Positions 1 to 64,000 of a DNA stretch of 64,000 nucleotides are shown here, in pieces. The notes below the pieces were generated by a model. That model did no database searches. It was given only the letters and a program-made list of their open reading frames with translations, and was not told where the DNA came from. The DNA comes from an uncultured Latescibacterota bacterium (lineage in GTDB: Bacteria; Latescibacterota; UBA2968), in NCBI GenBank assembly GCA_951812755.1, contig OX638329.1:3790522-3854521 (forward strand), read 5' to 3'. Within the stretch, counting starts at the first letter, position 1; each line of letters begins with the position of its first letter. A program made the translations under genes and the position numbers.

Positions 1-26
1 CCCTCCCTGTGTATAGACAAAAATAA

Positions 27-63
27 CCGGCAGTTCCCTTCTATTTAAAAAGAGAACCGCCGG
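27..63. terminator. Imperfect hairpin downstream of the PorV-like gene
   Basis: The arms CCGGCAGTTCCCTT and AAGAGAACCGCCGG pair over about 14 bp with two mismatches around a short A/T-rich loop. It lies about 95 bases beyond the stop of the minus-strand PorV-like gene, so it may end the outer-membrane operon. No clean T-run follows in the minus direction. Bases 64-158 hold nothing else I can name. Confidence 0.4.
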
Positions 64-158
64 TCCGTAGAGTCATGGGCTATCCGATCTCTTTGGACCG
101 AACAGCCCTCCCGGCTTGTCTTTGCCCTATATACAAACAGTCAGCCATCGATCTTTTC

Positions 159-1142
159 TCAGAACACCCCCCCGATCGTCACTCGAATGGGGGCATTGAA
201 CCACTGCATCTTTGAATAAGCCACATCCACGGTCAACGCCCGGTCGCCGGCAATCTCCTTTTTCAGCCCCACGCCCAGACTGTAACTGTCCGTCTGGTAG
301 GCGAACTTGTAGCCACCCCGCAGTGCAAGCATATTCTGCACCCACAGTTCGGCTCCCAATAGGGCGCGCAGGTCGTAATCCGTGGCATAAAGCGTCTCCC
401 CCGACACCGTCAGATACGTCGGATCGCCCTTCTGCCCGAAAACCTCTGCGGCCAGAGCCACATTGTACTGCAACGGCATGAGAAAAGTACTCGACAGAAC
501 CCTCTTGTCCGGACCGAAGTTCCGCAACCCCATGCCCAGACGCAGGCTCTTAAAGCCCGTGTGGAAATGTGTCCCCACATCGATGGAGACTTGATTGAGA
601 CTAAATGTATAAAGGGTTTGGTGCAGCCAGGATATCCGCGCACCAAACGAAAACTTATCCGTCAGCCTCAACGCATAGACCGCGCTGATACCTATGTCCC
701 CGGAAGATACATTCTGCCCCGTGCCCAGCGGCTGGAAGATCGTGGTTTCTTCGATCTCGCCGGGCTGAAAGCCGACCACGCTCATCCCGATCACCCCGCC
801 CAGAGCCGTGCGCGTATTCCAGGCCACGCCTCCAGAAAAAACATAGGAATCCACCAACCACTTCGTATAGGTGGCCGTCCAGGCCAGGCGGCGAATCTCG
901 GTCAGCCCCGCTGGATTCCAGAAAATCGCGTTGATGTCATCGGCCACGGCCATATACGCATCTCCCATGGCCACGGGTCGTGCGCCCTGTCCAATCTTGA
1001 GAAACTGAAAACCGCCCAGGCCAGAAAACTTGTGCATGTCAAAGCGGTAATCTATAAATTCCTGCACATCCGCTCTGCCCGGAGGTGCAGACAGGAGCAC
1101 CCCCATTCCGGCAAGCAGGAGTATCAAACAAAATTGTCTCAC
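159..1142 (-). CDS. PorV/PorQ-family outer membrane protein
   Basis: A 327-residue protein with a cleavable signal peptide (hydrophobic residues 4-18, likely cut after GRA near residue 24). Residues 50-80 hold the family signature: a GQGARPVAMGDAY stretch followed by DDINAIFWNPAGL. The rest alternates short beta strands, as expected of a roughly 14-strand FadL/PorV-like barrel, and ends in aromatic Phe. In Bacteroidota PorV and PorQ handle cargo at the type IX secretion translocon; the wider family is known mainly from sequence. It starts at a GTG preceded by AAAGGGGG. It is the last gene of a minus-strand cluster, 18 bases after a protein with a type IX-like C-terminus, which fits a handling role for secreted cargo. 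Family call is firm; function is inferred. Confidence 0.8.
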   Translation of the reverse strand: MRQFCLILLLAGMGVLLSAPPGRADVQEFIDYRFDMHKFSGLGGFQFLKIGQGARPVAMGDAYMAVADDINAIFWNPAGLTEIRRLAWTATYTKWLVDSYVFSGGVAWNTRTALGGVIGMSVVGFQPGEIEETTIFQPLGTGQNVSSGDIGISAVYALRLTDKFSFGARISWLHQTLYTFSLNQVSIDVGTHFHTGFKSLRLGMGLRNFGPDKRVLSSTFLMPLQYNVALAAEVFGQKGDPTYLTVSGETLYATDYDLRALLGAELWVQNMLALRGGYKFAYQTDSYSLGVGLKKEIAGDRALTVDVAYSKMQWFNAPIRVTIGGVF

Positions 1143-1160
1143 GGTTCTACCCCCTTTTAT

Positions 1161-3509
1161 CTATCGGACGATCATGAAAGTGCCCCTCTGTATCTTCCCT
1201 TTGTCAGCCCCATCGATCAGATTCTCCACCACGTAGAAATAGACCCCTGTGGCGATCTCCGTCAGGTTGTTCCACGAAAGCTGATCGTAGTCGGCCTCTC
1301 CCTTGTTCCGATCGTTATGCGTAATATCGCCCACCAGTTCTCCAGACACAGAGAAGATGCGGATCCGGCAGTGCGATGGAATACCCACAAATCGGATCTT
1401 GGGCGCGCCCCCATAGGAATGCGACTCCTCGCCTACCACGCTGGCAAACCCGGATCCGATATAGGGGTTGGGCACCACCCGCACCCGGGCCTCGGACGCA
1501 TCCGATTCTCCGGAAGGAACCGCAAAGGGCGATTCGGATGCGAAGATCCGCTGTGTCTGTGCAGACCAGCCTCCCTCTTGCCCCACCTGCAGGTGCGAAG
1601 CGATATGCGACGGCAGGTCTGCCATAGATAGCGGATGAAGCGTCGGATCGCTACTCCCCGATGTCCAGTCCGCGTGAGGCATCTGGTAGGCGCGCACACT
1701 GTAGTGGTAAAAGAATCCGGCTACAGAAGTCTTGTCGGTGAACACGTAATCGGCACCGTTGCGCTCTACCTTATAGCCGGTTTCATCTGGCGTCTCACCC
1801 ACCCTGAAATCGGCGATCAACTCCCAGGGGCCTATATCGAACCAGGTGGAACGATAGACCCGGTACCCCGCGATATCGGTTGTACCGTAGTCCGGATGCA
1901 CCGCGTTCTCAATATCGGCCGACCATTCCAATTGCATCTGCGCGTCCGGGCTACTGCCGCTCCGGAAATTCACATCCGGGGGGGCGTCCGGAATATCATA
2001 GGCATTGTCGTAGGCAAATTGTGCAGCCTCAATATTCTGCTTGAGTGCGTCCAGACCCTTGGGCAACTCTGCCTGGTTCCCCTTGAACGCCCAGGTCCAC
2101 ATATCCGTATTCCCGAGCATCTGACCGGGATGCCCGCCTGCATAGGCCAGCACAATCTTGGCCTTTCCACCCGGGGGAAGATCGTACGGCCCGAAGACCA
2201 GCATGGAGAACTGTCCGCTCGGTACAACTGAGGGTTTTCCCTCCGTGATCTGAGGGCCGGGGCCTACAATCGAGCTATACATCTCGGAGTCCGACATGGT
2301 CTCTCCACGGGGATCATCCTGAGCGGAGTTGGAAAACGACTCCCAGTAACGCACGGCAAAGGGCTGGTCCCCCCGGGGGACGATATACCCCTGATTCCTA
2401 TCCCGCGCATTGAATCCGTAAGGACTTGTGGGATCGTCAGTATAAGCAATTACGCCCACGCCCATGTGCATGGGACTCATCAGCGTATTCTCCGGCTGCC
2501 CCAGGCGCTTGAATGCAAATGCATCCTTATACGGATCGCCCGTGTCATCCCAGTCTCCGTACAAAGGATGATCTCCATCCCAGGCGAAGAGGAGCTTGAG
2601 AGTCGTATCATAGGTGTACCAATCATCCATGATAAAAGTCCGTTCCTCCTCCCAGTAGGCACCCCACTGCGAGTGCGCCCCGGATGCAGAAGGAGCAAAT
2701 CGGTCCATAAATCCGATATAGACATCTCTCTGGTTGAGCACCGGCCCGTCCGGCTCGCCGTCTCCGTTCTTATCTCCTGTATTTTCAATTATATACTCGT
2801 CAAGAAAAAAATCGTCGAAATCGGGATGGCTCCAGCCGGACACGCGCTCTGTGAACGTCAATCCCTGCGCGTTTGTCCACTTCACCGCAATCATCTCTTC
2901 GGGCCACTCGTCAAAATTGGGATACTCAGAGAGATTGAAATTGTTGATGTGGACAGCCCGTATATCGCCAGTGCGCTTCCATTCCTCAATCAGTTCCGAC
3001 CCCGGCCACCAGTTCCCACCCAGGCTCGTCTCATCAAGCCCGGCGGGAAAAGGCTCTCCATTCCCCATCTGCACTCTGGGGCGGTAGAGAATATACGGTC
3101 TATGCACACCCCCTCGCCCCAGTTTCGACAGTTCCGGGTGGGCACTCACATCGTATTGCATCGGCATCAGCAAATCGTCTTTGTCCCTGCGGGGACCTGT
3201 ATAAACCACGACCTGATCCGATGTAAACGACCACACCCCGTGCCCTGCGCGCTGGCGCATGTAATAGGCGAGGTGCTCGGCCGTGCCCTTGAGCTTGTTT
3301 TCGCCATACCCTCCGGGCCGACGGAGGTTGCTGGGATATAGCAAAAATTGTTCATCCCCCGTGCGCAGGTACCTGCCGTGGTAGCCCATGGTCGTCACCC
3401 CGACCTGAATCATAGGTCGTTGCAACTTTTCGGCCCGGATCTGAGGCACCGCATACAGCAACAACACCGCACCTATCGCAACAGCCATTATCCATCGTAG
3501 TACGCTCAT
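1161..3509 (-). CDS. Secreted fibronectin-like protein with type IX-like C-terminal domain
   Basis: A 782-residue protein. I chose the ATG at 3509 because AGGAGG sits 8 bases upstream; an in-frame ATG 30 bases earlier lacks this. Residues 1-26 are a signal peptide ending in IRA. Residues 30-510 form a large region I do not recognise, rich in Trp, Tyr and Asp. Residues 520-640 resemble a fibronectin type III fold (DIAGYRVYRST, then FYHYSVRAYQ). The last 85 residues begin VVPNPY and contain RIFSVSGELV and GVYFYVVE, the pattern of type IX sorting or FlgD-like Ig domains. It is probably exported and surface attached. The PorV-like gene downstream and TonB receptor upstream support an outer-membrane setting. 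Substrate or partner unknown. Confidence 0.7.
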   Translation of the reverse strand: MSVLRWIMAVAIGAVLLLYAVPQIRAEKLQRPMIQVGVTTMGYHGRYLRTGDEQFLLYPSNLRRPGGYGENKLKGTAEHLAYYMRQRAGHGVWSFTSDQVVVYTGPRRDKDDLLMPMQYDVSAHPELSKLGRGGVHRPYILYRPRVQMGNGEPFPAGLDETSLGGNWWPGSELIEEWKRTGDIRAVHINNFNLSEYPNFDEWPEEMIAVKWTNAQGLTFTERVSGWSHPDFDDFFLDEYIIENTGDKNGDGEPDGPVLNQRDVYIGFMDRFAPSASGAHSQWGAYWEEERTFIMDDWYTYDTTLKLLFAWDGDHPLYGDWDDTGDPYKDAFAFKRLGQPENTLMSPMHMGVGVIAYTDDPTSPYGFNARDRNQGYIVPRGDQPFAVRYWESFSNSAQDDPRGETMSDSEMYSSIVGPGPQITEGKPSVVPSGQFSMLVFGPYDLPPGGKAKIVLAYAGGHPGQMLGNTDMWTWAFKGNQAELPKGLDALKQNIEAAQFAYDNAYDIPDAPPDVNFRSGSSPDAQMQLEWSADIENAVHPDYGTTDIAGYRVYRSTWFDIGPWELIADFRVGETPDETGYKVERNGADYVFTDKTSVAGFFYHYSVRAYQMPHADWTSGSSDPTLHPLSMADLPSHIASHLQVGQEGGWSAQTQRIFASESPFAVPSGESDASEARVRVVPNPYIGSGFASVVGEESHSYGGAPKIRFVGIPSHCRIRIFSVSGELVGDITHNDRNKGEADYDQLSWNNLTEIATGVYFYVVENLIDGADKGKIQRGTFMIVR

Positions 3510-3588
3510 CGTCTGTTCCTCCTTCCATCTCCGGTTCATCGCATACAGGGAGCGGCTCGAAAGCCGCTCCTCCCTCCTTATTCACAGG

Positions 3589-6500
3589 TTAAAAGACCAC
3601 CCGGAAGCCCAGATTCGTCCGCCTTGGCGCACGGAAGTAGCTCCGGTCGCCAAAATCGCCGTAATTGATGAAGTCGCTGTTATCGGGCGGTGACATTTGC
3701 AATCCCCACCGCATGTAGTTCTGTCCGCCGCCTGTATCGGCCTTGTCATTGAACACATTGCGGATCTCGATAAAGAACGACGGCCGCACCCGGCCACTGG
3801 CGTTAAAGGTCTTTTCCATAGAAAAATCCGTTGACGCATCCACTGGTCCCCGGTCCGTACGCCGATTAGGCGAGCCTGGCGGTGTCCAGTTGACACGACT
3901 ACCCGAACGCAACCTCCAGAGCAGGTTCGCGTTCAGATCACTCACCAGCCAACTCAGAAAAGAGGGACCGAATTTCACATCTGAAGGCGTATTCACCACA
4001 AATTGCAGGTTCGCCTGCGATGTGCGGCTGGCGCCAACTGCCCCGTAGTTCCTCATTGGGCCGTAGCGCACGCCACCGCGCGAGTTCATACGCCGGTACG
4101 CATTTATATCCAGATCCTGCACTTCGGGCATCTGTCCGAAGAACCACAGGTCGTCGTTCGCATACCGCCGATTGAAGCTGCGTGCGATATTCTCCTGACT
4201 GCGCCCAAATTTTTCGATATCAGACTGCGTCATAACAACGGGCACCCGCGATCCATCGGACGCCACATCGGTAAACCGCCAGTACTCCGCACTGGCCACA
4301 AAGTTCGAGTCCGGGTACTCCCAGCGGCTCGAGTTCTGCCGACCAGCCCAGCCCCTTGTTCCCCACTGCAGATACCAGGCGAGGCGGAAAGAGAAGTAGT
4401 TGCTCATCCGCTTCCCCAGTGCCATCTCAAGGCCCTTGTTCCACTGTAAATAGCTATTGGCGGCCCCACGGATTGCCCCGCCGCGTCCTCCGGCGATGGA
4501 CATAGACGATCCGTCGGACGAGTACTGGTTCGTGTCAGCGCGGTAGAAAACCGTCAGCGAAGCCGCGTAATCAGCCACAAAATTCCAGTCCACACCCACC
4601 TCAAACGTCATGGACTTCTCTGCGCGAGCCTCGTGTGGATCGCCAGCGATTCCACTCGCATTGGGTCTCAGATTCGTCCACTCTTCAGCGGGATCTCTCA
4701 CTCCGTTTTTGTTCAGGTCTTGCCAGTTGGGATCGCCATCTGTCCCCAACAGACCGTAGTTGCGATACGCCTTCGCATACATCTGGAAGAGGTCAATCCA
4801 CTGCACGAACTGCCCTATCGAGTAGTGCATCGCCATCCGGTCTGTAATCGGATGCGAAATCCCCAGGCGAGGGCTTAAGTGAAATCGCCACGGCGGTGTT
4901 TGTGCAAATTTGCCCGACGCTTCGAAGCCCGATGGCACACTTCCTTCGCCATAAGCGAGGCTGCGGGTGCTGTACCAGTACCACATCGGCATCCCCAGCC
5001 ACGGCGCGCTGATCAGTTCCTCGTGCGTCGTCTTCTCGAAATCCAGGCGCACCCCCGCATTCACGACAATCCCTTCAAACTCCATCTTATCCTGCACATA
5101 GATTGCACCCCGAATCGGACTGGCTGGACTGCCATTGCGCCAGGGTTCATCTCCGCCCGAGTAAAATGAGACCCAGTGATCCGCCGCAGACCGCGACCCG
5201 TACTGGACAAAACGCGCATCCCACCGGATCACCTCAAAGCCGGTCTTCATCAGGTTGCCCTTCGTAATCTGGCTGGACAGGTCCCCCTTCACGCTCCACC
5301 GCGTCCGCTGCGAATCGATCCACATCGCCACATCCCGGTCAACGTAGAACCACCCGTCTTCGTCCAGCCGGGGCTGTGTTGTAAAAGCGGGAGCTTCAAT
5401 CGTATCCTGGCTCGTCTGGCTGCGGGCAATTCGCACCTCGTAAAAGGTCCTGGGCGAAATGGTGTGCGTGAACGTCAGATATTCCAGATCTTCCTGGAAC
5501 TTGTATCGCCCCCCCGCCGACCACTGCTTCGGCAGGAACAAATTGCGAAGCCCGGCCCTGCTTGACCTGTTGCTGCGGATGAAACCCTGAGCACCGTAGT
5601 TGCGATTGTTCACCTCGCCGTTATACGCCGTAAAGTGCTGCAGGACCAAACCGAGTTTGAGCTTCGTGTTTGGGCTGGGCCTGATGGTGATATTGCCCGA
5701 CCCCTGGATATTGCCTGGAGCATTAATAAAGCGTCCGCGCTGAGAATCGCTGTAGAAACCGTGGTTCTCCGCATCCGGATAAACAGGCGCCCGTCGCTCG
5801 TGCTTCTGCGAGACCACAAACGACGCCTTCGACCCAATCGGCCCCATCAGGCTGCCCTCCAGCACAGCTCCGTGGTAACCGGTGTAGTTCTCTCTAACGT
5901 GGATAACCCGGCCCGTTTGCGGGTCTATCTCCCGCACCCACTCCGGGTCGCCCCACTTCATGTTGTCCTTGTGTGCCGGGGCGTCGTAGATATCCGCCCC
6001 CCAGTGCTTCTTCCCTGCAGGTTCGTAAGTTATCTCCGTCCACCCGTGATACTCCTTCCCCCCATCTCGCGTCACAATGCTGATCGAACCCGCCTTTGCA
6101 TCGCCGTACTCGGCTGGCGCCACGCCCGTTTCCACCGACATCTGCTGCACCGCGCTCTTGTTCACCCCCGTGAACAGGCCGGCGCTATTGCCGTCGCCCC
6201 GGGGAACGCGCACCCCATCTATGATCACATAGACATCGGCACTGCTATACCCCGAAGTCGCCCAGATAACCGGCTGTACTGCCGCGGCGTAATCCGATCC
6301 CCTCACCGAAAACGTCCCCCCCATATCCACGCCAGGCAACAAAGAGATGAACTCGGAGGTCGTCCTGATAATCGGCGCCTGCCGGATTTCATCTGCCGAC
6401 ACGGTATATTTCGTCGAAGTCTTATCCCTCTCTACCAGCGGGGCCTCCGCCTGGACCACTATCTCTTCAGCCTCAATTGTCCGCTCTTGCAAATCGAAGT

Positions 6501-6807
6501 CCAGTGGCGTTGTAGCATCGACCGAAACCTGCACGCCCTGCTTCGTCACCGTGTTATACCCGATCAAGGACGCGACCAGTTCGTAGGTCCCAGGATCTAC
6601 TGCGAGGATCACGTAATGGCCTTCCGCATCGGCGGTGGCACCCTGCCTGCTGCCTTTGACCACGACATTGGCCCCGGGCAGTGATTCACCTCTCTCATCG
6701 ACAACCCGCCCAGTGATCTTCCCCGTTGACCCCGCAAAAGCGTCCGTCAGGCCCAGGGCGGCGACCAGAGTAAAAATTCCTGCCAGAATATATAATCTCC
6801 TGCTCAT
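3589..6807 (-). CDS. TonB-dependent receptor with carboxypeptidase-like regulatory domain
   Basis: A 1072-residue outer-membrane protein. A signal peptide covers residues 1-25. Residues 27-115 form a carboxypeptidase-regulatory-like beta sandwich (GKITGRVVDERGESLPGANV), typical of SusC/FecA-type receptors of the FCB group. A plug domain follows at about 125-260 (EIRQAPIIRTTSEF, VYVIIDGVRVPRG, QMSVETGVAPAEYGDAKAG). The remainder is a long beta-barrel ending in RRTNLGFRVVF with a terminal Phe. GGGAGG precedes the ATG by 8 bases. It lies 15 bases downstream of a small barrel protein gene and 79 bases upstream of the fibronectin-like gene. Such receptors import large ligands with energy from TonB-ExbBD, none of which is in the window. 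No SusD partner is adjacent, so the ligand is unknown. Confidence 0.88.
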   Translation of the reverse strand: MSRRLYILAGIFTLVAALGLTDAFAGSTGKITGRVVDERGESLPGANVVVKGSRQGATADAEGHYVILAVDPGTYELVASLIGYNTVTKQGVQVSVDATTPLDFDLQERTIEAEEIVVQAEAPLVERDKTSTKYTVSADEIRQAPIIRTTSEFISLLPGVDMGGTFSVRGSDYAAAVQPVIWATSGYSSADVYVIIDGVRVPRGDGNSAGLFTGVNKSAVQQMSVETGVAPAEYGDAKAGSISIVTRDGGKEYHGWTEITYEPAGKKHWGADIYDAPAHKDNMKWGDPEWVREIDPQTGRVIHVRENYTGYHGAVLEGSLMGPIGSKASFVVSQKHERRAPVYPDAENHGFYSDSQRGRFINAPGNIQGSGNITIRPSPNTKLKLGLVLQHFTAYNGEVNNRNYGAQGFIRSNRSSRAGLRNLFLPKQWSAGGRYKFQEDLEYLTFTHTISPRTFYEVRIARSQTSQDTIEAPAFTTQPRLDEDGWFYVDRDVAMWIDSQRTRWSVKGDLSSQITKGNLMKTGFEVIRWDARFVQYGSRSAADHWVSFYSGGDEPWRNGSPASPIRGAIYVQDKMEFEGIVVNAGVRLDFEKTTHEELISAPWLGMPMWYWYSTRSLAYGEGSVPSGFEASGKFAQTPPWRFHLSPRLGISHPITDRMAMHYSIGQFVQWIDLFQMYAKAYRNYGLLGTDGDPNWQDLNKNGVRDPAEEWTNLRPNASGIAGDPHEARAEKSMTFEVGVDWNFVADYAASLTVFYRADTNQYSSDGSSMSIAGGRGGAIRGAANSYLQWNKGLEMALGKRMSNYFSFRLAWYLQWGTRGWAGRQNSSRWEYPDSNFVASAEYWRFTDVASDGSRVPVVMTQSDIEKFGRSQENIARSFNRRYANDDLWFFGQMPEVQDLDINAYRRMNSRGGVRYGPMRNYGAVGASRTSQANLQFVVNTPSDVKFGPSFLSWLVSDLNANLLWRLRSGSRVNWTPPGSPNRRTDRGPVDASTDFSMEKTFNASGRVRPSFFIEIRNVFNDKADTGGGQNYMRWGLQMSPPDNSDFINYGDFGDRSYFRAPRRTNLGFRVVF

Positions 6808-6822
6808 TTTTTAGTCCTCCCT

Positions 6823-7542
6823 TCATTCCTTCCAGAAGTAGAACTTCACCCCCGCCCCGATGTCCAGTAACATCATCGGGAAGGTCTTGTTTTCGATGCC
6901 CCAGTCCCACATCGGCCGCACTTCACCCATCAAAACGTTGTAACGCGCCCGCAGATCCAGCGCGATTCTGTCTATGGGAAACGCCTGAATACCGAACCCC
7001 GCGTTTAATGTCAGCGCCGTCTTCGAGTCGATCTGTGGCTGTAACACCAGCGTCGGATCCAGAGGCTCTTGCCTCTGCCCTGGAAAGATGAAATTCCGGC
7101 GCTCCACCTTATAGTGATAATACCCTCCTCCCACCTGGAAATAATACGCGAAAGCACCTCCCTTTAGCGATGGCGCACCCTGATGGAAAATCAACAGGTT
7201 TACAGCCCCACCGTCGAAATTCATCTGCGTAGATGCTTCCGGGCTTAGATAATCCTTCCCATCCACCGACCAGGTAAACGTCTGTTCCTCCAGCTTCCCG
7301 TGGTTAAACTCCGACCGGTGGTACTCCATCTCGAGATAAAGTTTCTTGTTGAGCATATACTGCCAGCTCATGCCAAACTTACTCGACGGAGAAAACTGGT
7401 CCCCCAGGCGACCCATTGGGGCGTTAAGGGACAAAAAGGTCCCCACTCCCCATTTACGACCACTTTCCTGCGCTTCCCCCATTGAGATGGCGGCCAGAAG
7501 GAACGCACAGGTTAAAAATGTAACCCATATTTTCTTATTCAA
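6823..7542 (-). CDS. Putative outer-membrane beta-barrel protein (TTG start)
   Basis: A 239-residue protein with a signal peptide (KKIWVTFLTCAFLLAAIS, cut near EAQ) and about eight to ten amphipathic strands ending in GAGVKFYFWKE. I place the start at the TTG at 7542 because AAGGAGG lies 6 bases upstream and the signal peptide begins immediately; a longer reading adds an implausible Arg-rich extension. It is the first gene of the minus-strand outer-membrane cluster, 15 bases before the TonB receptor. It resembles generic OmpA/OmpW-like porins in layout, but I cannot assign a family. A short ORF with its own ribosome site overlaps the start. Confidence 0.6.
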   Translation of the reverse strand: MNKKIWVTFLTCAFLLAAISMGEAQESGRKWGVGTFLSLNAPMGRLGDQFSPSSKFGMSWQYMLNKKLYLEMEYHRSEFNHGKLEEQTFTWSVDGKDYLSPEASTQMNFDGGAVNLLIFHQGAPSLKGGAFAYYFQVGGGYYHYKVERRNFIFPGQRQEPLDPTLVLQPQIDSKTALTLNAGFGIQAFPIDRIALDLRARYNVLMGEVRPMWDWGIENKTFPMMLLDIGAGVKFYFWKE

Positions 7543-7624
7543 GGCTCTCCTCCTTCCTGCATGCGGGCTGAAATATGACAAAAACCCTCACAACTACATA
7601 TTCGTTAAATCTCTTTACATTCAT
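7535..7624 (-). CDS. Possible 29-codon leader ORF overlapping the barrel gene start
   Basis: On the minus strand AAAGGAGGT is followed at once by ATG AAT GTA and 26 more codons, ending in TAA at 7535 inside the beginning of the barrel gene. A second ATG 5 bases after the GGAGG is followed directly by TAA, giving a start-stop pair. The barrel gene's ribosome site lies inside this ORF, so translation of the two could be coupled. There is no evidence of conservation; the ribosome site is real, but the peptide may be incidental. Confidence 0.3.
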   Translation of the reverse strand: MNVKRFNEYVVVRVFVIFQPACRKEESLE

Positions 7625-7670
7625 ACCTCCTTTCGGGGTACTCAGATACGCCTGCAAAATAGATAATCAA

Positions 7671-7697
7671 AAATTGTGGTTAGAATAACTACAATTT
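7671..7697. promoter_or_regulatory. 27-bp palindrome in the divergent intergenic region
   Basis: The arms AAATTGTGGTTA and TAACTACAATTT match as inverted repeats with one mismatch in 12 and a 3-base spacer. It lies between the minus-strand outer-membrane cluster and the plus-strand repeat-protein gene. Its size and symmetry fit a dimeric regulator's operator. AATTGT/ACAATT words recur in the adjacent hairpin at 7716-7743. Confidence 0.45.
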
Positions 7698-7715
7698 ATA
7701 ACCAGAAAAATAAAA

Positions 7716-7743
7716 GCACAATTGGAAAAAACCCCAATTGTGC
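7716..7743. promoter_or_regulatory. Perfect 10-bp inverted repeat (hairpin or operator)
   Basis: GCACAATTGG and CCAATTGTGC are perfect inverted repeats separated by AAAAAACC. The right arm runs into the 49-bp element shared with 13922-13970. No T-run follows, so an operator is as likely as a terminator. With the 7671 palindrome it makes up the structured part of the 333-base gap 7543-7875. Confidence 0.4.
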
Positions 7744-7779
7744 GATTCCAAAAACCTGAAGTGATATCAGGGAATGGAT
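7731..7779 (+). repeat. 49-bp conserved intergenic element, copy 1
   Basis: It matches 13922-13970 at 36 of 49 positions without gaps. The most conserved parts are ACCCCA at the left, then ACCTGAA, then AATGGAT at the right. The core CCTGA-N7-TCAGG is a perfect inverted repeat here. This copy lies upstream of the secreted repeat protein; the other lies between the histidine kinase and the response-regulator start. It may be a binding site of that LuxR-type regulator (inference). Confidence 0.55.
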
Positions 7780-7875
7780 AATTTGTTGTGCAGAGCTTGA
7801 TTTTACAGATGGCCGTACATTATATTGCCGTCTATAACCTGCCCTTCTACATCATCCTATAAAGGACGAATGGCA

Positions 7876-10620
7876 ATGACACCCGACCGCGCCTGTCGGC
7901 CCGTGCAGTACACAGCGAGGATAGCCCTGTTGTGTCTGCTCCTATGCGGAAATGCCACCGGAGACATCCTCTGGGAGAACAAGGGGCCTTACGGCGGAAT
8001 AGTTTCGGCCCTTGTCATCGCTCCCTCACATCCCCAGATCCTCTATGCCGGAACAAAAGGTGGCGGCATCTTCAAATCCACCGATAGAGGGGCAACCTGG
8101 TTGCCCGTCAATGCGGGCATAACCAATAACGACATCTCTTCTCTTGTATTTGACCCCTCTCATTCCCAGACACTTTATGCAGGAACAGAAGGTGGCGGCA
8201 TCTTCAAAACCACCAGTGGTGGATCAGCCTGGCACACCGCAGGACTGAACAACCTGAACATCTATACCCTCACAACAGACCCCAAAAATCCCCACACCCT
8301 CTATGCAGGAACCACAAACGGCATCTTCAAATCCACAGATGCAGCAACCACCTGGCACACCGCAGGACTGAACAACCTGAACATCTACACCCTCGCAATA
8401 GACCCTCAAAATCCCCATACTCTCTATGCAGGAACCACAAACGGCATCTTCAAATCCACAGATGCAACAACCACCTGGCACACCGCAGGACTGAACAACC
8501 TGAACATCTATACCCTCGCAATAGACCCTCAAAATCCCCATACCCTCTATGCAGGAACCACAAACGGCATCTTCAAATCCACAGATGCAACAACCACCTG
8601 GCACACCGCAGGACTGAACAACCTGAACATCTATACCCTCACAACAGACCCCAAAAATCCCCACACCCTCTATGCAGGAACCACAAACGGCATCTTCAAA
8701 TCCACAGATGCAACAACCACCTGGCACACCGCAGGACTGAACAACCTGAACATCTATACCCTCGCAACAGACCCCAAAAATCCCCACACCCTCTACGCAG
8801 GAACCACAAACGGCATCTTCAAAACTCTCAGCGGAGAGACGGCCTGGACAGCGATCAACACTGGGCTGACAAATGTGGATATCCAGGTACTGGCCCTGGC
8901 TCCCTCAGCCCCCCGGATCGTCTATGCCGGATCAACCGTCGGCCTTTTCAAAAGCATCGACGGAGGCACATCCTGGACTCACACAACACTGGCAGGCACC
9001 CGGGTCTATGCCCTCGCGGTCGAACCCATCAATCCCCAGACTCTCTATGCGGGAACAGCCGGAAAAGGCATCTTCAAAAGTGACAGCGAAGGGCACTCCT
9101 GGACAGCGGTCAATACTGGACTGACCCACAGGGAAATCTTCTCCCTGCTGATAGACCCTGCCGATACTCGCACGGTCTATGCGGGAACAGCCAGCGGCAT
9201 CTTCAAAACCCAAAATAGGGGCAGGGTATGGTCTCCTCTGGGCCTTAGCCATACCAGCGTCCTCTCCCTGGCCGTCCATCCCGCCCATCCTCAGATCCTC
9301 TATGCAGGAACAATAGAAGGTATTTACATGTCTTCTCACGGGGGAAACCACTGGACTCACATAGAGCAGATGGATATAAAAACCTTTGCCTTAACAATTG
9401 ACCCTGAAAATCCCCAGACCCTCTATGCCGGGGTAGCTGGCGGGGGACTATTCAAAACAAACGACGGTGGAAAGACCTGGGCATCCGTCGGCACTGGCCT
9501 AACTCAGAAATGGATATTCGCTCTGGCGATTGATCCCGAAACCCCGCAAACCGTCTATGCTGGAACAGGGGGTGGTATCTTCAAAACCGCGGATGGCGGG
9601 ACAACCTGGAAAAGAACAATCGCGGGCCTGACCCATCCGATCACTCTCTCACTGGCGGTAGATCTCCAGAACCCTCAAACCATTTACGCTGGAACCCTCG
9701 GAGGCGTATTCAAAACCGGGGCTGAGGAGATGGCCTGGAGGAAAAGAGGACTACCCGGTGCGAGGGTGCTCAGCCTGCTGCCCGACCTCGAAAATCCCCA
9801 GGCCCTCTACGCAGGAACTCTGGGCGGTATCTTCAAAACCACCGACGCGGGTATATCATGGACACACACCAGCAAGGGCATGACAAATACAAAGGTCCAG
9901 GCTCTTGCTACCCATCCTTCACAACCTCATATCCTCTACGCAGGAACTCTGGGCGGTGTCTTCAAATCTACCGATACGGGTGCGTCATGGACACACGCCA
10001 GCAAGGGTATGACAAATACAAAGGTCCAGGCTCTTGCTACCCATCCTTCACAACCTCATATCCTCTACGCTGGAACCCTGGGCGGTGTCTTCATATCCAC
10101 CGATACGGGTATATCATGGACACACACCAGCAAGGGCATGACAAACACAAAGGTCCAGGCTCTTGCTACCCATCCTTCACAGCCTCATATCCTCTACGCA
10201 GGAACTCTGGGCGGTATCTTCAAATCTACCGATACGGGTGCGTCATGGACACACGCCAGCAAGGGTATGACAAATACAGAGATCCGAACCCTCGCCATCC
10301 ACCGATCACAACCCCAAACCCTCTACGCCGGGACATACGACGGTGTATTCAAAAGTGCGGATGGGGGGATGTTCTGGACGCCCGTCAACACAGGGCTGAC
10401 CAATAAACGCATCCTCTTTCTCGTTATCCATCCCGCGAACCCCCAGACAGTTTATGCCGCGACCCCCGGTGGTGGTATCTACAAAACGACCAATGGAGGG
10501 CAAAGCTGGCTTCCCGCAGGACTGACGGACACCTTTGTTTACACCCTGGCCATTCACCCTTTGCGTCCCGAAACGGTATATGCCGGAACATACGGACAGG
10601 GCGTATTTCAAACACCATAA
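7876..10620 (+). CDS. Secreted BNR/VPS10-like beta-propeller repeat protein
   Basis: A 914-residue protein made almost wholly of about 20 repeats of 41-44 residues. Each has the pattern aLAidPxnPqtLYAGTxxGiFKSTDgGxxWtxxxxGLtn. This resembles BNR/sortilin-VPS10 and Ycf48-like propeller blades, with the Asp-x-Gly-x-x-Trp turn of Asp-boxes (STDRGATW, SIDGGTSW, TNDGGKTW). Residues 1-30 are a signal peptide, so it is exported. ATGs at 7870 and 7876 are in frame; the AAAGGA site is too close to the first and 9 bases from the second, so I prefer 7876. Two blocks of blades are near-identical at DNA level. No catalytic residues are recognisable; a binding or structural role at the cell surface is likely. 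It converges on the GWxTD gene. Confidence 0.75.
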   Translation: MTPDRACRPVQYTARIALLCLLLCGNATGDILWENKGPYGGIVSALVIAPSHPQILYAGTKGGGIFKSTDRGATWLPVNAGITNNDISSLVFDPSHSQTLYAGTEGGGIFKTTSGGSAWHTAGLNNLNIYTLTTDPKNPHTLYAGTTNGIFKSTDAATTWHTAGLNNLNIYTLAIDPQNPHTLYAGTTNGIFKSTDATTTWHTAGLNNLNIYTLAIDPQNPHTLYAGTTNGIFKSTDATTTWHTAGLNNLNIYTLTTDPKNPHTLYAGTTNGIFKSTDATTTWHTAGLNNLNIYTLATDPKNPHTLYAGTTNGIFKTLSGETAWTAINTGLTNVDIQVLALAPSAPRIVYAGSTVGLFKSIDGGTSWTHTTLAGTRVYALAVEPINPQTLYAGTAGKGIFKSDSEGHSWTAVNTGLTHREIFSLLIDPADTRTVYAGTASGIFKTQNRGRVWSPLGLSHTSVLSLAVHPAHPQILYAGTIEGIYMSSHGGNHWTHIEQMDIKTFALTIDPENPQTLYAGVAGGGLFKTNDGGKTWASVGTGLTQKWIFALAIDPETPQTVYAGTGGGIFKTADGGTTWKRTIAGLTHPITLSLAVDLQNPQTIYAGTLGGVFKTGAEEMAWRKRGLPGARVLSLLPDLENPQALYAGTLGGIFKTTDAGISWTHTSKGMTNTKVQALATHPSQPHILYAGTLGGVFKSTDTGASWTHASKGMTNTKVQALATHPSQPHILYAGTLGGVFISTDTGISWTHTSKGMTNTKVQALATHPSQPHILYAGTLGGIFKSTDTGASWTHASKGMTNTEIRTLAIHRSQPQTLYAGTYDGVFKSADGGMFWTPVNTGLTNKRILFLVIHPANPQTVYAATPGGGIYKTTNGGQSWLPAGLTDTFVYTLAIHPLRPETVYAGTYGQGVFQTP
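8231..8822 (+). repeat. Tandem array of near-identical 123-bp units inside the propeller gene
   Basis: The sequence GGCACACCGCAGGACTGAAC recurs exactly at 8231, 8354, 8477, 8600 and 8723, a strict 123-bp (41-codon) period. Differences are mainly at two or three codons per unit (TTDPK, AIDPQ, ATDPK). This near identity at synonymous sites points to recent duplication or gene conversion. Confidence 0.9.
9858..10287 (+). repeat. Tandem array of 129-bp units (258-bp alternating pairs)
   Basis: The word ATGGACACAC recurs at 9858, 9987, 10116 and 10245 with a strict 129-bp (43-codon) period. The units alternate ISWTHTSKGM, ASWTHASKGM, ISWTHTSKGM, ASWTHASKGM. The last event was therefore probably duplication of a two-blade, 258-bp unit. 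Reading frame is preserved. Confidence 0.85.
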
Positions 10621-10659
10621 AAAAAGCGGGCACAGATCAAAACGCGATCTATAGCCCGC
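10619..10659 (-). terminator. Rho-independent terminator of the GWxTD gene
   Basis: GCGGGC (10626-10631) pairs with GCCCGC (10654-10659), and inner AGATC pairs with GATCT. Read on the minus strand the stem is followed by seven T. It lies between convergent genes and would end the 10680-13142 transcript; the stem may also hinder read-through from the propeller gene. Confidence 0.8.
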
Positions 10660-10679
10660 AGTCTCAACACAAATTCCTT

Positions 10680-13142
10680 TTATTCCTTGATCTCGAACCT
10701 CGCCTCACTGGAAGCAGTCTCGTCCGTGTTGAGGTCTTTCACCAAAACCGTCAGTACGACCTCCCCGGGCACCACCTCATTCAAATCGAGTTCGATATAA
10801 CTGTGCTGCGTTTCCTGCCTGCCGAGTTGCTCCTGCCCTACCGCGACCTTTTCGCCCGGCTCTTCGTCTCTGAACGCCCGAAAAATCCGCGAAATTACCC
10901 CTGGTGGTTTGCCCGAACGAATCGTGTATTCCACCGTATAGCTGGTCATCCCAAACGCGTTTCGTTTGAGATTGTAGATTTCGTAATAGATAAAAACAGG
11001 CTGCCCCTTTTTGTACAACCGCGTCGGCATCGGCACCACCTGCAGTCCGTTCTTGGAGAACGGCCCCGGCTCATCCCCTGCAGAGACCTTCCAGGCCAAC
11101 TGGATATCGCTCAGTTTCAGCGGCCCTGCTGGATACGGCTCTGCGATCACCTGCTTGCGGTAGGCACCGACCTCTCCCTTCAGCCTGTCCTCCATCCGCA
11201 CATCCAGGGTATATTCTCCAGCGGGCACATTCACAGCGACCACCTGGGGAATAAATCCAGTTCTCCCGGTCCGGTCTCCCGGCTCCAGGTAGGCCAGTTC
11301 ATTTCCAGATCGGTAAATCTTTCCATCTGCTTTTCCAACAAGCGCGATCCGGCAGACAGCCCTCAGTTCTGTCGTGTCGGTCGGCGAGTAAGTCGCCTCA
11401 GACATCGGCACACCGTAATAGACCTCTACGCGAACCGTATCAGCCTGCCCTCGAAACCTGGCCTCGTCGAAGTAGAAGTCTAAAGGGTAGTCCTCATCAG
11501 AAACCATATACCGATCCGGCACAGCCGCAAAGGCCCTGCGCGCAATCGATATTGGCGCCCGTCGCGTAAAGGCGTTCATAGCCCGGATGTCGTCAATGCC
11601 AGCCTGTGTACCATGCCGCAACCCCGGTGTCTTGCCCAACTCCGGAATCGGCGCATAATCGAATCCCATCTTGCCGCTCTCTCTGGTAAAGTCAATCACA
11701 ATACCCCCACCCACCCCCGTATATGTCCACGACTCCCACGGCACGAGGCTGAAATCGCTGGCACCCACGGGCAGATAAAGCCCGAAGACAGCACCGGGAT
11801 CGTAAGAGCGGATGGGAAATACCGGTCCCACCAGCGACCCGGTCAGTCCACCCGTGACCGCGTCAAACCACTGCACCCCCCTCATCGTGGTTGCCTCCTG
11901 GTACAATCCGCCCTCGGTCTCCATCAAAAGTGCCTGATCCTCGGGCAGAAGCCCCTCGTCTATTTCCAGGGGGTCCATGTACGGGATTTCCGCTCCACCG
12001 CCCATGGCGAGCAAAATGTAGTGATCCCTGTAGAGCATATTGAAAAACCGTTCCTTCACCGCATTTACAGACGTCGTAGGAGGTGGACTCGGCTGCCTGG
12101 AACGACTGCGGTGATCTGGTTCTCCATAGCGGATATAGACCTCCCCACGACGGTCCCACGGCTGCTTATAACGGGAAAAATAAGTCCGCGCATACCACAC
12201 CCTGCGGTAGTGCTCCAGCAACCGCTCATTGATCGGCGTATTATAGTCCGGATCCCGTTCTGCCCAAAAGCGATCTGCAATCGCCCGCTTTTCCTCTGCC
12301 GACGCCCGCTGGAACCGACGGGCCTCATCCCCCCACATAATCAGGCTCAGATCTTCGTACAACGCGCGTTCCTCGCCTTCCAGCCCCTCCACGTACTTGC
12401 TGAAGCCGATCCACGCCTGATCCAGAAAATTCTTCTTCCATAACGCCTGCGCCACAATCGGATACAGGTCCAGCCACTCCGGCTTCATTCGAATCACAAC
12501 CGGCAGGCGTGTCAGAATCTGATCGTAACTCCCTTCGGCTACGGCCAGTCCCCCCCATTCCAACCAGCCCTCTAAGTCCTCCGGGTCCGTCGTCAGGTAC
12601 TTCTCGTACATCTTTCTGGATTTCTCCACATCCTCCGCCGAGATTGCCCGGCACTTGTCAATCAACTGCTGCGCCGCCACATACGTAGAATCGACCGATA
12701 GCGCATCCTTTGCCGCCTGAATCGCATGCGATATCCAGTTGTGGAGATAATACGTCTGCGCTTTGTTGAAATGCGCCTCGGCGTAATCCGGTTGCTTCCT
12801 CAGTGCCTTTTGGAAATAATCGACAGCCGCCTGAAGTTGTCTCGGTTTCGCCGCATAGACCAGCCCCAGGCCGTTATAAGCCTTCGCATCGATCTGATCC
12901 TCTCCCTTCGCTTCCGCCGTCAAAAACGCCTTTTCGGCCCCCTTCGGATCTCCCGTCTTTAAGCGGACATACCCCAACTCAAGCCACAATCCCGGTCTAT
13001 CCGGGTCTGCTTTAATGCGCTCCTCCAGCACCTGCACTTCCTCCTTTGCCCCAGATGCCTCAACCTGAGCAAAGCAGAGAGACAGGATAAACAGAGCACC
13101 CAGCATCCCGGTTGAACACAGACCAAATCGCCTCTTGTCCAT
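10680..13142 (-). CDS. TPR and GWxTD-domain secreted protein
   Basis: An 820-residue protein starting at the ATG at 13142, 7 bases after AGGAGG. Residues 1-29 are a signal peptide. Residues 30-165 hold TPR-like helices (LWLELGYVRLKTGDPKGAEKAF, then YAEAHFNKAQTYYLHN). A second helical stretch runs to about 290. Near 300-350 is the GWxTD-family core: RFWAERDPDYNTPINE, YFSRYKQPWDRRGEVYIRYG, GEPDHR. The C-terminal 400 residues contain beta-rich segments, one resembling a stress-response or carrier-type sandwich. GWxTD proteins are common in FCB and Acidobacteria-like genomes and have no settled function. It is 43 bases downstream of the response-regulator gene in the same direction. Confidence 0.75.
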   Translation of the reverse strand: MDKRRFGLCSTGMLGALFILSLCFAQVEASGAKEEVQVLEERIKADPDRPGLWLELGYVRLKTGDPKGAEKAFLTAEAKGEDQIDAKAYNGLGLVYAAKPRQLQAAVDYFQKALRKQPDYAEAHFNKAQTYYLHNWISHAIQAAKDALSVDSTYVAAQQLIDKCRAISAEDVEKSRKMYEKYLTTDPEDLEGWLEWGGLAVAEGSYDQILTRLPVVIRMKPEWLDLYPIVAQALWKKNFLDQAWIGFSKYVEGLEGEERALYEDLSLIMWGDEARRFQRASAEEKRAIADRFWAERDPDYNTPINERLLEHYRRVWYARTYFSRYKQPWDRRGEVYIRYGEPDHRSRSRQPSPPPTTSVNAVKERFFNMLYRDHYILLAMGGGAEIPYMDPLEIDEGLLPEDQALLMETEGGLYQEATTMRGVQWFDAVTGGLTGSLVGPVFPIRSYDPGAVFGLYLPVGASDFSLVPWESWTYTGVGGGIVIDFTRESGKMGFDYAPIPELGKTPGLRHGTQAGIDDIRAMNAFTRRAPISIARRAFAAVPDRYMVSDEDYPLDFYFDEARFRGQADTVRVEVYYGVPMSEATYSPTDTTELRAVCRIALVGKADGKIYRSGNELAYLEPGDRTGRTGFIPQVVAVNVPAGEYTLDVRMEDRLKGEVGAYRKQVIAEPYPAGPLKLSDIQLAWKVSAGDEPGPFSKNGLQVVPMPTRLYKKGQPVFIYYEIYNLKRNAFGMTSYTVEYTIRSGKPPGVISRIFRAFRDEEPGEKVAVGQEQLGRQETQHSYIELDLNEVVPGEVVLTVLVKDLNTDETASSEARFEIKE

Positions 13143-13184
13143 AGCATAACCTCCTGCTGGTAAATCCAAAGCACCCATGCGCGA

Positions 13185-13835
13185 TCAGGTTTCGAGGGAT
13201 GTCATCCCTGCGCGGATCGCGTATTTGGTGAGATCGGCGATGTTGTGAAGGTCTAATTTTTTCATCACTCTGTGACGGTGAGATTCGACGGTCTTAATAC
13301 TCACTTCAAGTTCATAAGCAATCTGCTTCGTGGACCAGCCTTCGACCATGAGTTGGAGCACTTCGCGCTCCCGGGACGTCAGTCCTGAAGCACCACCTTC
13401 AGTTCCCGATATGCGGTGTACATAGTCTTCAATCACAACGCTCGTCACGCCGGAACTCACATAGACCTGGCCTGCAACGACGGCTTGAATGGCTTTGATC
13501 AATTCCTCGAACTCGATATCCTTCAGCAGATATCCAGACGCCCCCGCAGCGAACAGGCCCGCCACGTACCGCCTGTCAGAATACATCGACAGGCCTATGA
13601 TCTTAACACCGGGGATCTCAGCAACGATCTGGCGAGTAGCCTCAATACCGTTCAAATCCGGCATACCAATATCCATGACGACCACATCGGGCGAGAGCGC
13701 ACGGGCCAGATCCACCGCCATCCGCCCATTCTCGGCCTCTCCCACCACCTCCATATCGGGTTGTTCCACAATCATGGCACGCAATCCGGCACGCAAAATT
13801 TTGTGGTCATCAGCCAGAACAATCCGGATGCTCAT
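13185..13835 (-). CDS. NarL/FixJ-family response regulator
   Basis: A 216-residue two-domain regulator. The receiver domain (residues 2-120) has the acidic pair in LADDH, the phospho-acceptor Asp55 in VVMDIGMPD and Lys in LLKDIEF. The C-terminal LuxR-type helix-turn-helix (about 150-212) reads LTSREREVLQLMVEG then STKQIAYELEVSIKTVESHR. The start at 13835 has AAAGGAG 8 bases upstream; a longer in-frame reading adds 41 residues with no homology-like features. The kinase gene lies directly upstream in the same direction with a 143-base gap. That gap contains a GGGGT-AAA-ACCCC hairpin and the 49-bp element, so this gene may have its own, possibly autoregulated, promoter. Confidence 0.9.
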   Translation of the reverse strand: MSIRIVLADDHKILRAGLRAMIVEQPDMEVVGEAENGRMAVDLARALSPDVVVMDIGMPDLNGIEATRQIVAEIPGVKIIGLSMYSDRRYVAGLFAAGASGYLLKDIEFEELIKAIQAVVAGQVYVSSGVTSVVIEDYVHRISGTEGGASGLTSREREVLQLMVEGWSTKQIAYELEVSIKTVESHRHRVMKKLDLHNIADLTKYAIRAGMTSLET

Positions 13836-13913
13836 GGCACATCTCCTTTGTATTCTCCATCCTGCTTCAACCGTATTGTAGTGAAAATAAGTATGAAGAA
13901 AAAAGGACGCAAT

Positions 13914-13970
13914 GGGGTAAAACCCCAGAAGTGTACTTCCATATACCTGAATTGACATCGGGTAATGGAT
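13914..13970 (+). promoter_or_regulatory. Hairpin plus 49-bp conserved element, copy 2
   Basis: GGGGT (13914-13918) and ACCCC (13922-13926) form a short hairpin. The 49-bp element, 13922-13970, matches 7731-7779 at 36 of 49 positions. Its core CCTGA-N7-TCGGG is an imperfect inverted repeat, and the wider arms ATACCTGA and TCGGGTAAT also pair partly. It lies just beyond the kinase stop and about 90 bases upstream of the response-regulator start. Confidence 0.55.
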
Positions 13971-13978
13971 GAGCCTTG

Positions 13979-15712
13979 TTACCCCTCAGGGTGTCCGTTT
14001 TGCTTCAGCGGTGCCGTCAGGACGGCCCGGGTACCCTGGCGGGGTTTGGATTCGACTTGAAAATTTCCCCCCAGAAAATTCAGACGCTCCCGGATGCTGA
14101 AAAATCCGAATCCCCCTTTGTCAGGTGCGCGGCCAAAATCAATTTGCGAAGTGTCAAATCCGACTCCATCATCTTCGACCTCAATCTTTATACTGCTATC
14201 ATCTTTTTGGATCGACACCTTCACACTGCGGGCCTGGGCGTGCTTGACGACATTGATCAGCAATTCCCGCACCGTGCGGAAGAGAAGCACCGTTACCTCC
14301 TCATCCATCTTTTCTGGCTGCCCGTCGTCCTCTAAGTCGATCCGGATATCGTGCTGTTCCTGGATCTGTTCGACCAACCACTCTATGGCCGCGCCAAACT
14401 CCAGTTCGTAAAGAATCGGAAGGCTGAGTTCAAAGGTCAGCGACCGCACACTCTGAATCGCCTGATCGATAAACTCACAGGCTTCGTCCATAGATTTCGC
14501 AAGCTCAGGAAGAGATGACGATACCCTCGGTCCTCGCAACTTCATCCTCGAAACCAGTAAGGTCTGACCGATCCCATCGTGCAGATCTCTTGCTATGCGA
14601 CGCCGTTCCCTCTCCTCGGCAAGCGTCAATTCAGAGGCCAGAGTCCGCAATTGTACCTGATAGTTGCGAATCTGTTCTAAGTCCGCCACCCGGACGAGGC
14701 CCATGGACAACACTGTGGCAACCCGTTCCAGAAATGCCTGCTCGGATTCGGCAAAGGCATCTGGATGCACACTCACGAGGGCGACCGTTCCCAGAGTGTG
14801 TGGGATGTCCAGGATGCAACGGGGGAGGATCCCGTAGCGCCTGCGGATCGCCGTCAGTGCCTCCGCTGTCATCCCACCCGGATCTACCTCCAGGTCCCGT
14901 CGATAGACCATCTGTCCATCCTGCCACATACGGTAGATATTGGCGCGTTTCATCATCAGTCTGTTGAACTTTCCCGAAGGCTGGATCTCATAAGACTCAA
15001 ATGTCTGTGTTTCTACATCAATTAGCCGGTGGATCGCCAGCGCCTGGAAATCCAGTTCCAGTTCCCGTAGATGCTTGTAACAGACCTGCACGATCTGCTC
15101 CAGATCGGAGACACGCTTCATCTCCTGCACGGCCTGATTGATATGCAGCAGTGCTTCCTGTTGTCTATTTTGCTCGTTTAGCTCTGAGGTCCGGTGCTGT
15201 ACCTCTTCGGCCATCCGATGGTAGAGTTGCGTATGTCTGATAGCCAGGGCCGCATGGGAGGCGTACACCATCAATCGGTCCAGTCGCTTCTGATCCAGAG
15301 GACGCCTGCTGGACTCGTTATCCAGGCCGATCTGCCCGATCAAAATTTCTCTGCCTCCCTCTACAATTTTCAGGAGAATTTCGGCCCATTCCAGCTCAGG
15401 AGATGTCGCGTTGGAGAAGATACCGGCTTCTCTATTGAGACCGCTAACCACCTCGTATTCCGGACTTCCGGTCCGGTAGATCCAGGGGCGGTTGGAGGCC
15501 AGTCTCTGTTTTGCGTAGGGATCCCTTTTCAATGGATATACGATGGTGGAAAACGGAAACTCTTGTTCCATGCCCACCTGGAAGGCTCCCTCCATCACAT
15601 CCCGCTCTTTGTTATAGAGATAAAGCCGTACCCGGTCATACCCCTGAGACTGGATATACGTCAGGATCATCTTCAGGATATCGTCCAACATCTCAGTTTG
15701 ATCGCCATCCAT
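13979..15712 (-). CDS. Cytoplasmic GAF-domain sensor histidine kinase (NarX/DesK-type)
   Basis: A 577-residue kinase without membrane segments, so it probably senses a cytoplasmic signal. A first GAF-like domain covers residues 5-165 and a second about 205-345, joined by a coiled-coil stretch (MAEEVQHRTSELNEQ). A HisKA_3 dimerisation domain starts near 366 with phospho-acceptor His378 in RRRIARDLHDGIGQ. The HATPase domain (about 455-575) shows the N box LLINVVKHAQA, EVEDDGVGFD and GGFGFFSIRERL. It should phosphorylate the NarL-type regulator encoded next. The reading can begin at a TTG at 15718, but ATG 15712 fits the GAGG site better. Signal unknown. Confidence 0.88.
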   Translation of the reverse strand: MDGDQTEMLDDILKMILTYIQSQGYDRVRLYLYNKERDVMEGAFQVGMEQEFPFSTIVYPLKRDPYAKQRLASNRPWIYRTGSPEYEVVSGLNREAGIFSNATSPELEWAEILLKIVEGGREILIGQIGLDNESSRRPLDQKRLDRLMVYASHAALAIRHTQLYHRMAEEVQHRTSELNEQNRQQEALLHINQAVQEMKRVSDLEQIVQVCYKHLRELELDFQALAIHRLIDVETQTFESYEIQPSGKFNRLMMKRANIYRMWQDGQMVYRRDLEVDPGGMTAEALTAIRRRYGILPRCILDIPHTLGTVALVSVHPDAFAESEQAFLERVATVLSMGLVRVADLEQIRNYQVQLRTLASELTLAEERERRRIARDLHDGIGQTLLVSRMKLRGPRVSSSLPELAKSMDEACEFIDQAIQSVRSLTFELSLPILYELEFGAAIEWLVEQIQEQHDIRIDLEDDGQPEKMDEEVTVLLFRTVRELLINVVKHAQARSVKVSIQKDDSSIKIEVEDDGVGFDTSQIDFGRAPDKGGFGFFSIRERLNFLGGNFQVESKPRQGTRAVLTAPLKQNGHPEG

Positions 15713-15739
15713 CTCCAAACACCTCTGTCAAAGCCAGCA

Positions 15740-18031
15740 TCAACTTGCCACCACAACACCATTTTGATCTCTTTTTTCCGCACACAATGTCTCGCCCACC
15801 CAAACCTTCAACTCGCCATCGGGCAATGGTACCATTAAAACCCCATCATCCATCAGAATGGGATCTCCTCCGGGCACATCCCCCGTCCTGTGTGGTCGCA
15901 ATACCGCAATAAATGTGGCATCTTCTTGCGGTATCGTCGTCTCTGCTGTCACATGATACTCCTCAAGCTGAACGCGCTCCCTCGGCGGCGGATCAAACTG
16001 ATCTGTCTGACTGATTTTCAAATTTGATGGACGTAGCAGAGACACCACACAGCCCGCATTACCCGTTGTAATTTTCAGCGTCTGTCCTTCGATATCCATC
16101 TCCGTTTCAGCGTGCAAATAATACTGAAATATCGATGCCTCGTGTGCCACCACCGTATCACAAATCACCACAGCATCGGGTTTGGCGAACAAAATCTGCC
16201 GCGTAAATTTTTTCAGCATTCCCCCATACGCCGGGGCGGCTTCACCAGCCACATAATCAAATACATCCGACGTTTGAAAATCCACAATTTCACCCATAGC
16301 CGCAGCGTTGTTGCGCAACTGACTCTCGCCGTTTACCCCAATACAATTGGTTGATTTTGTATGGTGCATCCAGTTCTTATGGTGGTCACTGCCGTGAATA
16401 TCGCGTTGCCCTGTGTGAATCAACAGCCGCTCGCCAAAAGCAAATAGCGAAAATGAATTTTGCGCGTCAAAACCGTGACTCTGTGACCCATAAGGACTGC
16501 TCTTAAAAATGACCGACACATTGTTTTTTCCATCCGTCAAATCCGAATTCATCGCCACCAACCCCGTGCCGCGAAAACATTTCGAAGAAGGCAAATCCAC
16601 CGGCACTTTTGCGCGCACTTCTGGCAATGCACCCCTCACAAAGTCGATATAGAGCGACCGCCCAGCACCCACGGCATCCAACCGGTGCTCTTTTGTCTCC
16701 TCTTTCACTTTCTCCGGATGCATATCCACATACCACTTCCAATATGGATTGCGCGCCTGAGCCGCCAGCGTACGCATCAAGTCACAATTCTGATCCGATG
16801 TTCTCGTCGTCGTCAAATCGCCCACGCCACCTCCTCGCGTACCCGGAGGCTGAAAATACATCGGATAATCGCCAGCGCGTGCAAAATACGGTTTGCAATA
16901 CGCATCGATCCCCATTGCTGTCTGCATGATATCTGCCCACCACGTAAAGCGCTGAACATAACTGTCCCAGTATTGCAATCCCTGGTGCCAACCGCCATCC
17001 TCATCGCACCACGCGGGATACACGGCCCCAAACACATTCATTGCAAACCACACCCACTCCTCTGCCTCGGGAATCTCGTCCAAAAACGCCACGCCAATCT
17101 CTCCCAAAAAATGCCAGGCACGACCGGCATGGCTGCCATAAGGATGCCACAAATAGCGCATCTGGACTGCCAGATGATCGTACATCTCCTGCCCCTGCAC
17201 CTTCATCACTACGCGGCATATTTCGCGCTCTTCTTCGCATAACAAATCGTTCACAAACGTATAGGTGCGACAAAAATAGTAATTGTAGGGCATACCTGCT
17301 TCGTCATTATACCGATACCCGGTCGCCCCCAGAGGATCCCATCTGGCACACGCCAGCAGCAACTCTTTCGCCTTCTCGCCATAGTGATCTTGCCCACCCA
17401 AAAGCCGCGTAAAAGCCAGCGTCGCCGCGCTATTTAACACGCGAATTGTGTACATCCGGTTTCCCCACCAGATCTCCCGCCATTTCTCACTCAGAACAAC
17501 AGTCCCCTCTGGATACAGGGGCGGTTCCCTGGTGGATGGCATATCGACCAGAATATCTTCGCATGTTGCGACCAGATCGTCGTAAATCGGTTTCAGATCT
17601 CCTCGCGCCCGTGCGCGCAAACTATCCAAATCCTCTGGACGCACAAACAGACGCGGATGGCTCTTGGGGATGCGCCCGATCAATTCACTGCGTTTGGGCA
17701 AGGGCAATGCGCTTGCATTCTGGGCAATCACAAAAGCGCGCCCCGAACTCCAATCCGACACCTGCCCACACCTATCGGCAAATCGAAACCGCCAGTACCA
17801 CTGCCCCGAATCAAACACCTCTGCTGCGCGGTGAACCGTATATATCAACTCCCGTGCCTCATAAGCAATATCTGAAAAATCCGCGCCCCGCGCACACTGG
17901 ATGTCATAGCTCGCAGCATTCTCCTGCGGACGCCACACAAATGCCGGTGGCGTCTCCTCTGTCGTCGTATTCTCCGGTCTAAATCCCCATTCTCCCGGCT
18001 GCGCAGGTCTTTCGTCAATTGTCAACGCCAT
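15740..18031 (-). CDS. DUF4962 / heparinase II/III-like polysaccharide-processing protein
   Basis: A 763-residue protein. Residues 1-110 are a beta domain (fibronectin-like, WRPQENAASYDIQ, GQWYWRFRFAD) typical of DUF4962. Residues 130-500 are helical, as in the alpha-toroid of heparinase II/III lyases, with PRLFVRPEDL, MPYNYYFCRTYTF and HPYGSHAGRAWHFLGE. Residues 510-740 form a beta-sheet domain (SPYGSQSHGFDAQNSFSLFAFGERLLI). The family acts on acidic polysaccharides by elimination. No signal peptide is seen, which is odd for a polysaccharide lyase and suggests action on imported oligosaccharides or a missed export route. AAAGGAG precedes the ATG. The next gene is only 11 bases downstream, so it belongs to the catabolic-looking operon 18043-20384. 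Confidence 0.7.
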   Translation of the reverse strand: MALTIDERPAQPGEWGFRPENTTTEETPPAFVWRPQENAASYDIQCARGADFSDIAYEARELIYTVHRAAEVFDSGQWYWRFRFADRCGQVSDWSSGRAFVIAQNASALPLPKRSELIGRIPKSHPRLFVRPEDLDSLRARARGDLKPIYDDLVATCEDILVDMPSTREPPLYPEGTVVLSEKWREIWWGNRMYTIRVLNSAATLAFTRLLGGQDHYGEKAKELLLACARWDPLGATGYRYNDEAGMPYNYYFCRTYTFVNDLLCEEEREICRVVMKVQGQEMYDHLAVQMRYLWHPYGSHAGRAWHFLGEIGVAFLDEIPEAEEWVWFAMNVFGAVYPAWCDEDGGWHQGLQYWDSYVQRFTWWADIMQTAMGIDAYCKPYFARAGDYPMYFQPPGTRGGGVGDLTTTRTSDQNCDLMRTLAAQARNPYWKWYVDMHPEKVKEETKEHRLDAVGAGRSLYIDFVRGALPEVRAKVPVDLPSSKCFRGTGLVAMNSDLTDGKNNVSVIFKSSPYGSQSHGFDAQNSFSLFAFGERLLIHTGQRDIHGSDHHKNWMHHTKSTNCIGVNGESQLRNNAAAMGEIVDFQTSDVFDYVAGEAAPAYGGMLKKFTRQILFAKPDAVVICDTVVAHEASIFQYYLHAETEMDIEGQTLKITTGNAGCVVSLLRPSNLKISQTDQFDPPPRERVQLEEYHVTAETTIPQEDATFIAVLRPHRTGDVPGGDPILMDDGVLMVPLPDGELKVWVGETLCAEKRDQNGVVVAS

Positions 18032-18042
18032 TTTTTTCTCCT

Positions 18043-19374
18043 TTATCGAACAATCCGGCGGAAGGGTTCCGAGTGCAGATCACAAATGAGCAGATCGTCG
18101 ATAGAATCATTTTCAAGCCCCTGTTTGATAACGCGCAAAGAGGCTTCAACGGCTTCAGCAGTAATACGCACGTCTTCTTCGGTATGTGCAAGCGTAGGCC
18201 CAAAGCCCATATAACAATGCACACCCCGGCGGGCCATCTCCTGAATAAACAGCGTCTGAACTTTACCGCGCAATGCCTCATCGGGCAAATCGAGCACCAG
18301 ATTAGGCGTTGCGGGAAACCCTTTGCAAGATCCCGAAAGACCAGCAGATGAGACGGCTTCGTCAATTGCCACAGCTACTTTTTGACCCATTTCTGCCAGA
18401 TGTGTCTCGCTATCGCGCCTTTTGAGTTCTCGGATGGTCGTAAGTGATGCAACAGGACCGACATTATCGCTCCAATACGAACTGGAAATAAACATCGCCT
18501 TAGCGGGCTCCATCGCTTCCCGCGATCCGACAACAGCCCCCATTGGATACCCATTGGACATACCTTTGGCAATCACCGTGATATCTGGCGTAACACCCAA
18601 ATACTTCTGCATACCGCCAAGAGACTCGCGCCAACCGCAAGAGACTTCGTCGAAGACGAGCAAAGCGCCGTGCCTGCGGGCGAGTTCTTTGACCCCTTCG
18701 AGATACCCCTGTTCGGGCCACTCGGATCGGGCGGGTTCCATCATAACCGCGGCAACCTCGCCCTGATATTCGGTCAGTAAACGGCCGAGCATGTCGAGAT
18801 CGCCATAGGTAAATGGAATCGCCGTTCCCGCCAGAGCACGCGGCACACCAATCGGCTCAATACCGGCAAAGGGATATTCTCCACTCTCGGGATCGACGAG
18901 ATAATTTGCCGATTGGTACCAATCGTGCCATCCGTGATAACCGCAAAAAAGAATGACATCTCGATTTGTCGTGCCCCGAGCAATACGAGCAGCCACTGCA
19001 CAGGCTTCCCCGCCCCCCTTAGTATAGCGCACCATTTCAGCACTCGGTATGGTATTGATCAATTCATCTGCCAGTTCAATCTCGAGCGCACTGTTCATGG
19101 AATGCAGACTTCCGCAATCGATCTGCTTTTTAACAGCACCATCGACAACGGGATCTGCATAACCCAAAATAATCGCCCCCAAAGCGCGAATCCAATCGAT
19201 ATATTCATTGCCATCAACATCGACAAATCGCGCGCCTTTTGATCGCGCGACATAGAGTGGACTAACGCCATTTGCGACCCGGTCGGCTCTTCGGCTGATG
19301 AGCTGTGTCCACCCCGGAATGCGTTCTCCCGCTTTCTTATACAGTTCTAACGATCTCGTGACATCATGTGACAT
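18043..19374 (-). CDS. Class III PLP aminotransferase (GSA aminomutase-like)
   Basis: A 443-residue fold-type I PLP enzyme. It shows YTKGGGEACAVAARIAR for phosphate binding, LLVFDEVSCGWR with the PLP-nitrogen Asp, and the Schiff-base Lys in TVIAKGMSNGYPMGAV. N-terminal SKGARFVDVDGNEYIDW is the usual class III signature. The nearest familiar family is glutamate-1-semialdehyde 2,1-aminomutase, but the context (heparinase-like and dehydrogenase genes, no heme genes) suggests an amino-sugar or omega-amino substrate. ATG 19374 lies 2 bases after the stop of the upstream dehydrogenase, so translation is probably coupled. Substrate specificity cannot be read from sequence. Confidence 0.78.
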   Translation of the reverse strand: MSHDVTRSLELYKKAGERIPGWTQLISRRADRVANGVSPLYVARSKGARFVDVDGNEYIDWIRALGAIILGYADPVVDGAVKKQIDCGSLHSMNSALEIELADELINTIPSAEMVRYTKGGGEACAVAARIARGTTNRDVILFCGYHGWHDWYQSANYLVDPESGEYPFAGIEPIGVPRALAGTAIPFTYGDLDMLGRLLTEYQGEVAAVMMEPARSEWPEQGYLEGVKELARRHGALLVFDEVSCGWRESLGGMQKYLGVTPDITVIAKGMSNGYPMGAVVGSREAMEPAKAMFISSSYWSDNVGPVASLTTIRELKRRDSETHLAEMGQKVAVAIDEAVSSAGLSGSCKGFPATPNLVLDLPDEALRGKVQTLFIQEMARRGVHCYMGFGPTLAHTEEDVRITAEAVEASLRVIKQGLENDSIDDLLICDLHSEPFRRIVR

Positions 19375-19376
19375 GG

Positions 19377-20384
19377 CTATTCCCGCCAATTAAAAATGAC
19401 ACCCAGCATAGATTTTTCACGCGCGTAGGCCATTTCATAAGCCTGGACCATTTCTGTGTAATGCAAACGGTGCGTAATAAGACGGCTGGGCTGAAGTTTT
19501 TTTTCTGCCATAAGAGAAAGAACGTGATTGCAATGACCGAGGTGCCCCGATGCATCGGCATGCGGATATAATTGGGCATCTTCTCCATGCACAGCAATCA
19601 GAGATATCCCCTTGGCGTAAAACCATTCCATTGCCAGAGGATTAAAATCAAGCGGCGGTTCGCCCCGCCCCATAAGGCTGACAATAGAGACCCGACCATT
19701 TGGTCGCACAATTTCAACAGATGTTCTGAAAGCAGGCCAGGGATTCGCCGTAAGAATAACCAGATCAATACCGCTTCCATTTGTAAAAGCGCCGAGTTTT
19801 TCTTCGAGGTCTGGGTCGTCTGATAAATAAGCCGCGTGCGCCCCCATTCGCTTTGCCATATCCAACCTGATGGGACTATTTCCAAGCCCAACGACACGGG
19901 CACCAAACAGAGGGCCTAAAGCGACTGCCCCCAGGCCCAGAACACCCAGACCAACAACGGCGACATTTTCGCCAGGTCTAAACAATGCTTTGTGGTAACA
20001 ATGTGCGCTGAGCGCATAGAGGTGTGCATACACAGCATCTTCATCATCGACTCCAGGAGGTACTTTGAAGATGTCACCAAACTGGCTTATGATGTATTCG
20101 GATTGGTGAGGCTGAGTAGCCACAACGCGATCGCCAACCTCAAAGCGCGTGACCTCGGCACCAATACCGCGAACAATACCCAGATTGCTATCGCCAACGA
20201 ATCGCGGATAATCCGGCGCACCCGGTACGCGTTCTGCGCCTTCAAAATTGCCCCGATCTGTCCCAATTTTAAACGCGCTGATCTGCGTCTCAACCCAGAC
20301 ATCATCAACACCGAGCGCGCTCGTATCAAGAGGGTGCTCTTCAATGCGAAGGTCGCGTGGACCATGGAGTATAGCTTTTTTCAT
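19377..20384 (-). CDS. Medium-chain dehydrogenase/reductase lacking the catalytic-zinc motif
   Basis: A 335-residue MDR-superfamily oxidoreductase with the Rossmann glycine motif VVGLGVLGLGAV near 155-166. The usual zinc motif GHE is absent, and where C-G-S-D is expected it has AFKIGTDRG. It therefore resembles zinc-independent members such as bacteriochlorophyllide-type or sugar-derivative dehydrogenases. It is followed almost immediately by the aminotransferase gene. A role in oxidising a hydroxyl before amination (or the reverse) in sugar degradation is plausible but inferred. Confidence 0.68.
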   Translation of the reverse strand: MKKAILHGPRDLRIEEHPLDTSALGVDDVWVETQISAFKIGTDRGNFEGAERVPGAPDYPRFVGDSNLGIVRGIGAEVTRFEVGDRVVATQPHQSEYIISQFGDIFKVPPGVDDEDAVYAHLYALSAHCYHKALFRPGENVAVVGLGVLGLGAVALGPLFGARVVGLGNSPIRLDMAKRMGAHAAYLSDDPDLEEKLGAFTNGSGIDLVILTANPWPAFRTSVEIVRPNGRVSIVSLMGRGEPPLDFNPLAMEWFYAKGISLIAVHGEDAQLYPHADASGHLGHCNHVLSLMAEKKLQPSRLITHRLHYTEMVQAYEMAYAREKSMLGVIFNWRE

Positions 20385-20392
20385 AAAATCCC

Positions 20393-22240
20393 CTAAACAA
20401 AAGAAACCTCTCCCTTGAACTGACTCATATACAAATTGTAATAAAACCCCTCTGCATCCAACAACGCCCGATGCGATCCGCGTTCAATAATCTGTCCGTC
20501 GTCAATAACCAGAATCTCATCCACATTGCGAATTGTGCTCAACCGGTGGGCAATAATAAAGCTCGTTCGCCCCTCCATCAACCTTAAAAGCGCCTGTTGA
20601 ATCCGCATTTCCGTCCGCGTATCCACGCTGGACGTCGCCTCATCTAAAATGAGAATCGACGGATCGGCCAGCGCGGCTCTCGCAATAGCCAGCATCTGAC
20701 GCTGTCCCTGGCTCAAATTGCCGCCGCGTTCCGAAAGCACCGTATCATAGCCCTGGGGCAACCGGTGAATAAAGGGATCTGCATTGGCCAATCTCGCCGC
20801 ATCAACCACCTCCTCATCCGAAGCATTGAGCCTCCCATAACGGATATTTTCCCGCACAGTATCAGACAACAAAAAAGTATCCTGCAACACAATGCCCAGT
20901 TGCCGGCGCAACGCTTCCCGTTTCACCTGCTGAATCTCATGGCTGTCGATATAGATCGCCCCGCTATCTATATCGTAAAACCGGGTCAACAAATTCACAA
21001 TCGTCGTCTTCCCCGCTCCCGTCGGTCCTACCAGCGCAATCTTCTCGCCAGGTCTCGCGTGCAAACTCACCTCTTTGAGCACAGGCACATCTTTTTCATA
21101 ACCAAAACACACCCGCTCAAAAGCCACATCCCCCCGAACCTGTTCTAATGCGACTGCATCCGGACTATCGGGCATTTCGGGAAACTCATCAATAGTCTCA
21201 AAAACCCGCTCTGCTCCAGCCAGTGCCGCCTGTATCGAATTGTACAAATTGGCAACCTGTCCCAAAGGTCGTCCGAACTGTCGCACATAACTGATAAAAG
21301 CGGCAATCACCCCTATTGTCACATCGCCCTGAACCGCCATATAGCCACCCGCAAAAGCCACAATTACCAGGCCCATATTATTCACAAAAAAGGTCAGAGG
21401 CGGCATCAGTGTCCCGAAAAACTGCGCGCGGGTGCCGGCATACTTCAATCTGTTATTGAACTTTTCAAATGTCTCAATCGACGCCTGTTCGCGTCCATAA
21501 GCTTTCACCACCTGTTCTGCCGAAATCGTCTCTTCAATCATCCCATTGAGATCACCCAGTGCCGCCTGCTGCTCGCGAAACCCTCGCCGTGCGCGTTTGG
21601 CGACCTGCGCTGTCAAAGACGTCATTAGCGGAAAGGTAAGCAAGCTAATCAACGCCAGCGGCCAATCCATCCAAAACATCATAGCCGACACGCCCACCAG
21701 AGTCAGCACACTGCTAATCAACTGCGTCACGCTTTCCGACAACACACTGCTGATATTATCCACATCATTGGTCACCCGGCTCATGAGATCGCCACTGGCA
21801 CGCCGATCAAAAAACCGCAGCGGAAGCACCTGCAAGCGGTTAAAAATATCCTGTCGCAAATCCCGCACAGCATTTTGGGATACTCGCGCCATCACAAAAG
21901 ACTGAAGCCAGGACGTCAGTGCCATGGCCACATACACCCCAGCCATCAACAGGGCAATTTGAAAAAGACCTGGCAAGTCGTTATCGACGATATACTCATC
22001 AATCGCACGCCCCATCAAATACGGGCCTGCCACCTCCAACCCCGTCGAGATCACCACCAGCCCCACCACCCCGACCAACGTCACCTTGTAGCGCCTCATA
22101 TACCCCATCAAACGGCGGGTAGTCCCCCGAAAATCCTGCGCCCGCTCGTCATCTCCCATCATCATCATCCGGCGGCGCCCCATCATCATCCCGCCCGGTC
22201 CTCGCTGTTCACCGTCGCCCTGTCGATTAACTTCCGCCAT
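20393..22240 (-). CDS. ABC exporter half-transporter, canonical ATP site subunit
   Basis: A 615-residue type IV ABC exporter half. A Met- and Arg-rich N-terminus (residues 15-35) precedes six membrane helices (about 50-345) and an ATPase domain. Motifs: Walker A VGPTGAGKTTIV, signature LSQGQRQM (Q instead of the usual G at the second position), Walker B LILDEATSSVD with catalytic Glu, and H-loop IIAHRLST. Its start overlaps the end of the upstream half-transporter by 14 bases, so the two are made together and almost surely pair as a heterodimer of the LmrCD/TM287-288 type. Substrate unknown; multidrug-like or lipid-linked export is usual. Confidence 0.88.
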   Translation of the reverse strand: MAEVNRQGDGEQRGPGGMMMGRRRMMMMGDDERAQDFRGTTRRLMGYMRRYKVTLVGVVGLVVISTGLEVAGPYLMGRAIDEYIVDNDLPGLFQIALLMAGVYVAMALTSWLQSFVMARVSQNAVRDLRQDIFNRLQVLPLRFFDRRASGDLMSRVTNDVDNISSVLSESVTQLISSVLTLVGVSAMMFWMDWPLALISLLTFPLMTSLTAQVAKRARRGFREQQAALGDLNGMIEETISAEQVVKAYGREQASIETFEKFNNRLKYAGTRAQFFGTLMPPLTFFVNNMGLVIVAFAGGYMAVQGDVTIGVIAAFISYVRQFGRPLGQVANLYNSIQAALAGAERVFETIDEFPEMPDSPDAVALEQVRGDVAFERVCFGYEKDVPVLKEVSLHARPGEKIALVGPTGAGKTTIVNLLTRFYDIDSGAIYIDSHEIQQVKREALRRQLGIVLQDTFLLSDTVRENIRYGRLNASDEEVVDAARLANADPFIHRLPQGYDTVLSERGGNLSQGQRQMLAIARAALADPSILILDEATSSVDTRTEMRIQQALLRLMEGRTSFIIAHRLSTIRNVDEILVIDDGQIIERGSHRALLDAEGFYYNLYMSQFKGEVSFV

Positions 22241-23972
22241 ATCCGTTACCTTCTCCGAGCTGTGAATCGTAAATTTCTTGATACACTGAACTGGACGTCA
22301 TCAACTCCTGATGCGTGCCCTCGGCAACCAGCACCCCATCGTCCAGCACCAGAATTTTATCGGCCTGTAACACCGTACTGATGCGCTGCGCTACCAGAAA
22401 ACTCGTGCAACCCACCATCTGTTCAAGCGCATCGTGAATCCTGGCCTCTGTCTCCAGATCTACCGCACTGGTACTATCGTCCAAAATCAACACCTTCGGA
22501 CGGGAGATCAACGCCCGGGCTATCGCTATCCGCTGCCTCTGTCCTCCCGACAAATTCACGCCGCGCTGGCCCAATAGCGTCTCATACTTATCTGGAAACT
22601 GAACAATAAAATCGTGCGCCATAGCCGCACGAGCAGCGTCCTCAACCTCTTCATCCGTCGCATCGGGCCGCCCGTACCGAATATTGTGCCGAATCGTACC
22701 CGAAAAAAGGACCGACTCCTGGAGCGCCATCCCAATTTGCTGTCGCAGTGTCTCCTGTTCCATATCCCGCACATCCATCCCATCCACCATCACCCGCCCT
22801 GCATCCACATCGTAAAACCGCGGGATAAGATTTACCAGCGACGACTTGCCCGCTCCCGTCGATCCCAAAATCGCCACCTTTTGCCCCGGCTCGGCGACAA
22901 AATTCAGATTCCGCAACACCGGATCATCTGCTGTCTCATTATAACTGAATGTCACATTTTCAAACGCGACCTGCCCCCCCAACACCACATCGCGCTTTGC
23001 ATCCGCCCGATCATGCACCTCTGGCTCGCTATTCAGCACCTCGATAATACGCTCGGCAGAAGCCTCTGCTCGAGACATCCGGATAAGCACCATACTGCCT
23101 ATCATCAGGGATTGCAAGAAAAGCAACAAATAATTGATAAACGCAATAATCTCGCCCAGCTTCATCCCTCCCTGAGTCACTGCAATCCCCCCGAACCAGA
23201 TCACACCCACCACACCCAGATTCAGTACCAGCATCATAACCGGCATCACCAGCGCCACCAGTTGCGTCACCCGAATCGTCTGTTCCATCAACCTGTTATT
23301 GGCCGTTCCAAACCGTTCGATCTCGTGGTCTGCCCTCAAAAAAGCCTTCACCACACGCACGCCTGCCAGATTTTCCTGCGTCACTTGATTCACCCGATCC
23401 AGGCGATTCTGCACTTCGCCAAACATCACATTGGCTTTTCGAAACACCAGAATTAGAGTCCCCAGAATCACGGGCACCAGTCCAATAAAGATTAATCCCA
23501 GGCGGGGACTGGTTATAATCGCCATCGCCAGACCACCCACCATCGACATGGGCATACGCGACAGAATGCGCAATAACAAACGCGCCACTTCTCCCACCTG
23601 CCGCACATCATTGGTCAGCCGCGTAATCAGATGTCCCGTTGATAGCTTATCCAGATTGCCAAATGAAAGTGACTGAATTTTGCCAAAAAGCGCACTGCGA
23701 ACATCGGTCTCCACCCGCTGCGCCACCCACACGCCAAACCAGGCATTGCCAATCGCAAATAAAACGCCTCCAATAGCCAGACCGAGCATCCACAGACCGG
23801 TTTCAATCACCAGATCCAGATCTCCCCCGGCAATCCCCTCATCTACAATCCGCTGCACCAACCGGGGCTGCATCAACTCCAGCATCACCTCGATCAATTT
23901 CATCAATGGCCCGATAGTCGCCTGCTTCCAATAGGGCCGCATATAACCCATCAATTTCAGAATATTCTGCAT
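22227..23972 (-). CDS. ABC exporter half-transporter, degenerate ATP site subunit
   Basis: A 581-residue type IV exporter half with six membrane helices (about 15-310) and an ATPase domain. Walker A is ILGSTGAGKSSLV and the signature is LSGGQRQR. Walker B reads LILDDSTSAVD, so the catalytic Glu is Asp, and the H-loop His is Gln (LVAQRIST). Both substitutions are the mark of the degenerate-site subunit in heterodimeric exporters such as TM287 or LmrC. The partner with intact residues is encoded directly downstream with a 14-base overlap. A 31-base gap separates it from the upstream PhyH gene, which may share its transcript. Confidence 0.88.
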   Translation of the reverse strand: MQNILKLMGYMRPYWKQATIGPLMKLIEVMLELMQPRLVQRIVDEGIAGGDLDLVIETGLWMLGLAIGGVLFAIGNAWFGVWVAQRVETDVRSALFGKIQSLSFGNLDKLSTGHLITRLTNDVRQVGEVARLLLRILSRMPMSMVGGLAMAIITSPRLGLIFIGLVPVILGTLILVFRKANVMFGEVQNRLDRVNQVTQENLAGVRVVKAFLRADHEIERFGTANNRLMEQTIRVTQLVALVMPVMMLVLNLGVVGVIWFGGIAVTQGGMKLGEIIAFINYLLLFLQSLMIGSMVLIRMSRAEASAERIIEVLNSEPEVHDRADAKRDVVLGGQVAFENVTFSYNETADDPVLRNLNFVAEPGQKVAILGSTGAGKSSLVNLIPRFYDVDAGRVMVDGMDVRDMEQETLRQQIGMALQESVLFSGTIRHNIRYGRPDATDEEVEDAARAAMAHDFIVQFPDKYETLLGQRGVNLSGGQRQRIAIARALISRPKVLILDDSTSAVDLETEARIHDALEQMVGCTSFLVAQRISTVLQADKILVLDDGVLVAEGTHQELMTSSSVYQEIYDSQLGEGNGYGGS

Positions 23973-24003
23973 ATCAAACCCTTAATTTTCAGGTTATACA
24001 ATA

Positions 24004-24741
24004 TCATTCCGGCGCATCTCCATACACATTAAATCCCATCCGATCCTCACCGCGCACCAGATGAACGTGATGCCTTTTGTAACACCGCACAATCGGAATG
24101 GTAATGCGTATGGCCAATCCCAGGCGTCGGCGATCAGACGTGTTAGCCGCTGAGTGGTGGAGCATACGCTCGGTAAAAAGGAAAAATTGTCCGGCTCTCA
24201 TTTCCATTTTGACAACGCGCTCCGGGTCAATACCGGTATGATCGGGGTCGCCCTGTTCGCGAAAAGCCTGTTCAGGTGTGGCTTCAATGTGCGGAACCAT
24301 TTTTCGGTGCGATCTCGGCATGAGTTGCACACAGCTGTTGGTGACATCCGTATCGTCAATAGCCAACCAGGCAGAGACATTAATACCCGGTTCTATTTCG
24401 GTGGACCAGAAATTCATATCCTGATGCCAGGGGATTTCCTTGGCATCGGGATTTTTGTTAAAAAAGTTGGATTGCCAGAGTACGATATCCGGTCCGAGAA
24501 TGCCCTCTACTCGATCCATAATTGTCGGATGTGTACACAGGTCATAAATAGTTCGGTTATCGAGATGCCGCGATTTTTGCCGATTGACGTGAAACGGACC
24601 TTCGGCTTCAAAAATCTCATGCTCAACAATAGGCCGAATCTGATCCATTTCTTCCGGCGAATGCATCGTATATGGTCCCAAATAACCTTCGTCGTGAAAG
24701 AACCGCACGTCTTCTGGTGTTAATTTATAGGATTGAGACAT
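24004..24741 (-). CDS. Phytanoyl-CoA dioxygenase (PhyH) family protein, H-x-D type
   Basis: A 245-residue Fe(II)/2-oxoglutarate dioxygenase fold. The iron-binding facial triad appears intact: His106-Gln-Asp108 in IPWHQDMNFW and a distal His near 195 in RMLHHSAANTSDRRR, whose following Arg would hold 2-oxoglutarate. SHRKMVPH in between is the family's middle motif. CAGGAG precedes ATG 24741 by 5 bases; an in-frame ATG 21 bases upstream lacks a site. Bacterial PhyH proteins hydroxylate diverse small molecules. It is divergent from the DEAD-box gene across a 353-base gap and upstream of the ABC exporter pair. Confidence 0.82.
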   Translation of the reverse strand: MSQSYKLTPEDVRFFHDEGYLGPYTMHSPEEMDQIRPIVEHEIFEAEGPFHVNRQKSRHLDNRTIYDLCTHPTIMDRVEGILGPDIVLWQSNFFNKNPDAKEIPWHQDMNFWSTEIEPGINVSAWLAIDDTDVTNSCVQLMPRSHRKMVPHIEATPEQAFREQGDPDHTGIDPERVVKMEMRAGQFFLFTERMLHHSAANTSDRRRLGLAIRITIPIVRCYKRHHVHLVRGEDRMGFNVYGDAPE

Positions 24742-24879
24742 TTGTACTCCTGAGAAACGCATCGAGGCGCGATGGCAGGGTCAATTTAGTTTTTCAATCT
24801 CTATATTAGCAATTCGGATCAAAATTTCCAAGCCCCAACTCGTGCGAGGCCCAGAACAAAATGATGTCAAAAATTATGC

Positions 24880-24910
24880 TTGACATATATGTTCACTTCC
24901 CGCAACTTAA
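24880..24910 (+). promoter_or_regulatory. Divergent-promoter motif, copy 1 (diverged)
   Basis: TTGACAT, 9 bases, CTTC, 7 bases, TTAA. The same layout with 10 bases in the first spacer occurs at 33324-33355 and 44932-44963, each time between divergent genes. This copy is the least conserved outside the fixed words. Confidence 0.4.
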
Positions 24911-25036
24911 AGGGCTAATATGATATTCCAGCGTTGCTCAGATAGTAAACAAGTGCCTGTTAAGAGCATCTATTTGAGCCTACCGCTGGTGCTAAACTTC
25001 CGACTGCTAATTCTTATACGGCACCACATTTAACGC

Positions 25037-25077
25037 AAGCCCCCGATGTGCGACCCTATCGGGGGCTTGTTGTTTGT
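25037..25077 (+). terminator. Leader terminator or attenuator of the DEAD-box gene
   Basis: AAGCCCCCGAT and ATCGGGGGCTT form a perfect 11-bp stem with a 10-base loop, followed by TTGTTGTTTGT. It ends only 17 bases before the helicase start codon and just ahead of its AAGGAG site. It can only be an attenuator in the helicase leader, or the end of a small RNA encoded in 24911-25036. Confidence 0.7.
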
Positions 25078-25094
25078 AAGGAGTCTATTTCCGC

Positions 25095-26474
25095 ATGCCT
25101 CGTAAATCTCGCTCGACTAACCCGCGCCCATCTCGCCGTGCAAAGCGCACCGCGTGCGCCGATTGCAACACGCTGACAACCGTCCCTTTCCGGCTAAAAC
25201 CAGGCAGGCCGGTGTACTGTCGCCCTTGCTTCAAAAACCGTCGCAACGGCCATTCTTCCCCAGCCAAAGGCCCCGTAAACAGGTCACATACTACAACTAA
25301 ACCTATTGCTAATAGCACCAGTGCTACCGTGTTTCCTGAGATGGCGTTGAAAGTCGCGACCAGGGAGGCAATTTATAGGATGAACATATCAGATCCTACG
25401 CCCATTCAGGCGAAATCGATCCCCCATCTCCTGGCGGGGCGGGACCTGATTGGACAAGCGCGCACGGGGTCTGGAAAGACGCTGGTGTTTGCAGTACCCA
25501 TGGCAGAAAACCTGAACTCATCCGTGCGGCGGGTCCAGGCTCTTGTGCTGGTGCCTACGCGAGAGTTGGCCATTCAGGTAGCTAAAGTCACAGAGGCCCT
25601 GGCTTCATCGCAGCGGTTGCGCGTGACATTACTGTATGGCGGCCGGTCATTGAGGCCAGAGTACAAGGCGTTGAAGAGCGGTCCCCAGGTCATCATTGGG
25701 ACCCCGGGCCGTACGTTAGACCATCTACGGCAGGGCACTTTAGACCTGCGATCAGTGCAATTCCTTGTCCTTGATGAGGCGGATGAAATGCTGGATAAGG
25801 GTTTTGCCCAAGATGTTGAGGCAATCCTCAGCCAGACGCCCTCCGGACGGCAGACCGCTCTCCTCTCTGCAACCATGCCCGAGTGGGTGGCGAACACAGC
25901 GAAGAAATATCTGCGCAACCCGGTAACGGTGAAGGTGGACGACGACCTTAAAGCACTGCCCACTGTGGAGCATCTGGTCTATACCATCCGGCAAAAAGAC
26001 AAGATAAAGGCACTCCAAACGCAGTTGGACCAGCGGAACGGCGATCCGGTAATCGTCTTTGGCAGGACCAGGCACGGCGTCATGAGACTGGCGAGACGAC
26101 TCGATACGTTGGGCTACCCCGTAGGGGTGCTCCAGGGCGACCTCAGCCAAAGCGCACGCGAGCGTGTGATGATGGCCTTCCGTTCCGGTAGCGCACCGAT
26201 TTTGGTGGCAACAAACGTGGCTGCGCGAGGCCTGGACGTTGAAGGCATCGGCCAGGTCATCAACTATGACTTGCCGGAATCAGAGAAACTTTTCACACAC
26301 CGGGTCGGACGGACTGGTCGCATGGGCCGTTCGGGAAAAGCAGTAACTTTTATCACGCCGGGAGAAAAGGGGAAATGGCGTGAGATTGAGCAAGGCCTGG
26401 GCTGCCGATTTGCCCTCAAGCCATGGCGCAATGCGCGTAAGGCAGATCCGCTCCTGACAAACGTACTGCCATAA
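25095..26474 (+). CDS. DEAD-box RNA helicase with N-terminal zinc-ribbon-like motif
   Basis: A 459-residue ATP-dependent RNA helicase. Residues 1-20 are Arg/Ser rich. Cys21-x2-Cys24 and Cys42-x2-Cys45 form a zinc-ribbon-like CxxC pair seen in a subgroup of such helicases. The helicase core has Q motif PTPIQ (about 101-105), P-loop ARTGSGKT (122-129), PTRELA, TPGR, VLDEADEMLD (225-234), SAT, VFGRT, TNVAARGLD and HRVGRTGRMG. There is almost no C-terminal tail after the core. The AAGGAG site is 11 bases from the ATG, rather far. A strong hairpin just upstream suggests control by attenuation, as expected of cold-shock RNA helicases (inference). Confidence 0.9.
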   Translation: MPRKSRSTNPRPSRRAKRTACADCNTLTTVPFRLKPGRPVYCRPCFKNRRNGHSSPAKGPVNRSHTTTKPIANSTSATVFPEMALKVATREAIYRMNISDPTPIQAKSIPHLLAGRDLIGQARTGSGKTLVFAVPMAENLNSSVRRVQALVLVPTRELAIQVAKVTEALASSQRLRVTLLYGGRSLRPEYKALKSGPQVIIGTPGRTLDHLRQGTLDLRSVQFLVLDEADEMLDKGFAQDVEAILSQTPSGRQTALLSATMPEWVANTAKKYLRNPVTVKVDDDLKALPTVEHLVYTIRQKDKIKALQTQLDQRNGDPVIVFGRTRHGVMRLARRLDTLGYPVGVLQGDLSQSARERVMMAFRSGSAPILVATNVAARGLDVEGIGQVINYDLPESEKLFTHRVGRTGRMGRSGKAVTFITPGEKGKWREIEQGLGCRFALKPWRNARKADPLLTNVLP

Positions 26475-26553
26475 ATTACCTGAACAATAGCAACCTCTAT
26501 TGATCTCCCAACTGAAATCAAATTAACCTCATCGCCTTCTACAGAAAAATACA

Positions 26554-26760
26554 TCAAAGGTCTTTTAAAAGTGCCCTCGCCTGCTCGGCATCGCTTTCAA
26601 ATACCAGCACCTCAACAGGTCCCGCTGCGTACAGGGTCTGAAATCCTTCGCCGCGCGTTAGACAGGGGATATCGGCATCGTCGAGCACAGATTTGATCAT
26701 CGCGAGCAAGCCGGGATTTGTTGCAGTGATAACAGTTACGAGAGGTTCTCGATAATTCAT
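26554..26760 (-). CDS. DUF2007-like small protein
   Basis: A 68-residue acidic protein with the pattern of the DUF2007 (putative signal-transducing) family: VTVITATNPGLLAMIKSVLDDADIPC followed by PVEVLVFESDAEQARALLKDL. The layout is a ferredoxin-like alpha/beta fold that resembles PII-type modules. Function is unknown. It converges on the DEAD-box gene across 79 bases that show no clear terminator, and it is divergent from the AAA ATPase gene. Confidence 0.7.
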   Translation of the reverse strand: MNYREPLVTVITATNPGLLAMIKSVLDDADIPCLTRGEGFQTLYAAGPVEVLVFESDAEQARALLKDL

Positions 26761-26854
26761 CTCAATTTTCTCATGTTATGGGTAGTCAGCACAAAATACA
26801 CAACCAGAATCGATCTGTCAGACAAAAAATAATCATAAGATGTCTCATTTTAAG

Positions 26855-26884
26855 TTGACAATATGCATTTCGAATGCATATTAT
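26855..26884 (+). promoter_or_regulatory. Promoter with built-in operator palindrome
   Basis: A perfect -35 box TTGACA (26855-26860) and a -10 box TATTAT (26879-26884) are 18 bases apart. The space between is filled by the palindrome AATATGCATT-TCG-AATGCATATT (26860-26882), 10-bp perfect arms. A repressor bound there would block the polymerase. The AAA ATPase gene starts 41 bases downstream. Confidence 0.75.
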
Positions 26885-26925
26885 CCACCCATACGTAGCC
26901 ACCGACCACAACTTGAAGCCGCGAT

Positions 26926-28146
26926 ATGAGAAATTACATCAAACGCTCGCTGGAATCAGTCCTCAAAAGGGCTGCCTCCGAATTTCCCGCTATCGTATTG
27001 ACCGGACCGCGCCAGTCTGGAAAGACAACACTCCTCCAACATCTCTTTGGTACGCGTTGCAGGTATATATCTCTGGAGCCTCTGGACATTCAGGCGTCCG
27101 CCCTGCAAGACCCGCGCAGTTTCCTGGAAATGTATCCGCCCCCTATTATCTTCGATGAGGTGCAGTACGCCCCTGAGTTGCTACCCTATATCAAAGAGAG
27201 AATAGACGCAAACAGACAGGAAAATGGCCAATACCTGTTGACAGGTTCACAGAATTTGTTGCTCGCGGAAAAAGTGACCGAATCGTTGGCAGGTCGTGCG
27301 GCAATGCTTCGCTTGTTGCCGCTTTCCAGACGGGAAATGGAAGGCCATCCTCAGCTTGCCCTTCCGTGGGAGCGCGAGCACTGGTCGTCTCTGAAATCGT
27401 CAAACGTCTTTGGCAAACTGTGGCAGGGCTTCCTCCGAGGAGGGTACCCGGAACTCGCGACACAACCCAACCGCGATGCATCCCTTTGGCAGGCCAGCTA
27501 TATCCAGACCTATCTCGAACGGGACGTGCGTACGCTGCGACAGGTTGGGGACCTGACCCAGTATCAAAATTTCCTCCGAATTCTCGCCAGCAGAAGTGCC
27601 CAACTCCTGAATCTGACCGATGTCGCCCGAGATCTCGGCGTGGCGGTCAACACGATTAAAGCCTGGCTCTCTGTGCTCGAAGCCACCTACCAGGTGATCG
27701 TGCTGCGCCCGTATTTTGCCAACGTCGGGAAGCGGCTCGTCAAGACCCCGAAAGTGTATTTTACAGATGTCGGCACACTCTGCTACCTCGCGGGTCTCAA
27801 AGACCCCGAGCATGCCGCCTCAGGTCCCCTGGGAGGCGCTATCATGGAAACAGCAGTGCTTTCCGAAATCGTCAAGACATTGACACACCGGGGAATCGAT
27901 CCACAGATATACTTCTGGAGGACTATGGCGGGAACAGAAGTAGATTTTGTAATCGAGACCGGTGGAAAGCTCGTACCGATCGAGGTGAAACTATCTGCTA
28001 CGCCGCGCCCGACCATGGCCGCGGCCATCAACGTATTCCAAAGAGATATGGAGAGCGCAGCAATGCCGGGATACGTCGTGCATCCCGGTGACATACACCT
28101 TCCACTCGGTTCCGGTGTGACGGCCTTGCCCTTCGCCGCTCTGTAG
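26926..28146 (+). CDS. AAA_14 ATPase with DUF4143 nuclease-like C-terminus
   Basis: A 406-residue protein. Residues 1-150 are an AAA_14 ATPase: Walker A TGPRQSGKTTLL (about 25-36), Walker B PIIFDEVQYAPEL and sensor TGSQNLLL. Residues 200-400 form the DUF4143 domain, with a winged-helix-like part (LTDVARDLGVAVNTIKAWL) and a restriction-endonuclose-like motif TEVDFVIE...PIEVKLS, in which Glu-x-Asp and Glu-x-Lys fit the PD-(D/E)xK pattern. Such proteins are common in mobile or accessory regions and their role is unsettled. The ribosome site is weak. Expression is likely set by the operator-bearing promoter upstream. Confidence 0.83.
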   Translation: MRNYIKRSLESVLKRAASEFPAIVLTGPRQSGKTTLLQHLFGTRCRYISLEPLDIQASALQDPRSFLEMYPPPIIFDEVQYAPELLPYIKERIDANRQENGQYLLTGSQNLLLAEKVTESLAGRAAMLRLLPLSRREMEGHPQLALPWEREHWSSLKSSNVFGKLWQGFLRGGYPELATQPNRDASLWQASYIQTYLERDVRTLRQVGDLTQYQNFLRILASRSAQLLNLTDVARDLGVAVNTIKAWLSVLEATYQVIVLRPYFANVGKRLVKTPKVYFTDVGTLCYLAGLKDPEHAASGPLGGAIMETAVLSEIVKTLTHRGIDPQIYFWRTMAGTEVDFVIETGGKLVPIEVKLSATPRPTMAAAINVFQRDMESAAMPGYVVHPGDIHLPLGSGVTALPFAAL

Positions 28147-28172
28147 TATAGCACAAAAAACTGGAGAAAAAA

Positions 28173-29483
28173 ATGAGTCAACCCAATATTGTATTCATTC
28201 ACACAGATCAACAGCATCACCTCGCCATATCCGCTTATGGAAACAAAGAGGTGTCAACGCCCAATATGGATCGCCTCATCGCAGAAGGCATATCCTTCAG
28301 GCAATCCTACAGCGCCAACCCCGTCTGTTGTCCTGCGCGCGCGAGTTGGTACACCGGGCGCATGTCCGTCGAACACGGCGTTATCAGCAATCCGTTCCCC
28401 ATCGATCCCAACCTGCCCGACCTCGGCCAGTGGTTGACGAAGCACACCGATTACAACTGCGTGTACTCTGGCAAATGGCATGTCACAGGACGAGATGTTG
28501 CCAACAGCTTTGACGTAATCTACGGTAGGCATCCCTATGGAGAACTGCAAGACTCTGGCGCTGCCAGAGCAGCAGCGCAATATATCACCGAACATGCAAA
28601 TGACAATCGCCCCTTCTTCCTATCCGTTGGCCTCTTGAACCCACACGACTGTTGTTATGTCTGCGGCGTCAACGGTCCCGTGGGAAAATACGGCATGGAG
28701 CCTCGGTTGCCCGACCTGCCCGATTTGCCCGGCAACTTTGACACCGACCTCCTCCCGCCAAACCAGAGACACCGGGTCGCCCACTGGTCAGAAGCAGACT
28801 GGCAATATTACATCTATCAGTGTTACCGAATGGTAGAAACCGTTGATGCTCAAATAGGATTGATCTACGACACATTGGAAAGCAATGGCCTTATTGAAAA
28901 CACCCTCATCATATTTACAGCCGACCACGGCGAAGGCTCTGGACATCACAGAAGAATATTGAAGGGCTTTTTTGAAGAAGAAGCCTGGGCAGTTCCACTC
29001 GTTATTTCTCAACGCGGCAGCATCCCCAATGGGCAAAACGATTCGCACTTCATATCCGGCGTGGATATCTCCGCTACAATCTGCGATTACGCCGGCGCAC
29101 CTCCTCTACCCGACGCCACGTATGCAAATAGCCTGCGTCCATTCCTCGAAGAACATGACGATATTATCTGGCGGGAAAGCGTCATAGGAGAAAACGCGAG
29201 TGCAATCGCCATCCGCGACGACCAGTACAAATCCATCCTCTACGATTCGGGACAACACACGCTTTACGATCTGTCAAACGACCCCCTGGAGAAACACAAT
29301 CTCGCTACAGAACCCGGCTTTGATGACGTCAAGCGCAAGCACGCGGCACACCTCGCCGAATACGCAAACACCGTTACACCATATAGCGGACCTGATAAAA
29401 CTGGCGAAAGAGATCGAATAAGAGAAGAGAGAATGACCAATCTCAAACAGGGAAATGGATGGACAGAGGAGGTGGGATCATGA
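28173..29483 (+). CDS. Cytoplasmic type I sulfatase
   Basis: A 436-residue alkaline-phosphatase-fold sulfatase. The formylglycine motif C-x-P-x-R is CCPAR with Cys52 as the likely modified residue, followed by ASWYTGR. Metal ligands include the Asp of IHTDQQ near residue 12 and FTADHGEGSGHH near 250. No signal peptide is present, so it probably acts on an imported substrate. The last four bases ATGA overlap the start of the next gene, indicating translational coupling. It lies 26 bases after the AAA ATPase. Substrate unknown. Confidence 0.85.
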   Translation: MSQPNIVFIHTDQQHHLAISAYGNKEVSTPNMDRLIAEGISFRQSYSANPVCCPARASWYTGRMSVEHGVISNPFPIDPNLPDLGQWLTKHTDYNCVYSGKWHVTGRDVANSFDVIYGRHPYGELQDSGAARAAAQYITEHANDNRPFFLSVGLLNPHDCCYVCGVNGPVGKYGMEPRLPDLPDLPGNFDTDLLPPNQRHRVAHWSEADWQYYIYQCYRMVETVDAQIGLIYDTLESNGLIENTLIIFTADHGEGSGHHRRILKGFFEEEAWAVPLVISQRGSIPNGQNDSHFISGVDISATICDYAGAPPLPDATYANSLRPFLEEHDDIIWRESVIGENASAIAIRDDQYKSILYDSGQHTLYDLSNDPLEKHNLATEPGFDDVKRKHAAHLAEYANTVTPYSGPDKTGERDRIREERMTNLKQGNGWTEEVGS

Positions 29484-30178
29484 ACACCATACCAGCCGAA
29501 CTCAACGCAATCGCCGGACAATTGCAAAATTACGATGCCCCAAATCAAACCGTTCAATTGGACTCCAACTGCAAATTAACCTACGAAATCCTGCAGTGGA
29601 CAAAGACACATCCCGACGGTTTGACCGATGACAGGCCAATAGGAACAGTGGAAATCTCGCGCTACAACAAAGAGAACGGCACAGAATACCAGATCGTTGA
29701 AAAACGCAATGGCGGCGGACAGGAGATCTACGAAGCAACAATCACAACAGCGCGGGATGAGCACATTGGGGAATCAATCCAAAACTGGAAACTCGCCTGG
29801 TACCAGGCAGAGACACCAGACAAACGCCTGATTATCAATGGCACAGTTCAAGAATCGGCCATAGAAATGAATGCAGGCAAAAAGCACCTTGCAGATACAC
29901 CCATATCATGTCAATGGACCCTCCCCTTCGCGCTCGCCAATCGCGTTACCCCTCTGAACGAAGCATTTACAACCATCGACGAACTCACGTACTGCAAAAC
30001 AGATCAACTACTTCAAGGTCCCGAACAAATCGAAGCCAACGGCCAATCTCTCCTCTCTTTTCGCCACACGGGATACGGCACATTGCCCATCCACTATGTA
30101 TTCGATACACAAAGGCGACCCATCTTTGTCACATTTACGATGCTGTCCTGGATCTTGCGCGATATTGAACTTATCTAA
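29480..30178 (+). CDS. Unknown protein coupled to the sulfatase
   Basis: A 232-residue protein I do not recognise. It starts at ATG 29480, overlapping the sulfatase stop (ATGA), with GGAGG 7 bases upstream. It has no signal peptide or membrane segment and looks beta-rich: LTYEILQW, GTVEISRYN, YEATITTARD, NWKLAWYQ, LLSFRHTGYGTLPIHYVFD. The ending IFVTFTMLSWILRDIELI is hydrophobic. The alternating strands suggest a lipocalin-like or jelly-roll fold (guess). Coupling to the sulfatase points to the same pathway. It converges on an enolase-superfamily gene 8 bases away. Confidence 0.55.
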   Translation: MNTIPAELNAIAGQLQNYDAPNQTVQLDSNCKLTYEILQWTKTHPDGLTDDRPIGTVEISRYNKENGTEYQIVEKRNGGGQEIYEATITTARDEHIGESIQNWKLAWYQAETPDKRLIINGTVQESAIEMNAGKKHLADTPISCQWTLPFALANRVTPLNEAFTTIDELTYCKTDQLLQGPEQIEANGQSLLSFRHTGYGTLPIHYVFDTQRRPIFVTFTMLSWILRDIELI

Positions 30179-30186
30179 CGATAACC

Positions 30187-31344
30187 TCAATCAAAATAGG
30201 TATCCCCGTCAGCCAGCAGTGTTTTGGCGACGGTAGGATCTAACTCGACGCCAATACCGGGTTTGTCAGAGACAGCCATCCAGCCCCCTTTGATAAATTC
30301 TTCGCCGCCACACAGATCGGCCCACCACGGAATGTCGCGCCCGTGAAATTCGAGCACAAAAAAGTTGGGAACGGTCGCCATTACGTGACACGCGGCCATC
30401 ATGCCCAGGGGTGACGACACATTATGTGGCGCAATGGGGATATAATGCGCATCGGCAATTTCGGCAATGCGCTTGGCCTCCATAATGCCACCCGATTTGG
30501 CCAAATCGGGCATAATGATATCCACTGCTTTTTGTCTGAACATCTCCAAAAATTCAAAACGAGTATAATGATTTTCACCTGTGCAAATGACCGTGCTCGT
30601 AGATGCACGCACTTGAGCTAACGCATCAATATTCTCAGCAGGCACTGGCTCTTCCAACCACATCAACCGCACATCTTCCACAGCTTTTGCCAACGTAATC
30701 GCCGAAGGCAAATCAAACTGGCCGTGGCAATCAATCGCCAAATCAATATCGAAACCAATGCCCTCGCGAATCGCACAGATCAAATTAATCACATGCGTCA
30801 TTTCCCGTGAACCCACCGTCCAATTCATCGGATCCAGCTTGCCCACACCCGAATGATCCACATCAAATTTCACCGCGCTGTAGCCTTCCTCGACAACACT
30901 CAGCGCCTTCTCGGCATACGCCTCTGGCGTGGCCGAATCCCCAGCGTGACAATCGGCATAGAGCCGAATTTTATCGCGGAACTTGCCCCCCAACAACTGA
31001 TAAATTGGCACCCCCAACGCCTTACCCACAATGTCGTACAACGCATTTTCGATGCCGGTCAATGCAAAAATCAGCGGTGCATGGGTAGTACCCGCATACC
31101 GCCCACGACGACGCATTTTCTCGTACAACGGCCCCACATTCATCGGGTCTTCACCAATCAACATATCCTTCATTTTTAAAATCGCTTCTTTCAAACCAAA
31201 TCCCGTGTAATACGAGGCTGAATTGCATTCGCCCGTACCCACAATGCCCTCGTCGGTATATATCCGGACAAATGTCCACACACACCCACCACTGTGGGGT
31301 TCTGGTTTGCCAATCACACAGGCTTGAACATCGGTAATTTTCAT
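30187..31344 (-). CDS. Mandelate racemase / muconate lactonizing enzyme family (enolase superfamily)
   Basis: A 385-residue enolase-superfamily enzyme, probably a sugar-acid dehydratase or epimerase. The N-terminal capping domain reads TFVRIYTDEGIVGTGECN. In the barrel, AVKFDVDHSG supplies the second-strand Lys region. Metal ligands are Asp in AIDCHGQFD, Glu in WLEEPVPAENID and Glu in ICTGENHYT. The catalytic Asp/His pair is suggested by IIMPDLAKSGG and APHNVSSPLG. AGAGGG precedes the ATG. The dehydrogenase gene upstream ends 22 bases away in the same direction, and a PhyH gene overlaps that. Together they suggest degradation of an acid sugar or related hydroxy acid. Confidence 0.82.
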   Translation of the reverse strand: MKITDVQACVIGKPEPHSGGCVWTFVRIYTDEGIVGTGECNSASYYTGFGLKEAILKMKDMLIGEDPMNVGPLYEKMRRRGRYAGTTHAPLIFALTGIENALYDIVGKALGVPIYQLLGGKFRDKIRLYADCHAGDSATPEAYAEKALSVVEEGYSAVKFDVDHSGVGKLDPMNWTVGSREMTHVINLICAIREGIGFDIDLAIDCHGQFDLPSAITLAKAVEDVRLMWLEEPVPAENIDALAQVRASTSTVICTGENHYTRFEFLEMFRQKAVDIIMPDLAKSGGIMEAKRIAEIADAHYIPIAPHNVSSPLGMMAACHVMATVPNFFVLEFHGRDIPWWADLCGGEEFIKGGWMAVSDKPGIGVELDPTVAKTLLADGDTYFD

Positions 31345-31366
31345 GCTATACCCTCTTCATAATTAC

Positions 31367-32359
31367 TCACGGTTTTATCAAGGTTTTGATCGCAGCACCT
31401 GGTTTGGCCTGTGTCGCAAACGCTTCGGGTGCCTGGTCGAGTGGAAAGGCGTGGGAAACGAGAGGCTTGCGATCAATTTTCCCACTCCTGACGAGATCAA
31501 TTCCCCACCTGTAGTCATCGGGGGTCCAGGACCATGACCCCTGGAGCGTCACTTGCTTGCGCACCACCTGGTTAAAATCGAGTTCGGGTTGATCTTCAAA
31601 CAAAGCAACGGGAACGAGGCGACCATCTTGTTGTTTTAGCATCGTCAACCCCTGATTGGGCGAAGACCTCGCGCCAGCAGAATCGATAACCACATCGGCA
31701 TTTCCTCCCCGCGCACCGAATCTTTCCACAGGTCTCTCACCGCCCGTGAGTTCAATAACAGCTTCCACGGGATCTACTTCTGTCAAGTTCACAATCTCAT
31801 CCGCACCCAATTGGCGCGCCATATCCAATCGTTTTGGCGATGCATCAACCGCGATAATGCGCCCGCCCGCAGTTGCCCGAATGACCTGTATGCACCCCAA
31901 ACCGATAATTCCAACGCCCAGAATAACCACTGTTTCTCCCCCAATGGGTTTTGCCAGACCCACTGCGTGTACCGACGTGGCGAGAGGCTCCATCATCGCG
32001 CCTTCCTCAAAGCTGATGGTATCGGGCAACCTGTAGGGACGATTGGGATTGACTTCCAGAGGAAGATATTCGGCAAATCCGCCCAATCCCCCACCAGAAA
32101 TGTGGTCGCCCACCCGAAACCGCTGCACATCTCGCCCCGTCTCTACAACCTCACCGCTAAACTCGTGCCCCATGATGAGACCCTTTTCTGTCGGGCGTCC
32201 CAAAGAATCTTCAAACAGCCCGATGCGATAAGCGTGCAGATCCGACCCACAGATCCCACACGCCTTCACCCTCACCAGAATCTCATTTGCATTGATTTTC
32301 GGCTTTGGCACATCTGCCACCTGAATATCATGCGGACCGCAATAAATAGCTGCTTTCAT
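31367..32359 (-). CDS. Zinc-dependent medium-chain alcohol/sorbitol-type dehydrogenase
   Basis: A 330-residue MDR enzyme. Catalytic zinc residues appear in ACGICGSDLHAYR and MGHEFSGEV. The NAD-binding motif is VILGVGIIGLGCIQ (about 145-160), and IIAVDASPKRLDMAR carries the Asp that favours NAD over NADP. The four-Cys structural-zinc loop typical of sorbitol or threonine dehydrogenases is missing, the region between GHE and the Rossmann part being short. GAGGAGG precedes the ATG by 6 bases, and the start overlaps the PhyH stop (ATGA). Likely substrate is a polyol, sugar or sugar acid. Confidence 0.8.
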   Translation of the reverse strand: MKAAIYCGPHDIQVADVPKPKINANEILVRVKACGICGSDLHAYRIGLFEDSLGRPTEKGLIMGHEFSGEVVETGRDVQRFRVGDHISGGGLGGFAEYLPLEVNPNRPYRLPDTISFEEGAMMEPLATSVHAVGLAKPIGGETVVILGVGIIGLGCIQVIRATAGGRIIAVDASPKRLDMARQLGADEIVNLTEVDPVEAVIELTGGERPVERFGARGGNADVVIDSAGARSSPNQGLTMLKQQDGRLVPVALFEDQPELDFNQVVRKQVTLQGSWSWTPDDYRWGIDLVRSGKIDRKPLVSHAFPLDQAPEAFATQAKPGAAIKTLIKP

Positions 32360-33156
32360 CGCCGCCTCCTCTCAAAAGATGGCGCAATGACATCAAGCCT
32401 CGGAGGCTTCTTTGGGCCGTGCCCTCCCGGCGATGCCATCATGCGCTTTTGGTTCTCAGTCAAGTGATCGTAGTCATCTATATTGTAATAATTCGCCCAT
32501 GAAATCGTGTTCCCGAGATTGTACTTAAAGAGAAATGATCGGCGTTCGTGATTTGCTGTCCAGGGCATAGTGCCATGCACTGTCGCCTCCGTAAAAATGA
32601 TCAGGTCTCCTGGCTCTAATTCGGGTTGTACGACGTAATGGGCGGACCGTTTGAAATACATAACATCTTCGGGGATGTCGAGTTGGAAGTTGGATTTGTG
32701 CGAGCCTGGAATACAGCAAAAACCACCATCGCCCTTTCGCACGGGCGTAAGCGCATAGACCAGTGTTGTCAAACCATTGCGCATGATGCCTTCGCGATAC
32801 GTATAAAAAAACGAAGATAATTCCGTTTTCGATTTCATCGTACCGGCGTGCAGCGGACCTTTGGAACCGCCTTTGTCCAAAAAAATGCAATAATCCTGAT
32901 CAAAATGGATATTCGGTCCCAAAAGTTCGATCAAATAAGGGATAATTTTGGGATGGTCTATAAGACTCTGAACGCAGGGATCCCACAGCGTGATATTTCG
33001 AGCGAGTTTTAGCCCATCGTCTCGATAGATTTCAAACTGGTCGCGCGCGATGCGATCAGAAACTTCATTGCATTGATCAACTTCCTCTTTGGAGAGCACA
33101 TTTCTGACGACCAGATAACCTTCGAGGTCAAACATGAATTTTTCTTCGGGGGTCAT
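32356..33156 (-). CDS. PhyH-family protein with H-x-G in place of H-x-D
   Basis: A 266-residue PhyH-like protein, first gene of a three-gene minus-strand operon. The start at 33156 has AGGAG 8 bases upstream. Where the family's iron motif is expected it reads GPLHAGTMK (His103-Ala-Gly105), lacking the Asp. The middle motif CCIPGSHKSNF and the distal ATVHGTMPWTANHERRS (His194, Arg205/206) are present. Loss of the carboxylate is known in Fe/2-oxoglutarate halogenases (HxA or HxG), where halide fills the site; it could equally mean an inactive or differently coordinated enzyme. The downstream dehydrogenase overlaps by 4 bases, so a joint pathway is likely. Confidence 0.72.
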   Translation of the reverse strand: MTPEEKFMFDLEGYLVVRNVLSKEEVDQCNEVSDRIARDQFEIYRDDGLKLARNITLWDPCVQSLIDHPKIIPYLIELLGPNIHFDQDYCIFLDKGGSKGPLHAGTMKSKTELSSFFYTYREGIMRNGLTTLVYALTPVRKGDGGFCCIPGSHKSNFQLDIPEDVMYFKRSAHYVVQPELEPGDLIIFTEATVHGTMPWTANHERRSFLFKYNLGNTISWANYYNIDDYDHLTENQKRMMASPGGHGPKKPPRLDVIAPSFERRRR

Positions 33157-33228
33157 AGCCAAATCTCCTGTAATCTATCCTGAAATCGCCTTGTAATCTC
33201 AATATGGTATTAAATTTAGAAAATAAAA

Positions 33229-33263
33229 TAAAAAAAGACACCGTATCAGAATCACACGGCGTC
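33229..33263 (-). terminator. Leader terminator/attenuator upstream of the PhyH-dehydrogenase operon
   Basis: On the minus strand GACGCCGT pairs with ACGGTGTC (one mismatch in 8) around an 11-base loop, and a run of seven T follows. It lies about 75 bases before the start of the minus-strand PhyH gene, so it is in that operon's leader. No minus-strand gene lies directly upstream that it could end. Confidence 0.5.
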
Positions 33264-33323
33264 AATTTCCGCTTTAATATACTCACCTTTTCGCATATAC
33301 TACCAGATCTCGGGATCATTAAA

Positions 33324-33355
33324 TTGACATTTGGACATATCTTCGTCTCATTTAA
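33324..33355 (+). promoter_or_regulatory. Divergent-promoter motif, copy 2
   Basis: TTGACAT-N10-CTTC-N7-TTAA. The 42 bases 33322-33363 match 44930-44971 at 34 positions without gaps. It lies between the PhyH operon (minus) and the SDR gene (plus). TTGACA could be a -35 box, but no -10 box sits 16-18 bases away, so a regulator site or an alternative promoter is possible. Confidence 0.55.
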
Positions 33356-33373
33356 GCGATTTTACACACATAA

Positions 33374-33555
33374 CTGACGTTACGCATAATAATACACCTG
33401 TCATTCTGAGCGGAGCGCAGCAGAGTCGAAGGAGCGGGGTACAACTGGCCGCCTCTCAGGCCAGTTCATCTCCTACTAACGCAGGTGGAATAGATGCTTC
33501 GGCTCCGTTCCACTTCGCTCAGCATGACAGAAACGCCAGACATGCGTAACATCAG
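33374..33555 (+). mobile_element. MITE-like element, copy 1 (182 bp)
   Basis: Terminal inverted repeats CTGACGTTACGCAT and ATGCGTAACATCAG match with one mismatch in 14. Inside is a second inverted pair, TGTCATTCTGAGCGGAGCG and CACTTCGCTCAGCATGACA. A related copy lies at 35463-35614. It encodes nothing, and no transposase is in the window. Compared with copy 2 it carries an extra block containing a 37-bp hairpin repeat (33432-33468). It fills most of the gap before the SDR gene. Confidence 0.7.
33432..33468 (+). repeat. 37-bp hairpin repeat nested in the MITE-like element
   Basis: The 37 bases starting GAGCGGGGTACAACTGGCC contain an 8-bp stem (AACTGGCC / GGCCAGTT) with an 8-base loop. An exact reverse-complement copy lies at 56588-56624, 23 kb away, and a shorter relative at 56513-56541. 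This looks like a REP-type mobile hairpin. Confidence 0.8.
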
Positions 33556-33579
33556 CACATAATATTGAAAGGAGCCACC

Positions 33580-34323
33580 ATGGGAAAACTCGATGGCAAA
33601 GTAGCACTCGTCACTGGAGGAGGAACGGGCATCGGTCGCGCGGCGTCGCTGCTATTCGCCACAGAAGGCGCAGACGTCGCCGTCAACTACAGCCGATCTG
33701 AGGATGACGCCAACAAAACCTGTTCAGATATCGAAGCACTGGGGCGCAAAGCCATCGCCGTCAAAGCAGACGTATCGGAAGACTCCGCCGTTCGGCAAAT
33801 GGTAGATCGCGTAGTCGATGAACTCGGCCGCCTCGACATTCTCGTCAACAGCGCGGGCATGACGCGGTTCGTGCCCCTGGACGATCTGGAAAACCTGACC
33901 GAGGCGGATTGGGATCGCGCAATGGCCGTCAACGTGAAGGGTGCCTTCTTCGCGGCCAGGGCAGCAATCCCAAAAATGAAAGAAAGTGGCGGTGGAAGCA
34001 TCGTCAACGTCGCTTCCATCTCCGGTATCTCTGGAAAGGGTAGCTCAATTGCCTATTCCGCATCCAAAGCCGCGCTGATCTGCCTGACGAATTCCCTCGC
34101 CACCAGTCAAGCACCCGATATCCAGGTCAACGCCATCTCCCCGGGCTTTGTCGATACGCGCTGGGGAATTGGCTGGGACGCCTTCCGCAAACTCCATCTG
34201 GAAGCCACGCCAATGGGCCGCGTCGCAACCGGTGAAGACTGTGCCGACGCCATCCTCGGACTCATCCTCAGCCCCTTTGTCACTGGGGAAAATCTCATTG
34301 TAGATGGCGGGCGGAGCATATAG
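33580..34323 (+). CDS. SDR-family NAD(P)-dependent oxidoreductase
   Basis: A 247-residue classical short-chain dehydrogenase of the 3-oxoacyl-ACP reductase-like (FabG-like) group. Cofactor motif TGGGTGIGRA (about 12-21), NSAGM (about 90), catalytic Ser in NVASISGIS, and Tyr-x3-Lys in AYSASKAAL. The C-terminal NLIVDGGRSI is typical. AAAGGAG precedes ATG 33580 by 5 bases. It stands between a PhyH operon and an enolase-superfamily gene, so oxidation of a sugar acid or hydroxy acid is more likely than fatty acid synthesis (inference). Confidence 0.85.
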   Translation: MGKLDGKVALVTGGGTGIGRAASLLFATEGADVAVNYSRSEDDANKTCSDIEALGRKAIAVKADVSEDSAVRQMVDRVVDELGRLDILVNSAGMTRFVPLDDLENLTEADWDRAMAVNVKGAFFAARAAIPKMKESGGGSIVNVASISGISGKGSSIAYSASKAALICLTNSLATSQAPDIQVNAISPGFVDTRWGIGWDAFRKLHLEATPMGRVATGEDCADAILGLILSPFVTGENLIVDGGRSI

Positions 34324-34368
34324 AATTAGGAATTAAAAATTAGGAATTAAGAATTGGGAATGCGGAGT
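34324..34368. repeat. Short A/T-rich degenerate repeat between convergent genes
   Basis: The word AATTAGGAATTAA occurs twice with a third relative AATTGGGAAT, about 14 bases apart. It lies between the convergent SDR and enolase-superfamily genes. I see no hairpin with a T-run, so a terminator is not supported. Confidence 0.4.
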
Positions 34369-35418
34369 TCACTCAATCCGGAACTTCTCGCACATCTTTA
34401 AATCCAGCGAAATGCCCAGCCCCGGATCTTCGGGCACGGGCATGTGCGCGTCTTCCACGGCAAATCCATAGCCCTCTTTTGTAATGCACGCTTCCCTGAT
34501 AAACGGGCGCATTCCATAAGGCAACGTGGCATTTGGTACAGCCGCGCCTATATGTGCGTTAAACGCCGCCTGAATTGCATAGCAATGCCCCTCCATCTGG
34601 ATCCACACCGGGCATCCGGCTGCCTCTGCCATTGCCGCGGCCCGGATCACCCGGTTGATCGTACCCCCTACATTGACAATATCTATTCCATTGTGGCGCA
34701 AATGGTTCAGGATCAACCGCGTATCCGTGGTGTGGATCGCCAGAGGTGCCCGGCACTTCTGCCGCAAAATCTCGTACCACTCCGGATGCGCCTTGGGCAC
34801 CGGGTCTTCAAAGCATTCCACATTGGGATACTCCTGCAACGCATCGTCGATGCGCACTGTCTCCGACAGGGTATTGAACTTCTCATTTGGATCTATACGG
34901 ATCTTGTAGTCCGGTCCGCCTGCCTCGGTCATCCCCTTCACCTGCCACACCGTATCCCAGGGGCGCGCCTTGATCTTGTGTAGCTTAAACCCTCGCTTTG
35001 CGCCCTCTTCTGCGTGCTTGCGGGTCTCTTCCGGAGGCAGATAAGGCGACCAGTAATCCACCGGAACACGGTCTCTATGCTTGCCGTTGCCAATCAGCCG
35101 ATAGGCCGGTACCCCCAGCGCCTTACCCGCAATATCGAGAAAAGCATGTGCCCAGGGGCGCCCGAGATTGAACATATCCAGTTCCATCGGATTCTTGCCG
35201 ATATACTGCTGTGCCTGCTGCTCGGCCTGTGCCATCGAACGCCCTCCCTCCCCAATTCCCACAATGCCCTCGTCGGTATGCACCTGCACAATCACATAGG
35301 AATCCTCTTCCTCTGGCGTTGTCCCGCTCATCCCCCGCCAGGACACCATCGGCTCCTTATAGGAATCCTGCCAGGGCACGAACACGCGCATCTGCTCGAC
35401 TTTTGTAATTTTCATCAT
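34369..35418 (-). CDS. Enolase-superfamily protein with unusual third metal position
   Basis: A 349-residue member of the mandelate racemase/muconate lactonizing group. AAAGGAG precedes the ATG. The capping domain contains VIVQVHTDEGIVGIGEGG. Barrel motifs: KLHKIKARPWD with the K-x-K pair, Asp in IRIDPNEKFN, Glu in VECFEDPVPK. At the third ligand position, where Asp or Glu is normal, it has LAIHTTDTR. The His dyad region reads WIQMEGHCYAIQ. The same His substitution occurs in the 35759-36910 protein. It could be a dehydratase with an altered metal site. It is divergent from that paralog across a gap with a MITE-like element. Confidence 0.72.
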   Translation of the reverse strand: MMKITKVEQMRVFVPWQDSYKEPMVSWRGMSGTTPEEEDSYVIVQVHTDEGIVGIGEGGRSMAQAEQQAQQYIGKNPMELDMFNLGRPWAHAFLDIAGKALGVPAYRLIGNGKHRDRVPVDYWSPYLPPEETRKHAEEGAKRGFKLHKIKARPWDTVWQVKGMTEAGGPDYKIRIDPNEKFNTLSETVRIDDALQEYPNVECFEDPVPKAHPEWYEILRQKCRAPLAIHTTDTRLILNHLRHNGIDIVNVGGTINRVIRAAAMAEAAGCPVWIQMEGHCYAIQAAFNAHIGAAVPNATLPYGMRPFIREACITKEGYGFAVEDAHMPVPEDPGLGISLDLKMCEKFRIE

Positions 35419-35462
35419 GCCTCTCCTTTGCAAAAACAGCGATGAAAGATGCTAATAAATAA

Positions 35463-35614
35463 CTGATGTACGCATAGGCACACTATATTGCGCCTGTCAT
35501 TTTGAGCGGAGCGCAGCGGAGTCGAAAAATCTACTACCAACGCGGGTGGAACAGATGCTTCGGCTCCGTTCCACTCCGCTCAGCATGACAAAACCCCAGA
35601 CTTGCGTAACATCA
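35463..35614 (+). mobile_element. MITE-like element, copy 2 (152 bp)
   Basis: The ends CTGATGTACGCAT and TTGCGTAACATCA are the degenerate counterparts of copy 1's terminal repeats. The internal TGTCATTTTGAGCGGAGCGCAG and CACTCCGCTCAGCATGACA pair closely. It shares long blocks with copy 1 (for example AGATGCTTCGGCTCCGTTCC) but lacks the 37-bp hairpin insert. It occupies the middle of the 340-base gap 35419-35758. Confidence 0.7.
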
Positions 35615-35637
35615 CTAAATAATATATGTCAAAGTAC

Positions 35638-35667
35638 TTTACAATAGCATTCTAACAGGGCTATTAT
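35638..35667 (+). promoter_or_regulatory. Candidate promoter of the 35759 gene
   Basis: TTTACA (35638-35643) and TATTAT (35662-35667) are 18 bases apart. An inverted repeat AATAGC / GCTATT (35643-35648 and 35660-35665) overlaps both boxes. The gene begins about 90 bases downstream. Confidence 0.45.
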
Positions 35668-35758
35668 TAACCCGCCCCGTGATAAATAGCCTTGACGAAA
35701 TTATTTCTCGTGTGTAACGTCAGTAGTCAATTTGTGCAGGTATTCGGGGGAAAACTCC

Positions 35759-36910
35759 ATGAAAATCGCATCCATCGACATCATTACAGTCGTTGTTCCA
35801 ACCATACCCGGCCGTGTACACAGCGCATTATTTGGTCCTGCCGGCTGGGACCAGGTTCCCAAACGCATCATCAGGCTAAATACCGATGAAGGGATTTACG
35901 GACTGGGAGAGACCTCGCGCGGAACACCTGAAGAAGCAATTCGGCAGGGGTTTAACCAACTCAAAGGTAGAGACCCCCTCAAACTGAGCCTGCAAAACGT
36001 ATTCAGAGACGCCGCTACGCACCGCAATACAGTCATGCCTTTCAGAGACACGGTTGCGTCTGAAGACGGAGGCGGAACGCGCGATTGGGAGAGTTTGAAT
36101 GGCTGGGGAACTGGCGCGGCTTATGAGGCTTTTGAAATGGCTGTTTTTGACATCGTGGGCAAAATTCGAGGCTGCCCTGTTCACGAACTGCTCGGCGGTG
36201 CGTACAGAGATCGCGTGCCAGCAGATTACTGGATCGGCCACCAAACGCCCGAAGACTCCGCTCTTAATGCACGGCTCGGTTACGAACGCGGATTTCACGG
36301 CGTCAAAATGAAGTGTACCTCTGATGAACCAATGGTCGCTCGCGTACAGGCAATTCTGGAAGCCACAGATATATCGTTCAAATGCACAATCGATCCGAAT
36401 CAGAGATTTTATCGCCCGGCAGAAGCCATTGCATTGGCAAAACAATTCGAAGCAGTTGGCAATGTAGGCGTGCTTGAAGACCCAATGGCAAAATGGAACC
36501 TGGATTGGTATTGCCAGCTAAGAGCAGCAACGACAATCCCGGTCGCATTGCACCTGGCAAATCCCCACGACATCATCAACGCAATCAAGGTGGAAGCAGT
36601 AGATATTTTCAATTTGGGGGGCAGCATGTGGCAATTTATCTACAACGCGGCAATTGCCGATGCCGCTGGTATTCCCTGCTGGCATGGATCTGGAAATGAC
36701 CTCGGCGTAATGGAAATGGCCTATCTTCACGCGGCAAGTGTTCCTCGAAATTGCGTTATGCCCAGTGATTTTGTAGGGAGTTGGACGCGGGAAGACGACC
36801 TGATTGTAGATGGCATCCAATTTGAAAAGGGCGAAGCCATCGTTCCAACAAAGCCAGGACTTGGATGTGAACTCGATGAGGATGCCCTGGAAAATTACCG
36901 GATAAATTGA
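35759..36910 (+). CDS. Enolase-superfamily protein with unusual third metal position
   Basis: A 383-residue mandelate racemase-like protein. GGGGG lies 9 bases before ATG 35759. It has an N-terminal capping domain (RLNTDEGIYGLGETSRG), the K-x-K pair in GVKMKCTSD, Asp in CTIDPNQRFY and Glu in VGVLEDPMAKW. The third carboxylate position reads PVALHLANPHD, with His where Asp/Glu is expected. Later it has FNLGGSMWQ and CWHGSGNDLG rather than the standard Asp-His dyad. It is the first of a plus-strand pair with a sulfatase 30 bases downstream, suggesting a substrate that is both sulfated and a hydroxy acid (inference). Confidence 0.75.
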   Translation: MKIASIDIITVVVPTIPGRVHSALFGPAGWDQVPKRIIRLNTDEGIYGLGETSRGTPEEAIRQGFNQLKGRDPLKLSLQNVFRDAATHRNTVMPFRDTVASEDGGGTRDWESLNGWGTGAAYEAFEMAVFDIVGKIRGCPVHELLGGAYRDRVPADYWIGHQTPEDSALNARLGYERGFHGVKMKCTSDEPMVARVQAILEATDISFKCTIDPNQRFYRPAEAIALAKQFEAVGNVGVLEDPMAKWNLDWYCQLRAATTIPVALHLANPHDIINAIKVEAVDIFNLGGSMWQFIYNAAIADAAGIPCWHGSGNDLGVMEMAYLHAASVPRNCVMPSDFVGSWTREDDLIVDGIQFEKGEAIVPTKPGLGCELDEDALENYRIN

Positions 36911-36940
36911 CAAATGTTGATTTGAGGAAGTGAGGATCGT

Positions 36941-38332
36941 ATGGTAGATAAATTAAATATCCTGCTGTTTACAGCAGATGATTTGGGTTGCGATTCACTC
37001 GGTTGTTTTGGATCAAACGTGCCAGATATTTCCCCCAACCTGGATGCGTTTGCCGCAGAGGGTATGCGGTTCAGTCATGGGCATGTGAATGTTGCCATTT
37101 GTATGCCAAGTCGCAATGTGTTGAACACCGGGCGCTATAGTTATAACAATGGCGGAATGGGATTTTTCCATACATTTGAGGACACACCGACGATCATCGA
37201 AACATTGAGCGATGTGGGATATATGACTGGCCTTCTCGGAAAGGTGAATCATTCAACGCCAAAAGAGTCGATTACATGGGATTTTAGTCGGGATCAAGAA
37301 GACCTGGGTTTTGGCCGTAGCCCTCAGAAGTATGGGGCGTATTGTAAGAAGTTTTTCGAGAACTGTAAAAGTGCCGACAGTCCTTTTTATTTTATGGTGA
37401 ACTCTCATGATCCTCATCGACCGTTTTATAATCCAGATGAAGGACCAGGCGGTGATGCTGAGGTGCCATCGCGGTTGTATAGCCCCGATGAAATTGAAGT
37501 GCCCGGGTTTTTACCAGATCTTCCATTGATTCGCAAGGAAATTTCTTGGTATTACAATTCGGTGAGACGCCTGGATGATACATTTGGGGCGGTAATGAAT
37601 GCTTTGGAAGAGGCGGGATTGCGAGACAATACACTGGTCGCTTTTTTGTCGGATAACGGGATGGCTGTGCCGTTTGCCAAGTGTAATGCATATCTGGCGA
37701 GTACACGCACACCCTGGCTGGTGCGGTGGCCCGGTGTTGCAAAAGAGGGTGCGACATGTAGTGAACTGATGTCGGGCATTGACTTCTTGCCGACTGTGTT
37801 AGATGCGATTGGGCTACCTGCTTTGGATGGTGTGGATGGGCAATCTTTTGTGCCGCTGCTAAGAGGCGAAAAGCAGGAGGGTCGAGAGCATGTATTTACG
37901 CAGATTGATTCTAAGGCCGGTGGAGCAGCGACGCCGATGCGGTGTGTGCAGGATCATCAATTTGGGTACATCTTTAATATGTGGGTGCGAGATGACTATC
38001 GGTACCGCAATAACAATGAAGGGTTGACCATGCACGCAATGGAGGAGGCTGCACCGGGCAATCCAGATATTGCGGAACGGGTGCGGATGTTTCGGTATCG
38101 CGTGCCGGAAGAGTTGTACGATTTGGAGCATGACCCCAATTGTTTGAAAAACTTGATTGACGATCCAGAATACAGTGCCAAAGCTGATGAAATACGGGCG
38201 ATTCTACAGGCTCAAATGCAGGAAACCAATGATCCAGTTTTGGAGGCTTTTGAGAATCGGACATCGCCCGATGTGGTAACGCGTGTGTTCAATACTGTAT
38301 ATCCAGATCACGAGAATAGAAATAAAAATTAA
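36941..38332 (+). CDS. Cytoplasmic type I sulfatase
   Basis: A 463-residue sulfatase. The formylglycine motif is CMPSR with Cys54 (VAICMPSRNVLNTGRYS). Metal ligands: Asp13/Asp14 in FTADDLG and Asp/Asn in AFLSDNGMAVPF. No signal peptide. GTGAGG precedes the ATG by 6 bases. Its codon use differs from its neighbours: many G- or T-ending codons (ttg, gcg, gtg, ggt) where neighbouring genes prefer C-ending codons, which may mean separate origin. The stop is followed within 30 bases by a remnant of an ABC exporter gene. Confidence 0.83.
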   Translation: MVDKLNILLFTADDLGCDSLGCFGSNVPDISPNLDAFAAEGMRFSHGHVNVAICMPSRNVLNTGRYSYNNGGMGFFHTFEDTPTIIETLSDVGYMTGLLGKVNHSTPKESITWDFSRDQEDLGFGRSPQKYGAYCKKFFENCKSADSPFYFMVNSHDPHRPFYNPDEGPGGDAEVPSRLYSPDEIEVPGFLPDLPLIRKEISWYYNSVRRLDDTFGAVMNALEEAGLRDNTLVAFLSDNGMAVPFAKCNAYLASTRTPWLVRWPGVAKEGATCSELMSGIDFLPTVLDAIGLPALDGVDGQSFVPLLRGEKQEGREHVFTQIDSKAGGAATPMRCVQDHQFGYIFNMWVRDDYRYRNNNEGLTMHAMEEAAPGNPDIAERVRMFRYRVPEELYDLEHDPNCLKNLIDDPEYSAKADEIRAILQAQMQETNDPVLEAFENRTSPDVVTRVFNTVYPDHENRNKN

Positions 38333-38338
38333 GGCATC

Positions 38339-38462
38339 ACAAGACCTGAGGATGGCAATGAGAATTCTCGACATCCGACAAATAAAGCCCGAAGCGTGGC
38401 GAGTTCTCGCATGGTATGCGGATCAGAAACGGGCAAGCCGCGACCAATAGACCTGGAGATTC
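38339..38462 (+). pseudogene. 5' remnant of an ABC exporter gene
   Basis: The stretch AAGACCTGAGGATGGCAATG and the following 90 bases closely match the region around the start of the ABC exporter gene at 40509. The possible reading from ATG 38358 gives MRILDIRQIKPEAWRV, then a TAG at 38448; the intact gene begins MRILDIPQRKPEVWRG. Similarity fades at about 38462 (codons for TWRF against TFWRF). The duplicated leader includes the same ribosome site. It could be a decayed duplicate, or a short peptide retained as a leader of the DUF6785 gene. Confidence 0.75.
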
Positions 38463-38465
38463 TGA

Positions 38466-40424
38466 TTGGCCGGGGTACAACAACCCATAGCTGAACCGGA
38501 GATTCGTCCCTTTCGGCACGCCATAACGGCTCGATCCATTGCGCTTGGTACGCTGTGTGTGACTTTCATGGCCTGGGGCGGTCACTACACGCGTCACATC
38601 GGTCATACGACCAAGATGGCGCAGGACCATCTGCCCTGGGGCGTGATGGTCCCCTTTTTCATCATCGTTGTCATTCTCAACAAGGTCATCCAGGCCATCC
38701 GCCCAAGGGCTATGCTCACAAGAGCCGAGCTTCTCGTCATCTTTGCAATGGCCCTGATCGGATCCGCTCTGCCCAGCTACTTCATGGCGCACATGATCGC
38801 GAACATCGGTGCGCCCTATTACTTTCCATCATCCGAGAATGGTTGGGCGACCGAACTGCATCCGTATCTCGTCAACTGGGCAGTCGTAACGGATGTTATT
38901 GCAGCCAAATGGTTCTACGAAGGACTCCCTCGCGGCGCTTCGATCCCGTGGAGAGCCTGGCTTATACCACTGACCTGGCGCCTGGTGCTCGTAGGCGCAG
39001 TCGCCTGCTTCTGCTATTGCATCGTCGCGATCTTCCGGAAGCAGTGGGTCGAGAACGAGCGGCTCTCCTTCCCCCTGATGAAGCTGCCGATGAACATGGC
39101 AGACGAGGAGCCTCGTGGGTTTTTCACCGCCGGGTTCATGAACCAGCCTGTTTTCTGGATCGGTTTCGCTTTTGCGATCTTTCCGATTATGTGGAATATG
39201 GTCGGATACTTCGCACCCGTTTTTCCGACCATTCCAAGGGATTTTGGGCTTATCCAACTGGAGCGAGACTTTCCCCCCATCGAAACCCGATTCTACCCAC
39301 TGATCATCGGTGCCTCTTACTTCGTTGAGCTCGAAGTATCCGGAAGCATCATCATCTACTTCCTGTTCCTGACGTTTCAGCTTGGTATGTTCAGAAGACT
39401 TGGATTCGAAACCGGTCCACTGCGTGCAGACACTTCCGATTTTGAAAACTGGCAAGGACTTGGCGCACTTTTTGTCCTGATTCCCTGGGGGCTGTGGATC
39501 GCCCGCGGCCATTTGAAAGATGTCGTCAGAAAGGCATTTACAAAGGACCCCACGATAGACGATACTCAGGAGATGCTCTCCTATCGTTCAGCGATATTCG
39601 GACTCATCCTCAGTGCGATGTTCATCTGCGCGTGGTGCGTCGCATCGGGAATGACCGTATATGTGGCGTTTGTCTTCGTCGCCCTTGTCATTTTAGTCTG
39701 GCTTGGGATCTCAAAGATCAGCATCGAAACGGGGCTGATCAGCTCTCGCATCATACACGCGCAGTTCGCGACCTATCATATTGTTGGGCTCACAAACATG
39801 AACGCGCAGAGCATTGTGGCATTGGCGTTGACCTACACCTGGCACCGCGATCTGAAAACTGTCCTGATGGCTCCGATGGCCAACGCCACAAAACTCTTCG
39901 ATGATGTCCGCGAAGACCGGGGGAGAATGATTCTCGCAGTCGCGATCGCCGTTGCCGTTGTTGTGGGAGGCAGTGCCTATTACGCGATATCTTCCGGCTA
40001 CCAGACGGGCGCATACAACTACGGCAGCATCTACGCGGGATCCGTGCAGGCTGTGTTTGATCGGGGCGTTGGTTATATCCGCGACCCCTTCGCAATGAAG
40101 CGACATCTCGCCTTGTGGGGGCTGATCGGAGCTGCCGTCACCGTCGCCAATATGATCCTCCGCTATATCTATCCGACTTTTCCGCTGCACCCCATCGGCC
40201 TGGTCTCGGCAACCTCATACCCTGCCAATCGCACTATATTCTCGATTTTCTTCGCCTGGTTCGCCAAAGCCGCCATCCTCCGTATTGGCGGCATCAGCCT
40301 GTATCGCAAAGCCTCACCCTTCTTCTTTGGTATGATGCTGGGGTATTTTGTTGGTGTCGGAATTTCGTTTGGCGTTGACATGATCTGGTTTCCAGATGAC
40401 GGGCATTCACTCGCGCTATACTAA
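38466..40424 (+). CDS. Multi-pass membrane protein of the DUF6785/DUF6784 type
   Basis: A 652-residue integral membrane protein with about 12-14 hydrophobic segments (for example LLVIFAMALIGSALPSYFMAHMI, VILVWLGI, MILAVAIAVAVVVG). It resembles the DUF6785/DUF6784 proteins of Poribacteria and Latescibacteria genomes, and more distantly OPT-type transporters. Function is not known; transport of a small organic compound is plausible. It starts at a TTG with GGAG 7 bases upstream; the start lies at the edge of the ABC-gene remnant, so its translation signals may derive from that duplication. It is 84 bases upstream of the complete ABC gene. Confidence 0.62.
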   Translation: MAGVQQPIAEPEIRPFRHAITARSIALGTLCVTFMAWGGHYTRHIGHTTKMAQDHLPWGVMVPFFIIVVILNKVIQAIRPRAMLTRAELLVIFAMALIGSALPSYFMAHMIANIGAPYYFPSSENGWATELHPYLVNWAVVTDVIAAKWFYEGLPRGASIPWRAWLIPLTWRLVLVGAVACFCYCIVAIFRKQWVENERLSFPLMKLPMNMADEEPRGFFTAGFMNQPVFWIGFAFAIFPIMWNMVGYFAPVFPTIPRDFGLIQLERDFPPIETRFYPLIIGASYFVELEVSGSIIIYFLFLTFQLGMFRRLGFETGPLRADTSDFENWQGLGALFVLIPWGLWIARGHLKDVVRKAFTKDPTIDDTQEMLSYRSAIFGLILSAMFICAWCVASGMTVYVAFVFVALVILVWLGISKISIETGLISSRIIHAQFATYHIVGLTNMNAQSIVALALTYTWHRDLKTVLMAPMANATKLFDDVREDRGRMILAVAIAVAVVVGGSAYYAISSGYQTGAYNYGSIYAGSVQAVFDRGVGYIRDPFAMKRHLALWGLIGAAVTVANMILRYIYPTFPLHPIGLVSATSYPANRTIFSIFFAWFAKAAILRIGGISLYRKASPFFFGMMLGYFVGVGISFGVDMIWFPDDGHSLALY

Positions 40425-40508
40425 TTAGGTAGCGGATTATTCAGAATATTCATAAATTTACATGTCTATGTTGATTTTACGAAGGTCTCGCAAGACCTGA
40501 GGATGACA

Positions 40509-42359
40509 ATGAGAATTCTCGACATTCCCCAGAGGAAGCCCGAAGTATGGCGAGGTCCCGCCTGGTCTCCAGATCGGGAACGGGCAAACCGCGAATGGGA
40601 AACCTTCTGGCGATTTTTCAAGTACCTGTATCCCCACAAGACAAAAGTCATCCTCGGGATGCTATTCATCATGGTAGGCGTTCCGCTCCGTGAGATAAGC
40701 GTCTTTGTGAATCGATATCTGGTCGATGACGTCATCTTGAACATCGACCTGCCAGTAGATCGCCGCTTGCAGCTTTTATTTATTGTCTTTGGTATCAAGT
40801 TCCTGATGTATGTCATCTCGAATGTCTCTCAGATAACACGGCGTATCCTCGGGTGGTATATCGACATGAAAGTCACCATCCACCTGCGCACGCTCTTCTA
40901 CGACCACCTCCACAAACTTTCCCTGGGCTTTCTTCAGAGTCGGCCCATCGGCGAACACATGTATCGCAGCACCGCCGACGTCGGAGGTGGCCTGATTACC
41001 ATGATCACCGACGATGTTCCCAATGCGATTACCATAGCCTACCGGATTATCTGGACGGGCATCATCCTCAGTCTGGTCGATCCCTATCTCACATTGCTGA
41101 TTTTTCTCTACTCCTTTCCCTACACAGCCCTATCCCACTACTTCTACACGCGCCTTCAGAGAGTCCGCTGGGACATGAGAATGCAGGCACAGTACCTGAG
41201 GTCGATCTTGAGAGACGGTATAGCCGCGACCAAAACCGTCAAAGGTTTTGGCCGTACGCGCTGGTCTGCCCGCCGATATGCATCGACTTTTATCGAGAAC
41301 CGCAGATACTGGATCAAGTACCGCGTTCTACATATCTTTACGCACCAGGGCGTTCTGTGGTTTCTCTCTGAGGGCGTTGAAAAAGTGCTGTGGCTCTACG
41401 TGGGTTACCACACCATGACCGGGGAGTTGAGCATCGGAGAATTCAGTGTTGTGTTTTTCCTCGCCCGGCAATTTGAAGGCCCGATGGAGAGAATGATCAG
41501 GCTGATCCAGAGCATTCGCCTTCAACTCGTCCAGGCCGAACGCGTCCTGCAAACCCTTGACGTTCGCCCCCAGATAAGCGATGCGCCCGATGCGAGCACC
41601 ATGCCATCCCTCAGCGGCACAATCGAATTCAGAAATGTGGGATTCGAATACGTATCGGGACAGCCCGTGCTGGAAAATATCAATATCACAATCCGTCCCG
41701 GAGAGCGCGTCGCATTCGTGGGACCAAGTGGCTCGGGCAAGACCTCGATGCTATACCTCATCTTGAGGCTTTACGATCCCACCACTGGATCAATTCTCGT
41801 AGATGGACTCGACCTGAAAAACGTCCGGCTCTTGAGCTACCGCAATCAACTCGGCGTTGTGCTTCAAGACACCTTTTTATTTTCCGGAACTGTTCGCGAA
41901 AACATCCGCTATGGCAATCTAAAGGCTTCGGATGCAGACGTAGAGGAAGCAGCGCGCATGGCCGCGCTTTACGACGCCGTCACCGCCCACCCGGAGGGAT
42001 TTGAAAGAGATATTGGAGAGGGAACGAGATTATCCGGCGGACAAAAGCAAAGAATGGGTATTGCCCGCGCCCTGGTCAGAGACCCCGCTGTTTTCATCCT
42101 GGACGAGGCGACTTCGAACCTGGATTCTCGGTCGGAAGAACACGTCATGGACACAATCTGGAACGTATCGGAAGGGCGAACCACCGTGATGGTTTCTCAC
42201 AGACTCATGACAGTTCAAAAAGCAGACCGAATCTACGTTCTGGATCAGGGCAGAATTGTCGAAAACGGCACACACGATGACTTGTTGGAAGCAAACGGCC
42301 TCTATCGCCAAATATGGGACGAGCAGATGCAGTTGGGTACAGATAGTGCAGCCGATTGA
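40509..42359 (+). CDS. ABC exporter half-transporter
   Basis: A 616-residue type IV ABC exporter half. An N-terminal 35-residue cytoplasmic stretch precedes six helices (about 45-330). Motifs: Walker A VGPSGSGKTSML, signature LSGGQKQRMG, Walker B FILDEATSNLD with catalytic Glu, H-loop VSHRLMT. GAGG is 6 bases before ATG 40509; the ATG 6 bases earlier abuts the ribosome site. It resembles the exporter half at 45029 (both have EHMYR...AD in the coupling region: EHMYRSTADVGG and EHMYRASADTGA) and the two may pair, though both have complete ATP sites. It converges on the MacB-like permease. Confidence 0.86.
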   Translation: MRILDIPQRKPEVWRGPAWSPDRERANREWETFWRFFKYLYPHKTKVILGMLFIMVGVPLREISVFVNRYLVDDVILNIDLPVDRRLQLLFIVFGIKFLMYVISNVSQITRRILGWYIDMKVTIHLRTLFYDHLHKLSLGFLQSRPIGEHMYRSTADVGGGLITMITDDVPNAITIAYRIIWTGIILSLVDPYLTLLIFLYSFPYTALSHYFYTRLQRVRWDMRMQAQYLRSILRDGIAATKTVKGFGRTRWSARRYASTFIENRRYWIKYRVLHIFTHQGVLWFLSEGVEKVLWLYVGYHTMTGELSIGEFSVVFFLARQFEGPMERMIRLIQSIRLQLVQAERVLQTLDVRPQISDAPDASTMPSLSGTIEFRNVGFEYVSGQPVLENINITIRPGERVAFVGPSGSGKTSMLYLILRLYDPTTGSILVDGLDLKNVRLLSYRNQLGVVLQDTFLFSGTVRENIRYGNLKASDADVEEAARMAALYDAVTAHPEGFERDIGEGTRLSGGQKQRMGIARALVRDPAVFILDEATSNLDSRSEEHVMDTIWNVSEGRTTVMVSHRLMTVQKADRIYVLDQGRIVENGTHDDLLEANGLYRQIWDEQMQLGTDSAAD

Positions 42360-42363
42360 GATC

Positions 42364-44814
42364 TCATTCGTACTTAAGCGCCTCAATCGGATTGGTTTGC
42401 GCCGCTCTCCAGGCCTGATAACTCACAGTGATCAGAGCAATGGCAATAGCCAGTACGCTACTCAACACAAATACTGAGAGACCCAGGCCAATGCGGTAGG
42501 CAAAATCGGCTAACCAGTCATTGAGCATGTAATAAGCCAGAGGCCATGCAATGAGACTGGCAAACGCGACCAGCACGACAAATTCGGCAGAAAACATCGT
42601 CACAATTTGCCCAGCAGAAGCGCCGAGCACCTTGCGCACCCCAATCTCCTTTGTACGCCGTTGGGCAGAAATAGCTGCCAGGCCGAACAGCCCCAAACAG
42701 CACACCACGATCGCCAGCAAAGAAGAAATGCCAGCAATTCTTCTCAGGCGAAGTTCATTTCGGTACGCAGATGCAAATCCATCATCCATAAAAATGGGAT
42801 TAAACGCTTCATTGGGCACGAATTTATACCATTCCTTTTCCAAAAAATCCATCGTTTCTACAAACTGCCCACCCTTTACTTTAAGCGTTAAATACGCATA
42901 TAGCCTGGCCCACTGGATGAATGCGAGAGGCGCGATTTTTTCCTTTAAGGAATCAAAATGGTAATCCTTAAACACGCCCACAACAGTACCCGCGCCGCCA
43001 CCACCATCCAGCCTCTGAATTTGTTTGCCGATGGGATTATCCCAGCCAAATAATTTGGCTGCCGATTCATTGATCAAAAATTCGCGCGTCCATCCTCTGA
43101 GGGGATTGCCCTTGCCCGGGGTGAAATTTTTGCCTGCAATGAGTTCAATCCCCATTGTTTTTACAAAGTCCCCATCGACCTCGTTTATCAGAATCCACCA
43201 GTCATCCCCCGGCAAATCTTCTGGGCGAATGGGCTTGCTCCGCGAGCCACCCCCGCTGGGGAAGGCGCGATACTGAGATGCCGTTGCCCCAACGACATTG
43301 GGATGCCTCAAAAACGACTGCTTCACAGTACTGTATCGCGACGACAGGCGGTTGGCGTGAACGAAATGTGCCTCCCGGCTCGAAGTAAAAATGGGCAACA
43401 TGACCAGGTGTTCTGTATCAACCCCCAGATCCCGATCCAGCATATAAGAGATCTGGTTGCGCACCACCAGCGTGCCTACAATCAAAAAGATCGAAATTGA
43501 AAATTGGAATATCACCAGTCCCTTCCAGAACCAGGATCCCCCCGATCTGGATTGTATCTGGCTCTTCAATGTATCAATCGGCTGCCAGGCAGACAAAACA
43601 AAGGCGGGATAACCTCCGGCGAGTACCCCGGATACCAGCACCACGCCGATCAACGCCGGGATCAAAGTCATATATGCTCTGAGATCTAACACCAGATTTT
43701 GCTGGATCAAATCATTAAACACGGGCAGTGCCGCGTGCGCGACAATAAGTGCCAGCAACAACGCGAGACCCGCGACAATCAGGGATTCTCCCAGAAATTG
43801 CTGGATCAACTGACCGCGACTGGCACCGACCACTTTTCGCAAGCCCACCTCTCTTGCGCGCCGGACTGATTGGGCTGTCGCCAGGTTCATAAAGTTCACG
43901 CAGGCAATGATCAGAATAAATGCGGCAATCACACACATCGTATAGAGTTGATCGATATCGCCGAAGCTCTTGATGTCGTAATCTGCACGCGAATGCAAAT
44001 AGACCCGATGCAGGGGTTGGAGATGATAGGCATTGTATTTTTGGATTTCTGCGCCCATATAGCGCTTTATAAAATCTGGAAATTTTTGTTCCAGTGTTTT
44101 GGGAGAAACACCTTCTTGAAGCAAAATATATGTTTGTATCGGTCGAAAACCCGCAGCCTTATCCCAGACGTGCCATTTATTCCTCCATTGGGCATTGGGG
44201 TCTCGCGATACGAACATATTAAATGGGATTGTGGTGGGTTCAAGGCGATCTTTCAACACACCCCGCACAATATAGTCTCCGCCAAAGATAGAATTGACAA
44301 CAGTGAGCACCCTGCCCATCGGGTTTTCTTCGCCGTAGATGCGATTCGCCATTCTCTCGGTAATCACAATACTCGTTGGATCTTCAAAAGCCGCCTGTGC
44401 GCTACCCTGAACAAATTCAGCTTCAAATACGTCAAACACGTGCTTGTCAACGAGATTGAGTCGTGTGGGAAACAAAATATTCTCGCGTTCGACCTTCACA
44501 TTCCAGGGCCATATTCGAACGGCTGATTCCACTTCGGGAAAATCGCGTTGCAACGCGGGGGCCAAAGATCCCGATGTGCCCCAGGAAAAAGTGCGCGATC
44601 CGCCCTGGATATTTATTTCTCGCACGACCTTGTAGATGCGATCTCCCTTTTCATATCTGTGATCGTATTGCAGTTCGCGTTGTAAAAACAACACAATCAA
44701 AAGACAGCAGGACATGGCGATGCCCAGACCGATGATATTGAGCGCGGAATACACTTTGTTCCGCATCAAATTCCTGATAGCAATTTTGGCGTAATTTCCA
44801 ATCAGATTAAACAT
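42364..44814 (-). CDS. MacB/FtsX-type ABC permease without an encoded ATPase
   Basis: An 816-residue permease with two MacB-type periplasmic domains and two FtsX transmembrane units. Residues 20-45 form the first helix (NIIGLGIAMSCCLLIVLFL). A periplasmic domain follows to about 270, then three helices with ATAQSVRRAREVGLRKVVGAS. A second periplasmic domain ends near 690, then QRRTKEIGVRKVLGASAGQI and the last helices. Such long permeases are common in FCB genomes and act with separate LolD/MacB-like ATPases in lipoprotein or peptide export. No partner ATPase is adjacent. It sits on the opposite strand between two exporter halves, ending 4 bases from the first. GGAG precedes its ATG by 9 bases. 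Confidence 0.85.
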   Translation of the reverse strand: MFNLIGNYAKIAIRNLMRNKVYSALNIIGLGIAMSCCLLIVLFLQRELQYDHRYEKGDRIYKVVREINIQGGSRTFSWGTSGSLAPALQRDFPEVESAVRIWPWNVKVERENILFPTRLNLVDKHVFDVFEAEFVQGSAQAAFEDPTSIVITERMANRIYGEENPMGRVLTVVNSIFGGDYIVRGVLKDRLEPTTIPFNMFVSRDPNAQWRNKWHVWDKAAGFRPIQTYILLQEGVSPKTLEQKFPDFIKRYMGAEIQKYNAYHLQPLHRVYLHSRADYDIKSFGDIDQLYTMCVIAAFILIIACVNFMNLATAQSVRRAREVGLRKVVGASRGQLIQQFLGESLIVAGLALLLALIVAHAALPVFNDLIQQNLVLDLRAYMTLIPALIGVVLVSGVLAGGYPAFVLSAWQPIDTLKSQIQSRSGGSWFWKGLVIFQFSISIFLIVGTLVVRNQISYMLDRDLGVDTEHLVMLPIFTSSREAHFVHANRLSSRYSTVKQSFLRHPNVVGATASQYRAFPSGGGSRSKPIRPEDLPGDDWWILINEVDGDFVKTMGIELIAGKNFTPGKGNPLRGWTREFLINESAAKLFGWDNPIGKQIQRLDGGGGAGTVVGVFKDYHFDSLKEKIAPLAFIQWARLYAYLTLKVKGGQFVETMDFLEKEWYKFVPNEAFNPIFMDDGFASAYRNELRLRRIAGISSLLAIVVCCLGLFGLAAISAQRRTKEIGVRKVLGASAGQIVTMFSAEFVVLVAFASLIAWPLAYYMLNDWLADFAYRIGLGLSVFVLSSVLAIAIALITVSYQAWRAAQTNPIEALKYE

Positions 44815-44931
44815 GAAACAGGCTCCTGCAGACGCAATGAATGTGTCACAACATACAAACTACTGTATAAAAAAACCAATTTTCTACCAGACGCAATTGT
44901 TTTCTGTTCTCCCACAAACCCGAGAATCCAA

Positions 44932-44963
44932 TTGACATTCAAACCTATCTTCGCCTAATTTAA
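44932..44963 (+). promoter_or_regulatory. Divergent-promoter motif, copy 3
   Basis: TTGACAT-N10-CTTC-N7-TTAA, with 34 of 42 bases equal to the copy at 33322-33363. It lies in the 214-base gap between the MacB-like gene (minus) and the ABC exporter operon (plus). The operon start codon is 66 bases downstream. Confidence 0.55.
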
Positions 44964-45028
44964 GCGGTTTGGTGTCTTTTGGAGAAATAGCCTCCACGCC
45001 TGTATTTGGACAGGACTAAGGCCGAACA

Positions 45029-46825
45029 ATGTTCAACTATTTTCCCCCTCCCCGCAAGGGAGCAAAACAGTCGCTTATAAGAGTCTTTCTGCGTTTTCTC
45101 AGGCTAATGATTCCGGTCTGGGATAAGGCACTGCTCGTCGTAATGGGCACGATCGTCGTCAGCACGTTTCGGGTTGTGAATCCGTGGCTGAGCAAGTTCC
45201 TCGTCGATGATGCTTTTCCAAATCAGGATTGGAACCTGTTCTACAGCATCTTTGTCGCCTATGTTGTGCTTGTTCTGATTCAGAGATTGGTCGGCACCAT
45301 GTCAACCATACTCAATCACTACGTAGATCTACGCGTGAGCTTAGCCCTCAAAACCCACTTCTTCACCCACCTCCAGCGTCTCTCCATGACCTTCTATGAG
45401 AGTCGTGGTATTGGCGAACACATGTATCGCGCCAGCGCAGATACTGGGGCCGTAATGCGCATGATTACGGACATCTTGCCGGCGACATTGCGGGCGGTCT
45501 ATGAGTTCATACTCATACTCATCTTCACCACCTGGTTGGACTGGCGGGTCTCGCTGGTCATTCTGATTTACTCGATCCCTTATGGTATGATCGCCCAGAA
45601 GATCGCGACCATACAGCGCAGATTCGATCGCCGCGTAAGAGAGAGATGGCAGGCGCGCGACGCCGGGCTTCAAGAAGGCGTTGCCGGAGCAGCTGTCGTA
45701 CAGACATTTGGTCGGCGCCGGCACGAAGTAAAGCGATATGTTAATCTCACCATTGAAGGATATCGCGCCGCGATGCGCCTGTTTTATATGCGTACCATCG
45801 AACGAGAAATGGCGGGCAATAGCGGCTTGCTCCCTTGGGCTAAAAATCAACTGATAAGACTATACTTCCTCAGAGAAGTTATTTTAGGCAACCTCTCCTA
45901 TGGGTCCGTCTTCCCCATTTTCTCCTATTCGAACCGCCTGTCCAATCCCATTCAAGTCCTGATTCGGTATTTTCAGCAAGTTCGCATTGCAATGGTTCCC
46001 GCCGAGCGCATTCTCGAAACACTGGATCAGGTTCCCGCTGTTACAGACCGTCCCAATGCACCAGCAATGCCACCTGTCAGGGGCGATGTCGTCTTTGACA
46101 ATGTTTCCTTTTCTTACGAGGATGGCACACCGATCCTGCGCAACCTGAGCTTCACCGTTCAGGCAGGTCAAAAAATCGCCCTGGTGGGACACAGTGGATC
46201 GGGCAAGACCACGGTCGCAAACCTGCTTCTCAGGCTATACGACCCGGATTCGGGCAGGGTAACAGTAGATGGCCAGGACCTCCGAGAAGTGAAATCGAGC
46301 ACCTATCAGGATCAGGTTGGTCTGGTTTTACAGGAAACGCATTTGTTCAACGGAACAATCAAAGAAAATATCTTGTTCGGTCAGCCCCATGCATCTGACG
46401 ATGAGGTGGTCAGAGCCGCCCAACTGGCGGACATAGACGCATTTGCCTCATCCCAACGCAACGGATATGACACCGACCTTCGAGAAGGCACGCGAATTTC
46501 AGGCGGACAGAAACAGCGGATCGGGATTGCCCGTGCCATGGTTCGCGATCCCAAAATTCTCATTCTGGACGAGCCCACATCGTCCCTGGACAGCGCCACA
46601 GAACAGCGATTTCTGCAAAGCCTGAACCGCGTGGCAGAAGGGCGCACCACCTTCATAGTCTCTCACAGACTTACAACAGTGGCAAACGCCGACCAGATCA
46701 TCGTTCTCGGCGACGGTCAGATCCTCGAACAAGGAACACACGCAGAACTGATTCGCAATGGGGGCGAGTATGCAGAGATGTACCGGCGATACCTCGGCCT
46801 GGATGATACCAGACAAGTTGGGTAA
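45029..46825 (+). CDS. ABC exporter half-transporter, first gene of the PhyH operon
   Basis: A 598-residue type IV exporter half. Six helices lie at about 30-320, then the ATPase: Walker A VGHSGSGKTTVA, signature ISGGQKQRIG, Walker B LILDEPTSSLD, H-loop VSHRLTT, all canonical. It opens a plus-strand operon with short gaps: adaptor (30 bases), PhyH (14), PhyH (12), sulfatase (1) and PhyH (15). Pairing with an HlyD-like adaptor suggests export across the envelope, although the adaptor could also attach to the 40509 half-transporter. Its promoter region holds the third divergent motif. Confidence 0.86.
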   Translation: MFNYFPPPRKGAKQSLIRVFLRFLRLMIPVWDKALLVVMGTIVVSTFRVVNPWLSKFLVDDAFPNQDWNLFYSIFVAYVVLVLIQRLVGTMSTILNHYVDLRVSLALKTHFFTHLQRLSMTFYESRGIGEHMYRASADTGAVMRMITDILPATLRAVYEFILILIFTTWLDWRVSLVILIYSIPYGMIAQKIATIQRRFDRRVRERWQARDAGLQEGVAGAAVVQTFGRRRHEVKRYVNLTIEGYRAAMRLFYMRTIEREMAGNSGLLPWAKNQLIRLYFLREVILGNLSYGSVFPIFSYSNRLSNPIQVLIRYFQQVRIAMVPAERILETLDQVPAVTDRPNAPAMPPVRGDVVFDNVSFSYEDGTPILRNLSFTVQAGQKIALVGHSGSGKTTVANLLLRLYDPDSGRVTVDGQDLREVKSSTYQDQVGLVLQETHLFNGTIKENILFGQPHASDDEVVRAAQLADIDAFASSQRNGYDTDLREGTRISGGQKQRIGIARAMVRDPKILILDEPTSSLDSATEQRFLQSLNRVAEGRTTFIVSHRLTTVANADQIIVLGDGQILEQGTHAELIRNGGEYAEMYRRYLGLDDTRQVG

Positions 46826-46855
46826 CGCAATCTCCTCATAATTACGGATAAAAAA

Positions 46856-48184
46856 ATGCAAACAACAGAGAAACCGAAAACACAGAGCTTGAGAACCCGC
46901 AGACTTATTGCGAAGTACGTCAAATATCTGGAGATATTCGGGTATGGCTTTGTTTTTGCGGTCGCCACAGCCATCGCCTTTCTGTGGTTTACGAAGACAG
47001 AAGACCTCGTGTTATCTAATGCAGAACCGATCAAGCCGCACGAATATGTCCTATCCCTCGATGAGGACATCGTAGTCATAGAAGCACTGGTAAAAAATAA
47101 AACCGACGTAACAGTTGGTCAGCCGCTATTTGAAATTTCCAGAGATAAATCTCAGGTCAACCGCTATCGCGCAAAACAAGTTGCAGAAGAACTAAGTGGT
47201 GAACTCGACAGCCTTGCCACATCATCCTCCCTAACTCTATCGGAACGGGAACTTCAGGGTGTAATGAGAAGTGCGGTGTCCGGATGGGAACAAGAACTTT
47301 CCGGACGCGAGACATTGACTGCTACACACGCTGGCGTCATCCTGTTTGAGGAGGAAATCGTCGGAACGGTCATGCCGAAAGGAGACGAAATCGCGCGCAT
47401 TCTGGATTTTGACGATCTGCGGATTTCAGCAGGTCTAAAGGGCGCTGTACAAAGGCTCGCACGCGTTGGTCAACCGGCCCATATTGAAGTGATTACAACT
47501 TATGGAGACGGCGAAATTCTGAGAACAGACATCGATTCGCCGGATTCGTGGGGCACGGGATTTGCGCAATTTAACGATATCTCGGATGGCCAGATCACCA
47601 AGCAACTGGAAGACTACTTTTCGGGTAAACTCGTCGCCATAGAAGACGATACAGTATTCGCACTCGGCAAGGTGAAAAAAATCGATCTCCACAGCGTGCT
47701 GAACGTGCAGGATGCCGGGCCATCCGATCCCGGAGAGAAGATCGAAGCCGAGCCACTAAACCAGATAGCCCTAACCGGTACAGTCATCGAAGGTACCCAT
47801 ACTGCGGAATTCAGGATTCACACTTTTCCCAACGAGATTCAACAGGAAATCCAGAATACACTTCAGGACCGCATTTTGGAAAGGCAATTCGACACAGACG
47901 GTCAGCCCCTATCCGTAAATGAAATCACTGATCTGAGTATGATTATCGAGATGGATGCCGATGAGCCAGAGATTGACGGGACGAGCCTGGACGTGCAGAT
48001 GGTCGATGCCGAAAAGACAAAGCGTTCTTTTAAGGGCGTGATCAGAATCGACGATCCACATCCGATGCTCAAAGCAAAAGTTCGGGAACTCGCATTGCTA
48101 AAAAAACCCATCTATATCAAGGCAATTGTGAAGGTCGTAGTGGGCGAAAGACGAATCGCAATGCTCCTATTCAGGAAGAACTAA
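46856..48184 (+). CDS. Membrane-anchored HlyD-like adaptor (periplasmic)
   Basis: A 442-residue protein with one N-terminal membrane anchor (about 26-46, EIFGYGFVFAVATAIAFLWF) and a large periplasmic part. Residues 55-95 look like the first half of a lipoyl-type hairpin (HEYVLSLDEDIVVIEALV, VTVGQPLFEIS), a short helical stretch at 105-160 replaces the long coiled coil of classical HlyD, and residues 165-215 look like the second half (LTATHAGVILFEEE, VMPKGDEIARILDFDDL). The C-terminal 200 residues are beta-rich and unfamiliar. Its place directly after an ABC exporter supports a membrane fusion role. The short hairpin means it may not reach an outer-membrane TolC-like channel by itself. Confidence 0.6.
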   Translation: MQTTEKPKTQSLRTRRLIAKYVKYLEIFGYGFVFAVATAIAFLWFTKTEDLVLSNAEPIKPHEYVLSLDEDIVVIEALVKNKTDVTVGQPLFEISRDKSQVNRYRAKQVAEELSGELDSLATSSSLTLSERELQGVMRSAVSGWEQELSGRETLTATHAGVILFEEEIVGTVMPKGDEIARILDFDDLRISAGLKGAVQRLARVGQPAHIEVITTYGDGEILRTDIDSPDSWGTGFAQFNDISDGQITKQLEDYFSGKLVAIEDDTVFALGKVKKIDLHSVLNVQDAGPSDPGEKIEAEPLNQIALTGTVIEGTHTAEFRIHTFPNEIQQEIQNTLQDRILERQFDTDGQPLSVNEITDLSMIIEMDADEPEIDGTSLDVQMVDAEKTKRSFKGVIRIDDPHPMLKAKVRELALLKKPIYIKAIVKVVVGERRIAMLLFRKN

Positions 48185-48198
48185 CAGGACGAGTTACA

Positions 48199-49017
48199 AT
48201 GAATGAAGTCGAACAATATGAATTTGACCGTCAGGGATATATCACAATCAAAAACATGCTCACGGATGCAGAAGTGCAATCCCTGCGCAAAGCCGTTGAC
48301 AAATTGGAAGAACACGCCCTATCCAATGTCGATCTACCACCTCGGAAACTCAGTGCCTGGGGAGCTGATTACCATATCAACAAAGAAAAAGGCTACCACG
48401 CTCAGGGATCATGTGCCGAGGGAAAAACCCTGATCATCGAAGACTTTTGGAATTCAGATCCGACATTTGATTTCCTCGTAACCCACGAAAAAACATTGCC
48501 ATACGTGCAAGCCGTCATCCGCGGTCGCTACACCATCAACAATTCAGAGATCCGCATTCGGTATAAAAACAATACATCGCGCAGCCACGGCGGCACGAGA
48601 CCGGAAAATCAAAAATACCGCTATACCAGCAGTGATCGCATCGATTGCATGATGGTGCGCATGATTTACTTTATACACGATGTCACCAATGAACAAGGCG
48701 CGTTCTGCGTCGTCCCCGGCACACACAAAAGCACCATGCCCTGCCCTTACGACAACGATCCAGATGTAGAACCGGGCATGATCGGATTGGAAGTCAAAGC
48801 TGGCGATGCGATCTTTTTTACAGAACACCTGCGACACGGTGGCTTGACCAACCGCTCAGATCAAGTCCGCAAAACCATCCACGTAGGTTATGGTCCCTAC
48901 TGGATGATGTCGCAAAATATCGCCACCATGGATGAACCCCAGCATATCACATCGCACACACTGGCGCGATATACAGAAGAACAGCGCAATTTGTTTCGAC
49001 CGTGGCCCGAAAAATAG
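48199..49017 (+). CDS. PhyH-family protein with H-x-G in place of H-x-D
   Basis: A 272-residue PhyH-like protein. The expected iron motif reads TSRSHGGTRP, His130-Gly-Gly132, with no Asp. The middle motif VVPGTHKSTMPCP and the distal TEHLRHGGLTNRSDQVRK (His213, Arg224) are intact. Lack of the carboxylate ligand recalls Fe/2-oxoglutarate halogenases, in which halide takes the free site, but may also mark an alternative or lost activity. Encoded 14 bases after the exporter adaptor and 12 before another PhyH gene. AGGACG lies 9 bases before the ATG. Confidence 0.74.
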   Translation: MNEVEQYEFDRQGYITIKNMLTDAEVQSLRKAVDKLEEHALSNVDLPPRKLSAWGADYHINKEKGYHAQGSCAEGKTLIIEDFWNSDPTFDFLVTHEKTLPYVQAVIRGRYTINNSEIRIRYKNNTSRSHGGTRPENQKYRYTSSDRIDCMMVRMIYFIHDVTNEQGAFCVVPGTHKSTMPCPYDNDPDVEPGMIGLEVKAGDAIFFTEHLRHGGLTNRSDQVRKTIHVGYGPYWMMSQNIATMDEPQHITSHTLARYTEEQRNLFRPWPEK

Positions 49018-49029
49018 AGGAGCAAACCA

Positions 49030-49821
49030 ATGTCTGAGAAAACAGCGCGTGAGCATCTGCCTATGTCGGATTACGAAAAATTCCTCTTCGACTTAAAAGG
49101 CTTCCTCGTCATCCCCAGTGTGCTCACCGACGAAGAAATCGCGATCGCACGCGACCATATCGCTACGTATATGAAAACGCCCGACAGCCTTCCCGAGCAT
49201 CATCGCTCGCCAATTGCTGGCCCCACTGAATTCCTGATCGATCACCCGCGCGTCATGGGCATTCTCCAGGAGGTCATTGACCCGGATCGGGAGCGCATCC
49301 GATTGGAAAGCGTATTCATATCCGGCCGATCTGCTGAGAAAACCGGCAACGAGTGGCGGCCACACGTGGGGGGAACAAACCTCCACCCTTCGTTCTCTTT
49401 TCGCTTCCACAACGGGCGCATCTACAGCGCAATGACTCGCATTGTCTGGGAATTGAACGAAGTAAAAAAAGGCCAGGGCGGCACCTGCCTCGTGCCCGGC
49501 TCGCACAAAGCCAACCTCGCATCTGCCCAGGACGGAACCTGGCCCGAAGAAGCCGATGATCCAGACTCGGGGGTTTGGGAAACCTATGGCTGCCCGCCGG
49601 GAAGCCTCGTCGTATTTTCAGAAGGCGTGCGGCACACGGGATCTACCTGGACCAATTCGGACAATCCGCGACGCGCCATCCTCATGGCATACAATCACGT
49701 AACCGTGCGATTCCACGAACCCAAGCCTTGCATGAACCCGGTCGTAATCAATGGCCTATCTGAAAATCGCCAGTCTTTCTTCCGCGATGTCTGGATCTTA
49801 GCCAACAAGCGAAGGGGATAA
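49030..49821 (+). CDS. PhyH-family protein with H-x-G in place of H-x-D
   Basis: A 263-residue PhyH-like protein. The motif position reads EWRPHVGGTNLH, His112-Val-Gly114. The middle motif is CLVPGSHKANLA, and distal SEGVRHTGSTWTNSDNPRR gives His202 and Arg214/215. GAGGAG precedes the ATG by 8 bases. It lies one base before the sulfatase start, so expression is coupled. It is only distantly similar to the preceding PhyH; the two are probably old paralogs that act on the same or successive substrates. Halogenase-type chemistry is a hypothesis only. Confidence 0.74.
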   Translation: MSEKTAREHLPMSDYEKFLFDLKGFLVIPSVLTDEEIAIARDHIATYMKTPDSLPEHHRSPIAGPTEFLIDHPRVMGILQEVIDPDRERIRLESVFISGRSAEKTGNEWRPHVGGTNLHPSFSFRFHNGRIYSAMTRIVWELNEVKKGQGGTCLVPGSHKANLASAQDGTWPEEADDPDSGVWETYGCPPGSLVVFSEGVRHTGSTWTNSDNPRRAILMAYNHVTVRFHEPKPCMNPVVINGLSENRQSFFRDVWILANKRRG

Positions 49822-49822
49822 A

Positions 49823-51265
49823 ATGCCAACAGCCGAAAACGCTCCCAATATTCTCTTTATCCTGACCGATCAATGGCGGGGAGATTGTCTGGGCTATACC
49901 GGTCATCCCGCAGTTGAAACCCCCCACCTGGATTATCTGGCAGGCGATGGTGTCACATTTACCCAGGCGTATGCCTCGTGCCCGGTATGCGTTGCAGCCC
50001 GCGCCACAATCCTCACGGGTCTCGCCCCCAAGCGACATGGGTATCTCACCAACGGCGGCGTGCAATGGGACTATCCAGTAACACTTCCCGGAACCCTATC
50101 AGATGCGGGTTATCACACCCAGTGCGTCGGCAAAATGCACGTCTATCCCTGGCGCAATCTCGTAGGTTTTCACAACGTCGTACTGCACGACGGCTATATG
50201 CATCGCGCCCGGCGAGAAAACCGCGAATTCGGATTAAACGACGATTACACCCCCTATCTTCGGGAAAAACTCGGCGAAGTCTATGCCGACCACAACGACT
50301 CGGGTGTGGGATGCAATGGATACGCGGCACAAGCCTGGCCCTACCACGAAATGCTTCATCCCACGAGTTGGGTCACCACGCAGGGTATAGACTTTTTACG
50401 CAGGCGCGATACATCCAAGCCCTTCTTCCTCACGCTATCCTACCATCGGCCCCATCCGCCTCTGGACCCTCCTGCGTCTTTCTTGAATCGCTATTTGCAA
50501 AAGGACATTCCCCCACCCGCCATGGGAAACTGGGTTGACCACGAACTCCGCAAGGGCGGCCACGATAGCCCGATCCCCCGGGACCCAGCACTGGTGGATT
50601 TTGCCCGAAGAGCGTATTACGCACAGATTTCACACATTGATTTCCAGATCAACCGCATGATCATGGCACTCAACGAATACGGAGTCCAGGACAACACCGC
50701 CATACTCTTCACCGCGGATCACGGTGAAATGCTATACGACCACAACCATGTGGGAAAAGGCGTGCCCTATGACGGATCCGCTCGCGTGCCCTTCATCCTG
50801 CGAATGCCCAAAACATCTGGCACTGTGGAACGTGGATCGCTTGTAGAATCGCCGGTAGAACTGCGGGACATCTTCCCAACCTTCTGCGACATCGCTGGAA
50901 TCGATACCCCGGACGATCTCGACGGCGAAAGTGTACTGAATTGTGGGGGAAATAATTGGCGTCCGTTCATCCACGGAGAACACGCGACATCCGCCAATCA
51001 GTGGCTTACGGATGGCAAGGAGAAGTACGCCTGGTTTACCCAGACGGGAAGGGAGTTGCTCTTTGATCTAACCGAAGACCCCCGCGAAATCAACGACCTG
51101 TCCCGCACTCGTCCCGACCGATTGGCCTGGTGGCGCGATCAACTGATCGAGGAACTCACGGGGCGTCCAGAGGGCTTTGTCCAGAACGGAAAACTCGTGC
51201 CCGGACGACCGATCCAGGGCTTGCTACCCCACGTCGGCAAAGGCGTCCCTAAAGGCGCGATTTGA
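49823..51265 (+). CDS. Cytoplasmic type I sulfatase with C-x-A-x-R motif
   Basis: A 480-residue sulfatase. The formylglycine site reads CVAAR with Cys56 (CPVCVAARATILTG), the rarer Ala variant of C-x-P/A-x-R. Metal ligands are Asp16 in ILTDQW and FTADHGEMLYDHNH near 300. FLTLSYHRPHPPLDPP is typical of arylsulfatase/choline-sulfatase-like members. No signal peptide. It lies between PhyH genes in the exporter operon, suggesting a sulfated intermediate or substrate. Whether Cys or another residue is matured depends on an enzyme not encoded in this window. Confidence 0.83.
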   Translation: MPTAENAPNILFILTDQWRGDCLGYTGHPAVETPHLDYLAGDGVTFTQAYASCPVCVAARATILTGLAPKRHGYLTNGGVQWDYPVTLPGTLSDAGYHTQCVGKMHVYPWRNLVGFHNVVLHDGYMHRARRENREFGLNDDYTPYLREKLGEVYADHNDSGVGCNGYAAQAWPYHEMLHPTSWVTTQGIDFLRRRDTSKPFFLTLSYHRPHPPLDPPASFLNRYLQKDIPPPAMGNWVDHELRKGGHDSPIPRDPALVDFARRAYYAQISHIDFQINRMIMALNEYGVQDNTAILFTADHGEMLYDHNHVGKGVPYDGSARVPFILRMPKTSGTVERGSLVESPVELRDIFPTFCDIAGIDTPDDLDGESVLNCGGNNWRPFIHGEHATSANQWLTDGKEKYAWFTQTGRELLFDLTEDPREINDLSRTRPDRLAWWRDQLIEELTGRPEGFVQNGKLVPGRPIQGLLPHVGKGVPKGAI

Positions 51266-51280
51266 GCAGAGGAATATCCC

Positions 51281-52102
51281 ATGTCACTTCACGAACCCTT
51301 TACTGAAGAAGAACTATCGCCGATTCTCGAAGATTTTTACAAAAACGGCGCGACCATCATCCGAAACGTCTTGTCCCGGGAAGAATGCGAGCAAATATGC
51401 AGACGCGTCGATCAGATCTTTGCAGAACCCTATTTCGCCGAAATGCGAAACGTAAAAATCAAACCACAGCACAACGGCAAAGAACCCATCGTTGTGCATC
51501 GGCTATTTGAATGCGACCGGATGTTCCGCGACCTGCTCGTGCGCGAGCCTGTCATATCTATTGCCGAAACAGTCCTCGGTCCCCAGTGCCATTGCATGGC
51601 GCAGGGATGCATCTTGAACCGCACGGATCTGGGCATTAACCGCTTTCACGTAGATGACAGCCTGGAATTTCCAATTACGGACGACAATATCAGCAGCCAT
51701 GACAAGCGTCTTCAAATGCCCGTTTTTCGCATGTCGTTCCAGATCGCCCTGACAGACCAGGACGAAGACCAGTATGGACCCAGCCAATTCGTGCCCGGCA
51801 GCCACTATGCGGGCAGACAACCCAACGATCCAGAAAATCCAACCTTCGACGGACAAGGTCCCAAATCTCTGCACATGAAAGCGGGTGACCTCTACCTCCT
51901 GAGCAGCCAAACCTGGCACCGCGGCGCCCCCAATACATCCGATCGCGTCCGCTACCTCTTTCACCAGGTCTATAGTCAGCGTTTCGTCGCCCAGCGATTC
52001 TGGCCCTATCTCAACTATCACATGCCCGATTACGTCCTCGAAGGCGCCGACGAACGCCTCCTCCGCGTTCTCGGAAAACACCCCGAAATGGCTTATGGAT
52101 AA
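51281..52102 (+). CDS. PhyH-family protein, H-x-D type
   Basis: A 273-residue PhyH-family oxygenase with an apparently intact iron site: His123-Val-Asp125 in NRFHVDDSLEF, and distal His213 in SQTWHRGAPNTSDRVRY with Arg222/224 for 2-oxoglutarate. The middle motif is FVPGSHYAGRQ. It is the last gene of the exporter operon, 15 bases after the sulfatase, with GAGGA upstream. It is thus the one PhyH in the operon that should be a conventional hydroxylase. No clear terminator follows; the next feature is a minus-strand helicase remnant. Confidence 0.82.
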   Translation: MSLHEPFTEEELSPILEDFYKNGATIIRNVLSREECEQICRRVDQIFAEPYFAEMRNVKIKPQHNGKEPIVVHRLFECDRMFRDLLVREPVISIAETVLGPQCHCMAQGCILNRTDLGINRFHVDDSLEFPITDDNISSHDKRLQMPVFRMSFQIALTDQDEDQYGPSQFVPGSHYAGRQPNDPENPTFDGQGPKSLHMKAGDLYLLSSQTWHRGAPNTSDRVRYLFHQVYSQRFVAQRFWPYLNYHMPDYVLEGADERLLRVLGKHPEMAYG

Positions 52103-52106
52103 GGCA

Positions 52107-52477
52107 TTACATCTGCAGGTCATCCAGGAACTCCGAAGCAGGTGTAACCCCCGTGATCAATAAGTGATCCCGAGCGCGTGTGCATGCGACATAGAGCAAG
52201 TGCCTCTCTGTATCGTAAACCTCTTCGAGATCCGCACTATCCGCAACTGTCTCAATCCGATCCTGTAGCGGAATAACCTCATCGTCACACGCCATCACTA
52301 CGACAGCGCGAAACTCCAATCCCTTCGCCAGATGCATCGTGCTTATCGATACGCAGTCCTTGTCCTTCCCATCGAGTTCATCTGCAGATCAAAGGCCGTG
52401 GTTTTCACGGCCTTCTGTTCATTCCCGGTCAGCCTGGCGAGACTATCGGTGAAAGTATGGGCGATGCGGAAATTCAT
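52107..52477 (-). pseudogene. Internally deleted UvrD-type DNA helicase remnant
   Basis: Two ends of one gene are joined. From ATG 52477 the minus strand reads MNFRIAHTFTDSLARL, then TGNEQKAVKTTAFDLQ, the N-terminus of a helicase family with a toxin-like leading domain. At about 52385 it passes, in another frame, to the C-terminal helicase part: ISTMHLAKGLEFRAVVVM, EVYDTERHLLYVACTRARDH and ASEFLDDLQM with a normal stop at 52107. The whole central helicase region (several hundred residues) is missing. CTGCAG marks the junction area. It is non-functional; it records a past intact gene here. Confidence 0.75.
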
Positions 52478-52699
52478 TAATTATTCACTTTTATGGTCCA
52501 GTCTCTCAGCAACACTTTTGCGCTCGGTGAGCATAGTCCTGATGTCTGCTTAACTCAAGCCTCCGAAAAAAAAGCCCCAAGGGATCGGTCTCGCTCATGA
52601 TCATCCTCGCTGTGCGAGAGGAGCAAGACGTACTGCCAGGGGGCGAATGTGAATCAAAAATTGGGCTTTTCAGCACCTGTGGTCTATCCCTCAGATGAT
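52478..52699. other. Gap with no gene
   Basis: No ORF with a ribosome site was found. AAAAGCCC near 52564 and GGGCTTTT near 52670 are inverted but more than 90 bases apart and do not form a convincing terminator. Read on the minus strand, CCCTTGGGGCTTTTTTTT is only weakly hairpin-like. Confidence 0.4.
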
Positions 52700-52816
52700 C
52701 TACCCCTTAGATTCATTGTTATACCGTTTTCTCGTGCTCATAATGGACCAGGTAGCTACACCAATACCCATTATTGCAACCAAAATTGAGACTATGATAA
52801 GGATAGTTTCAAACAT
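52700..52816 (-). CDS. Small single-helix membrane protein (38 residues)
   Basis: ATG 52816 is preceded by AGGAGGAATAAA, a strong ribosome site that overlaps the end of the upstream gene's coding region. The peptide begins MFETILIIVSILVAIMG, continues with a hydrophobic helix to about residue 25 and ends in a charged tail (TRKRYNNESKG). The start is 1 base after the stop of the 134-residue membrane protein, so the two form a small operon. Too short for a family assignment; it may be an accessory subunit of its neighbour. Confidence 0.6.
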   Translation of the reverse strand: MFETILIIVSILVAIMGIGVATWSIMSTRKRYNNESKG

Positions 52817-52817
52817 T

Positions 52818-53222
52818 TTATTCCTCCTCAACCAGTTTCGATACTCTATCATATACGGAGAAACTCAAGAGAAACGACACAAGACTGGAGACCATAGAAA
52901 TATATTTTATGGTCTCCCCCCTGATCAATCCAGGGTTAGACTGTCCCAATAAGTAAGCCGTGAATAAGACACTATAGAGTGATATAAAACCAATTGAGAT
53001 CCCGTTTTGAATTGTTTTCCAAGATTTTTCGTGATCATTGAAATGCTCTATCTCATTGATATTGGATATATGTAAGATCAATCCAAACGCCACGAAGTCT
53101 GAGGCGTTGAAGATGTCCATCGTTCTGTCCTGTGAGATAAACCATATCAATATTCGCAAGAGAGCAGGTATGACACCTACAAGCACAGTATATATGAGCC
53201 ACTTAATTTTTATATTTGCCAT
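52818..53222 (-). CDS. Unknown four-helix membrane protein
   Basis: A 134-residue protein with four predicted membrane helices: about 7-28 (KWLIYTVLVGVIPALLRILI), 42-55 (FVAFGLILHI), 72-92 (GISIGFISLYSVLFTAYLLG) and 105-122 (SMVSSLVSFLLSFSVYD). The loop between helices 2 and 3 is charged (EIEHFNDHEKSWK). I do not recognise the family. It is more A/T rich than the surrounding genes. Followed at once by a 38-residue single-helix gene. A weak GAAGGA site precedes the ATG. Confidence 0.55.
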   Translation of the reverse strand: MANIKIKWLIYTVLVGVIPALLRILIWFISQDRTMDIFNASDFVAFGLILHISNINEIEHFNDHEKSWKTIQNGISIGFISLYSVLFTAYLLGQSNPGLIRGETIKYISMVSSLVSFLLSFSVYDRVSKLVEEE

Positions 53223-53401
53223 TAAATTCGCTAAAGATCCTTCTGGTATCTAGTGCATCTCGGCAAAAGAAACTGGTCATATCAATTTGACTTGCGGTTG
53301 TCATTGCGGCATGGTTTAAGCCGCAATCCAGAAGGTTTTGATGTTCACTTCTATATGTCGCAAGACTTACGCCACGATGCACTAGCTTATTCTTTCTGAT
53401 A

Positions 53402-53445
53402 TTGACAAAGTATTATAGAATAGAGTATAAGTCTCGATTTGTCAA
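53402..53445. promoter_or_regulatory. Overlapping divergent promoters sharing an inverted TTGACAAA
   Basis: TTGACAAA (53402-53409) and TTTGTCAA (53438-53445) are perfect inverted repeats 28 bases apart. Each contains a -35 box pointing inward: on the minus strand TTGACA is 17 bases from TATTCT, on the plus strand TTGACA is 18 bases from TATAAG. The minus promoter could drive the membrane-protein pair about 190 bases away. I see no plus-strand gene downstream. The rest of 53223-53508 holds nothing recognisable. Confidence 0.4.
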
Positions 53446-53508
53446 CCCGTGTCCATTTCGATTATAGCCCCCACATACAAGTGCCACTCCCGTGGTTCCT
53501 GCCCGGCA

Positions 53509-53799
53509 TTAGACATTGACCGCCTCCCGCTCTATGTAAGGACGCAGTTCTGCCCGCAACGCCTTGTTTGTGACCAGATCGACCGGATGACCCAACAGAT
53601 CTTCCAGATAGAACTGAGTGCCGAAATAGGTTTTTGAGGTTGCCGGTCCGTCAAAACGGACCAGGATGTCGATATCGCTGTCTTTGGTTACTTGATTGCG
53701 AACAACCGATCTAAACAAGGCGAGTTCTCTGACGCCAAAGCGTTGCGAAAGAATCGGCTTGTGCGTTCGGAGCACATTCAGAACTTCATCTCTATTCAT
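53509..53799 (-). CDS. MNT-type nucleotidyltransferase (MntA-like) with altered GS motif
   Basis: A 96-residue minimal nucleotidyltransferase, the fold of MntA antitoxins in HEPN-MNT modules. The acidic pair Asp42-x-Asp44 (SDIDILVRFD) is present. The usual Gly-Ser before it is Arg30-Ser31 (LALFRSVVR), which may weaken nucleotide binding. Known MntA proteins AMPylate or otherwise modify a HEPN RNase toxin; no HEPN gene is adjacent. It overlaps the end of the upstream AlbA_2 gene by 8 bases, so the two are co-translated. Confidence 0.72.
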   Translation of the reverse strand: MNRDEVLNVLRTHKPILSQRFGVRELALFRSVVRNQVTKDSDIDILVRFDGPATSKTYFGTQFYLEDLLGHPVDLVTNKALRAELRPYIEREAVNV

Positions 53800-55549
53800 C
53801 GGTCCCCCATCTGTTATCCGGGGGCTCGTATTCCAACAGCACCGATTTTCCGATCATCTCAATAAACCGCACAATCCACTCAGAACCGTTGACATCCGTG
53901 AGCCGCAGGGGCTGATTCAATTTGAAGTGAACGGGTTGCTGCTTGCCTTCTTCAATGGCAATATTCGTCGCGTAAAGGTACATGCGATCAAGGTTGTCAA
54001 GGATCGGATTTAGTCGCCCAGTCAAATCGGGCAAATGCCCTGTTCCTTCCGTGAAAATCTCTGATCCACCCATCGGCAACGTATCGAGCTGTACAGAGAG
54101 CGGTTCTGGTGGCTGCCAATCCCGCATGACATGTGCTCTGTACCCTGGCATCGCACAGAAAACCGTGATGGGGAGTTCCGAGTGAAACCCGAAACCGACC
54201 CGCCCAAACGCATCGGTCTCCCCTTCCATCCAGGTCTTGTTGGGATACAACGCAACGACCTTTGCACCCGCGAGTGGCCGACCCTCGGCAGATACGGACA
54301 CTTCACCTTCGATGCCCGTTACCGGCAGACGGGCAGATGGTATTGTCAGACGCAGTTCTGCGCCACCGATCAGTTCGTAGTTTGGGTCGTGCCCTGTCAG
54401 ATCCAGCGTCTGCTCATAGATAATCGGAACACCTTCGCCGCGCTGCTCCAGAAAGTACTGCCGGTCGCCAGCACCAGCGATATCCCCTACCGCGAGCATA
54501 CGGAAGACGGACGCAAGCGTTTCGTTGCGGGTGGCTTGTCGATTTCGCATGGCTTCGATAGGCAGCGTATTGGGCAGGGCACCCGGAGAGCATAACTCAA
54601 GTCTATCGTCGAAGATAAAGAGCCGTATCTTCGCATTCTCCATTGAGTAGTCGCGGTGAACCACGGCGTTGACGATGGCCTCGAACACCGCCCGCGGACT
54701 GAATTGCGGGACCTCCACCCGCCCAGGGTCTTTGCGCGCCGCCACCCGCGTGTTGAGCCTGACAAAATTGACGGTATCGCGGATCTGCTGGTCCAATGGA
54801 CCAGTAATTGACACCGCGTCGTGCTGGCTCGCACGACCAAGCACCGTGCCGCGATAGCGAACGGCTTCGATCATCGCACCGCGTATGTGCTCATCCGGAC
54901 GCGCCGTGCAAAGCAGCACCCCGGCAACTGTTGCGCGGATCACACCGCTGTCATCCTCCCCTACCAGCCCCAGCTTTGTGAGTTGGGCGTCGGCAGGCTC
55001 AGTGGCGCGCGAACTCAAGAAACGGTCCACAAGAGTCGCATCAAGCGTGTTGGGGCCGGTTCCAGTGACAATCGCTTCGTCAGGGCCAAGGAGACCAGAA
55101 CGCCCTCGCCGTTGAAACAGGCGACGCAATGCTTCTGAAGACAACTCCCGCCTGGCACTACCTTGCCGGGAAAGGTATCCCCCGGGACTCTTGTGTACCA
55201 AGGCACTCTGTCCGACTTCGACGACCAACACGGACGAACCATCCGGCAAAGCCAGCCGTTGGGTGACAAATGCCAGCGAGGGACTGATGCTATCCGCACA
55301 AATCTCGCCGACGAAGGCTTCCAACGCATCCATCTGTTTCCGATCCAGTGATCGCACCTCACCGGCGTCCGACACACTGAAGATCAATGTGCCACCAATG
55401 GTGTTGCCAAAAGCGGCCAACTCGTTGGCGACCGTCTCCCGACGAGGCGCGTCAATACGGTTACCAGTGAACAAGACTTCTTTGAACTCGACGCGGCTGT
55501 CCTCGCCAAGTTGGAGTCGCTGTAACAAACTCTCGCTATCCCAGGGCAT
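53792..55549 (-). CDS. AlbA_2 (Schlafen-like) and HATPase_c_4 protein with C-terminal beta domain
   Basis: A 585-residue protein starting at ATG 55549, after AAAGGGGAG. Residues 10-130 form an AlbA_2/divergent AAA-4 domain (EDSRVEFKEVLF, AAFGNTIGGTLIFSVSD, SPGGYLSRQGSARRELS). Residues 150-400 hold a winged-helix stretch and a HATPase_c_4-like ATP domain (FEAIVNAVVHRDYSMENAKIRL, RNETLASVFRMLAVGD, GEGVPIIYE). Residues 405-470 look like a carboxypeptidase-regulatory beta sandwich (GEVSVSAEGRPLAGAKV). The C-terminal 100 residues are unfamiliar. AlbA_2 proteins serve as regulators and in phage-defence-like modules. Its partner here is the overlapping nucleotidyltransferase. Confidence 0.75.
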   Translation of the reverse strand: MPWDSESLLQRLQLGEDSRVEFKEVLFTGNRIDAPRRETVANELAAFGNTIGGTLIFSVSDAGEVRSLDRKQMDALEAFVGEICADSISPSLAFVTQRLALPDGSSVLVVEVGQSALVHKSPGGYLSRQGSARRELSSEALRRLFQRRGRSGLLGPDEAIVTGTGPNTLDATLVDRFLSSRATEPADAQLTKLGLVGEDDSGVIRATVAGVLLCTARPDEHIRGAMIEAVRYRGTVLGRASQHDAVSITGPLDQQIRDTVNFVRLNTRVAARKDPGRVEVPQFSPRAVFEAIVNAVVHRDYSMENAKIRLFIFDDRLELCSPGALPNTLPIEAMRNRQATRNETLASVFRMLAVGDIAGAGDRQYFLEQRGEGVPIIYEQTLDLTGHDPNYELIGGAELRLTIPSARLPVTGIEGEVSVSAEGRPLAGAKVVALYPNKTWMEGETDAFGRVGFGFHSELPITVFCAMPGYRAHVMRDWQPPEPLSVQLDTLPMGGSEIFTEGTGHLPDLTGRLNPILDNLDRMYLYATNIAIEEGKQQPVHFKLNQPLRLTDVNGSEWIVRFIEMIGKSVLLEYEPPDNRWGTDE

Positions 55550-55647
55550 GATCACTCCCCTTTTGCAAACTTCAGCACGCCAGGCCATCAGCGCGTTGCC
55601 GCTTCTTCTTTTGCCTCAAAGTTCGACTGTCCCTAATACAGGTCCCC

Positions 55648-56478
55648 CTACCCGCCCGGCACAAACTGTCGCAAATAGTTCACAGCTTTGGGAACCGCTG
55701 TCTCTTCTGCCTCTTCATCCTGTCCCTCATACACAATCGACACCCAGCCGTTATAATTCACGCCATTCAAAATCTCAAAAATGCGCGGATAATTCAGCCA
55801 GACCTCTTCTCCCGTACTGATGCGATAGACCTTTGCGCGAACATGCACGGCAAGAGGGGCTGTCTCCGCAATACTCCCATAGAAATCCAATGCCGGATCT
55901 TCAGTGCCGCGCTGACCACTCGAACCCGGCGACCCGACGTATTGTCCCGTATCCAGAATATGCGACAAATAGGGATTATCGACCGTCTCGAGAATCCGGC
56001 GCACATCTTTACCCGTGCGCGTAACACACCCGTGATTGTGATTGTGTAAGCCCAGAACAATACCTTTTTGTTGCCCGTACTCTGCGACCTCCTGCATACA
56101 GGGCATCATGCGATCCCACACCTGTTCTTCCGGCTCGTCATTGCGATTCCACGCCGCAAAAATCCGCACGAGTGGCACCCCCATAAACTCTGCAACATCG
56201 ACCCAGTGCTTGACAGTATCTATCACCTCCTGCAATTCTTCCTGGGGCCTGCCAAAATCATTGCTCACACCGAGATACGAAATCGCCAAACCCCGCCTGA
56301 GACAGCGCATGCGAATATCCCGCAAATACGCCGGGTCTTCAGATTCAAACGCGCGGGTGTGAATATCAATTCCATCCAGACGCAGATCATAAGCTTTGCC
56401 AATAAACCCCGCCATATCGGTCTCGCCAGCAGTGAACTGATCTTTGTAGCTCAGAGACATACAACCCAATTTCATCAT
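55648..56478 (-). CDS. Sugar phosphate isomerase/epimerase-like TIM-barrel protein
   Basis: A 276-residue xylose-isomerase-like barrel protein. The start is MKLGCMSLSYKDQF-like; ATG 56478 is followed at once by a second ATG and has AAAGGA 9 bases upstream. Metal-ligand features of the family include Glu/Asp/His-rich strand ends: VPLVRIFAAW, IVLGLHNHNHG, HILDTGQYVGSPG, VHVRAKVY and WVSIVYEGQDEEAE. Such proteins isomerise or epimerise sugars or inositol derivatives. It is followed by a class V PLP enzyme gene after a gap with hairpin repeats. Confidence 0.78.
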   Translation of the reverse strand: MMKLGCMSLSYKDQFTAGETDMAGFIGKAYDLRLDGIDIHTRAFESEDPAYLRDIRMRCLRRGLAISYLGVSNDFGRPQEELQEVIDTVKHWVDVAEFMGVPLVRIFAAWNRNDEPEEQVWDRMMPCMQEVAEYGQQKGIVLGLHNHNHGCVTRTGKDVRRILETVDNPYLSHILDTGQYVGSPGSSGQRGTEDPALDFYGSIAETAPLAVHVRAKVYRISTGEEVWLNYPRIFEILNGVNYNGWVSIVYEGQDEEAEETAVPKAVNYLRQFVPGG

Positions 56479-56501
56479 GGCTAACATCCTTTCTTAAAAA
56501 C

Positions 56502-56548
56502 GGGCGGGTTTGAGCGGCGTACAACTGCGACAGCAGTTCAACCCGCCC
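56502..56548. repeat. Hairpin GGGCGGGTT / AACCCGCCC with inner hairpin
   Basis: A 9-bp perfect outer stem (56502-56510 and 56540-56548) encloses GCGGCGTACAACTGCGACAG, which carries an inner ACTGC/GCAGT stem. The inner block is a short relative of the 37-bp repeat at 33432. It lies just upstream of the sugar isomerase start in the minus direction. Confidence 0.55.
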
Positions 56549-56587
56549 CTACATTTTTATCTGCGTTATCTGCGAAAAACGCTCAAA

Positions 56588-56624
56588 TGAACTGGCCTGA
56601 GAGGCGGCCAGTTGTACCCCGCTC
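56588..56624 (-). repeat. 37-bp hairpin repeat, inverted copy
   Basis: An exact reverse complement of 33432-33468. It ends 1 base inside the stop codon of the class V PLP enzyme gene. Together with the 56502-56548 hairpin it fills the gap between that gene and the isomerase gene, and may also act as a transcription barrier. Confidence 0.8.
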
Positions 56625-57771
56625 ACTCGCGTTTTTTTCTGCGGATTACTTCATTCAGCGCATCGAGCAGTCGCGCCACATCATCGCTACCATTGTACAA
56701 ATGCGTAGAAACGCGCACCCGCCCAAACTCGCCCCAGCAAAAAACATTGCGCTCTTCAAGGCGATAGACCATCTCGCGGCCATCTTCGCACGCAAAACAG
56801 GTATTGCCTGACCGCGCTTCTCGCTTATTTGGCGAAATAACCTCATAGCCCAACTTCTTAAGCCCTCGGGACACCTGCTCGGACAAATCGCGTGCGTGAT
56901 TCTCAATCTTCTCAGGACCAATATCTAAAATCACGCCCAGCGCGTGATCCAGGTGCATAATCACCTGCATAGCAGGATTGCCCGGTTCGAGTTTTTCCGG
57001 CATAGGTTGCTCGGCAACCTCGGGATCGCGCTCGGCGGTTTGTTCGGGCCATACTTTGAGATTATGCCAGCCAAAACACGTCGATGCGACCTGCTCTTCC
57101 GCGCGTTCGCTCAAATAACAAGGCGCCGTGCCGTGCGTTGCCAAAAGCCATTTGTAACTGCTGCTCACCGTGAGATCGGTCAACTGCGCTGGCACGCGCA
57201 AAACACCCGAAGAATGCGTGGCATCAACTGCAAATAACGCACCTTTCTTCCATGCACCCTCAGAGAGTTGCGCCAAATTCAAACACTGCCCCGTATAAAA
57301 CCCCACATGGCTGACAGCGAGAACGCGCGTGCGGGAATCAACAGCGTCGAGGAGATCCCCTTCGCGCACCCGCCACTGCTTGTGCGGCACCAATCGAACT
57401 TCAACGCCTCTGGATCGCAAATGCTTCCACGCATACGCCACAGAGGGAAACTCGAGGTTATTGGTCACAATATTATCGCCGTGCTGCCAGTCCAACCCCC
57501 GTGAAAACCAGCCCATACCCTCGGCAGCAGAAGGCATAAACGCAATGCGATTCGCTGGCACATTCCAGAGCTGCCCCATGCGATTGCGGCAGCGTTCTCC
57601 GCGGTCGTAAATTTTATCGCGGCCCTTGTGCGACCCACCCTTGAATTTGGCAAATTCGGCATATACCTCAGCCTGACTTTTGAGCCACGGAGATTCGCCC
57701 CCCGTACACAGATGCGTCATGCCTTCAATACCTTCAAAAGCATCGGGTGAAAGAAGAGGTGCAATTGTCAA
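56623..57771 (-). CDS. Class V aminotransferase-fold PLP enzyme
   Basis: A 382-residue enzyme of the cysteine desulfurase/isopenicillin-N epimerase group. It shows the PLP Asp-Ala-Thr-His motif in FAVDATHSSGVLR and the Schiff-base Lys in SSSYKWLLATHG. The C-terminal small domain reads NTCFACEDGREMVYRLEERN and FGRVRVSTHLYN. It starts at TTG 57771, 6 bases after AAAGGAG. No conserved cysteine loop of IscS/SufS is evident, so cofactor sulfur transfer is not assured. The 37-bp repeat abuts its stop. Real substrate unknown. Confidence 0.78.
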   Translation of the reverse strand: MTIAPLLSPDAFEGIEGMTHLCTGGESPWLKSQAEVYAEFAKFKGGSHKGRDKIYDRGERCRNRMGQLWNVPANRIAFMPSAAEGMGWFSRGLDWQHGDNIVTNNLEFPSVAYAWKHLRSRGVEVRLVPHKQWRVREGDLLDAVDSRTRVLAVSHVGFYTGQCLNLAQLSEGAWKKGALFAVDATHSSGVLRVPAQLTDLTVSSSYKWLLATHGTAPCYLSERAEEQVASTCFGWHNLKVWPEQTAERDPEVAEQPMPEKLEPGNPAMQVIMHLDHALGVILDIGPEKIENHARDLSEQVSRGLKKLGYEVISPNKREARSGNTCFACEDGREMVYRLEERNVFCWGEFGRVRVSTHLYNGSDDVARLLDALNEVIRRKKRE

Positions 57772-57853
57772 AAGAACTCCTTTCTCTGATATTGATCAAC
57801 AAACCAATCGTCCCCAATATAGCCCGTATCTCCGATTCATCCACCAATAAAAT

Positions 57854-57877
57854 AAGGGTCGTGAAGTCACGACCCTT
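57854..57877 (-). terminator. Terminator of the tRNA-Glu transcript
   Basis: AAGGGTCGTGA and TCACGACCCTT form an 11-bp perfect stem with a tight loop. On the minus strand the stem is followed by TATTTTATT. It lies 20 bases beyond the tRNA 3' end. Confidence 0.7.
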
Positions 57878-57897
57878 TGAATGACACACAATATTAA

Positions 57898-57972
57898 TGG
57901 CGACCCCGAGGGGAATCGAACCCCCGTTGCCGGGATGAAAACCCGGTGTCCTAACCACTGAACGACGGGGTC
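57898..57972 (-). tRNA. tRNA-Glu (anticodon TTC)
   Basis: Read on the minus strand, the gene starts GACCCCGTCG and folds into a full cloverleaf. The acceptor stem is GACCCCG / CGGGGTC, the D arm holds GTTCAGTGGTTAGGAC, the anticodon stem CCGGG and CCCGG encloses TTTTCAT, and the T arm is CGGGGGTTCGATTCCCC. The discriminator G and the CCA end (57900-57898) are encoded. Length 75 bases. The extra GGC/GCC next to the acceptor can also pair. Confidence 0.95.
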
Positions 57973-57988
57973 GCCTCATAGAGAGGAA

Positions 57989-58017
57989 AATATATACAAA
58001 ACCCAAAAACGAAGCAA
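57989..58017 (-). promoter_or_regulatory. Promoter of tRNA-Glu
   Basis: On the minus strand TTGCTT (58017-58012) and TATATT (57994-57989) are 17 bases apart. The tRNA begins 17 bases beyond the -10 box. Confidence 0.6.
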
Positions 58018-58049
58018 GACAGAATATAAAAAAATAAAATCCTCGCATC

Positions 58050-58078
58050 TTGACAAAATTGTACTCCCGCTATACACT
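58050..58078 (+). promoter_or_regulatory. Promoter of the 2-hydroxyacid dehydrogenase gene
   Basis: A perfect -35 box TTGACA (58050-58055) is 17 bases from TACACT (58073-58078). The coding region begins at 58119, 40 bases further, after AAAGGA. Confidence 0.6.
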
Positions 58079-58118
58079 ATATTTCAACATAACAAAACAA
58101 CAATAGAAAGGACGTACT

Positions 58119-59081
58119 GTGGCAAAATTCAACATCTTGCTCTTTGAACCCGTACATCCCTGTGGACAGGATCACCTTCTCAAAAACGACTGCGAAATCC
58201 TCTGGGCAAAAGGATTTGAACCCGATCAAATCATCGCCTCGGTCAAAGACGCAGACGGCATTCTCGCACGCGCGCGGGGCTTCATCGACGGTCCTGTAAT
58301 GGATCGCGCACCGCGCCTCAAGGTCATAGGTCGCCACGGCATTGGCGTCGATAATATCGACGTTGACGCCGCCACCGCGCGCGGTATCTATGTCGTCAAC
58401 ACACCCGGCGCACCCGTTGAAGCCGTCGCCGAATACATCGCCATGTCCTTCATAGCCCTGCCGCGACAAATTGGTCAGGCCGATGCCGCAACCCGTTCCG
58501 GAGACTGGGCACTCCGAGACCGCGTACACGCCCCGGAATTACTCGGCAAAACCCTGGGCATTATCGGCTTTGGTCGTATTGGCCGTCGCCTTGCGGAAAT
58601 CTGCTCCCTCGGCTTCAGAATGAACGTTATCTACGCCGATGAATTTCCCGCGTCCGCAGAAGAAGAAAACCGCCTGAATGTACACCGCGTGGAATTGGAC
58701 GACCTCCTCTCTGCCTCGGACTATATCAGCCTCAACGTCCCCCTCCTCGACAGCACGCATCACCTCATCAATGCCGACACACTCGCCCGCATGCAACCCC
58801 ACGCCATTCTCGCCAATTGCAGCCGGGGACCAGTTATCGACGAACAGGCACTCGTAACCGCACTGCGGAACAAACAGATTGGCGGCGCGATCATCGACGT
58901 CTTTGAACAAGAACCCGCAACGCCAGACAATCCCCTCTGTGAACTCGACAATGTGCTCCTCTCGCCCCATTATTCCGGCCACTCGACCGAATCAATACAA
59001 AAAATGGCAATGGTCGCAGCGGATATCGTGCGCGTTCTCAACGGACAAAAACCCGAATTTCCCGTCAACGGACCGTTATAG
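58119..59081 (+). CDS. D-isomer 2-hydroxyacid dehydrogenase (phosphoglycerate dehydrogenase-like)
   Basis: A 320-residue NAD-dependent dehydrogenase starting at GTG, 6 bases after AAAGGA. NAD-binding GFGRIGRRL (about 155-163), the active-site Arg in NCSRGPVID, Glu in IDVFEQEP, and His in LSPHYSGHSTE. GRHGIGVDNIDVDAATARGI is the familiar family stretch. It lacks the regulatory ACT domain of SerA, so it may act on another 2-hydroxy acid. A metallo-hydrolase and a GDPD follow on the same strand. Confidence 0.85.
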   Translation: MAKFNILLFEPVHPCGQDHLLKNDCEILWAKGFEPDQIIASVKDADGILARARGFIDGPVMDRAPRLKVIGRHGIGVDNIDVDAATARGIYVVNTPGAPVEAVAEYIAMSFIALPRQIGQADAATRSGDWALRDRVHAPELLGKTLGIIGFGRIGRRLAEICSLGFRMNVIYADEFPASAEEENRLNVHRVELDDLLSASDYISLNVPLLDSTHHLINADTLARMQPHAILANCSRGPVIDEQALVTALRNKQIGGAIIDVFEQEPATPDNPLCELDNVLLSPHYSGHSTESIQKMAMVAADIVRVLNGQKPEFPVNGPL

Positions 59082-59092
59082 AGGATTTAATC

Positions 59093-59908
59093 ATGCGATA
59101 TATCATGCTCGGCAGTGGTGCAGTGCGGGACAACCCGAATCGCGGCGGCCCCTCGCAATTATTGCAAATCGGCAATAAAAACTGGATGTTTGACTGCGGT
59201 CGCTCAGCGTGTACAAATCTGGCGCACGCAGGCGTAAATTGTGAAGAGGTAGATCGGCTATTTTTGACGCACCTGCACTTCGATCACATCGTCGATGTCC
59301 CCTATCTCGTATTCGTGGGATGGGTAAAGGTACGCAAAAAACCCCTTCAAATTTACGGACCAGTCGGAACAAAACACTTTGTATCCCATGTGATCCGCCC
59401 GCCCTTTGAGCAGGATATTCAAAGTCGGATTGGGCATGGAAAAGACGACAGTGTACTCGATCCAGAAGTTATCGAGATCGGGGAAAAAGGCGAATTTCTA
59501 TCCACGGACGACTTTCAACTGTCCGCAACATTCACAGATCACGGCGGCATTCCCACGCTCGCCTATCGCATCGACACAAAAGATCACCGCGTCATAATCA
59601 CAGGCGACGGAAATCCCGATGCGGAATTCCCAGCATTCTGCCAAAATGCCGACTTGCTATCCATAGAATGTTCGGGCACCGCTGAATTCTTGGCGACTCA
59701 ACCCTGGGGATCGTGGCATATTACACCGCCAGAAATCGCAGAAATCGCAACCGAGGCCAATGTCAAGCGCGTAATGATCAAACATCTGGTAATCGAAGAT
59801 ATCACGGGTGATCTACAAGCTGTGCATCGCATGGGCGACCAGATTCGGAAAGAATACGGCGGCGAAGTCATGGTGGGCGAAGATGGGCTGGCGGTCGAGA
59901 TTGGATAG
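59093..59908 (+). CDS. Metallo-beta-lactamase-fold hydrolase (RNase Z-like group)
   Basis: A 271-residue MBL-fold enzyme. The zinc motif H-x-H-x-D-H is THLHFDHIVD (His60, His62, Asp64, His65). A later His lies in TFTDHGGIPT, an Asp in VIITGDGNPD and the final His in MIKHLVIED. Sequence and order match the ribonuclease Z/phosphodiesterase-like group, but the exosite of true RNase Z is not evident. It is 11 bases downstream of the dehydrogenase gene. Confidence 0.8.
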   Translation: MRYIMLGSGAVRDNPNRGGPSQLLQIGNKNWMFDCGRSACTNLAHAGVNCEEVDRLFLTHLHFDHIVDVPYLVFVGWVKVRKKPLQIYGPVGTKHFVSHVIRPPFEQDIQSRIGHGKDDSVLDPEVIEIGEKGEFLSTDDFQLSATFTDHGGIPTLAYRIDTKDHRVIITGDGNPDAEFPAFCQNADLLSIECSGTAEFLATQPWGSWHITPPEIAEIATEANVKRVMIKHLVIEDITGDLQAVHRMGDQIRKEYGGEVMVGEDGLAVEIG

Positions 59909-59941
59909 ATTTACTTTACCATTACCACAGAGAGGACTCAA

Positions 59942-60622
59942 ATGATTCTTACAGGACACAGGGGAGCAGCAGCACTCGAACCTGAAAATACGCTACTATC
60001 CATGCAAAAAGCGATAGACCTCAGCGTCGATCAAATCGAGATTGACGTACATCTCACGCGCGATCAGCACCTCGTCGTCATTCACGATACCACAGTAGAT
60101 CGAACGACCGATGGACAGGGTGCAGTCGCCGACTTTACGTTAGAGAAAATTAAGCAGTTGGACGCCGGCAAAGGAGAGCGCATTCCCACGCTACAGGAAG
60201 TGATAGATCTGGTGCGCGGGAAGGTGGTTCTTCAGATTGAACTGAAAGGGCCAAACACCGCCGAGCCGGTCGTCCGGACGGTTGAGCGAAATAATATAGA
60301 AAGCGAGATACTTCTGACCTCATTTGTCCATGAACGGCTACGCGAAGCGCGCCAGCTCAATCCGAGCCTGGCGCTGGGTGCATTGTGGTCAAATCCACCA
60401 GATGATGCGTGTGAACAGGCTGTCGATATGGGAGCGGTAGGGATACACATCCTGCATCCGAATATTGACGCCCAACTCGTTCAGAAAGCGCATGCGAATG
60501 GCCTCCTGATCTGCGCCTGGAACCCCGACAGCGTTGAGGAGATACAGCGCGTTATCGATCTGGGCGTTGACGCCGTCGGCTCAAATCGTCCAGATCTGTT
60601 AATCGCGCTTGGGCGTGCATGA
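59942..60622 (+). CDS. Glycerophosphodiester phosphodiesterase
   Basis: A 226-residue GDPD TIM-barrel enzyme. Active-site residues are present: His-Arg in TGHRGAAALEPENT with Glu and Asn, Glu-x-Asp in QIEIDVHLTRDQ, His in VVIHDTTVDRTTDG, and Glu-x-Lys in LQIELKGP. It hydrolyses glycerophosphodiesters to sn-glycerol 3-phosphate and an alcohol. No signal peptide, so it is probably cytosolic. GAGAGGA precedes the ATG. It follows the MBL-fold gene by 33 bases and probably shares its transcript. No UgpB/GlpT-type transporter is near. Confidence 0.87.
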   Translation: MILTGHRGAAALEPENTLLSMQKAIDLSVDQIEIDVHLTRDQHLVVIHDTTVDRTTDGQGAVADFTLEKIKQLDAGKGERIPTLQEVIDLVRGKVVLQIELKGPNTAEPVVRTVERNNIESEILLTSFVHERLREARQLNPSLALGALWSNPPDDACEQAVDMGAVGIHILHPNIDAQLVQKAHANGLLICAWNPDSVEEIQRVIDLGVDAVGSNRPDLLIALGRA

Positions 60623-60741
60623 CGCCTATCGTGAAACTTTATGTGATGCCAAATCGTCCACACTATCAAACTGAATACAATATTTGGCTCTGATCCCCGC
60701 ATTTTGTTTATATTTTTCAGGGATTTTCAAAAGGAATAGAA

Positions 60742-62475
60742 ATGCGTTATTCTCAATTATTGACACAAACCCTGCGCGAGCTACCCGCAGATGCAGAAGC
60801 AATCAGTCACCAGTTGGCCTTGCGCGCGGGTTTAATTCGTCCTCTGGCATCGGGAATTTTTAGTTTCTTACCACTGGGATTGCGCGTAAAGCGAAACATC
60901 GAACAGATTTTGCGCGAAGAAATGGAACGCGCAGATTGCTTTGAAATTTCGATGCCCGTGGTGCAACCCGCAGAAATCTGGCGCGAGAGTGGTCGATGGG
61001 ACGATGTGGGCCAGGAAATGATGCGAGTGAAAGACCGCGCAGACCGCGACATGTGTTTGGCAATGACGCACGAAGAAGCCGTAACCGATTTGGCGCGTCA
61101 CATGGTACAAAGTTATCGACAATTGCCATTGAGCGCGTTTCAGCTTCAGACCAAATTCCGCGACGAGCCGCGCAGCCGCGGCGGATTGATTCGTGTACGC
61201 GAATTTACGATGAAAGACGGGTATAGCTTTCACATCAACCAGGCGGGTTTAGATGCGTATTACCCGCGCATGTACGAGGCATATCAACGAATATTTGAGC
61301 GCGCGGGATTGGGCGACCACGTCATCGCAGTAGAAAGCGACCCGGGAATGATGGGCGGAACAGAAGCGCATGAATTTATGTATTTAAACCCGGGCGGTGA
61401 AGACACCCTGCTCTTATGTGATACATGCGGTTATCAGGCCAATCGACAGGTGGCGATATATAAACGGGAAGCCATTGAAGCAGAAAGTGAAAAATCCCTG
61501 CAAAAAGTAGCGACCCCCAATTGCAAAACCATTGAAGAAGTCGCGTCGTTTTTGGATGTGCCGCAGAGCAAAACAGCCAAAGCCGTATTTTTAATCGGCA
61601 CAATAAATGGGGAAGACAAATTTATTTTTGCAGTATTGCGCGGCGACCACGAGTTAAACGAAACCAAGCTGGCCAATGTGGTAAAAGCGCAGGCATTGCG
61701 TCCGGCAACAGACGAGGAAATCACAGCAGTCGGCGCAGTGCCGGGATATGCGTCGCCAATGGCCGTGAAAAATACGATTGTGGTCGTGGATGAAGCCATC
61801 GCAAAAGGAACAAATTTTGTATCGGGCGCGAATGAGGAAGGGTATCACTGCTTAAATGTCAATGTGGGACGCGATTTTGATCCCGATATAGTCACAGACC
61901 TCATCGCCGTAGAAAAAGGCATGCCCTGTCCGGAATGTGAAACCCCGCTCAACAGCACGCGCGGCATCGAAGTGGGCAATATCTTCAAGCTCGGCACAAA
62001 GTACAGCGACAGCATGGGCGCGAAAGTCCTGGATGAAAACGGCAAAATGCAGTCCCTTTTCATGGGGTGTTACGGCATTGGCGTGGGGCGATTATTGGCG
62101 TGTATTATCGAAGCCCATCACGACGACCACGGCATTATATGGCCGATATCCGTCGCACCCTTTGAGGTGCAAATCGTAGTCCTGACAGGTCGAAAACCCG
62201 CAGGCGAACTGGAAGCCGCTGAGAAATTGTATGAACAACTAAAAGCCGCGGGCCTGGATGTCTTGCTCGACGACCGCGATGAACGCGCAGGCGTAAAATT
62301 CAACGATGCGGATTTAATCGGCATCCCAATACGATTGACCGTGGGATCCCGCGGCCTGGCAAATGGACAGATAGAGATGAAATTGCGGCATGAAAATGAC
62401 CGCTCAGATGTGCCTCTGGATCAGGTAGTGGAACATGTGCAGTGTGAAGTAAAAAAGCTAAAGACTAACAACTAA
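60742..62475 (+). CDS. proS: Prolyl-tRNA synthetase (bacterial type)
   Basis: A 577-residue class II aminoacyl-tRNA synthetase that charges tRNA-Pro. Motif 1 is [18 protein letters not shown], motif 2 [17 protein letters not shown], motif 3 [15 protein letters not shown]. Between motifs 2 and 3 lies the long INS editing insertion (about 225-405), typical of bacterial ProS. The anticodon-binding domain closes the protein (residues 475-577). AAAGGA precedes the ATG by 7 bases. A 7-base repeat CTAACAA (three copies) runs across the stop codon into the gap before the next gene. GlnRS follows by 26 bases, so they may be co-transcribed. Confidence 0.95.
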
Positions 62476-62501
62476 CAACTAACAACCCACAAAGGTTTAA
62501 A

Positions 62502-64000
62502 ATGGCAACAACCGAAGACACACCAACGGATTTTATCCGAGAAATTGTTCGCGAAGACGTAAAAAATGGCAAACACAAAAAAATCGTAACGCGCTTTCCC
62601 CCAGAGCCTAATGGCTATCTGCACATCGGTCATGCCAAGGCTTTTTGTCTGGACTTTGGCCTCGCCGAGGAATTTGACGGACAGTGCAATCTCCGATTTG
62701 ACGACACCAACCCGGACCGGGAAGACACCGAATACGTCGAGTCCATCCAGGAAGATTTGAAATGGATGGGCTTTGATTGGGGCGACGGATTGTACTTTGC
62801 CTCTGACTATTTTGACCAACTCTACGATTATGCAGTGGAACTCATTCAGCAGGGGAAAGCTTATGTCTGCGACTTGAGTCCAGAGGAGATACGCGATTAT
62901 CGAGGCACTGTGACAGAGCCGGGTAAAAACAGCCCCTATCGAGATCGCACCGTGTCGGAAAATCTCGATCTATTTGCGCGAATGAAAAATGGAGAACTTC
63001 CCGATGGTGCGTGTACATTGCGAGCAAAAGCCGATATGGCATCGCCAAATATGAATATGCGCGATCCCGTAATGTATCGGATCAAACACACATCACACCA
63101 TCGCACGGGCGACAAATGGTGTATTTATCCAATGTACGATTGGGCACACGGGCAATCCGACGCCATTGAGCAAGTTACGCACTCGCTGTGTAGCATTGAG
63201 TTTGCAGAACACCGCCCCCTGTACGATTGGTACATCCAGCAGTTAGAGATCTTTCCCTCGCGGCAAATTGAATTTGCGCGGTTGAATATCACCTACACGT
63301 TGACCAGCAAGCGCATGTTGACCCAACTGGTCGAACGCAATCTCGTAAACGGATGGGATGACCCGCGCATGCCCACGCTTTCGGGCATGCGACGGCGCGG
63401 GATACCGCCGCAAGCCATTGTGAATTTTATCTGGCGCGTGGGAATGAATCGCCGGGATACAACGGCGGAAATAGATTTGTTTGAATTCTATATTCGCGAG
63501 CACCTGAACAAAGTCGCGCCCCGGGTAATGGGCGTGATTGACCCCTTAAAAGTGGTCATTGAAAACTATCCCGAAGATGAAGAAGAGACATTTGAGGCGA
63601 TGATCAACCCCGAAGACCCCGATGCCGGCACGCGCTCCGTGCCCTTTTCTCGGGAATTGTACATCGAGCGGGAAGATTTTATGGAAGATCCCCCGCGCAA
63701 ATTTTACCGTCTTGCGCCCGGGCGAGAGGTGCGATTGCGAGCGGCGTGTTATATCACCTGTCAGGAAGCAGTAAAAGATGATGACGGCAACATAACCGAA
63801 CTGCGCTGTACCTGGGATCCCGAAAGCCGCGGCGGCACAACACCCGATAAACGCAGGGTTCGCTCTACATTGCACTGGGTATCTGCCAAACACGCACTAA
63901 AAACCGAAGTCCGATTATTTGATCGGCTGTTCATGACGGAAAACCCAACCCGAACCGAAGATGGAGAGGACTTCACAGACAACTTAAACCCCGACTCGCT
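62502..64000 (+). CDS. glnS: Glutaminyl-tRNA synthetase, 3' end beyond the window
   Basis: The gene runs open from ATG 62502 (with AAAGG 6 bases upstream) to the end of the window, 499 codons; full-length proteins have about 550-580. Class I signature HIGH at residues 41-44 ([10 protein letters not shown]), [36 protein letters not shown], and the KMSKS-type loop TLTSKRML. The GlnRS-type features ([18 protein letters not shown]) separate it from bacterial GluRS. It charges tRNA-Gln directly, so a GatCAB route is not required for this tRNA. Confidence 0.94.

Follow-up and report, generated by a model that had tools for sequence, protein, structure and literature searches.

A genus-level accessory gene set in an uncultured Latescibacterota bacterium that may couple tailoring enzymes to an ABC exporter

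Do an ABC exporter, a HlyD-like adaptor, three PhyH-fold oxygenases and a sulfatase that lie side by side in the genome of an uncultured Latescibacterota bacterium (6.53 Mb) belong to one system, and what might this system do? An earlier note had proposed that six genes in the window (the whole stretch of DNA that was analysed, 64,000 nt) form an operon by which a small molecule is desulfated, oxidised or halogenated and then exported. Here, the locus was compared with 60 relatives. Several relatives of the host appear to be of sponge origin, and the host itself probably belongs to a lineage of marine symbionts. The features, numbered by their positions in the window, are:

40503..42359, plus strand: ABC1, ABC exporter half-transporter of 618 aa, probable partner of ABC2 (Pfam ABC_membrane and ABC_tran)
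42364..44814, minus strand: FtsX/MacB-type permease between ABC1 and ABC2, membership of the unit uncertain (MacB_PCD and FtsX)
44932..44959, plus strand: promoter-like element, TTGACA-16 nt-CCTAAT (single match, conserved)
45029..46825, plus strand: ABC2, ABC exporter half-transporter of 598 aa (Pfam ABC_membrane and ABC_tran)
46856..48184, plus strand: membrane-anchored HlyD-like adaptor of 442 aa (HlyD_3, 25.2 bits; cut-off 22.2)
48199..49017, plus strand: PhyH1, PhyH-fold oxygenase with H-x-G replacing H-x-D (Pfam PhyH, 69.0 bits; cut-off 22)
49030..49821, plus strand: PhyH2, PhyH-fold oxygenase with invariant H-x-G (Pfam PhyH, 43.9 bits; cut-off 22)
49823..51265, plus strand: formylglycine-type arylsulfatase, cytoplasmic (Pfam Sulfatase, 170.7 bits)
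51281..52102, plus strand: PhyH3, canonical H-x-D PhyH oxygenase (Pfam PhyH, 63.6 bits; cut-off 22)

The six open reading frames that had been described at 45029-52102 are present there in one direction, separated by 30, 14, 12, 1 and 15 bases from ABC2 to PhyH3, and Pfam matches over the cut-offs agree with the gene types assigned to them. Tight spacing, conserved order and a unique, conserved promoter-like element suggest that the six genes are co-transcribed as a single operon. An Rfam search of 40300-53500 gave no match. With up to three mismatches permitted, the element at 44932 occurs once in the window and once in the 6.53 Mb genome, it is kept throughout the nine upstream regions that were aligned, those of relatives among them, and a promoter scan with a strict -10 rule does not accept it. 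To us it looks like an ordinary sigma-70-type promoter; the motif had been taken to suggest dedicated regulation, and while it is indeed unique and conserved it bears no specific sign of this. Two candidates were rejected at this point: a regulon sharing the motif, as a second copy is absent from the genome, and a peptide (RiPP) operon, as the 215-base gap 5' of ABC2 has indels among relatives and no conserved open reading frame.

The exporter half at 45029 was identified correctly in the earlier note, but the description was incomplete in that ABC1 and the FtsX permease had been missed. ABC1 and ABC2 are 39-40% identical, and in a distant relative (G021) their homologues (63% and 66%, respectively) are adjacent and contiguous with the adaptor gene, the FtsX permease being absent, whereas across the genus this permease stays between the two half-transporters. 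The exporter thus probably comprises ABC1 and ABC2 rather than the 45029 half alone, and the two may pair as a heterodimer; by inspection ABC1 has kept Walker A, the signature motif and the Walker B Glu and, since both ATP sites look intact, ABC homodimers might form instead. For both halves the best NCBIfam matches are of MsbA type, below every cut-off. For the adaptor an NCBIfam match was not found; it has one N-terminal TM segment and, in an alignment, two lipoyl-type half motifs flanking a short (~50 aa) hairpin region, and its profile gave only weak matches against the PDB, MexJ among them at E 0.14. Among the 60 relatives it is present only in the genus and in G021. MsbA/HlyB-type ABC exporters with HlyD adaptors serve in type I secretion and glycolipid export. 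The present genes resemble these in having half-transporters with intact ATP sites and an adaptor that is anchored in the membrane and carries lipoyl half motifs, and differ from them in the sub-cut-off NCBIfam matches, the short hairpin, the lack of a peptidase domain and the lack of an outer-membrane protein gene, none being present in the operon or nearby. AlphaFold2 models of the adaptor and PhyH2 from shallow alignments were unusable (pLDDT 34 and 36, respectively).

The earlier note had made its case depend on the gene order being kept in relatives, and the order ABC1-[FtsX]-ABC2-adaptor-(PhyH1)-PhyH2-sulfatase-PhyH3 recurs in eight further species of its genus; in G003 a contig end cuts the block after the sulfatase, and in G009 the adaptor is split by a frameshift. 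The dN/dS values of all genes lie between 0.02 and 0.22, with purifying selection on ABC2, the adaptor and every enzyme, which together with the order in eight species argues that the gene set is not due to chance. In a complete sister genome (G008) the block and its enzyme orthologues are jointly absent. To the left of ABC1 and to the right of PhyH3 the gene content differs among relatives. We do not take these variable flanks to prove independent insertion: the contigs that hold the block in G004 and G006 also hold the right-flank gene, at a distance of about 14-15 kb, and hence the block has kept its position and a variable insert separates the two.

The enzymes have a more uneven history. 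PhyH1 has been deleted twice within the genus with the remainder kept, and elsewhere in the class the PhyH1 and PhyH2 orthologues are unlinked to each other and mostly lie beside catabolic genes (aconitase X, Zn-dehydrogenase, amidohydrolase and MR_MLE). G021 has the exporter and adaptor and lacks PhyH1 and PhyH2 orthologues, its contig ending just after the adaptor. PhyH3 shows 91.4-91.8% nucleotide identity to genomes of another family over 51265-52103 only, and this gene-length identity across families marks it as horizontally exchanged on its own. The enzyme block is a mosaic that was added piecewise to an older exporter. The idea of a single dedicated pathway is weakened by this mosaic origin, the unlinked orthologues and the repeated loss of PhyH1.

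The same observations bear on a serious, though less probable, alternative to the favoured reading given below, namely that four enzymes of the genome's very large catabolic repertoire, which takes in PhyH, sulfatase, enolase-superfamily and dehydrogenase genes, were inserted behind an exporter promoter and share no substrate with the exporter. Since the PhyH1 and PhyH2 orthologues in exporter-free genomes sit apart and mostly amid catabolic genes, their association with export may be fortuitous; the lone exchange of PhyH3 and the two losses of PhyH1 fit this as well. So does the size of the repertoire, with at least 156 PhyH and at least 152 sulfatase genes in the host genome and 37 PhyH-sulfatase neighbourhoods observed against 12.3 expected (~3x chance), by which the composition of the operon is a local theme. 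Set against this are the order and tight spacing kept in eight further species despite varying flanks, and the co-absence in G008. The same 64,000-nt window also holds a second operon with PhyH and a paired ABC exporter. A literature search found no paper describing the composition of the operon, as had been supposed; the frequent PhyH-sulfatase neighbourhoods and this second operon make its apparent novelty less telling.

What chemistry might the oxygenases perform? Both PhyH1 ('SHGGT') and PhyH2 ('PHVGG') have H-x-G, as previously noted, and pass the Pfam PhyH (PF05721) score without the Asp of H-x-D. All 27 full-length PhyH1 orthologues keep the His and have G or P at position +2, with a carboxylate there in none of them, and H-x-G-G is present in every PhyH2 orthologue and also in distant paralogues. 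The nearest solved chain for both is HygX (PDB 4xc9/4xca/4zpi), the Fe/2OG oxygenase of hygromycin B biosynthesis. With the triad columns masked, the carboxylate-lacking PhyH proteins of the host, which have H-x-G/A/S, and HygX form one 14-member clade (98/84), in which the long branches of PhyH1 and HygX are the weak points; a 94-row FastTree gave a near-identical grouping, with the PhyH1 His out of register in its alignment. HygX thus shares with PhyH1 and PhyH2 the fold, an H-G-G replacing H-x-D and clade membership, and differs in that its sequence is remote from theirs (about 40 profile bits) and its gene is part of a sugar-antibiotic cluster.

The H-x-G motif had been read as a sign of halogenation, and in a natural-product tailoring operon the two proteins would be Fe/2OG halogenases and the exporter would secrete a halogenated metabolite. 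The usual mark of such halogenases is a Gly or Ala standing in for the carboxylate (PMC8407142), shared by SyrB2-, WelO5- and BesD-type enzymes, and a marine symbiont lineage would suit such a product. We nevertheless regard this as very improbable: the motif is a trait of the clade with HygX, which has been linked to orthoester formation and not to a C-halogen bond (PMC8234114), and is therefore not diagnostic; PDB profile searches detected no relationship to any known halogenase among solved chains to E = 10 (PhyH2) or E = 1 (PhyH1); about one fifth of the sampled PhyH proteins of the host also lack the carboxylate; and a scaffold-making gene is absent from the operon.

The remaining enzymes are as had been described. 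The sulfatase carries the C-x-A-x-R formylglycine motif as CVAAR, scores 573.8 bits against the NCBIfam arylsulfatase NF010322 (cut-off 481), has 9koq and 7oz8 as nearest solved chains and shows no evident signal peptide in its sequence, in agreement with a cytoplasmic location; the host genome has 20 matches to the FGE family of sulfatase maturases. PhyH3 ('FHVDD') is a conventional, canonical H-x-D protein.

We tentatively favour a genus-level accessory operon in which recruited, likely carbohydrate-directed tailoring enzymes modify a compound that an older tripartite exporter then removes. ABC1 and ABC2 would form a heterodimeric MsbA-like exporter that, as their adjacency suggests, passes its substrate to the membrane-anchored adaptor. 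The enzymes were recruited singly: the canonical PhyH, the formylglycine sulfatase and the two carboxylate-free oxygenases of the HygX clade. In the cytoplasm the sulfatase would strip a sulfate ester and the oxygenases would hydroxylate, desaturate or ring-close the same compound class, and the product, or an unusable remainder, would be pumped out. This reading keeps the proposed desulfation, oxidation and export and drops halogenation; we infer co-transcription, the heterodimer, the order of steps, the substrate class and the direction of transport.

Many sulfatases act on sugar sulfates, and since HygX acts on a sugar antibiotic, the substrate is most plausibly, by analogy, a sugar or glycoside. 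Sugar substrates, together with the MsbA-type best matches, would also suit an envelope operon, with the exporter flipping or exporting a glycolipid or surface oligosaccharide whose sugars are edited by the oxygenases and the sulfatase; the operon has no gene for a glycosyltransferase or for a lipid enzyme, and we consider this improbable. For modification followed by export there is a parallel in SAR202, for which it has been proposed that recalcitrant organics are modified, some catabolised and the rest, being undegradable, exported (PMC6946804). Both lineages have paralog-rich oxygenases, sulfatases and enolase-superfamily enzymes, but SAR202 is of another phylum with other oxygenase families, and at the present locus the enzymes belong to the same gene set as the exporter. 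An expansion of very many diverse PhyH proteins with unassigned function is also described for the sponge-associated, uncultured Poribacteria (PMC3909097), another phylum; an exporter operon is not among the features described in the available part of that source. A more specific and rather unlikely version of the favoured reading is a modify-and-export system of a previously undescribed kind, in which sulfated glycosides from the surroundings of the sponge are remodelled by the cytoplasmic sulfatase and the HygX-clade oxygenases and a dedicated tripartite ABC exporter expels the oxidised product; it would be one example of a large radiation of carboxylate-free oxygenases in Latescibacterota.

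Since H-x-G marks the HygX clade and about a fifth of the host's sampled PhyH proteins lack the carboxylate, halogenase mining by this motif alone would over-call in these bacteria, and the clade may be a reservoir of enzymes able to do unusual oxidative cyclisations. The parts are known kinds of protein. Finally, the operon sets members of two greatly expanded and little-understood families, PhyH and sulfatase, beside a transporter and so offers a concrete handle on their substrates.

The window belongs to a genome (G000) contained in a single contig of 6.53 Mb. The observation in the earlier note of six open reading frames at 45029-52102 was confirmed, with gaps of 30, 14, 12, 1 and 15 bases between them. 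The unit is larger than was claimed, and ABC1 at 40503-42359 is added. The gene identities are based on Pfam and NCBIfam.

Genes of the proposed extended unit (window positions, strand)
40503-42359, +, ABC1, ABC exporter half
42364-44814, -, FtsX permease (membership uncertain)
45029-46825, +, ABC2, ABC exporter half
46856-48184, +, adaptor
48199-49017, +, PhyH1
49030-49821, +, PhyH2
49823-51265, +, sulfatase
51281-52102, +, PhyH3

The adaptor was searched for in 60 relatives and is present in eight of the ten other genomes of the genus (G001-G004, G006, G007, G009 and G010, the last on two contigs); it was not found in G008 or in G005, where the contig stops right after ABC2. Outside the genus, among these relatives, it was detected in one genome of another family (G021, 43% identity). 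Among named records, the adaptor matches Candidatus Latescibacterota MAGs, including one from Lake Baikal, and a MAG labelled Gemmatimonadota (two contigs); judging from isolate names, several of these appear to be sponge-derived. As read from 7.5-19 kb around the adaptor loci, the order common to the relatives is ABC1-[FtsX, opposite strand]-ABC2-adaptor-(PhyH1)-PhyH2-sulfatase-PhyH3, with PhyH1 missing from G006 and from one of the two G010 contigs; the G003 contig stops after the sulfatase and G010 contig 4 begins at ABC2. Pairwise dN/dS between relatives and the window is ~0.02-0.22 for every gene. In the complete sister genome G008, orthologues of ABC2, adaptor, PhyH1, PhyH2, sulfatase and PhyH3 are all lacking, the best matches being distant paralogues; the right-flank gene is there, but without the block beside it.

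The G010 MAG carries two operon versions, with PhyH1 on contig 4 (L008/L019) and without it on contig 140 (L011/L020), representing a strain mixture or a duplication. In G009 (L009, L012, L021) a frameshift near codon 375 splits the adaptor, either an assembly error or real (pseudogene). Immediately 5' of ABC1 is a gene for a DUF6785/DUF6784 protein (38466-40424, +), which is not at this position in G006, G005 and G010 contig 140. Directly after PhyH3 lies what is left of a UvrD/PcrA-type helicase C-terminus (HLLYVACTRARDHLLITG; 52107-52390, -), and an upstream stop cuts its open frame.

In G021 homologues of ABC1 (63%) and ABC2 (66%) are followed directly by that of the adaptor, all three on the same strand. 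We infer that a heterodimeric exporter (ABC1 and ABC2, 39-40% identical) plus the adaptor constitutes the older core, and that the inverted FtsX permease is a later neighbour. Homodimers are possible since Walker A, the signature and the Walker B Glu, as read from the sequence, are kept in both halves. The sole family match of the adaptor is HlyD_3 (25.2 bits); it has one N-terminal hydrophobic segment and two lipoyl-type halves separated by ~50 residues, a spacer that would be too short for the classical long HlyD hairpin. The motif TTGACA-16-CCTAAT (44932-44959), taken in the earlier note as a sign of dedicated regulation, looks like a sigma-70 promoter whose -10 box is weak. It is kept 5' of ABC2 in the genus and is the sole copy in the window and in the whole genome; because a loose match to just the two boxes has an expectation of 0.9 per window, its support comes from conservation and position.

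The enzyme block is a mosaic. Orthologues of PhyH1 and PhyH2, sought in 64 genomes of the phylum, show 63-78% (PhyH1, outside the genus) and 67-82% (PhyH2) identity, and adaptor-free genomes also have them, with PhyH1 and PhyH2 lying apart or on different contigs. Among the genes beside them are those for aconitase X with its swivel domain, Zn-dehydrogenase, amidohydrolase, MR_MLE and further PhyH proteins. Aconitase X and the swivel subunit adjoin the PhyH1 orthologue in L122 and L123 (5022-7604), a setting that suggests that PhyH1 of other genera acts in the catabolism of hydroxy acids or hydroxyproline-like compounds. Transporters are not wholly lacking around these orthologues: ABC genes lie near two PhyH2 loci and an ABC pair a few kb from one PhyH1 locus (L132, L137, L120). 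The main rival explanation, that catabolic enzymes are incidentally co-located with an exporter, is possible but somewhat doubtful. Two or more losses of PhyH1 are likely, because the L020 and L013 junctions retain the adaptor stop and the sequence before PhyH2, and relatives with the same local sequence (L019, L015) still have PhyH1. Sulfatase matches below 1e-130 were confined to the genus. The PhyH3 protein is 93-94% identical to genes of a different family, where PhyH1 shows ~65% protein identity between the same two groups. The DNA homology (91.4-91.8%; L179, L180, L181, L183, L184) spans 51265-52103 and nothing beyond, ending at the stop codon on one side and ~15 bases 5' of the start on the other; together with the contrast to PhyH1, this marks PhyH3 as a single-gene horizontal transfer, in one direction or the other, between two families of the class.

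G000 has at least 156 PhyH and at least 152 sulfatase matches. Among the 150 listed matches of each, 37 PhyH genes lie no more than 2 kb from the start of a sulfatase gene, vs 12.3 expected from circular shifts (sd 3.8). The window holds a second gene set.

Second gene set (window positions, strand)
18043-24762, -, whole set: canonical PhyH, two ABC exporter halves, Zn-dependent dehydrogenase, class-III aminotransferase
24004-24762, -, canonical PhyH
22227-23972 and 20393-22240, -, overlapping ABC exporter halves

This set and the proximity excess indicate that exporter-PhyH and PhyH-sulfatase combinations recur; the exact gene set of the unit was seen in this genus only. A heparinase-like protein (15740-18031) comes after the second set. 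A PhyH expansion is described for Poribacteria (PMC3909097).

At position +2 after the invariant His, all PhyH2 orthologues have Gly, and the 27 full-length PhyH1 orthologues have Gly or Pro, never Asp/Glu. The nearest solved chain for both is 4xc9 (profile E 2.6e-9 and 1.3e-8), which reads L-H-G-G in the alignments and is named 'oxidase/hydroxylase' in the PDB table. We take 4xc9 to be HygX, the hygromycin B oxygenase, with a presumably unusual metal site. HygX is one of a group of oxygenases linked to the formation of orthoesters in sugar antibiotics (PMC8234114). Ala or Gly is usual at this position in halogenases (PMC8407142); no halogenase was found with the PhyH2 profile among solved chains up to E = 10. 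With the triad columns masked, HygX and 13 carboxylate-lacking PhyH proteins of G000 form one clade (98/84), PhyH1 and HygX being on long branches and the PhyH1 His out of register in the larger alignment. One more H-x-G protein (L108) arose separately. The trait is common in G000, as the carboxylate is missing in 8/42 PhyH proteins chosen outside clusters (about one fifth).

The earlier interpretation, in which a small molecule is desulfated, oxidised or halogenated and then exported, is partly supported. As the most likely reading, held tentatively, a tailoring block has been recruited to the exporter-adaptor core and acts on a carbohydrate-like substrate. G000 harbours a large radiation of carboxylate-free oxygenases, nearly all of the sampled ones in one clade with HygX.
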